Notes under the pieces: generated by a model
What the model was told of the DNA's origin: nothing
Databases searched by the model: none
What the model saw: the letters and a program-made list of their open reading frames with translations, nothing else
In this document: piece by piece, positions 1 through 32,880 of the stretch
How the letters are laid out: every line of letters starts with the position of its first letter
How positions within the stretch are numbered: position 1 is the first letter of the stretch
Program-made: the position numbers and the translations under genes
Source: Leptolyngbya sp. CCY15150
GTDB taxonomy: Bacteria > Cyanobacteriota > Cyanobacteriia > RECH01
Direction: 5' to 3'
Assembly (NCBI RefSeq): GCF_016888135.1
Contig: NZ_JACSWB010000152.1
Location: forward strand, 1-32,880
DNA: 32,880 nt

Positions 1-2
1 GG

Positions 3-551
3 CGGCTGCGAGTTCAAGGGCAAGATAGGACATTCATTGATATTGCCCAATCTGACAATGGCAGAATTTTTGCCAATACCTTTTCAAGCTTATACCGGCT
101 GAATCGTTCGGGGGAGTCAAAATTTATCGGTTCCTTTGGAGCCTCTGGGATGAATTCTCTGGGGTTTGATGCTAACGGTCGGTTATTTGGTGCTTCTGAT
201 AATGGCGGCTTTTACCAAATTAATCAGCGCACAGGGGAAGCCAGGCTGCTATTTACAACTCAAGGTTTTGCCAGCAGTGGTGATTTAGTCTTTGACCCAG
301 CTAAAAATCGATTTTTCTTAACGGCCAGGAGAGCTGGGACAGACGTTTTATTATCTATTCGGCGCAATGGAAGTTTTAGCTTGGTAGGTGATGTTGGATA
401 TAGTAATGTCTTCGGCCTTGCTTTGGATGGCAGGAATCTATTTGGCTATACAGCCCAAAACCAGGAAATTCTCATCAACAAGAATACTGGAGTTGGTAGA
501 TTTAGGCAGAATGTTAGAGGAACTATAGGTCAGATTTACGGCGCAACGTAA
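3..551 (+). CDS. Hypothetical repeat (beta-propeller-like) protein, 3' part
   Basis: The reading frame is open from the left edge, so the gene begins outside the window. About 182 codons are visible, ending with TAA. The protein is built of short repeating units of the kind F-D/L-D-x-N-x-R-L-F-G followed by polar turns (for example LGFDANGRLFG, LVFDPAKNRFF, LALDGRNLFG), which is typical of beta-propeller blades. No catalytic motif, membrane segment or sorting signal is visible at this C-terminus. I do not recognise a specific family. The ATG at 150 is an internal methionine, because the same frame continues upstream of it without a stop. A secreted or structural role would be a guess. Confidence 0.7.
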   Translation, partial: RLRVQGQDRTFIDIAQSDNGRIFANTFSSLYRLNRSGESKFIGSFGASGMNSLGFDANGRLFGASDNGGFYQINQRTGEARLLFTTQGFASSGDLVFDPAKNRFFLTARRAGTDVLLSIRRNGSFSLVGDVGYSNVFGLALDGRNLFGYTAQNQEILINKNTGVGRFRQNVRGTIGQIYGAT

Positions 552-947
552 GACATAATCTAGGGCATTATTATCTAGTAAGAAGCAGGTAGCCCTTAAT
601 CAATCCTATTGAAGGATCCTGTCAAGCAAGTTGTACGCACTGTATTATCAGGGTTTTGACGCGATTGGCGGGAACTTAGCGATCGCCCATTGTACCGTGT
701 ACAGTATCTCCAGTACTTGTAGGGTGGACACTGCCCACCCTACTTGCTGAAATGGCGTTACTGGAATGTGAGCAAGATGCTACATTGGTTGTGACTATGG
801 GGCTACCATCTGGCATTGCTGAATAGCGGTATGACTCCGCAACGTTTGCCGAAGGTTCTGTACTCCTAGCCCCAGGTTCATATCCTGATTCAGCAACACC
901 TACCATCTACCAAAGAGCCCAGGATAGCGGCAAGATCGGATAGAAGG
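552..947. other. Intergenic region with hairpin and MITE remnants
   Basis: No gene is supported here. It contains a 9-bp perfect hairpin at 719-743 (GTAGGGTGG, 7-nt loop, CCACCCTAC). It also holds a fragment at about 746-780 that resembles part of the repeat at 12874 (shared GGAAYGTGAGCAAGATGCT) and one complete small inverted-repeat element at 812-900. The short minus-strand frame across 676-906 is made mostly of these repeats and is not a gene. Confidence 0.6.
804..908. mobile_element. MITE-like element, copy 1 (89 bp) with 8-bp target duplication
   Basis: The element spans 812-900. It begins GGCATTGCTGAAT and ends ATTCAGCAACACC, imperfect terminal inverted repeats. It is flanked on both sides by the identical octamer TACCATCT (804-811 and 901-908), which reads as a target-site duplication. 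The interior has the string GCGGTATGACTCCGCAAC, which recurs in inverted orientation in the copy at 15606-15710. It has no coding capacity, so movement would need a transposase in trans. Confidence 0.8.
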
Positions 948-2450
948 TTACGGCAAACAATCGAGATACATGTCCACATCCCACTGTGTACTCGTCGCCA
1001 AAAACTTCTCCCACTCATCTCGCTTGTACCAGTTAAACACCTGATACATGTCTCCCGGCATTGACGCCTTCACAACATCATCCTGCTCCAGCCGCTCCAG
1101 CGCCTCACCCAACGACATCGGCAGCTTCTTCACCTGTTTACCTGCCTCCATCGCCTCATAGAGATTACGAGATTCTGGCTCTCCTGGATCCAGATTGCGT
1201 TGAATGCCATCATCAAACGCCTTCAGCAACGCTGCTGCCATCAGATAAGGATTCACCATCGAATCCACTGCCCGATACTCAAACCGCCCCGGTGCCGATA
1301 CTCGCAAACCACAGGTACGGTTCTGGAAACCCCAATCTGCATAGACTGGTGCCCATAGCCCTGTATCCCATAGGCGGCGATAGGAATTCACGGTCGAACA
1401 GCCGATCGCTGTCAGGGCTCCCAGATGTTCTATCACTCCACCGATCGCATTCAGACCAATTGGGCCTGGCTTCGTGGCAGATAAGCTAGGATCTGGCAAA
1501 AATGTATTCTCGCCGCCCTTGCGATAGCTAAAGGTGCCTGCTAAACCTGGCAGTGTTTCCATGCCAAAATCTTTCACCTGTTCATCTCCGCCATACCATA
1601 AAGATAGGTTATGGTGACAACCGTTGGCCGATACGCCCATGAAGGGCTTACTCATGAAGCAGGCGATCAGGTTAAACTCTCGCGCCACCTGGGAACAGAT
1701 TTGTCGATAGGTGGTGAGGCGATCGCATGTGCGTAACGCATCATCATACATAAAGTTGAGCTCAAGCTGCCCCGGCGCATCTTCATGATCGCCCTGGATC
1801 ATATCTAGACCCATCGCTTGACAATAGTCAATCACCCGTAAAAATACGGGGCGCAATTCCTCAAACTGATCAATTTGATAGCAGTTGGGCTTGGTCACGC
1901 CACCATTGGGCTTACCATCTGGCCCTTTCTTCAGCCACATCATCTCTGGTTCTGTACCGTGCCGCAGATGTAGACCATGGTGATCTTCCTGAAACTGAGC
2001 GTGGATGCGCTTCAAATTGCCGCGACAGTCTGATGTCAGGTAGCCCCCCGGATTCTCCGGTTCCTCGCGGTTGCGGAAACAGGTACAAAAGACCCGCGCC
2101 ACTCGCTTATCCCAAGGCAGTTGGCAGAAAGTGTCTGGATCGGGAATGGCCACAAGTTCCGATGCTTCTGGGCCATAGCCGATGTAGTTGTTGTAGCGAT
2201 CGAGGAAGAGGTTAGCCGTGGAACCGTACACCAACTGAATGCCGCGTTCGGCAATCGTTTCCCAATGGTCTGCCGGAACACCCTTGCCGACAATGCGCCC
2301 CGTAACGGAGATGAACTGGTAGTAAATATACTTAATGCCCAGCTCATCAATCTTGGCCCGCACCTGCGCCACCAAGTCAGCGCGTCCCTCCGCCTGCACA
2401 CAGGCCTCCAGATTCGTCAGAGCCTCCGACTTTGTTAGCATTCCCGTCAT
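948..2450 (-). CDS. Glutamine synthetase-family ligase (acceptor unknown)
   Basis: A 500-residue protein of the glutamine synthetase fold, which forms an amide from the gamma-carboxyl of glutamate with ATP. Visible family motifs include GDHEDAPGQLELNF (metal-binding glutamates), the NGCHHNLSLW loop with the catalytic-region histidine, and APGRFEYRAVDSMVNPYL (the arginine-containing C-terminal block). The N-terminus does not look like the standard cyanobacterial GlnA, and no adenylylation-type C-terminus is evident. It is therefore probably a paralogue acting on ammonia, an amine or a polyamine. The start at 2450 is supported by GGAGG seven bases upstream. A second ATG three codons in is less well placed. 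A perfect NtcA box lies 76 bp upstream, which indicates control by nitrogen status. The family is sure and the substrate is not. Confidence 0.85.
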   Translation of the reverse strand: MTGMLTKSEALTNLEACVQAEGRADLVAQVRAKIDELGIKYIYYQFISVTGRIVGKGVPADHWETIAERGIQLVYGSTANLFLDRYNNYIGYGPEASELVAIPDPDTFCQLPWDKRVARVFCTCFRNREEPENPGGYLTSDCRGNLKRIHAQFQEDHHGLHLRHGTEPEMMWLKKGPDGKPNGGVTKPNCYQIDQFEELRPVFLRVIDYCQAMGLDMIQGDHEDAPGQLELNFMYDDALRTCDRLTTYRQICSQVAREFNLIACFMSKPFMGVSANGCHHNLSLWYGGDEQVKDFGMETLPGLAGTFSYRKGGENTFLPDPSLSATKPGPIGLNAIGGVIEHLGALTAIGCSTVNSYRRLWDTGLWAPVYADWGFQNRTCGLRVSAPGRFEYRAVDSMVNPYLMAAALLKAFDDGIQRNLDPGEPESRNLYEAMEAGKQVKKLPMSLGEALERLEQDDVVKASMPGDMYQVFNWYKRDEWEKFLATSTQWDVDMYLDCLP

Positions 2451-2496
2451 TCTGCTGCCTCCCCACCATCGCTCTGGCTCAAGTTGTGCTGTGCTT

Positions 2497-2539
2497 AGTT
2501 AAAGCCAACTTGTTATGACAACTCTGTATCTAGAGATAC
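2497..2539 (-). promoter_or_regulatory. NtcA-activated promoter of the glutamine synthetase-family gene
   Basis: The sequence at 2526-2539 is GTATCTAGAGATAC, a perfect and fully palindromic GTA-N8-TAC, the consensus of the cyanobacterial nitrogen regulator NtcA. Read on the minus strand it is followed after 23 bp by TTAACT (2497-2502), an acceptable -10 hexamer at the spacing of class-II NtcA promoters. Transcription would start near 2490, leaving a leader of about 40 nt before the ATG at 2450. The box is seen directly. Its use in vivo is inferred. Confidence 0.7.
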
Positions 2540-3113
2540 CTTCATTCAGAATTCTTGCTGGGACTGTATCGTTGTGGTGCTACGATCGAGTCTGGATTAG
2601 GGCTATGGCAATCCCTATCTACCTTGAGACAACTGCTGTCGAGCACCCCACCCTCCCACCTATGACGATATAGAGATTAATCAGACTTAACATTATTTCT
2701 CTTTATGTCATCTTCGGAGAGACGCTGGCCAAACCCTTACTCTTTGGTCAGATACTCTTTGGTTAGATAGTGTGAGTTGTTATGACAAAAAATCGCCAGG
2801 ATATCCCAAAATGATAGGAGAGGCATAATGTAGCCCTCACCCCACACCTCCAAGGACGAGGGACGTTAATGTCTGATCTCCCTTGCTTCTACCGCAAAAA
2901 GAGGCTAGGGGATGATGGATATACCTTGCACAGGTACCTCCCAGGGGATGCTTTCCCCGGTGCAGAAGCCCCTAACCAAAAGCCTCGAACCCATAGGGCG
3001 ACTGCCATAAGCAAAACCTTTTCGAGCCTAATGGAATTCCTATTGAAACGATTTGAGAACCAACTGAATTTCCATGTAAGCTGATCTTGGTATAGTCTAT
3101 TTATGATGGTCTT
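2540..3113. other. Intergenic region upstream of ndhF3
   Basis: No gene is supported. A 71-codon frame at 2869-3084 has no ribosome-binding site and no family resemblance. A near-perfect tandem duplication of 15 bp occurs at 2739-2753 and 2754-2768 (ACTCTTTGGTYAGAT). The dyad TTGTTATGACAA lies near 2777. Otherwise nothing distinctive is seen apart from the ndhF3 promoter elements at the right end. Confidence 0.5.
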
Positions 3114-3145
3114 TTGAAAAATCATAGTCTCTAGTCTATGACTAG
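3102..3145 (+). promoter_or_regulatory. Candidate promoter and operator region of the ndhF3 operon
   Basis: TTGAAA at 3114-3119 and TATGAC at 3137-3142 are spaced by exactly 17 bp, a good sigma70-type promoter about 60 bp before the ATG. Two dyads overlap it: TATGAT-N13-ATCATA (3102-3126) and CTAGTC-TAT-GACTAG (3131-3145). LysR-type regulators of inorganic-carbon genes (CcmR/NdhR, CmpR) bind interrupted dyads at such positions, so these are candidate operators. The match to a specific CcmR consensus is not established here. Confidence 0.4.
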
Positions 3146-3199
3146 GAGTACATAGGCACCATCTTAGGTAGGTCATTGTAGGCATCGTGAGGACAGCAT

Positions 3200-5059
3200 A
3201 TGGAGCAGTTTTTCGCCCAAACAGCTTGGTTAATTCCCAGTTATCCTCTGATGGGGATGGTTTTATCGCTGTTATGGCTACCGTCAATTACCCCGCTAAC
3301 GGGGCCTCGGCCCGCTGGGTATTTTAACCTTGGGATGACGGGGCTAGCCTGTCTGCATGGGGCGATCGCCTTCCATGCTACTTGGCAACAGGCTCCTCAG
3401 TACATAGCCTTTTCCTGGCTACAGATTGCCGATCTCGATTTGACCATCCCCATCGAAGTATCGTCGATTACCCTAGGTGCCATTCTAGTAGTAACGAGCA
3501 TTAACTTTCTAGCCCAGGTTTATGCCGTGGGCTATTTAGAAATGGACTGGGGTTGGGCAAGATTTTATGCCCTGTTAGCTCTGTTTGAAGCTGGCATGTG
3601 TGCTCTGGCCCTGTGCGATTCGCTATTTTTCAGCTACATGATTTTGGAAGTTCTCACCCTCGGCACCTATTTGCTGATCGGCTTCTGGCTCAATCAGTCG
3701 TTGGTGGTCACCGGTGCTAGAGATGCGTTTCTCACCAAGCGGGTGGGGGATTTGGTGCTGTTGATGGGGGTATTGGCGCTCTATCCTCTGGCTGGCACCT
3801 GGGATTTTCAAGAGTTAGCGGTTTGGGCAGAGACGGCCGATATCAACCCGACGACTGCAACCTTGGTGGGTTTGGCTCTGATCGCTGGCCCCATGGGCAA
3901 ATGTGCTCAGTTTCCCTTGCACCTTTGGCTGGATGAAGCCATGGAGGGGCCGGTACCCAGTACCATCCTGCGGAATTCGGTGGTGGTGGCTACGGGGGCA
4001 TGGGTGCTGATTAAGCTGGAGCCAGTGTTAGCCCTATCCCCGACGGTCTTATCGGTGGCGATCGCCATTGGTTCGATCACGGCGGTGGGCGGTACGCTCA
4101 TTTCCATGGCTCAAGTGGACGTCAAGCGTGCCCTATCCTATCTGACCAGCGCCTACATGGGCATTGTATTCATTGCTGTGGGCGCACAGTTAAGCAACGC
4201 CGCATTTTTGATGATTCTCACCCACGCTGTGGCTATCAGTTTGCTGGTCATGAGCTCTGGATCGATTGTCCTCAACAGCATTACCCAAGATTTAACCCAG
4301 ATGGGTGGCCTTTGGCAGCGGCGTCCTGTATCGGGATTATCCTACCTGGTTGGCGTAGCTGGACTCATTGCCCTGCCGCCCCTGGGTGGATTTTGGTCGA
4401 TGCTTGCCTTGCTGGATGGTGTATGGAGCGATCGCCCTGTGATTGCCGTGATTTTGCTGCTGGTGAACGCTCTGGCTGCTTTTGCCGTCACGCGAGTTTT
4501 TGTGCTGATGTTTGGCGGTAAACCCCAGCCGATGACAGAGCGATCGCCGGAGAACGGTTGGCTGGTGACCTTACCGATGACTATCTTGGCAGGGTTTGTC
4601 CTGCACCTCCCTCTAGTGCTGCAAACCCTGTCACTGTTGCCGGACTGGGCTGTTCTCAATAAAGATGTAGCGTTAGTGCTCATCTGGTCAACCCTGTCTG
4701 GCTGCAGCCTAGCGGCCTTGGTGTACTATGGCCCCACATCTAAGCCAATTCGGCTACCGTGGCAAGCATTACAGAATTTGTTAGCCTACGACTTCTATAC
4801 ATCCCGAATTTATGGCTTCAGCGTTGTCGGTAGCGTGGATCGGATCTCGCGCTTAATTGACTGGGGCGATCGCTACCTAGTAGATGGCTTCGTCAATATG
4901 GTGGGGCTAGCCTCACTCTTTGGCGGCGAAGCCCTCAAATATGGCAACAGCGGCAAAACCCAGTCCTATGTGCTCACCATTGCCCTGGGCATCATTTTAA
5001 TCACGCTTTTGATGACATGGTCGTCGTTGACTAACCTATCTCTTGTTATTGGTGGATAA
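3200..5059 (+). CDS. ndhF3: NDH-1MS subunit NdhF3 (CO2-uptake complex)
   Basis: A 619-residue polytopic membrane protein of the NuoL/NdhF antiporter-like family, in the thylakoid membrane arm of NDH-1. The fifth-helix glutamate is visible in ILEVLTLGTYLLIG (E150), followed by the K180-R181 pair and the GKCAQFPLHLWLDEAMEGPVP block that lines the proton channel. It is the NdhF3 form because it heads a cluster with ndhD3, cupA and cupS, the set that makes the inducible high-affinity CO2-hydrating complex NDH-1MS (NDH-1_3). The start is preceded by GAGG at good spacing. Only three bases separate its stop from the ndhD3 ATG, so the two are co-transcribed and probably translationally coupled. Confidence 0.95.
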   Translation: MEQFFAQTAWLIPSYPLMGMVLSLLWLPSITPLTGPRPAGYFNLGMTGLACLHGAIAFHATWQQAPQYIAFSWLQIADLDLTIPIEVSSITLGAILVVTSINFLAQVYAVGYLEMDWGWARFYALLALFEAGMCALALCDSLFFSYMILEVLTLGTYLLIGFWLNQSLVVTGARDAFLTKRVGDLVLLMGVLALYPLAGTWDFQELAVWAETADINPTTATLVGLALIAGPMGKCAQFPLHLWLDEAMEGPVPSTILRNSVVVATGAWVLIKLEPVLALSPTVLSVAIAIGSITAVGGTLISMAQVDVKRALSYLTSAYMGIVFIAVGAQLSNAAFLMILTHAVAISLLVMSSGSIVLNSITQDLTQMGGLWQRRPVSGLSYLVGVAGLIALPPLGGFWSMLALLDGVWSDRPVIAVILLLVNALAAFAVTRVFVLMFGGKPQPMTERSPENGWLVTLPMTILAGFVLHLPLVLQTLSLLPDWAVLNKDVALVLIWSTLSGCSLAALVYYGPTSKPIRLPWQALQNLLAYDFYTSRIYGFSVVGSVDRISRLIDWGDRYLVDGFVNMVGLASLFGGEALKYGNSGKTQSYVLTIALGIILITLLMTWSSLTNLSLVIGG

Positions 5060-5062
5060 CCC

Positions 5063-6595
5063 ATGCTTAGCACCTTGATTTGGCTGCCATTTCTAGGGGC
5101 GATCGCCCTTGGCTGTTTGCCTGCCTCTATCTCGTCAAAACAGATTCGTTGGATTACCCTTTGGTTTACGGGAGGTATTTTACTTTGGAGCTTAGCCCTC
5201 CTCTTCCAGTTTGACCTGAATACGCCGACGCTGCAGATGCAGGAATACTTGCCCTGGATTGATAGCCTTGGTCTAAACTACCAGCTTGGCGTAGATGGTC
5301 TATCTATTACCTTAGTGATCCTAAACAGCTTTTTAACCTGGATTGCTGTGTTCAGCAGTTCAGAACAGACGGAACGTCCGCGTCTGTTTTACAGTCTGAT
5401 GCTGATCTGCAGCGGCGGTGTGGCCGGGGCATTTTTGGCCCAAAATCTACTCCTCTTTTTCCTGTTTTATGAACTAGAGCTTGTACCGTTCTACCTGCTG
5501 ATCTCGATTTGGGGCGGCGAACGGTGTAATTATGCTGCCACCAAGTTCTTGATCTATACAGCCCTGTCCGGAGCACTGATCCTGGTTGGCTTCCTCGGTC
5601 TAGTTTGGCTCACGGGGGCCTCATCCTTTGCCTACAGTGATGTCTTGGGGCAGAGTTTGCCCATGCTATCGCAGCTTATTCTTCTCGGTATCTTATTGGT
5701 GGGATTTGGCATCAAGGTGCCGTTAGTGCCGTTCCACACTTGGCTGCCCGATACCTATACAGCCGCATCCACACCCACCGCGATTTTGCTGGGCGGTGTT
5801 TTAGCGAAATTGGGAGCCTACGGCATCTTTCGCTTTGGGCTAGGTTTATTTCCAGATGCCTGGTCGGTGTTGTCTCCTGGCTTAGCGACCTGGGCGACGA
5901 TTAGCGTGCTCTACGGGGCCATGGCAGCGATCGCCCAAACGGACATTAAGCGCATGGTAGCCTACAGCTCTGTGGGCCATATGGGCTATATCTTATTGGG
6001 TGGAGCGGCCTTGACGACGCTGAGTATGGTGGGTGCTGTTTCCCAGATGGTTGCCCATGGGCTAATCCTGGCTATCCTATTCCATCTCGTTGGCTTAGTC
6101 GAGCTGAAGGTTGGCACCCGCGAGCTGAATGTACTCAACGGTCTGATGAATCCTATTCGAGGGCTACCTACTATTAGTGCGCTCTTGGTGTTGGGTGGGA
6201 TGGCAAGTGCTGGCATTCCAGGTCTGGCAGGATTTATCGCCGAATTTCTTATTTTCCAAGGTAGCTACACCGTCTTTCCGATTCAAACCTTGCTGTCTGT
6301 GGTAGGCACGGGTTTAACGGCAGTCTATTTTGTGATTCTGCTAAACCGCACCTGCTTTGGCAAGCTAGATAATGCGATCGCTTACTTTCCCAAGGTTGAG
6401 TGGGGTGAGCGGGTACCGGCCTTGGTTTTAGCTTGGGCTATTTTCTTGCTGGGTGTTCAGCCAAGCTGGCTTGTGCGTTGGAGTGAATCAACCACGGCAG
6501 CTATGGTGTCAGCGGTTAGCCCGCCCGCGACACAGATGATCACGATCACAACGGCTATGCAATCTACAGAAGCGTTGATGATCCCGAAAAACTGA
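5063..6595 (+). CDS. ndhD3: NDH-1MS subunit NdhD3 (CO2-uptake complex)
   Basis: A 510-residue membrane protein of the NuoM/NdhD family. Conserved proton-channel blocks are present: LFYELELVPFYLLISIWGG around residues 134-152 with its key glutamates, and GIKVPLVPFHTWLPDTYTAA further on. As NdhD3 it partners NdhF3 at the distal end of the NDH-1MS membrane arm, where proton translocation is thought to drive one-way CO2 hydration by CupA. The length fits the family. It lies three bases after ndhF3 and 56 bp before cupA, in the same direction. The assignment as NdhD3, not NdhD1/D2 (respiratory) or NdhD4 (constitutive CO2 uptake), rests on this gene order. Confidence 0.95.
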   Translation: MLSTLIWLPFLGAIALGCLPASISSKQIRWITLWFTGGILLWSLALLFQFDLNTPTLQMQEYLPWIDSLGLNYQLGVDGLSITLVILNSFLTWIAVFSSSEQTERPRLFYSLMLICSGGVAGAFLAQNLLLFFLFYELELVPFYLLISIWGGERCNYAATKFLIYTALSGALILVGFLGLVWLTGASSFAYSDVLGQSLPMLSQLILLGILLVGFGIKVPLVPFHTWLPDTYTAASTPTAILLGGVLAKLGAYGIFRFGLGLFPDAWSVLSPGLATWATISVLYGAMAAIAQTDIKRMVAYSSVGHMGYILLGGAALTTLSMVGAVSQMVAHGLILAILFHLVGLVELKVGTRELNVLNGLMNPIRGLPTISALLVLGGMASAGIPGLAGFIAEFLIFQGSYTVFPIQTLLSVVGTGLTAVYFVILLNRTCFGKLDNAIAYFPKVEWGERVPALVLAWAIFLLGVQPSWLVRWSESTTAAMVSAVSPPATQMITITTAMQSTEALMIPKN

Positions 6596-6651
6596 TCGTC
6601 TGTTCCTGATATGCCCTGTTGTCTATGTTGCAACCTAGAAACTAGAAATCT

Positions 6652-7959
6652 ATGACTACGACCATGTCCTCAACATCCACGGCCATTCCTCCCTCTCAGC
6701 ATCCTTTCGCCGACATTATCCATCGGCTGGAAGCAGGAGGAGCCATGCTTCCTGATACCCCTGAGAATCTCATGCAAATCATTGGTATCTATAAAGCCTA
6801 TGCGGTACCGATGGATTTTTACTGGCGCGACCTCTTGTATATTGCTGAACGAGTTTTCTTAAACCCTGTTCCAGCCTTCAAGTACTTTCTTCCCCAAGAG
6901 TATCTAGATCTTCATAATCACTATGCAGGAGATGATGCTGATCTACGGATTTGGCGAGGAGAAGCGACCGCCCACCCAGAACTTTTAGATTTTATCAACA
7001 AGGGTGAGACTAAGAAAACATGGCCTAAGTTATTCCACCATCTTTGGCACGATCGCATCAATATGGAATTTGCTGAAGCCTGCATGAGAGCCATGTTGTG
7101 GCATCGTAAGATGTATGCGCCAGCCAATAGATTCGACCCCTATTTAGACACGGATGAGTATAAAGCTAACGCTGATCGTGCCATCCGCGCCTACTTTAAA
7201 AACAATCCATTGATGCTGTCTTTGCACAAGCTATTTCCCGAGATGTTTATCGAGAAGGTGCGAGAGCTATCTTACTATGCAAACCTAGGTTTGTTTTGGG
7301 AAGTTATGGCTCCCGTCTTTTTTGAAATGTCTGATCTGTATGATGAAGGTAAGATCACTAGCGTTCCTGAAGCCATGAATTTTCTGGTCAACGGCATTTT
7401 TGCCATTGCTGGACGCCCTATTTACCACCATGTCTACATTGATGGTGAATGTTATGAAATTATTCCCAAGTCAAAAGGGATGACGTGGCTATATGAAGCT
7501 GCTCTGCCCTATGTAGAATCTGTGTTTTACCGGACAGCCCCCTTCCGAGGCACCAAGTCCTATAATGCTCAGGCAGAACAGGTACCGGCTGAGCAAGCAG
7601 ATTTTCACTACGGCATTCTCTATGCAGATGTATTTCCAGTGGGGACAGCCGGTATTCCACCTACGTTGCTGATGCAAGATATGCGGCACTTCCTGCCATC
7701 TTATTTGGTGGACTACTACAGTCAGCACTGTCGAGGTCAAGACGATATTTTGATCCAGCTAGGAATTACCTTTCAGCGATCGATGTATTGCGTGACCTCT
7801 GCTGTCATTCAAGCCCTGCGCCAGGCATTATTGTACCCGCTTGATGATCCTAATCCTGACCATCTCATGGCAAATCGCCAGTTTTTCGAAGCTCAGATGG
7901 ATCGATTTCTGCGTCCTGAAGCCCGCCTCCGCGACATTCAGCGACAAGACTATCGCTAG
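6652..7959 (+). CDS. cupA: CO2 hydration protein CupA (ChpY) of NDH-1MS
   Basis: A 435-residue soluble protein with no membrane span, matching CupA/ChpY in length and sequence character. It caps the NdhD3/NdhF3 end of the complex and is regarded as the unusual carbonic-anhydrase-like subunit turning CO2 into bicarbonate on the cytoplasmic side. In the block KLFHHLWHDRINMEF, His130 and Arg135 occupy the positions I recall as the proposed zinc ligands in the thermophilic cyanobacterial structure. The numbering is identical, which supports a full-length functional subunit. The first ATG was chosen. Another methionine four codons later is possible. It lies between ndhD3 and cupS. Confidence 0.95.
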   Translation: MTTTMSSTSTAIPPSQHPFADIIHRLEAGGAMLPDTPENLMQIIGIYKAYAVPMDFYWRDLLYIAERVFLNPVPAFKYFLPQEYLDLHNHYAGDDADLRIWRGEATAHPELLDFINKGETKKTWPKLFHHLWHDRINMEFAEACMRAMLWHRKMYAPANRFDPYLDTDEYKANADRAIRAYFKNNPLMLSLHKLFPEMFIEKVRELSYYANLGLFWEVMAPVFFEMSDLYDEGKITSVPEAMNFLVNGIFAIAGRPIYHHVYIDGECYEIIPKSKGMTWLYEAALPYVESVFYRTAPFRGTKSYNAQAEQVPAEQADFHYGILYADVFPVGTAGIPPTLLMQDMRHFLPSYLVDYYSQHCRGQDDILIQLGITFQRSMYCVTSAVIQALRQALLYPLDDPNPDHLMANRQFFEAQMDRFLRPEARLRDIQRQDYR

Positions 7960-8036
7960 ATAGACATTGCTGGGTATTTCAGATGTGACTATCATGCCCT
8001 TGGACAATTCACACCATTTATCTAACCTTTTTGACC

Positions 8037-8438
8037 ATGCCCACTATTGTCGATATTGCTGTCACCTCAGATTCGTTTAAGACGCTAGTCACAGCCGTTA
8101 AAGTAGCTAACTTGGTGGATGCCCTGAGTAGTCCGGGGCCCTTTACCGTTTTTGCGCCCTACGACGATGCCTTTGCTAAGTTACCTCCAGGTACCATCCA
8201 AACGCTGGTGCAAAACCCGCCCCAGCTAGGACGTATCCTCAAGTATCATGTTGTAGCTGGACGACTGACTCAAGCTGACCTGTCAAAGATGACGTCGGTG
8301 ACGTCACTGGAGGGATGCGAGATTCCAATTCGAGCTGCAGATAGATTTGAGGTTAAAAATGCAACTGTTGTGGCTGCCGATATTGAGGCTGACAATGGAA
8401 TCATTCATGTCATTGATACGGTTATATTGATGGGTTAA
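8037..8438 (+). CDS. cupS: CupS, fasciclin-domain subunit of NDH-1MS
   Basis: A 133-residue protein consisting of one FAS1 (fasciclin) domain, with hallmark strings [15 protein letters not shown] (H1 motif) and [10 protein letters not shown] (the YH motif). It lacks a signal peptide, as expected of CupS, a small cytoplasmic partner of CupA. It is 77 bp after cupA and ends the operon. A TTG six bases upstream is an alternative start. The ATG at 8037 is preferred, although neither has a clear Shine-Dalgarno sequence. Fasciclin proteins also occur extracellularly, but the missing signal sequence and the gene order make CupS the clear choice. Confidence 0.93.
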
Positions 8439-8589
8439 TGTTTGCCTAAACGCAGGCTTGATCATCTGTTGTGAAAGCTGTGACATTGGATGGGATGGTC
8501 TTGAGCCGAATTTGACAATATAGGTCTTCGATCCTCACGTCAAATTTGGTTGAATGCTCATGGCCAAAATATCCTGCATTTTATCTCTG

Positions 8590-8622
8590 CTTCGTCATCC
8601 CCTTGAGGAGGGGATGACGAAG
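8590..8622. terminator. Strong hairpin downstream of cupS
   Basis: CTTCGTCATCCCC and GGGGATGACGAAG form a perfect 13-bp stem around a 7-nt loop, 151 bp past the cupS stop between convergent genes. It has no T-run on either side, so it is not a classic intrinsic terminator. It could stabilise 3' ends or be a short palindromic repeat. Confidence 0.35.
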
Positions 8623-8748
8623 TCTCGGTAGGGTGACCGACTAGAATAAGCAATGTAGCCAGACTTTATACCAACCCTCTTGTGTTACTTGGCAGTATCC
8701 TGACAAATTCTAGTCAGGACAGTTCACGACATCTAACGAGATCCTAAA

Positions 8749-8906
8749 GGTTCGGGCATTGTTGGATAGCAGGATAAATTGCCCTCATCCCCAACCCTTC
8801 TTCCGAGGAAGAAGGGGGCTAAAACTCCTGTCCCCTCTCCTAAAAGGAAAGGGCTAGGGAGAGGGTAGATGTTGCGTTCATACCTAGATGCAGCAACGCT
8901 GGTTCG
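8749..8906. mobile_element. MITE-like element, copy 2 (degenerate)
   Basis: The element is about 8755-8898. The left end is GGCATTGTTGGAT and the right end GATGCAGCAACG, decayed forms of the family termini. The interior carries the GCCCTCATCCCCAACCC block and the CCCTTCTTCC/GGAAGAAGGG palindrome shared with the copies at 13111 and 15733. GGTTCG on both sides (8749-8754, 8901-8906) looks like a worn target duplication. Confidence 0.6.
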
Positions 8907-8948
8907 ACTCCTTTTGTCCAAACGTGACCCAAGAGAGACGATAGGAAC

Positions 8949-10493
8949 CTAGGCAAAATCGCGATCGAGTTGGCTAAAGCGATTGACCGGGAATGGCGTC
9001 GCCATAGCCTTTTGGTAGGTCGCTTCTATGGCTGGCACTAGGCGTTCGGCCTGACGAACTCGTTCAGCTCGGTAAGCTTCATACTCGGGTAAGAGCGATC
9101 GCAACTCAGCTAACAAATCGGCTTCATTCACCGTTACCACTTGCCCTTGATCTACGACCAATTGTCCATTCACAAAGACCTTGCGAATAGACTGCCCCCG
9201 TTCGGCATAAACCAAGTGAATGGGCAGATCAGCCTGGGGTGTAAAGCTTGTGGTGGTGAGATCATAGAGCACAATGTCAGCCTTTTTACCAGGAGCGATC
9301 GCTCCAATATCCTCTTGAAGTAAGGCTGAGCGTGCTCCACCTTGGGTTGCCCACGTCAACACATCCCGAGCCTTGGGATAGCGAGAATAATCAGACTGCG
9401 TGACGGAGTGGGTCAAGCCTGCTGCTTTAATCACATCAAACATATTAAAGGAGTCGTTTGAACTCATACCGTCTGAGCCAAGGGCAATGGTGACACCCGC
9501 ATCCATCAACTGGCGAATGGGCGCAATGCCGCTGCAGAGGCGGTGGTTGCTCACCACGTTATGAATAACCGTCGCTCCAGCTTCGGCAATTAACTCAATA
9601 TCGCGATTGGTGAGCCAAATACCATGGGCGATCGCCGTGCGATGGGTCAAAATACCGTGGGTCTTGGCATAGCTCACCACCGACTCTCCTTCCCCATAGA
9701 AGACCGGCCCCGTGACTGCCTGGGTACGGGTTTCTAGCATATGGGTATGAATCGGCAGATTAAAATCCGCAGATAGGTCAGCAATTTGGTGCATCAGATG
9801 AGGGGTGACTCGCTGGGGAGCTGAGGGAGCTAAGGCGAGGGTTAGGAGTCCATCGCGCTGATGCCAGGTTTGATAGAGATCTTTGAATAGGGAAATCCAA
9901 TCCTGATCTGACAATCCCTCTAAGTCCTCTAACTCTTGATGTAGATCAGCCGGCAAGAAATCGCCTAAAAACGGAATGGTTTGATGCAACGGTAGGTTGA
10001 TCGCATGGTGGGTGAGGCTCGCCCGCAGCCCCAGATCTAAATAAGCTTGAGCCACAGCGGCGAAAATCTCCGGTGTGATGTAGGGCATTTCAATCAGGTC
10101 ATCTTGAATCGTTGTTGCTCCCGACTTCACCTGTTCGAGGGCTCCCAACATCGTACGCAGGTAGCAAAGGCGTGGCGTTAGATGCTGTTGCTGCAGGGGT
10201 GGATAGGTATAGAGCATCCATAACTCTAAGGGCATAGACTCATAGCGCCCTTTTTCCAAGATTTCCACTGAGTGAGCATGGGCGTTGACAAACCCCGGAA
10301 TCAGCAACTGATGGGTGGCATCAATGACGTGGGTTTGAGCCGTGGGTGGCTCAAGGTTTGGCGCAACCTGAGTGATGCGATCGCCCTCCACTAGCACATC
10401 GACTTGTCGGGGTTGGAGATCAAGGGAACCATCTTCTTGGGGGGTGAACGGTAAAACCGTAGCATTTTGGATGAGATAGGAGGTTGCGACCAT
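8949..10493 (-). CDS. ATZ/TRZ-type metal-dependent amidohydrolase (deaminase/hydrolase)
   Basis: A 514-residue enzyme of the amidohydrolase superfamily, in the branch with guanine, SAH/MTA and s-triazine deaminases. The mononuclear metal site is complete: H72 and H74 (NAHAHS), H249 with H251 and E254 (IHTHMLE), H290 (AIAHG) and D341 (LGSDGMSSND). The C-terminal GAIAPGKKADIVLYDL segment is the family signature for the composite beta-sandwich. No signal peptide is seen, so it is cytoplasmic. It lies 74 bp downstream of the MocR-type regulator on the same strand, so the two are probably one operon and the regulator may respond to its substrate or product. Substrate cannot be told from sequence. 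A purine, pterin or triazine-like ring with an exocyclic amine is most likely. No strong Shine-Dalgarno precedes the ATG. Confidence 0.85.
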   Translation of the reverse strand: MVATSYLIQNATVLPFTPQEDGSLDLQPRQVDVLVEGDRITQVAPNLEPPTAQTHVIDATHQLLIPGFVNAHAHSVEILEKGRYESMPLELWMLYTYPPLQQQHLTPRLCYLRTMLGALEQVKSGATTIQDDLIEMPYITPEIFAAVAQAYLDLGLRASLTHHAINLPLHQTIPFLGDFLPADLHQELEDLEGLSDQDWISLFKDLYQTWHQRDGLLTLALAPSAPQRVTPHLMHQIADLSADFNLPIHTHMLETRTQAVTGPVFYGEGESVVSYAKTHGILTHRTAIAHGIWLTNRDIELIAEAGATVIHNVVSNHRLCSGIAPIRQLMDAGVTIALGSDGMSSNDSFNMFDVIKAAGLTHSVTQSDYSRYPKARDVLTWATQGGARSALLQEDIGAIAPGKKADIVLYDLTTTSFTPQADLPIHLVYAERGQSIRKVFVNGQLVVDQGQVVTVNEADLLAELRSLLPEYEAYRAERVRQAERLVPAIEATYQKAMATPFPVNRFSQLDRDFA

Positions 10494-10567
10494 GGGGATT
10501 GCACCGGTTGATAGAAGGTTTCAGCCATCATCGATCGCAGGGGGACATTACGCAAGCGTTATTTCTC

Positions 10568-12037
10568 CTAGAAAGGTTGGCTGAGCATGGTCATAGCCAG
10601 TTGCTTCTTGGCCAGATAGCCGATTGTGCGCATGGCTTGATCCACGTCTTCTGTCCAAGGCAAGGAGCAATTGAGGCGGAAACAGTTGGTATAGCCGCTG
10701 GATGCAGAGAAAATGACGCCAGGAGCAATGCTAATGTTTTGAGCCAGGGCCTCTTCATAAAGCTGCAGCGAGTCGAACTCAGGGGGCAGCTCTAGCCACA
10801 GCACATGACCGCCATTGGGGCGAGTTACCTTGGTTTCTGCAGGAAAATAGTCGCAGATCGCCTGGGTCATTTGGGCTGTTTGCATCTGATATTTGCGTCG
10901 CAACTGTCGTAGATGGCGATCATAACCACCGTTAGCCAGAAAAGCTGCCAGGGTAAGCTGGGGGGCGATCGCTGTCGTTTGGTTCAAGACCCACTTGAGT
11001 TGCTCCACTTTGGCCTGATAGCGACCTGCGATCGCCCAGCCAATCCGCATTCCCGGCGACAGTGTTTTGCTACAGGAAGCGCAGTACAGGACTAGGCCGC
11101 TGCGATCGAAGGCTTTGATAGCTTTTGGGCGGCTACCTTCAAAATAAAGATCGCCGTAAATATCATCTTCAATCAACGGCATATCGTAGCGCTCTAGCAA
11201 GTCGGCCAACTGCTTTTTCTTGGCATCGCCCATGCAGGTGCCCAGGGGATTGCTAAAGTTGGATACCAGCACACAGGCGGTAATCTGCTGACGCTGCATC
11301 GCCATCTCTAAGTAATCCAACGATAGGCCATCCCGAGGATGGGTTGGCAGCTCTAGAACCTTGAGATGCAGCATTTCCAGAGCTTCAAGCAGCCCGTAGT
11401 AGGTAGGCGATTCGATAGCAACGGTGTCTCCCGGCTGCGTCACGGCGCGCAACGACAGATAGACCGCCTCAAAGGTGCCGTTGGTGGTTACAATCTGATC
11501 TGGATTAATGGAACACCCTGCCGTGAGCATGCGCTTGGCCACCTCGCGACGCAGCTCAACACAGCCCGGCGGCGCATCATAGGAATGGGCCTTGGCGGAA
11601 TGCTGGCGCAACACTTGCCCCATGAGGCGATTGAGGGCATTGAGGGGTAGGTGCTCAGCCACGGGTACCGCCGCCCCCAGCTTCAAAATCTTTGGATCCT
11701 GGATGGCGTGCATTAAGCGAAAGGTGAGGGAGTTGTCGATATCATAGACACGCTTGGGTGGATCCGTCGTTGCTGGCTCCTGAGGCTGCTGTAGGGCAGT
11801 TTGCCGCACGTAGTAACCCGACTGCGGGCGAGCACAGATCATGCCCCGATCCTCCAAAACCCGATAGGCTTCTAGCACGGTCGAGATGCTCACCGAAAGC
11901 TGTTCTCGCAGTTTGCGAACAGAGGGCAGGCGATCGCCCGGTTTCAGAGTCCCTTCATAAATCAGGGTTTCTAGGCGGTCTGCCACCTGCTCATACAAAC
12001 TTTTGTCAGATTCTAGATTGAGGGGAGTCATTGCCAT
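10568..12037 (-). CDS. MocR/GabR-type transcriptional regulator (GntR wHTH + aminotransferase domain)
   Basis: A 489-residue fusion protein. Residues about 10-80 are a GntR winged helix-turn-helix (SLYEQVADRLETLIYEG, then GDRLPSVRKLREQLSVS). Residues about 100-480 are a fold-type I aminotransferase domain with the PLP lysine K324 in CSKTLSPGMRIGW, plus N263 (SNFSNPLG) and the EDDIYGDL block. Such proteins are usually PLP-dependent regulators, not active aminotransferases. The start at 12037 has AAGG upstream. An in-frame ATG two codons later is nearly equal. A TACAGTT-based dyad 50-75 bp upstream suggests autoregulation. The neighbour downstream is an amidohydrolase, a plausible target of control. 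Confidence 0.9.
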   Translation of the reverse strand: MAMTPLNLESDKSLYEQVADRLETLIYEGTLKPGDRLPSVRKLREQLSVSISTVLEAYRVLEDRGMICARPQSGYYVRQTALQQPQEPATTDPPKRVYDIDNSLTFRLMHAIQDPKILKLGAAVPVAEHLPLNALNRLMGQVLRQHSAKAHSYDAPPGCVELRREVAKRMLTAGCSINPDQIVTTNGTFEAVYLSLRAVTQPGDTVAIESPTYYGLLEALEMLHLKVLELPTHPRDGLSLDYLEMAMQRQQITACVLVSNFSNPLGTCMGDAKKKQLADLLERYDMPLIEDDIYGDLYFEGSRPKAIKAFDRSGLVLYCASCSKTLSPGMRIGWAIAGRYQAKVEQLKWVLNQTTAIAPQLTLAAFLANGGYDRHLRQLRRKYQMQTAQMTQAICDYFPAETKVTRPNGGHVLWLELPPEFDSLQLYEEALAQNISIAPGVIFSASSGYTNCFRLNCSLPWTEDVDQAMRTIGYLAKKQLAMTMLSQPF

Positions 12038-12061
12038 AGCTAGTACCTTGAGAAGGAACAG

Positions 12062-12111
12062 TACAGTTGGGAGCGATCGCTACCAATACAGTTTTGTTTT
12101 TGCAAACTGTA
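12062..12111 (-). promoter_or_regulatory. Candidate operator of the MocR-type regulator
   Basis: Three copies of TACAGTT occur within 50 bp just upstream of the regulator start: 12062-12068 and 12087-12094 in direct order and 12104-12111 inverted. The last two form a perfect 8-bp dyad TACAGTTT-N9-AAACTGTA. Mixed direct and inverted half-sites of this sort are known for MocR-family operators. Binding is inferred from position. Confidence 0.45.
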
Positions 12112-12575
12112 CCCATAACAATTTAGCAGAACTGCATCTGTTTGGTTTAGATGTAACACAGCATACTAGATTCATACCGCTGATGGATAGGAACACCGTC
12201 TAGACCAGCAGCGATCGCTACCTGAGGAGAGACAACAGGATGAATCGATCCTTCCATCGAAATTACTCATGAATGCCATCGGATTTTTCGGTTGATCTCT
12301 TATTCCAGCCTCAGTAAGGTGAGGGCAACAGTATCTGACCTTCACTCAAATCTATAGGTCAAAACGTCCTATCTATTGGATGTGTAGGCACTGAGCCGCG
12401 CTGTTTTTATTCGATCTTGAACCTGTAGGCAATACTCTCGATTCAGCACAGGTGGTGCTGGAAAGCTGATATGGCAGATTTTGGTTATATCTAGCTTCTA
12501 GCAACCACAGTCGCCCAGTGTTTTCCAATGCTGGATATGTTTTCCATCCCTTTACGAAGTCTTTAGGAGGACGCG
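12112..12575. other. Intergenic region, nothing distinctive
   Basis: This stretch lies between divergently read genes. I see only a weak 6-bp hairpin (CAGCAC, 5-nt loop, GTGCTG) near 12445 and the strong Shine-Dalgarno of the next gene at its right end. No reading frame is convincing. Confidence 0.4.
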
Positions 12576-12869
12576 ATGAACCCCGATCATGTCACCGCTC
12601 GCAATCAATTAGAGTCCTTATACAACGAGAAGATCGCACAACGCCCCCGGGTCACCCTCTGGTCTAAAATTATTCGTCCTGTGGTGTCTGATTGGGGATC
12701 TGGAATCCTTAAATTTCTGCTAGGCAGCCATGATCCTGTAATTTCAGAGCGGATCGATAAAAATGGACAAGGTATCTATGAAATTTATGATCCCATCACT
12801 CGCGATCGCATGACCTGTCACTCTGAACAAGAAGTGCGCGCTTGGCTAGAGCAACGATACTATCAGTAA
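12576..12869 (+). CDS. Small conserved-looking hypothetical protein (97 aa)
   Basis: AGGAGG lies eight bases before the ATG, one of the best ribosome-binding sites in the window, which supports a real gene. The 97-residue product is basic at its N-terminus and ends in a segment resembling many small cyanobacterial proteins: RIDKNGQGIYEIYDP, then SEQEVRAWLEQRYY. That segment is likely a compact beta-hairpin plus helix. No catalytic motif, signal peptide or membrane span is evident. The function is unknown. The stop codon is part of the target duplication of the MITE that follows (12866-12873), so the insertion landed right at the gene end and left the frame intact. Confidence 0.75.
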   Translation: MNPDHVTARNQLESLYNEKIAQRPRVTLWSKIIRPVVSDWGSGILKFLLGSHDPVISERIDKNGQGIYEIYDPITRDRMTCHSEQEVRAWLEQRYYQ

Positions 12870-13025
12870 ACGAGGCGTTGCTGAATGAGGCTAGGAAATT
12901 GGAACGTGAGCAAGATGCTTACACGCACAACCCATTCACCATCAAGGTCGTGTGAGCGTTTCGCTCACGGTTTCTTAGCACAAATCACCTATTGATTCAG
13001 CAATTCAGCAACTCCCGGTAAACGA
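12866..13025. mobile_element. MITE-like element, copy 3, with 8-bp target duplication
   Basis: The element runs from GGCGTTGCTGAAT (12874) to ATTCAGCAACTCC (ending about 13015-13017). The octamer GTAAACGA is present on both sides (12866-12873, 13018-13025). The interior differs from the other copies and includes a perfect hairpin GTGAGCG-TTT-CGCTCAC (12952-12968). The right end seems partly duplicated (ATTCAGCA twice). A fragment similar to its interior occurs at about 757-780. Confidence 0.75.
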
Positions 13026-13103
13026 CAGGGCAACAGATACTAGGATAGGGTGAGCGTGAGTGTCTGGCTTACAGTTCGCTAGCGCCAACTCTACCGTGAT
13101 TTA

Positions 13104-13251
13104 GTATCCAGGCATTGCTGAATCGATAGATAATTTGCCCTCATCCCCAACCCTTTTCCCCAGGGAGAAGGGAGCTAGAACTCCTGTTCCCTTTCCCTAG
13201 GGAGAGGGCAGATTGAGCCATTCATACTTGATTCAGCAACGCCGGTATCCA
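13104..13251. mobile_element. MITE-like element, copy 4, with 7-bp target duplication
   Basis: The element at 13111-13243 has ends GGCATTGCTGAATC and GATTCAGCAACGCC and carries the GCCCTCATCCCCAACCC block and nested palindromes (for example CCCTTTTCCCC/AGGGAGAAGGG). GTATCCA flanks it at 13104-13110 and 13245-13251. It is the intact reference for the interrupted copy at 15733: here GGGAGCTAGAACTCCTG is continuous. Confidence 0.8.
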
Positions 13252-13274
13252 GATGCCTATTCTGGACGCCTAGG

Positions 13275-15221
13275 TTACGATGCTCGTCCTCGTACTGGAA
13301 TCTTGATAGTAAACACCGTTCCTTGCCCTAATCCTGACTGACAGGTTAAGGTACCTTGGTGCTGTTCTGTAATAATTTGGTAGCTGATAGCTAAGCCTAA
13401 ACCGGTTCCCTTGCCAATGGGCTTGGTTGTGAAAAAGGGATCAAAGAGCTTGCTGGCGATGCTATCTGGAATTCCAGATCCATTGTCGGCAATTGTGACC
13501 AGCACAGCATGGTCGGCAAGACAGCGAGTTTGAATATGAATGCTGGGAGGATCATGGTCTCTAGAGCAATCTTTCCTCGGCTCAGGTTTGCTCATCGTTG
13601 AGGCTTGGGGAGATCCTAGAGCAATCCGTTCTTCTAGGGCATCAATGGCATTACTAAGAATATTCATAAAGACTTGGTTGATTTGACCGCCATAGCACTC
13701 GATGAACGGAATATCGCCGTAGTTTTTGATGATTGCGATCGCCTCCCGATTGGATTGAGCCTTGAGCCGGCTATTGAGAATTAACAGGGTACTGTCTAGG
13801 CCTTGATGAAGGTCGAAGGGTTTCTTTTCAGATTCATGCAAGCGTGAAAAGAGCCGCAGAGATAACACAATACTGTTAATGCGTTCAGCCCCAACTTGTA
13901 GAGACTGTAAAACTTTAGGCAGATCCTCTTGGAGGAAGTCTAAATCGATGGTTGAAATTTGCTGCTGCAGGTTGGCGCTGGGCTGGGGTAGTTCGGCTTG
14001 ATAGGCAGATAGTAAGGTGAGTAAATCGTTGGTATATTGCTTAACGTGGCTGATATTGCCGTAAATAAAACTAACAGGATTGTTAATTTCATGGGCGACT
14101 CCGGCAACCAGTTGCCCTAGAGAGGACATTTTTTCTGTTTGAATAAGTTGAGCTTGGGCTTGACGCAGATTGCCTAAAGCTTTTTGCAGTTCTTGGTTTT
14201 GGGCTTCTGTCGTCTGAGCGGCTTTTGTTAAATCATGGGTATATTCTTGAATGCGCTGAATGAGATTATTCAGGGCCTGCGCCAGCCAGCCAATCTCATC
14301 ATGACTTGCAATCGGTGCTCGCAGGGTAAAATCTGCCTCAGTGGCAACCCGTTGGGCAATGTGGGTTACCTGTTCTAAGGGTTGGGCGATCGCCCGTGTG
14401 GTGCGAAGGGCTAATCCTCCGGCTACGGCTGCGGACAAGATCATACTCAGCACAATGATCAGCTTCTCCAACCCTTGGGCATCTTCCATTTCAACCGTGC
14501 CTTCCAGCTCTTGCTGCTGAGCCGTTTGGGTCAACTGGATGACTTGAGTATGCATCTCATCTATCTGGGCAGCTCTTGTGCCTGAGACCAGGTCTGTGAG
14601 ATTAGCTTGGGCAATGGCTTGCTCGGGCTGCGATCGCGCCTCTATTAAGGCTTGAACTGCTGAGTTAAGGTCTGCCTCGTAGGTTTTCAGAGCTTGTGCA
14701 TAGTCGTTGAGGATGTTGGTCATCACCTCTGGTGGTGCGGCGAACCAGGTAGGGTTGTTGTCTAAAAATGAGGTTAGGGCAAGCTGATTGGTTTCGACCT
14801 GGGATACGGCGGCTTGAAACTGAACCCAATGATCTTGATAGGGTTGATCGGTGTGAACCGCAAGGTCTAGGGCCAAGCTCTGAACTTGTGCGCTCTTGCC
14901 CGCTATTTCTAGCTGTCCTAAAAGTAAGGACTGGGTTTGCGCGTCTAAGAGCTGCGTGATTGCCTGCCCCTGATAATAATCGGCAAGCACCAAACCTAAG
15001 AGTGAGCCGGTTAAGCCAATCCCAATTGACCAGAAATAGCCAATGCCAATTTTCTGGTACATTCGCCAGTTACGAACCTGTAACAATCGCTGAGGAAATC
15101 GCGCTCGGTTCGGAGATAGGATTAACGCTGAAGATGTAGAGGATGGTTGTACAGAAAGGCGGTTTTCAGTTCCTTGGGCATCCTGCGATCGCTCCTGCAT
15201 TCCTTTAGATTTGAGATCCAT
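13275..15221 (-). CDS. Membrane-bound sensor histidine kinase (HAMP, HisKA, HATPase)
   Basis: The start is taken at the ATG at 15221 (648 residues), which has AGGA in front. The frame extends ten codons further only through a TTG. Order of parts: basic cytoplasmic N-tail, TM1 about 58-80, an extracytoplasmic all-helical sensor region of about 170 residues, TM2 about 254-274, HAMP about 275-325, a coiled coil, then the kinase core with the phospho-acceptor His377 in [18 protein letters not shown]1 and G2 ATP-binding boxes follow ([32 protein letters not shown]). It should autophosphorylate in response to an external signal and pass phosphate to a response regulator that is not in the window. 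No adjacent regulator makes it an orphan kinase. Confidence 0.9.
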
Positions 15222-15597
15222 GTCATCCTGCGGATGTGCCAAAACACACAATAATTACGATTTCAAGACTACTATTCCCAGTTCATCGTTAACATTGTTC
15301 ATCGTTAACGTTTTCAATCAGAGCATTTTCTGTTGAGATAAAGGGAATGGCGGCGTATGAAGCTTTTCGTCAGGGACTGGTTGGGGTAGGATGATGAGGG
15401 CGATAGGGTCTACTACTTGAGCGTTGTTTGCCCATGATAGACCATAGGGTCTGGCAGGCACACGACGTGAGAGTCTAGACCAAACCAAATCATAGCAAAT
15501 TCATTGCCATATCCCCACAGATGAATCTGATTTCCGACAGGTCTTATGGATGGGAACGATTCTTGCGGCTGAAGTAGCCTCATTCGGCAACGCCCTT

Positions 15598-15718
15598 GAA
15601 GGAGCGGTGTTGCTGAACTGGAAGATGAACCTTTAGTTACAGAATTTGAAGCACAGAATCTGAAGCTCCGGGCAACATGTTGCGGAATCATACCGCCGTT
15701 CAGCATTGCTGAAGGAGT
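15598..15718. mobile_element. MITE-like element, copy 5 (105 bp), inverted relative to copy 1
   Basis: The element at 15606-15710 begins GGTGTTGCTGAAC and ends GTTCAGCATTGCT. GAAGGAGC (15598-15605) and GAAGGAGT (15711-15718) flank it, a 7/8 target duplication. Read on the minus strand its interior GCGGTATGATTCCGCAAC matches copy 1 at 812-900, so these two form a subgroup. Confidence 0.7.
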
Positions 15719-15724
15719 GGTATG

Positions 15725-15961
15725 CATCTGGGGGTATTGCTGAATTGATAGATGATTTGCCCTCATCCCCAACCCTTCTCCCCAGGGAGAAGGGAGCTAG
15801 GCTCTGTTTTAAAACCTGCTAAACCCCTTGATTTTTCGTACGAGAGAATCAGGGTTTGGATGAGTTTTAAAACACGCCCTAGAACTCCTGTCCCCTCTCT
15901 CTAGGGCTAGGGTGAGGGTGGATTGAGCCATTCATACTTGTTTCAGCAACGCCCATCTGGG
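15725..15961. mobile_element. MITE-like element, copy 6 (221 bp), interrupted by another element
   Basis: The element at 15733-15953 has ends GGTATTGCTGAAT and TTTCAGCAACGCC and the perfect target duplication CATCTGGG (15725-15732, 15954-15961). Removing the nested insertion restores a copy of about 139 bp that closely follows the one at 13111-13243. It lies 22 bp to the right of copy 5. Confidence 0.8.
15797..15882. mobile_element. Second, nested MITE (about 79 bp) inside copy 6
   Basis: The insertion at 15800-15878 starts GGCTCTGTTTTAAAAC and ends with the inverse of GGCGTGTTTTAAAAC. The two arms are near-complementary up to a central CGTACG (15837-15842). CTA (or CTAG) is duplicated at 15797 and 15879. 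The uninterrupted sister at 13111 reads straight through GAGCTAGAACTCC, proving insertion. GG ends and a CTAG-type target are typical of IS5-family-mobilised elements, so that family is a candidate helper. Confidence 0.8.
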
Positions 15962-15973
15962 ATGGTGACTAAA

Positions 15974-17617
15974 TCAGGTGTCCTCATGCAGATCTCCAAC
16001 AGATTCTGCTTCAACCACAAGCACAGGCAGGGAGCTAGTCTCGACAATGGCTCGCGGTACAGAACCGACCAGGACGTCTTGGAATGAACGGTGCCCACGC
16101 TTACCCACAATGATTTCCGCTACACCATAGTCTTGAGCAATGCGAATAATTGTTTCTGGGATCACGCCTTCTCGGATCAAAAACTGGTGACGAATGTCGG
16201 CTAAGGTGTGTTTTACTTGGTCTCGCAGCCACACCATGCCCGGTACATCATCCATCTGTTGCACATACAGCACAATGACCTCGCCATCACTGCGTCGGGC
16301 CAGCTCGGCAGCTTTTTTCAGAACTTGAGGCGCTAGGGGCGATGTATCCACGGCAGCCAGCAGAACAATCCGTCGCTCGATCGCTACTTTGGTGGGATCG
16401 ACCTCGCCCTGTTCTAGGAGTTTGGGGGCAAAGGTGGGAATGGCCCAGGCACCTAAGGGCGCAGTGATCAGGATAGATAGGGCAGCGATCGCCAAGATTG
16501 TTTCTCCGCCGGCAATACCCTGGGCTAAGGGAATCGCTCCGATCGCTGCCTGTACCGTGGCCTTAGCAGAGTTGCTGGGCAGCAGGAATAGACGTTCTCG
16601 AACTGTCCAATTACTGCCAAGGGTAGATAAGTACCAGCCTAGCGATCGCCCTACCAGGGTGCCAATAGCTAAGACTAAGAGTCCCGTCAACAACGTATCG
16701 CCTAGTACATCAAGCTGAATGCTGGCTCCTAGCAATACAAATAAGATAATCTCAGCGATCGCCCAGAGGCTATTAAAGCCACCACGTAGTCGCCGAGCTA
16801 GGGGCGCATCCAGCTCAATTAAGAAAAATCCTGTGGCCATGACCGCCAGGTAGCCAGAAAAGATCGGTACCGCCACCGCCACAATCACCAACAGCAGGGC
16901 AATGCTGGCCGCCACTAGGGAATCCTGCACCGCGTTTTGTGTCCAGTTTTGCTGAGCTAACACTGCCACCAGAAGACGGGCCGTGATCCAGCCTAGGAGC
17001 ACCCCCAACCCAACCTGGATGACCACCTGCAGCGGCAGTAGGTAGATGGCATTGACCGTGAATCCACCGGGCAGGGTAAGAATCGCATCTCCCTGGGCGA
17101 GAAATGCCAGCAGGAGGCTAAACACCAGCAGCAATAAGACATCTGAGAGCGCGCTGCCGGTTAAAATAGCGTCGGGAATGCCCTTGTGTACACCCCAGCC
17201 TAGGCTTTTAAGCCGCAGCATGGCCGGTACAATCACCGCAGGCGATTCCGCTCCCAGGATGCAGCCCAGCAGCAGTCCGGTGGCTACGTCAAACTGAAAC
17301 AACCAGATCGCCGCCAGCATGACCGCGATCGCTTCACAACTCGCCGGCAGAAACCCTAAGCGCAGGGCCACCGTTCCCTGCTGAGCTAGTTTCTCACGAT
17401 CCAATCCCAGACCGGCTTTCATCAGAATCACCATGACGGCAATGGTGCGCAAGGCATCCGCAGAGCCAAGCACCTCATCACTGAGGACATGCCCCACCTG
17501 CGGCCCTAGAAATATGCCCGCTACCACCATGCCAACCAAGGCTGGAGCCTGCAGTCGCCGGGCTAGCTGCCCCGCGAAGAAGCCCATCAACAAAATCCAA
17601 ACCATACTTGCTAACAT
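15974..17617 (-). CDS. Cation:proton antiporter with C-terminal universal stress (USP) domain
   Basis: A 547-residue protein. Residues about 1-390 are a hydrophobic transport domain with 11-13 helices of the monovalent cation/proton antiporter type: GLGLDREKL, then GAESPAVIVPAML and DAILTGSALSDVLLLLVFS, with membrane acidic residues where the ion-binding motif is expected. Residues about 405-540 are a USP domain (IVLLAAVDTSPLAPQVLKKAAELA, then IIVGKRGHRSFQDVLVGSVPRAIVE, close to the G-x2-G-x9-G nucleotide-binding pattern). Such fusions let a cytoplasmic nucleotide-binding domain gate transport. Ion specificity (Na+, K+ or Ca2+) cannot be read. The first ATG is used. An ATG four codons in is possible. 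The gene stands alone. Confidence 0.85.
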   Translation of the reverse strand: MLASMVWILLMGFFAGQLARRLQAPALVGMVVAGIFLGPQVGHVLSDEVLGSADALRTIAVMVILMKAGLGLDREKLAQQGTVALRLGFLPASCEAIAVMLAAIWLFQFDVATGLLLGCILGAESPAVIVPAMLRLKSLGWGVHKGIPDAILTGSALSDVLLLLVFSLLLAFLAQGDAILTLPGGFTVNAIYLLPLQVVIQVGLGVLLGWITARLLVAVLAQQNWTQNAVQDSLVAASIALLLVIVAVAVPIFSGYLAVMATGFFLIELDAPLARRLRGGFNSLWAIAEIILFVLLGASIQLDVLGDTLLTGLLVLAIGTLVGRSLGWYLSTLGSNWTVRERLFLLPSNSAKATVQAAIGAIPLAQGIAGGETILAIAALSILITAPLGAWAIPTFAPKLLEQGEVDPTKVAIERRIVLLAAVDTSPLAPQVLKKAAELARRSDGEVIVLYVQQMDDVPGMVWLRDQVKHTLADIRHQFLIREGVIPETIIRIAQDYGVAEIIVGKRGHRSFQDVLVGSVPRAIVETSSLPVLVVEAESVGDLHEDT

Positions 17618-18070
17618 AGCGCCACGTTGAAGTTGAGTAGAGAAACGTGGCTTGTGGTGGAAAAACTAAGGAAGCGATCGCCATAGCCCTACAGTTCCGC
17701 CCCAAGCCGGAAGAGTAGGAGCTATCAGCCATCTCGATCGCTTAAACCGGCAGATTTATCATGACCGGTATGAGCGCGGGGCGGTTTCGGCGAGCTCCAT
17801 CGCCATCGCACTTTTTATACCATGGTTCGTTGGCCTCAGAAAAGGGTCAATCTAGAAGGATATGTCCAGCTATCCCGACCATGCTCCCCCAGAAACCTTT
17901 GCTGATGCCCTAGTGATGCCCTAGTGATGCCCTAGACCTAGCCTCCTAAAACCCTTCGTCAATGGTTCCTAAAATCACCATGCTCCCTTGATCAGAGAGG
18001 GTAGTGCCTGGACTCTGTCGAAAGAATTTCTCCATCCTGATCGAGAAACTTGGGGGGAAACCAAAGCTTG
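17618..18070. other. Intergenic region with an 11-bp triple tandem repeat
   Basis: The main feature is TGATGCCCTAG repeated three times head to tail at 17903-17935. No credible gene is present. A frame open from 17988 merges into the BMP gene but crosses its NtcA promoter, so it cannot be the native start. Confidence 0.5.
17903..17935 (+). repeat. Tandem repeat, 3 x 11 bp
   Basis: Three perfect contiguous copies of TGATGCCCTAG. They lie 136 bp upstream of the NtcA box of the transporter operon. No function is evident. The copy number may vary between strains. Confidence 0.9.
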
Positions 18071-18112
18071 GTATCTGAGAATACTTTTTTGCGTTTACGC
18101 AATCGGTAGCGT
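18071..18112 (+). promoter_or_regulatory. NtcA-activated promoter of the transporter/biuret hydrolase operon
   Basis: GTATCTGAGAATAC at 18071-18084 is an exact GTA-N8-TAC NtcA site. Exactly 22 bp later comes TAGCGT (18107-18112), fitting the TA-N3-T -10 box of NtcA class-II promoters. No competing -35 is needed. Transcription would start near 18119, giving a leader of roughly 157 nt before the GTG at 18276. The sequence match is complete and its activity is inferred. Confidence 0.8.
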
Positions 18113-18118
18113 GGGTGC

Positions 18119-18275
18119 TATTCCTACGAATTTTTACGGTCACTGCCCCCCTCGTGTATCCTCCATCAATCGTAGATTCCGAATGTTGAGTCAGGAGCTA
18201 ACCTGCTTTTCACCGAACTACGATGGCCGGACGACTATAATTTGTTCCATCATTCGCATTTTAGAGAGTAACGCT
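18119..18275 (+). promoter_or_regulatory. Long 5' leader with possible RNA structure
   Basis: ATCGTAG (18169-18175) can pair perfectly with CTACGAT (18218-18224), enclosing a small hairpin CAGG-AGCTAA-CCTG (18192-18205) followed by CTTTT. It matches no riboswitch class that I recognise, including the guanidine motifs looked for because of the neighbouring genes. Confidence 0.25.
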
Positions 18276-19457
18276 GTGCACAATCGAAGAATACTGTCGC
18301 TGTCTCGTCGTCAAGTTTTGCGTGGCTTGCTCGCAACGACCGCGTTTGGCGTCACGGCTAAGTTGGGTACCGGCTGTAGCCCCAGCGGTGCTGGCGGTGG
18401 TGAAGCTGCTGCTGGCGGTGAGGAGATTGTCATTGGATTTATCTACGTGGGCCCCAGAGATGACTATGGGTATAACCAAGCCCATGCAGAAGGAGCTGCT
18501 GGTATCTCCAGCATTCCTGGCGTGCGGATCGTCGAAGAAGCTAGCGTGCCAGAAACAGCCGCCGTGCAGGAAACCATGCGTAGCATGATCGAGCTGGATG
18601 GAGCCATAGCTCTATTTCCTACGTCGTTTGGCTACTTTGATCCCCACATTCTCCAACTTGCTGCAGAATTTCCAGAGGTGCAGTTCCTCCATGCGGGTGG
18701 GCTGTATGAAGAGGGCGTCCACCCTGAGAACGTGGGCAGCTACTTTGGCTACATTGACGAAGCCCAGTATGTGGCGGGTATCGTGGCTGGGCATATGACC
18801 AAGTCTGGCAAGCTGGGCTTTGTGGCAGCTAAACCCATTCCCCAAGTGTTGCGCAACATCAACAGCTTCACCAAAGCTGCTCGTTCGGTGAACCCTGACA
18901 TCACCACCCAGGTCATTTTCACGGGAGATTGGGCCCTGCCGGTGAAGGAAGCGGAAGCCACCAACAGCATGGCAGACCAAGGCATTGATGTCGTCACCTG
19001 CCATGTGGACAGTCCTAAGGTGGTGATTGAAACGGCGGAACGGCGCGGTATGTTCACGGTGGGCTACCATGCCAACCAAGCCGACCTAGCACCCACCGGC
19101 TATCTCACGGGCGCAGAGTGGGACTGGACGAGTATCTATACCCAGTATGCCCAGATGTTCCTAGAAGGCAAGAGCCTGATGAACGGGGAGATTGATCACC
19201 TTGTGCGGGGTGGCTTGGCGGATAGTTTCTGTAAGCTCTCTCCCTATGGGGCGGCGGTGTCTGAGGAAGCCAAGACTGCAGCGGATGCAGCCCGAGACCA
19301 GATCATCGCTGGAGAACTGGTGCTCTATGAAGGAGAGATCAAGGACAACACCGGCACGGTGCGCGTGGCGGCAGGGCAAAAGCTAGAGCAAAAGTCTGTG
19401 GAACTGGAAAGCATGGACTGGTTGATCGAAGGCGTTGAAGGATCGGTGGGCAGCTAA
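18276..19457 (+). CDS. BMP-family ABC transporter substrate-binding protein (Tat signal, likely lipoprotein)
   Basis: A 393-residue protein if started at the GTG at 18276. The N-terminus then has a twin-arginine motif SRRQVLRG (residues 10-17), a short hydrophobic stretch and a cysteine at 34 (LGTGC), suggesting a folded-exported lipoprotein. The lipobox is atypical, with leucine at -4. The mature part is the BMP/Med fold (FIYVGPRDDYGYNQAHAEG, later GYHANQADLAPTGYLTGAEWDW) used for nucleosides and other small nitrogenous solutes. An in-frame ATG at 18183 would add 31 residues and bury the Tat motif, so it is less likely. The GTG has only a weak AG-rich site. The stop overlaps the start of the first permease (TAATG). 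It is the first gene of the NtcA-type operon. Confidence 0.88.
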   Translation: MHNRRILSLSRRQVLRGLLATTAFGVTAKLGTGCSPSGAGGGEAAAGGEEIVIGFIYVGPRDDYGYNQAHAEGAAGISSIPGVRIVEEASVPETAAVQETMRSMIELDGAIALFPTSFGYFDPHILQLAAEFPEVQFLHAGGLYEEGVHPENVGSYFGYIDEAQYVAGIVAGHMTKSGKLGFVAAKPIPQVLRNINSFTKAARSVNPDITTQVIFTGDWALPVKEAEATNSMADQGIDVVTCHVDSPKVVIETAERRGMFTVGYHANQADLAPTGYLTGAEWDWTSIYTQYAQMFLEGKSLMNGEIDHLVRGGLADSFCKLSPYGAAVSEEAKTAADAARDQIIAGELVLYEGEIKDNTGTVRVAAGQKLEQKSVELESMDWLIEGVEGSVGS

Positions 19458-20557
19458 TGAAAGACACACCTTGGTTGCGAAAAAGTGAACCGTTGGTGAT
19501 TTCGGCAGGGGCGATCGCTGTTGCCCTAGCTCTGTTTGGGTTATTTTGTGCGATCGCTGGGGCCAATCCTTTTGGTGTCTATGGATCGATTTATACCGCC
19601 GCCTTCGGGAGTTCTAGTCGCATCCAAGGTACGTTGATTTTGGCGTCGCCCCTGATGTTAAGCGCTCTTTGTACGGCTCTGCCGGCCCGGCTGGGGCTGG
19701 TGATTATTGGCAACGAGGGAGCGCTGGTGGTAGGCGGTGTGGGAGCCGTAGCCATGGGGCTGAGCCTAGGCACGTCTCTGCCGCCGCTGCTGGTGCAAAC
19801 GCTGATGGCGATCGCTGGCATGGTGGCGGGTGGTGTGTGGATTGGCATCGTCGGGGCGTTGCGCCACTACCGAGCGGTGAATGAAACCATCAGCAGCCTG
19901 TTGATGAACTATATCGCGATCGCCCTGCTGAATCACTTAGTGGGCGGCCCCATGCGGGATCCCAGTTCCCTCAACAAGCCCTCCACCTTTCCCCTCGATG
20001 CTGCCAACATGCTGGGCAATTTACCCGGCACCCGCATTCACTATGGACTGATCTTCGGTCTGGTGGCCTGTGGGATCGCCTACGTCCTGATCCAGCGCAC
20101 CACCTTCGGGTTTGCGGCGCGCACCGCCGGTGGCAACGTGCGCGCCGCCCGGATTGCAGGCCTACCTGTCGGACGCTTAGCGGTCACCATCTGCTTTCTG
20201 GCTGGGGCCTGTGCTGGTCTGGCGGGCATGATTGAGGTGGCGGCGGTGCATGGGGTGGCCAACGAATCCCTCAATGCTGGCTATGGCTACGGTGGCATTT
20301 TGGTCGCCTTTGTGTCTCGCCATAATCCCCTGGCGGCGGCTTTAATTGCGGTGCTGGTCGGCGGTATTGTTGGCAGTGGTGGCATTCTGCAGCGCACCCA
20401 TAGCTTGCCAGACGCCACGGTGTTGATCTTTCAGGGCATTATGTTCCTGACGATTTTGTACAGCGATTCGCTCTACGGCAAGCTGGCTTTCTTCCGAGAG
20501 CGGCCGGTAGACATACCGCCGGATCCAACGCCTGCGGTGGTTGAAACCACGGTTTAA
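19457..20557 (+). CDS. ABC transporter permease 1 (NupP-like, BMP system)
   Basis: A 366-residue polytopic inner-membrane protein of the branched-chain-type permease superfamily. The conserved cytoplasmic coupling region is visible as RTTFGFAARTAGGNVRAARIAG, just after the mid-protein helices, and GGILVAFVSRHNPLAA near the C-terminus is typical of NupP-like subunits. It pairs with the second permease to make a heterodimeric pore fed by the preceding binding protein. Its ATG overlaps the previous stop by one base, indicating translational coupling. The downstream spacer carries a 15-bp duplication starting inside its last codons. Confidence 0.9.
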   Translation: MKDTPWLRKSEPLVISAGAIAVALALFGLFCAIAGANPFGVYGSIYTAAFGSSSRIQGTLILASPLMLSALCTALPARLGLVIIGNEGALVVGGVGAVAMGLSLGTSLPPLLVQTLMAIAGMVAGGVWIGIVGALRHYRAVNETISSLLMNYIAIALLNHLVGGPMRDPSSLNKPSTFPLDAANMLGNLPGTRIHYGLIFGLVACGIAYVLIQRTTFGFAARTAGGNVRAARIAGLPVGRLAVTICFLAGACAGLAGMIEVAAVHGVANESLNAGYGYGGILVAFVSRHNPLAAALIAVLVGGIVGSGGILQRTHSLPDATVLIFQGIMFLTILYSDSLYGKLAFFRERPVDIPPDPTPAVVETTV

Positions 20558-20576
20558 ATAGCCACGGTTTAAATAG
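20547..20576 (+). repeat. 15-bp tandem duplication at the end of permease 1
   Basis: CCACGGTTTAAATAG occurs twice without a gap. The first copy contains the stop codon of permease 1 and the second lies in the 48-bp spacer, so the duplication left the protein unchanged. Confidence 0.95.
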
Positions 20577-20605
20577 ACAGATTCCAATCAGATGAGGTAG
20601 GACTT

Positions 20606-21556
20606 GTGGCATCAGAAGCATTGGGATGGCTAGGGGTGCCCTTAGCGATCGCCGCTGGCACCATGCGGGGCGGAACACCGTTCCTGTTTGTCAGTTTGGG
20701 GGAATGTTTAACGGAAAAAAGCGGCAAGATTAACCTAGGGCTAGAAGGCACGTTGTTAACTGGAGCCATGAGCGCCTATGCCGTTTCCTACCTAACGCAG
20801 GACAGTTTAGGGCCGATATTGGCTCCCTTTGCCGGGGTATTGGTGGCAGGTTTGGCGGGCATGGCGCTGGGCTGTATCCACGGCTGGCTCTGTCAGCAGC
20901 CTCGGGTCAACGACGTGGCGGTGGGCATCGCCATGATTATTTTCGGCAGCGGCGTTGCCTTTTTCTTTGGCAAGCCGTTCATCCAGCCCAGTGCTCCCCT
21001 CTTGCCGACCATTGACCTGCTGGCCTGGACGGATCTACCGGAACAGTTTCAGTCAGCGGTGAAGATCAGCCCGCTCTTTTTATTAGGGGTGGCGATCGCC
21101 CCCCTAATGACCTGGTTCTTTCGCTCGACCCGCTGGGGCCTGTTTATCCGAGCCGTGGGCGATAGTCCTGATGCGGCGTTGGCCATGGGCGTCTCTATCT
21201 TCAAGGTGCGGATGCTCAGCATTGTGGCCGGCAGTTTCCTGGCGGGCATTGGCGGCGCGTCTCTCTCGCTGTACTACCCCGGTGTATGGACAGAGCTGGT
21301 ATCCAGCGGTCAGGGTTTGATGGCCGTGGCGCTGGTGATTTTTGCCCGCTGGCAGCCCATGCAGTGTCTCTGGGCATCTTTGCTATTTGGCGGTGCTCAG
21401 GCCCTTGGGCCGGCTCTGCAATCTGTCGGCATCACCCAAGGCTACTACTTATTTAACGCTGCTCCTTATGTGTTGACCTTGGTGATTATGGTGATCACCT
21501 GTTCCCCAACCCGCACCATGACCGGCGTTCCGGGAGCCCTAGGGAGCGATCGCTAG
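20606..21556 (+). CDS. ABC transporter permease 2 (NupQ-like, BMP system)
   Basis: A 316-residue membrane protein, the second pore subunit. The pattern FVSLGECLTEKSGKINLGLEGTLLTGAM near residues 30-60 is the hallmark of the NupQ/RbsC-like half (glutamate-rich first loop), and RSTRWGLFIRAVGDSPDAALAMGV is the ATPase-coupling loop. The start is GTG at 20606, with GAGG at suitable distance. No better ATG exists. It follows permease 1 by 48 bp and precedes the two hydrolase genes. Confidence 0.9.
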   Translation: MASEALGWLGVPLAIAAGTMRGGTPFLFVSLGECLTEKSGKINLGLEGTLLTGAMSAYAVSYLTQDSLGPILAPFAGVLVAGLAGMALGCIHGWLCQQPRVNDVAVGIAMIIFGSGVAFFFGKPFIQPSAPLLPTIDLLAWTDLPEQFQSAVKISPLFLLGVAIAPLMTWFFRSTRWGLFIRAVGDSPDAALAMGVSIFKVRMLSIVAGSFLAGIGGASLSLYYPGVWTELVSSGQGLMAVALVIFARWQPMQCLWASLLFGGAQALGPALQSVGITQGYYLFNAAPYVLTLVIMVITCSPTRTMTGVPGALGSDR

Positions 21557-21627
21557 GTAAATCTGTCGCTTGGGTCACCCAACGCCCAACCTAAAGCACC
21601 ATAGATGCTTCGCGCGACGCCCTCCAT

Positions 21628-21710
21628 AGTGTGATCAGTGTGATCCATAGATTCGGTAACGTAAGATTCAGTAACGTATAGTCAGTACAGTTTGCAGTAG
21701 ATTTGCAGTA
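21628..21710 (+). repeat. Three short tandem duplications in the permease-amidase spacer
   Basis: Within the 169-bp gap there are AGTGTGATC twice (21628-21645), GATTCRGTAACGTA twice (21650-21663, 21665-21678) and TTTGCAGTA twice (21691-21699, 21702-21710). They immediately precede the GAGGAGA ribosome-binding site of the amidase. An internal promoter or operator is possible but not shown. Confidence 0.85.
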
Positions 21711-21725
21711 TGAGGAGATCTAACC

Positions 21726-22748
21726 ATGAGCGGATTAGGCGGTCTCAATAAATCGCCCAACGGTGTTGTGATGGGCATGGTGCAATTACAGTTGCCTACG
21801 GTGGTGACGCCGGCGGATCTGGCGGCCCAAACCCAGCGAATTTGCGACATGGTGGCGAAGGCTCGACGCAACATGCCCACCATGGATCTCGTGGTCTTTC
21901 CTGAATATGCCCTGCATGGGCTATCCATGGATACCAATCCAGAGATCATGTGTCGGCTCGATGGGCCAGAAGTAGCGGCCTTTCAGCAAGCCTGCATCAC
22001 CCATCAGATCTGGGGCTGTTTTTCGATCATGGAATACAACCCCCATGGCAACCCCTACAACAGCGGCTTAATTATTGATGACCAAGGGCAGATTAAGCTC
22101 TACTACCGCAAGCTGCATCCTTGGGTGCCCGTGGAACCCTGGGAACCAGGCAATATTGGCATTCCTGTCTGTGAAGGCCCCAATGGCAGCACCCTGGCGT
22201 TAATTATCTGCCATGACGGTATGTTCCCTGAAATGGCTCGGGAATGTGCGTATAAGGGTGCCGAGATTATGATTCGCACAGCGGGTTATACGGCTCCCAT
22301 CCGCCACAGTTGGCAGATCACCAACCAGACTAATGCTTTCTGTAACCTCATGTATACGGCATCGGTCTGCATGTGCGGCACCGACGGCACCTTCGACTCC
22401 ATGGGCGAAGGCATGATGGTCAACTATGACGGCACACCGTTGGTGATGGGTAGCCACCGCCCGGATGAAATCATCACGGCGGAATTTCGTCCTGACCTAG
22501 TTCGAGAGGCGCGGCGGCATTGGAGCGTCGAAAATAATATCTACCAATTTGGCCATCGCGGCTATGTGGCGGTGAAAGGCGGAGCCCAAGACTGCCCCTA
22601 CACCTACATGAAAGACTTGGTAGATGGCTCCTATCGTCTGCCTTGGGAGGATGAGGTGGTGCATACCGACGGCACCTCCTGTGGCTTTGAGGCACCCACC
22701 CGCCTCTATCGGGGTGAAGAACTGCCATCTGAAACGGCAACTGCTTAG
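21726..22748 (+). CDS. amiF: Formamidase-type aliphatic amidase (AmiF family, nitrilase superfamily)
   Basis: A 340-residue cytoplasmic hydrolase. From memory it aligns along its whole length with AmiF formamidases (formamide to formate plus ammonia). The nitrilase triad is complete: E60 (FPEY), K129 (YRKL) and C162 (ICHDG), plus the second glutamate E137 (PVEPWEPG). Against Helicobacter AmiF (E60, K133, C166) the spacing is kept apart from one 4-residue gap. VCEGP and CHDG favour AmiF over acetamide-type AmiE. GAGGAGA precedes the ATG. The gene sits between the permease and ATPase genes and 12 bp before biuH, so it probably acts on the imported solute or a breakdown product. The true substrate could be another short amide. 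Confidence 0.85.
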   Translation: MSGLGGLNKSPNGVVMGMVQLQLPTVVTPADLAAQTQRICDMVAKARRNMPTMDLVVFPEYALHGLSMDTNPEIMCRLDGPEVAAFQQACITHQIWGCFSIMEYNPHGNPYNSGLIIDDQGQIKLYYRKLHPWVPVEPWEPGNIGIPVCEGPNGSTLALIICHDGMFPEMARECAYKGAEIMIRTAGYTAPIRHSWQITNQTNAFCNLMYTASVCMCGTDGTFDSMGEGMMVNYDGTPLVMGSHRPDEIITAEFRPDLVREARRHWSVENNIYQFGHRGYVAVKGGAQDCPYTYMKDLVDGSYRLPWEDEVVHTDGTSCGFEAPTRLYRGEELPSETATA

Positions 22749-22760
22749 GGAGCATCAACT

Positions 22761-23447
22761 ATGGGTACGTTTGTAACGGCTGATCCCTATCCTTATCCCT
22801 ATAATGGCGATCTGCGTCCTGAGAATACGGCGCTGATTATCATTGATATGCAGACCGACTTCTGTGGAGAAGGTGGTTATGTGGATAAGATGGGCTATGA
22901 CTTGTCTCTGACCCGTGCGCCTATTGAACCGATTAAACGGCTTTTGTCGGTGATGAGGGAGAAGGGATTTCATATTATCCATACCCGCGAAGGGCATCGT
23001 CCTGATCTATCTGACCTGCCGGCCAATAAACGATGGCGATCGCAGCAGATTGGTGCGGGCATTGGCGATCCAGGGCCCTGCGGCAAAATTCTGGTGCGGG
23101 GAGAGCCGGGCTGGGACATCATTCCTGAGCTAGCGCCCCTGCCGGGAGAGGTGGTGATTGATAAACCTGGCAAGGGCTCCTTCTATGCCACGGATTTAGA
23201 CCTCATCCTATCCCGTCAAGGTGTCCAAAACATTATTCTCACGGGCATCACCACCGATGTCTGTGTCCACACCACCATGCGCGACGCCAACGATCGCGGC
23301 TACGAATGTTTGATGGTCTCCGACTGCACCGGCGCGACGGACTATGGTAATCATCTAGCTGCCCTAAAGATGATTACCATGCAGGGGGGGGTGTTTGGTG
23401 CCGTAGCCGAATCGGCGGCCCTGATTGATGCGATTCATTCACTCTAG
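22761..23447 (+). CDS. biuH: Biuret amidohydrolase (isochorismatase-like cysteine hydrolase)
   Basis: A 228-residue cysteine hydrolase. It closely resembles my memory of BiuH of Rhizobium leguminosarum, the enzyme hydrolysing biuret to allophanate and ammonia. Shared blocks include ADPYPxPYNGxLRP, [22 protein letters not shown] and [10 protein letters not shown]. The catalytic residues D29, K135, C168 and the substrate-contacting Q208 fall at a constant offset of seven from BiuH D36, K142, C175 and Q215. GGGAG lies eight bases before the ATG. No allophanate hydrolase is in the window. Allophanate could decarboxylate to urea and feed urease. Other members of the superfamily (RutB, N-carbamoylsarcosine hydrolases) fit less well. 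Confidence 0.85.
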
Positions 23448-23457
23448 AGAGATTGCC

Positions 23458-24999
23458 ATGACCACTGCTTCTGTCTCTGCCTCGGATGTGATTAGCCCAC
23501 CTGACCTAGAAGTGGTCAACATGACCAAGCAATTTGGTAGCTTGGTTGCCCTTGATCACGTCTCCATGCACCTGAAGCCTGGCACCTTCCATGCGCTGCT
23601 AGGCGAAAATGGGGCCGGGAAAAGTACCCTGGTCAAATGCATTATGGGGTTTTATCAACCCACGTCGGGGGATGTTTTGGTGGGTAAGCGATCGCGGGAG
23701 ATTGCTAGTCCTAAAGATGCTCACCAGTACGGCATTGGCATGGTCTACCAGCACTTTACCTCGGTGCCCGCCATGACCGTAGCGGAAAATCTAGTGCTCT
23801 CCCGCTTTGATCCCTCCGTGATGATTCGCTGGCAAGATGAACGCGATCGCCTCCAGGCCTTCATGGATCAGGCTCCCTTCCAAGTTGACTTGGAGGTGCC
23901 GGTGGCCCAGCTAGCGGCTGGACAAAAGCAAAAGCTGGAAATTCTTAAGCAACTTTATCTCAACAGTCGTATTCTAATTCTGGATGAACCGACGTCGGTG
24001 CTGACCCCCGGTGAAGCGGATGAGGTGCTGGGTCTGCTGCGTCAAGAGGTGACCAATGGACGGCTGAGTGTGCTGATGATTTCCCACAAATTCCGGGAAG
24101 TGATGACCTTTACCGACGAAGTAACTGTCTTGCGCAAAGGTAAGTTTGCGGGGCATGGCCTAGTCAAAGATCTGACCATTGCTGATCTGTCGTCCATGAT
24201 GCTAGGCGAGGCAAGGGAACCCAAGGTCGTGGATAAGGTGATCACCGCAGCCGATCGCCCCGTCCTAGACTTTACGGACATTCATGCCAATAAGGACAAC
24301 GGTCTCCCTGCTGTACGAGGCACGAGTCTCACGGTCTATGCTGGCGAAATTGTTGGGATTGCTGGCGTCTCGGGGAATGGGCAGCGGGAGTTGGTGGAGG
24401 TGTTGTCGGGGCAGCGATCGCCCCTCACCGGTACGGTCGTCGTCAACGGCACACCCTATGGAGCAACTCGGTCGGAGATGTTTCACAACGGGGTCTTTTC
24501 CCTGCCGGAAGAACCTCTGCGCAATGCCTGCGTCCCTCACATGAGCGTAGCGGAAAACATGGCCCTGCGCACCTTTGATCGCCCTCCCCAGTCCAAGGGG
24601 TCATTTCTGCGGCTAGGTTCGATTCGCCAGATGGCCAATCGCCTGATCCAGCAATTTTCGGTGAAAACCCCCACGCCCGAAACACCCATTAGTAATCTAT
24701 CCGGCGGAAACGTGCAGCGGGCAGTCCTGGCCCGAGAGCTATCCTCGGATCAAATTAACTTACTGATTGCGGCGAATCCTTGCTTTGGTCTAGATTTCTC
24801 GGCTGTGGAGTTTATCCATGGACAGATTGTAGCTGCCCGCAATCGCGGCGTGGCTGTCTTACTCGTGAGTGAAGACCTAGACGAACTGCTGTCCCTAGCC
24901 GATCGCATTGTCGTGATGAGTGATGGTGAATTCGTTTACGAAAGCGCGATCGCCGACGCCGACCTGAGCACCATCGGTCAACGGATGGCCGGTCATTAA
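23458..24999 (+). CDS. ABC transporter ATP-binding protein with two nucleotide-binding domains (NupO-like)
   Basis: A 513-residue double ATPase as used by BMP and sugar uptake systems. Domain 1 has Walker A GENGAGKST (49-57), a diverged signature LAAGQKQ (152-158), Walker B ILILDEPTS and the switch histidine H210. Domain 2 lacks an intact Walker A (GVSGNGQRE), keeps NLSGGNVQRAVLARE, and has a weakened Walker B (LLIAANPCFGLD), the usual asymmetry of this class. The frame is open 11 codons upstream into biuH, but the ATG at 23458, just after the biuH stop and with AGAGAG before it, is the natural start. It energises the two permeases encoded upstream. Confidence 0.92.
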   Translation: MTTASVSASDVISPPDLEVVNMTKQFGSLVALDHVSMHLKPGTFHALLGENGAGKSTLVKCIMGFYQPTSGDVLVGKRSREIASPKDAHQYGIGMVYQHFTSVPAMTVAENLVLSRFDPSVMIRWQDERDRLQAFMDQAPFQVDLEVPVAQLAAGQKQKLEILKQLYLNSRILILDEPTSVLTPGEADEVLGLLRQEVTNGRLSVLMISHKFREVMTFTDEVTVLRKGKFAGHGLVKDLTIADLSSMMLGEAREPKVVDKVITAADRPVLDFTDIHANKDNGLPAVRGTSLTVYAGEIVGIAGVSGNGQRELVEVLSGQRSPLTGTVVVNGTPYGATRSEMFHNGVFSLPEEPLRNACVPHMSVAENMALRTFDRPPQSKGSFLRLGSIRQMANRLIQQFSVKTPTPETPISNLSGGNVQRAVLARELSSDQINLLIAANPCFGLDFSAVEFIHGQIVAARNRGVAVLLVSEDLDELLSLADRIVVMSDGEFVYESAIADADLSTIGQRMAGH

Positions 25000-25003
25000 C
25001 GCC

Positions 25004-25375
25004 ATGAGCCCAACTATGCCCACTCCCCTTGTCTTAACTGATCTATTCCACCTAGCAGAAACGGGCGATCGCCTTCCCTGGCAGCCCTTTCGTCCTGGTG
25101 TAGAGATCTATCCGCTCTACAGTGATCCAGAGAGCAGCGCTTCGGCAGCTTTATTGCGCTATGCCCCTGGTGCAACTGTTCCTGAGCATATCCACACCGG
25201 CTTTGAGCATATTGTGGTTTTGTCTGGTTCCCAGGGCGATCGCCATGGCACCTATCCGGCTGGCACCCTCGTCATTAATTCTCCTGACACGCAGCACAGT
25301 GTGGCCAGTGAAGACGGATGTATTGTATTGGTCATCTGGCAACGCCCGGTGAAAATTTTGGTCGATGAGCCATGA
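25004..25375 (+). CDS. Cupin-domain protein at the end of the transporter operon
   Basis: A 123-residue single cupin. The first motif fits the consensus exactly: G56, H62, H64 and E68 in GATVPEHIHTGFEH, followed by the closing glycine G75. The second motif is weaker, with H98 (PDTQH). A mononuclear metal site is therefore expected. The start lies four bases after the ATPase stop, so it is co-translated with the operon. Possible roles are a small hydrolase or isomerase on the imported compound, or a ligand sensor similar to ChrR-type anti-sigma cupins. The sequence does not decide. Confidence 0.85.
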   Translation: MSPTMPTPLVLTDLFHLAETGDRLPWQPFRPGVEIYPLYSDPESSASAALLRYAPGATVPEHIHTGFEHIVVLSGSQGDRHGTYPAGTLVINSPDTQHSVASEDGCIVLVIWQRPVKILVDEP

Positions 25376-25419
25376 ATGCACTGGCGTTACAGATAGTTGA
25401 CGTAACTAGGATGATCAGT

Positions 25420-25459
25420 AAAAAAGCAGGGACTGAAGACGATGACGCTTGTCCCTGCT
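25420..25459 (-). terminator. Intrinsic terminator of the DUF4168 gene (minus strand)
   Basis: AGCAGGGAC (25425-25433) and GTCCCTGCT (25451-25459) form a 9-bp perfect stem with a 17-nt loop. On the minus strand the stem is followed at once by six T residues. It lies 30 bp past the stop of the gene at 25490 and may also halt the converging operon. Confidence 0.75.
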
Positions 25460-25489
25460 CTATCGTTGATTCAACCGAGTGGCTGAAGC

Positions 25490-25990
25490 CTATTGGGCTA
25501 ACTGTTGGTTAATTTGCTCTTGCAGTGCAGGATCTTGCTGAACAAGCGTCAGGATCTGATTGAATTCTTCAGGCGTTAGTCCTTCCGCTTGAATAGCTAG
25601 CTGAATATCTTGTTGAGCACTGGCCTCGATGGTAGAGATTTGCTCGGCAGCGGCAGCTAGTTGTTCAGCTTGCTCTGGAGAAACGGAGGATGCTTCTGGA
25701 GATTGCTGAGCTTGGGCAATCATTTGGAATTCTTCCACCGTTAACTCTTCTGCTTCGAGCGCTGCGATCATGTCTTGCTGTGCTTGGGATTGCACTTGCT
25801 GGATCGACTGATACGCGCTGACAAAGCTATCAATCTGGCTATCCGATACTTCAGGGCTAGCGGGTGCCGCTTGGGGCGGCTGGCTAGGTAAGGTTTCCTG
25901 GGCAAACGCAGTGCTTGCACCGGGTGCGCCGATCAGCACCATCGAAATCAAAGCGCTCTTCACAAACTTGGAAGTCAGCATAGATTTCAT
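25490..25990 (-). CDS. DUF4168 family exported protein
   Basis: A 166-residue protein with a clear Sec signal peptide (basic start, hydrophobic run SALISMVLIGAPGAS, cleavage likely after AFA at about residue 30). A proline-rich linker is followed by a helical glutamine- and alanine-rich body with two similar halves (MIAALEAEELTVEEFQMI and IQLAIQAEGLTPEEFNQIL), which is characteristic of DUF4168. Function is unknown. The location is periplasmic or outside the cell. A methionine at codon 4 is an alternative start. The gene converges with the transporter operon and has its own terminator. Confidence 0.85.
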   Translation of the reverse strand: MKSMLTSKFVKSALISMVLIGAPGASTAFAQETLPSQPPQAAPASPEVSDSQIDSFVSAYQSIQQVQSQAQQDMIAALEAEELTVEEFQMIAQAQQSPEASSVSPEQAEQLAAAAEQISTIEASAQQDIQLAIQAEGLTPEEFNQILTLVQQDPALQEQINQQLAQ

Positions 25991-26279
25991 CTCTCATATA
26001 TCAACAAAGGCGTAGCACAGCTTAGCTGCGTTGTAAGGCGTCATGATTGCATGAGCCTCTCGCCTAGCGACAACCCTAGGCGATTGTTTTAACGCTGGTG
26101 TGACATTGATGTGACATCTGCTTCACAGAGCCAGAAGATCCCTATGCCTAGAACTAGAGTGAGTCATCCTTTTGGTGAGGAATAGTCTGCTTGAAATAAG
26201 AAAGCAGGTTGATGCTCGATAGCAGCAGTGAAGGGCGATCGCTCCCCTGAATACTTTCACCCTCCACCAAGGCTTCTTG

Positions 26280-27755
26280 TTATTTATGGCGAATAAACTC
26301 GTACGCCCCAACATATTGCTCGCCGGGAATTGTCCAAGAGTAGTCGTAGGTCATCCCTTGGAGTTGGAGTTGCTCAAACAGCTCTGGAGCGTTGTACCAC
26401 AAGTCAAAAGAGCGTCCTAGGGCTGATTCTAGGGCATAGTTGTCGCTTTCATAGAACACGAAGCCGTTACGCTCTTCGGGGCGATGGGCCTCGTCGTAGT
26501 CATAGTCAAAAACGGTGTTGATCAAGCCGCCTACTCCGCGCACCACCGGCACCGTGCCGTAGCGCAGGCCAATCATCTGGGTGAGACCGCAGGGTTCGTA
26601 GTTACTGGGCACGACAATAATATCCGCAGCGGCATAGATTAAATGGGCGAGTTCTTCGTTAAAGCTCAGCTCCAGATGACAGTTGGGATTGCTGTCGAGC
26701 TGTGTTTTTTCGTGGGAGAACCAAGCGTGGATGCTGGGTTCTGTGGCGGTGCCCAGCAGGACAAACTGGGCGCTACGGGCAAGGGAATAGTAGAGGGCAT
26801 GGTGAACCAGATGCACACCTTTTTGACCATCTAACCGGCCAATGAAGGCCACAAGGGGGCGATCGCTGGCGGCTAATCCTAAACGTTCTTGCAGAGCTTT
26901 CTTATTTTTAGATTTACCACTGATGTCATCAGTACTGTAGGGAGCGGCTAGATACTTATCGTCTTCTGGATTCCAGACGCCGTAGTCTAGCCCATTGAGA
27001 ATGCCACCAAACTTGTGGTGATGGACTTCTAGGGTATGCCCTAGCCCATAGCCAAACAGTCCGTAGCGAGCTTCCCAGGCATGGTGAGGAGATACGGTAT
27101 TGACGTAGTTAGCATAAACAATGCCGCCCTTCATAAGGTTAATCGCAAAGGGATTAAAGTTATCCTGGAGGCGATCGTAGCTAAAATAGTAGGGTTCGTT
27201 GTTAAGACCTGTTGCCCAGAGGATATCTGCGCCAGCAATGCCTTGGTGCTTAAAGTTGTGGATGGTATAGCAAATTCGTTGCTTAGCCATACCGTGCCAT
27301 TGATACATTTCGTAGAGCATGACTGGAATTAAGCCGGTTTGCCAATCATGACAGTGGATGATGTCAGGGCGCTTGTTGCTCTGCAGCAAAAATTCTAGGG
27401 CTGCCTTGCTGAAAAAGGCAAAGCGCATGTGGTCATCTAGGGCACCGTAGTATTGACCCCGGTTGAAAAAGTTGTCGCCCGAGTGGGGCTGAATGAAGAA
27501 GCATAGCCGTCCATGCACCCAGCCGCAGAAAACAGAGCAATGCACCGAGCCACCATTCCAGGGCACCCACAGGTCGCGGTAGGCATCATGCAGCCCCCAG
27601 ATATGGTCGTAGCGCATGCAGTCGTACATGGGCAAGATCAGCTCGACGGTATGCCCCCGCAGTTCGAGTTCGCGACTCAGTCCATACACGACGTCGCCTA
27701 ACCCTCCTGCCTTAATCACAGGGGCACATTCCGACGCTATCTGCACTATGTACAT
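26280..27755 (-). CDS. glgA: Glycogen synthase, ADP-glucose type (GT5), GlgA2-like
   Basis: A 491-residue glycosyltransferase that extends alpha-1,4-glucan from ADP-glucose. The N-terminal KAGGLGDV motif (K15) binds ADP-glucose. PSNYEPCGLTQMIGLRYGTVPVVRGVGGL holds the C-terminal donor-site residues. The length fits the second cyanobacterial isoform (Synechocystis sll1393 type), as far as I recall. The frame opens six codons earlier with TTG, but GAGAGGA lies in that stretch directly ahead of the ATG at 27755, which settles the start. The gene is monocistronic as far as can be seen. Confidence 0.93.
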   Translation of the reverse strand: MYIVQIASECAPVIKAGGLGDVVYGLSRELELRGHTVELILPMYDCMRYDHIWGLHDAYRDLWVPWNGGSVHCSVFCGWVHGRLCFFIQPHSGDNFFNRGQYYGALDDHMRFAFFSKAALEFLLQSNKRPDIIHCHDWQTGLIPVMLYEMYQWHGMAKQRICYTIHNFKHQGIAGADILWATGLNNEPYYFSYDRLQDNFNPFAINLMKGGIVYANYVNTVSPHHAWEARYGLFGYGLGHTLEVHHHKFGGILNGLDYGVWNPEDDKYLAAPYSTDDISGKSKNKKALQERLGLAASDRPLVAFIGRLDGQKGVHLVHHALYYSLARSAQFVLLGTATEPSIHAWFSHEKTQLDSNPNCHLELSFNEELAHLIYAAADIIVVPSNYEPCGLTQMIGLRYGTVPVVRGVGGLINTVFDYDYDEAHRPEERNGFVFYESDNYALESALGRSFDLWYNAPELFEQLQLQGMTYDYSWTIPGEQYVGAYEFIRHK

Positions 27756-27946
27756 AGATTCCTCTCTTAACAAAAGTTAAATTTCTATGCTCCTATTCAA
27801 TCATGGCTCAGCATGGATTGTGTAGGAATTTGGCTGGACGAGGGCGATCGCTGGGGAATACCCCTGAACCAATCGCCTCATTCTATGATGGAATGGAAAC
27901 GATTTGGTTAAGATCGTATTGAGGGTAGAGGGGTTTGCGTTTGGGT

Positions 27947-28600
27947 ATGTCCATCGAGTCTAAAACTGACTACGCCGATAATTGGGTTGACCGAGCCTTT
28001 ATCTGGCTATTCTCGCGCAAAATGGCGATCGCGGTGGGTCAGGGGACGCAGGTTCCAGGCTATGAAGGGTTTGTGGAACTTTCGCGGCAGATTATGCGCG
28101 GTCGCAATGCCGATCAGCAGCAGCAGGTGGTGGCGATCGTGCTCAAGTCGCTGGTGCCGGGGCCGGTGCTTTACATGATTCGCACGGTGTTTTCGCCGAC
28201 GCGGCTGGTTTGTGAACTGAATGCTTGGTTTGCTGCCCGCTTGTTTGAATGGCTGGTGGGCCCCTGTGAGGTGCGGGAGGTGGATATCCCGGATGCCCAA
28301 GGGCGATCGCACCTGCAGCGGAGCGGTGTGCATATCAAAAAATGTCGTTACCTAGAAAGCAGTGGCTGTGTGGGCATGTGCGTCAATATGTGTAAACTAC
28401 CAACCCAAACCTTTTTTACACAGGACTTTGGCATTCCCCTGACCATGACGCCCAACTTTGACGACCTAAGCTGCGAGATGGTGTTTGGGCAAGAGCCGCC
28501 CTCTCTGGATGTGGATCCGGTGTATCAAGAGGCTTGTCTAGTCACAGAATGCTCCATGGCCTCGCCCCAGGCTAGCACCTGTCCCAAGCTTCTGAATTAA
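27947..28600 (+). CDS. D27-like (DUF4033) protein, putative carotenoid isomerase relative
   Basis: A 217-residue protein if started at the ATG at 27947. A TTG four codons upstream is also possible. The C-terminal half contains the cysteine-rich DUF4033 core, HIKKCRYLESSGCVGMCVNMCK, followed by PTQTFFTQDFGIPLTMTPNFDDLSCEM, as in plant D27, the iron-containing beta-carotene isomerase of strigolactone synthesis. A further cysteine cluster (EACLVTEC, TCPK) ends the protein. Cyanobacteria do not make strigolactones as far as known, so a role in carotenoid isomerisation or redox chemistry is inference. It is divergent from glgA and convergent with the large kinase. Confidence 0.8.
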   Translation: MSIESKTDYADNWVDRAFIWLFSRKMAIAVGQGTQVPGYEGFVELSRQIMRGRNADQQQQVVAIVLKSLVPGPVLYMIRTVFSPTRLVCELNAWFAARLFEWLVGPCEVREVDIPDAQGRSHLQRSGVHIKKCRYLESSGCVGMCVNMCKLPTQTFFTQDFGIPLTMTPNFDDLSCEMVFGQEPPSLDVDPVYQEACLVTECSMASPQASTCPKLLN

Positions 28601-28627
28601 CCCAGCTCATCTAGGTTGAGGCATTCC

Positions 28628-31600
28628 TCAGGCGGAGGGCTGGGTGCCTACTAACCGCATCGATTCTTCCATCAGGGCAACAATGGTCTCAAAGGCAAAG
28701 TTATCCACCTGTTGCAGTAGATCATGTTGAATGCTGGTATTGGGAATCTGACGAATGAGTTGTTTGAGGGTTTTATCGTCGCAGCGCAAGGCCGTATCAA
28801 CCGAGGTTTGCATCCAACTAGCGGGCATCATCGTCAATTGATCGGGCGTGGCGCTGAGGGATGGGCCATCGACAGGGGCGATCGCCATCCAGTCTTGGGA
28901 GCAGGTGACTAGGTCATAGGTGACTTCCAGCAGTCGCAGTAGATCAGTATCCTGTAAAGGCGGCACCAGAACGGCGTCATAGTGGGCCGCGATCGCTTGC
29001 TGTTCCTCCTCGCTGAGGGGCGCTGAGACAATGGCTGCCAGCTTAGGTGCTGGCTGTCCTAAGCATTCGGGCTGAATGGGACGTTGATGATCGTCCTGGC
29101 CCGGCGTCAGATGCACCAAAACCAGATGATGCGGGCAGAGCTGATCATGGGCGATCGCCACCTGCCAGTTGTCTGCTTCATGCACCGCAAACCCAACGGC
29201 AATTAAGAGGCGCGCTAAGGATTGTCGGCGCTCGATCTGATCATCAATTAACAGCACGCGACAGGTCGTCATCGCCAGCACCTCCCGCAGTTTTTGGGAG
29301 ACAGTCGAGGCTAGAAGCGGATCCTGGGCAGAGGCACTGGTAATCTGCACCGGCAGGGTGATGGTGAAGGTGCTGCCTTGCCCCACCGTGCTTTCCAGCC
29401 CGATGTAGCCGCCCATCAGGTGCAAAAATTCTTGGATAATCGATAGGCCCAAGCCCGTGCCTCGAATGGACTTATCTGTATATTGCGACTGCACAAAGGG
29501 CTGGAAGATGGCCTCTTGCTCCGTGGGATCAATGCCCATGCCGGTGTCCATCACCTCTAAGTACAAGTTACCCTCAAACTCAGAATGGACGGCGGCCTGG
29601 TAGGACACTCGCAGGGCCACCATGCCCTGGTCTGTAAACTTCAAGGCATTGCTCAACAGGTTGATTAAAATTTGGCGCAGTTTCTTCCCATCGGTCATCA
29701 CCACCGAGGGCACCCCTAGGGCAACTTCGATGTAAAACTCTAGTCCCTTATTAGCTGCCTGAGCTTGAAACATCTGGTTGAGGATGGTCATCAAGTCGGT
29801 GAGGTTAACCGATCGATGTTCAATCTTCACATGCCCGGCTTCCAACCGAGAGAAGTCCAACACATCGTTGATTAAGCTGAGCAGATGTTGACCGCTGGCA
29901 AAAATGGTTTGTAGGGTGCTGTGATAGGTTTGCTCAATGGTTTGATCCCGCTGCATAATCTGCACATAGCCCAGAATAATGTTGAGCGGTGTGCGCAACT
30001 CGTGGGTCATGTGGGAGAGGAACTTGCTCTTCACCTGGTTCGCTGATTCCGCTGCGGCTTTGGCCTGCTCCAGGGCTTCGTTTTGCGCCTGCAGTTCTTG
30101 CTGCTGCTGCCGCTCTTGCTTGAGCAGGTTAGCATGGGCGATCGCCACCCCCATTTGGGCTGCGACGGTTTCTAGTAATTCAATATCTGTGGCTGTCCAA
30201 TACCGATAGCGATCGCATTGATGGAGAGCGATCGCCCCGTTGGGACTATCTTGATAGGAGGTGCGTACCACCAGCATGGAGCGAATTCCCATCTGACGGC
30301 AGAGGGGTGCCTGTTCCCGCAGCAGCGGCTCTGTGTAAACATTCGGGGAAGCGATCGCCTGATCCATCAGCATCACATGACAGGCGTGGGGGTTGTTCTC
30401 CATAGGAACCTCAGTCCCCGTCATCGGTTCACAGCTCATGTCACAATATTCGGCGGCATAGGTCAGCCGAGCAGGATTCGTATCATACTGCAGCATCAAA
30501 CAGCGACTGGCATCAAAGGTTCGTCCCAGGAGATCAGCAGCGGTTTGAAACATCACCTCGGGATCGAGACTATGGCGAATGGCGTCGGTGATCTGGCTAG
30601 CCAGAATCGCCTGGTTCATCTGCTGCTGCAGAGCAAATTCTAGATGTCGGCGGCTAGAAATATCAACACAGACGCCAATAATGCCCTGCACATGGCCCTC
30701 TGGACTGTAAAAGGGACGCAAGGTCGTTTGATACCAATGCTCAGAGCCATCGTGGTGGGTGATCAGCTCATGGGGAATTTGGCAGGGGCGCTCGGTGCGC
30801 ATCACTTGACGATTCATGTCGAGCACCTGCTCAAACTTGACGGGATTGTAGAGACGAATTTCGCTTTCCAATCTGCCGATCAAGTCTTCCACAGGCACGC
30901 CGCAGACTTCGGCCACTGCCCGGTTGGCTGCCAAAAATCGGCCATCGGCATTCTTGACAAACACGAGGCAATCCAAAGAATCAATGATCTGATTGAGAAA
31001 ATCCTTTTGCTGCTGTAGTGCTTGGGTAGCTTGGGTTTGGAGCGTAATGTCTCGCACCATCACCAGCACTTCATCTGTATTAATCGGGACGATCTGAACA
31101 TCCTCGTGGCGCAGATCGCCTTCCACAAGAATGTCATGGCTATAGTGTTGGGGAACTCCCGTTCGCAACGCTTGCTGTACATACTGCATGCGCTGCTGAG
31201 CCAAGGGCTTCGGCATACAAGCAAACAGGGAGGAGCCGGGATAGACTTGCTCGGCTTGGTTCAGGTGAACATCTCCACCTTTTTTAATGGTGATCAGGGT
31301 GCCGTCAGCCCGGACGGTGAGCAGCAAGTCAGGAATGGCTTCAATCAAGACTCGATGGGTGGCTTCTAGGTTCTGTAAGGCGACTTCAGCGGCTTTGCGA
31401 TCGCTGACATCAAGAAATACAGTATCCCAAATCACACTCCCGTCGGCTTGTGGACTGGGACGACCAACGCCTTCCACCCATTTTTGTCGTCCAGACGGCG
31501 TGGTGATGCGCCATTCGTGCCGCCAGGTTTCTAAGCTGTGGGCCGAGGCCTGGATAGAGGTCTGCATGTCCTCCAGATCGTCGGGATGAACCTGTTGCCA

Positions 31601-32605
31601 AAGGAGACTAATATCCTGTTGGATTTGCACGACATCTAACTCCCACAGCTCTCGGCAGTTGGGATTGGCGTAGAGAATCTGATCGGTGCCATCGGGGTGC
31701 AGCCGGTAGCGGATGACGGTGCCTGGTAGGTTGGAGGCGATCGCTTCAAACTGTTCGGTGACCTGTTGCAGGGCAGTCTGATCCTGCTGTTGCTTCGCTT
31801 CTAGGTGTTTACGATCGCTAATATCCAGTAAAATACCGCACCAAGTGATCGTTCCATCGGCTTGGCGAGTGGGCTTGGAACGCGCTTGCACCCATTTCAC
31901 TGAGCCATCCCTAGACCGGATGCGAAAATCCTGCTGGATAGGCGTGAGATTTTGTTGAGATTGTTCGAAAACTAGCTGTACCCGCTTCGCGTCATCGGGG
32001 AGAATTAAGTCCCAAAAGCGACTCACATCCGCCAGCATGAACTCTGCAGAATAGCCAAAGAGAGTCTGAACACCCTCGCTAATAAAATTCAGCTTATGCT
32101 GATGATCCCGCGATAGATGGTACTGAAATACCACCCCTGGCAGGGTGTCGGTGATCATGCGCAGGGGATGATCGATGCAGTGATTGCCGGGGATCGCGAC
32201 GCTCAACTGGGCTGCCGATGCCGCCATCACCGGCAGTTGTAGAGCGTTGCGCAGAGTCACCTCTAGGAGATCAGCATCGATGCGGCTGTAGATGAGATAG
32301 CTATGAGCGCCTTGGTGTAGAGCAGCAGTGAGGTGGTCGTAGTGCTGCAGGTGCCCAAGGGCAATGATGGGGAGGTTGGGGGCGATCGCTTTTAGGGAGC
32401 TTACCTGAATGGGTTTGGATGGATGGGATGACACACCCATGAGCAGGAGATCGTAGGAGCGCGATCGCAGATGATGAACTGCTGTTTTCTGGGTACTTAC
32501 GGCGTCGATGGTGAGCGGCAAAAGCGATTGCTGGAGCCACTGAACCATGGAGGAGCGGTTGAGGCGATCGTCTTCGACAAGTAAAACCTGGCAAGAATCT
32601 TGCAT
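28628..32605 (-). CDS. Hybrid sensor histidine kinase with four PAS, one GAF and two degenerate receiver domains
   Basis: A 1325-residue soluble protein. Order: receiver-like domain 1-125; PAS 147-268, 285-405, 415-520 and 533-655; GAF 665-828; coiled coil; HisKA with phospho-acceptor H868 (SHMTHELRTP); HATPase about 970-1086 (NLLSNALKF, VMDTGMGI, GTGLGLSI); a second receiver-like domain 1115-1230; and a helical tail. Both receivers lack the acceptor aspartate: G57 in LLLMGVSS and H1165 in LVLVHLTPG. The conserved lysine is also gone (Y106 and P1215). The GAF has no canonical bilin-binding motif, although several cysteines (C721, C725, C742) are present. It probably senses small ligands or redox state and signals to a separate regulator. 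Confidence 0.9.
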   Translation of the reverse strand: MQDSCQVLLVEDDRLNRSSMVQWLQQSLLPLTIDAVSTQKTAVHHLRSRSYDLLLMGVSSHPSKPIQVSSLKAIAPNLPIIALGHLQHYDHLTAALHQGAHSYLIYSRIDADLLEVTLRNALQLPVMAASAAQLSVAIPGNHCIDHPLRMITDTLPGVVFQYHLSRDHQHKLNFISEGVQTLFGYSAEFMLADVSRFWDLILPDDAKRVQLVFEQSQQNLTPIQQDFRIRSRDGSVKWVQARSKPTRQADGTITWCGILLDISDRKHLEAKQQQDQTALQQVTEQFEAIASNLPGTVIRYRLHPDGTDQILYANPNCRELWELDVVQIQQDISLLWQQVHPDDLEDMQTSIQASAHSLETWRHEWRITTPSGRQKWVEGVGRPSPQADGSVIWDTVFLDVSDRKAAEVALQNLEATHRVLIEAIPDLLLTVRADGTLITIKKGGDVHLNQAEQVYPGSSLFACMPKPLAQQRMQYVQQALRTGVPQHYSHDILVEGDLRHEDVQIVPINTDEVLVMVRDITLQTQATQALQQQKDFLNQIIDSLDCLVFVKNADGRFLAANRAVAEVCGVPVEDLIGRLESEIRLYNPVKFEQVLDMNRQVMRTERPCQIPHELITHHDGSEHWYQTTLRPFYSPEGHVQGIIGVCVDISSRRHLEFALQQQMNQAILASQITDAIRHSLDPEVMFQTAADLLGRTFDASRCLMLQYDTNPARLTYAAEYCDMSCEPMTGTEVPMENNPHACHVMLMDQAIASPNVYTEPLLREQAPLCRQMGIRSMLVVRTSYQDSPNGAIALHQCDRYRYWTATDIELLETVAAQMGVAIAHANLLKQERQQQQELQAQNEALEQAKAAAESANQVKSKFLSHMTHELRTPLNIILGYVQIMQRDQTIEQTYHSTLQTIFASGQHLLSLINDVLDFSRLEAGHVKIEHRSVNLTDLMTILNQMFQAQAANKGLEFYIEVALGVPSVVMTDGKKLRQILINLLSNALKFTDQGMVALRVSYQAAVHSEFEGNLYLEVMDTGMGIDPTEQEAIFQPFVQSQYTDKSIRGTGLGLSIIQEFLHLMGGYIGLESTVGQGSTFTITLPVQITSASAQDPLLASTVSQKLREVLAMTTCRVLLIDDQIERRQSLARLLIAVGFAVHEADNWQVAIAHDQLCPHHLVLVHLTPGQDDHQRPIQPECLGQPAPKLAAIVSAPLSEEEQQAIAAHYDAVLVPPLQDTDLLRLLEVTYDLVTCSQDWMAIAPVDGPSLSATPDQLTMMPASWMQTSVDTALRCDDKTLKQLIRQIPNTSIQHDLLQQVDNFAFETIVALMEESMRLVGTQPSA

Positions 32606-32742
32606 ACAGCACTACAGGAGGGAACAAGTAACGTCGTCTTGCTTGAAACACCTAGATCGTCACGCTCGATGTATAAAATACTACGATTTATCTAGGCGGT
32701 AACGTTGCAGCCCTCTCTTAGGAGACTACAGGTTGATGACCC

Positions 32743-32880
32743 CTATCTAATCCGACGCTTACCGTCAAGCTGCCGAATGTTTTCCCAGCAATTCTCAGTA
32801 TGAACATCTTGCATGAGCTTATTGAGAACAGTGTCAATAGATTGGTTGAAAAAGCTCATTCTTTCGTTCAGGATTCGACA
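32743..32880 (-). CDS. Possible C-terminal part of a gene entering from the right edge, or a tiny ORF
   Basis: The minus-strand frame is open from the window edge for 45 codons to TAG at 32743-32745. It reads as ordinary protein (RMSFFNQSIDTVLNKLMQD, ending NIRQLDGKRRIR). It may be the end of a longer gene, or a 38-residue peptide starting at the ATG at 32859, which has only a weak GAAAG site. No family is recognised. Confidence 0.35.
   Translation of the reverse strand, partial: CRILNERMSFFNQSIDTVLNKLMQDVHTENCWENIRQLDGKRRIR

Follow-up and report, generated by a model that had tools for sequence, protein, structure and literature searches.

Biuret is a nitrogen-rich relative of urea. In ammonia-oxidising bacteria, biuH-trtA-trtB-atzF genes are found with bmpA-nupABC (PMC12625717), and the biuret hydrolase (BiuH) of Rhizobium leguminosarum 3841 is described under 5BK6 and 6AZN-6AZS. 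Residues D36, F41, K142, K145, C175, and Q215 of the reference BiuH are catalytic, or activity is lost or falls sharply without them. AtzT from Pseudomonas sp. ADP (6PI5), a binding protein of known structure, binds guanine at 110 nM. Canonical NtcA-activated (class II) promoters, such as those of glnA, nirA, urtA, and ntcB, serve the scavenging of combined nitrogen and carry the palindrome GTAN8TAC, centred near -41.5, with 22 bp separating it from a -10 element of the form TAN3T (PMC3898017).

The window (the whole stretch of Leptolyngbya sp. CCY15150 DNA that was analysed, 32,880 nucleotides) contains this arrangement on its forward strand. The sequence GTATCTGAGAATAC at positions 18071-18084 matches GTAN8TAC, a spacer of exactly 22 bp that begins with T6 follows at 18085-18106, and TAGCGT, which fits TAN3T, occupies 18107-18112. 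An earlier note on this DNA had the sequence and coordinates right, and the consensus to which it fitted them (GTA-N8-TAC / N22 / TA-N3-T) agrees with the published canonical definition (PMC3898017). Against a promoter reading, TAGCGT agrees with TATAAT at three positions only. The box is centred at 18077.5, and adding the 41.5 nt of class II geometry predicts a transcription start at 18119, the position given in the earlier note. Since the first gene starts at a GTG at 18276, the predicted leader is ~157 nt including the start base, with a putative 5′ untranslated region at 18120-18275. An open frame extending back to TTG 17988 would place the box inside the gene; we rejected this start because the Tat-like signal and the matches of relatives begin at or near 18276. 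We also dropped a riboswitch or structured leader as a rival form of control, as the operon strand of the leader has no match in Rfam and the fold of 18120-18275 is not unusual (z 0.95). The target operon is new compared to canonical NtcA class II promoters, and the box is not universal among relatives.

The predicted operon (18276-25375) consists of seven closely spaced genes on the forward strand, with a largest gap of 170 bp. The first (18276-19457) encodes a BMP-family substrate-binding lipoprotein (PF02608) whose translation contains a twin-arginine-like signal and a lipobox. Two ABC permeases (19457-20557 and 20606-21556, both PF02653) are followed by a formamidase-like amidase (21726-22748; NF009803, 581.6 bits versus a cut-off of 406; formamidase structures 5G3O and 2DYU). 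The product of 22761-23447 is a biuret hydrolase by family and residues, scoring 427.4 bits against NF050097 (cut-off 370) and matching 6AZO without gaps. An ABC ATPase with two ATP-binding domains (23425-24999; two stretches of PF00005) and a ChrR-type cupin (25004-25375; PF12973), whose place is conserved in related operons, complete the set. With BiuH and an AtzT-like binding protein among its products, the operon can be described more closely than as the uncharacterised transporter of the earlier note.

All six residues checked are kept in the window's BiuH (D29, F34, K135, K138, C168, and Q208; ungapped, offset 7). The alignment to the R. leguminosarum 3841 enzyme is ungapped over 223 residues, and all tested activity residues are common to both. 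In contrast to that enzyme, the window's BiuH is cyanobacterial, and its gene shares an importer operon with that of a formamidase-like amidase; AtzF is not encoded alongside. The locus shares BiuH and a BMP-type ABC importer, often with TrtA, with the ammonia-oxidiser cluster (PMC12625717), but atzF and trtB were not seen here and the proposed control is by NtcA, a cyanobacterial regulator.

Uptake of biuret or a closely related compound through the operon's products is likely, though less certain than the promoter itself. The nearest solved relative of the binding protein is AtzT (6PI5, E 2.5e-60). We compared the seven AtzT ligand contacts (Tyr45, Ser97, Phe98, Glu165, Trp194, Asn218, and Asn220) and found that the window protein keeps four: the stacking Tyr and Trp, and the Ser-Phe pair. 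The other three differ (E165Q, N218H, and N220D), so the pocket departs from the full set of guanine contacts in AtzT. The same Q, H, and D were present in all 31 related loci that carry biuH. Since three of the seven contacts are altered alike in all biuH-bearing loci, the protein probably binds a flat molecule capable of hydrogen bonding, which need not be guanine. The genome encodes a second BMP importer (C105), whose ligand pocket is different and whose upstream stretch, as far as we read it, contains no GTAN8TAC.

The strongest competing account leaves the promoter intact and makes the operon an importer of purines or another nucleobase-like ligand instead of biuret. The guanine affinity of AtzT and the retained stacking residues fit this account, as does the finding that 20 of the 51 informative related loci have no biuH within reach. 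Nevertheless, we consider it unlikely, given that biuH sits between importer genes in the window, that it is nearby in the other 31 informative loci, and that the three substituted contacts recur throughout those loci. Twenty-one of the 31 biuH-bearing loci contain a second BiuH-like gene; the one compared was nearest to the triuret hydrolase TrtA.

Returning to the putative NtcA promoter, we asked what the genome and related genomes contain. An ntcA gene is present (C146:34033-34611; 385 bits versus a curated cut-off of 245), and the genome's own glnA has the same arrangement (GTAGTACTTGATAC-22-TAGGAT). From public genomes we collected upstream regions for relatives of the first gene, reduced them to 161 non-redundant sequences, and examined 450 bp of each. 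GTAN8TAC occurred in 53 of the 161, compared to 6.9 +/- 2.7 in shuffles, while half-sites with control spacers of 3-7 and 9-15 occurred in 4-16. The full promoter, with a gap of 20-24, was found in 15 regions versus 0.43 in shuffles (maximum of 4 in 100 shuffles). The distance from box to TAN3T peaked at exactly 22 bp, with 11 cases, compared to 0-3 at every other distance. Six of these 11 share one Pseudanabaena-like context and another two come from the window and from the relative nearest to it, which lowers the number of independent cases. The boxes are spread over 34 mutually non-aligning sequence contexts (versus 4-12 for the control spacers tested), and shared ancestry alone thus does not explain their excess.

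Upstream regions of glnA, a known NtcA target, contained the box in 28 of 30 cases, with the 22-bp gap in 27. Among 30 recA upstream regions, used as a negative control, one contained the box and none the full promoter. Relatives of the first gene are intermediate: the box is clearly enriched but not universal. Unlike for glnA, no perfect box occurs within 450 bp in two thirds of these relatives; control may not be universal, or it may often operate through weaker or more distant boxes. Box presence was not associated with biuH (15/31 versus 7/20, p = 0.40), leaving the idea that the box is restricted to biuH-bearing operons unsupported. We also rejected action of the box on a divergent gene in relatives, as spacing in the reverse orientation lacked a clear peak at 22 bp (3 cases at 22 bp, 5 at 30 bp).

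The motif by itself is less telling. With the gap fixed at 22 bp, the pattern matched once in the window (0.08 expected; a match also arose in 8 of 100 shuffles), and GTAN8TAC alone matched six times (2.7 expected). Across the 5.75-Mb genome, 83 sites match GTAN8TAC-N20-24-TAN3T. Counted from their coordinates, 19 have a gap of exactly 22 bp, close to the one fifth expected for random spacing, which indicates that most genome-wide matches are noise. A reversed-pattern control gave 246 matches and, being a different word, is little informative. At the genome density, the chance of a match on one strand of one given ~290-bp upstream stretch is ~5 in 10,000. Since the site was chosen after the fact and loose matches are so many, we rejected motif counting alone as proof, and our claim rests on the cross-species footprint.

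Comparison with the closest relative, Leptolyngbya sp. DLM2.Bin15, revealed that both half-sites and the -10 element are unchanged and that the spacer is likewise 22 bp. The two changes in the box both fall in the free N8 core. The 55 bp from 18096 to 18150, which include the predicted start, contain no change, while 17900-18070 is 75% identical; if differences were evenly spread, an identical run of 55 bp would have a probability of ~0.0025.

These data bear on a second alternative, a chance match in which NtcA does not bind the box and the operon is driven from another promoter. The 83 loose genome matches with little excess at 22 bp, together with the relatives that lack a perfect box, count in favour of chance. 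Yet the enrichment is specific to a spacer of 8 and a gap of 22 at relatives of the same gene, the half-sites and -10 element are kept in DLM2.Bin15, and no sigma-70-type promoter was found in 17600-18400, making this explanation improbable. Slightly less probable still is that NtcA binds in another role, as a repressor or as co-regulator with a second activator, such that nitrogen starvation is not a simple on-switch: some NtcA sites do repress or have non-canonical layouts (PMC3898017) and in one clade of relatives the box lacks a TAN3T at 22 bp, but known repressing sites lie downstream of -35 (PMC3898017), the box here is at an activating position, and activation suits an operon that yields ammonia.

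We conclude that 18071-18112 is very probably the core of a genuine NtcA-activated class II promoter, a reading supported by the genome's ntcA, the layout of its own glnA, and the enrichment at NtcA spacings upstream of relatives. The earlier note held that the site directly ties the transporter to NtcA; the link is supported by these comparisons, but "directly" is too strong a word. In a model consistent with the data, NtcA with 2-oxoglutarate would bind 18071-18084 under nitrogen limitation and make contact with RNA polymerase positioned on the TAN3T -10 element (18107-18112), such that transcription would begin near 18119 and proceed through 18276-25375 as one operon. The binding protein, two permeases, and ATPase would then import a biuret-type compound, from which the biuret hydrolase and formamidase-like amidase would release ammonia. 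Together, the promoter and operon likely mean NtcA-controlled scavenging of biuret-type nitrogen. If so, the list of nitrogen sources to which starved cyanobacteria are set to turn grows by a biuret-type compound, and the regulator, the start site, and the enzyme are all testable. A literature search, with subscription journals mostly outside its reach, returned no paper on NtcA and biuret together, nor any linking cyanobacteria to biuret hydrolase, triuret, or cyanuric acid hydrolase.

Genes elsewhere in the genome could extend this scheme. Outside the operon, a TrtA-like gene overlaps a gene for cyanuric acid hydrolase (NF052395, 473 versus 360 bits) on contig C113:40037-41787 of G000 (L157:6038-7787), and cyanuric acid hydrolase scored above cut-off in 27 of 194 sampled genomes of the same class. 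The genome has two urease alpha genes, and a gene for an AtzE-family amidohydrolase and a urease alpha gene lie ~5 kb apart (G000 contig C175:55409-63099). There are three PF01425 proteins. Two were compared with TIGR02713 and neither was above cut-off, such that these two scanned proteins include no allophanate hydrolase above cut-off; the third (C217) scores 568 bits to PF01425. Tentatively, many cyanobacteria may possess an NtcA-controlled pathway for using cyanuric acid, triuret, and biuret as nitrogen sources. Such a pathway would combine the importer and BiuH of the operon with TrtA, encoded either within the operon or apart from it, and a cyanuric acid hydrolase encoded elsewhere in the genome; allophanate would be removed without AtzF, for example by decay to urea followed by urease. 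This broader proposal is possible, and we hold it with less confidence than the uptake of biuret by the operon.

Several other features were observed. In 15 Nodosilinea-type regions (L200-L235 loci), GTATCCAAxxxTAC-like boxes lie 270-420 bp upstream of the binding-protein gene, with no TAN3T at 22 bp. Within the window, a box on the reverse strand at 2526-2539 (GTATCTCTAGATAC) lies 76 nt before a glutamine-synthetase-like gene (948-2450, reverse strand) and is followed after 23 bp by TTAACT, which is near, but not exactly, canonical. A further box, at 12153-12166 (GTATGCTGTGTTAC), is 116 nt before a gene for a MocR-like GntR/aminotransferase regulator (10568-12037, reverse strand), which precedes an amidohydrolase of the triazine hydrolase/8-oxoguanine deaminase superfamily (8949-10493). 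GTAN8TAC at 32671-32684 precedes, by 66 nt, a gene for a PAS/GAF histidine kinase (28628-32605, reverse strand). Finally, a fluoride riboswitch (RF01734, 44 bits versus 34) at 17709-17813 on the reverse strand lies directly upstream of the divergent gene 15974-17617, which encodes a Na+/H+ exchanger with a universal-stress domain, suggesting that this transporter responds to fluoride.
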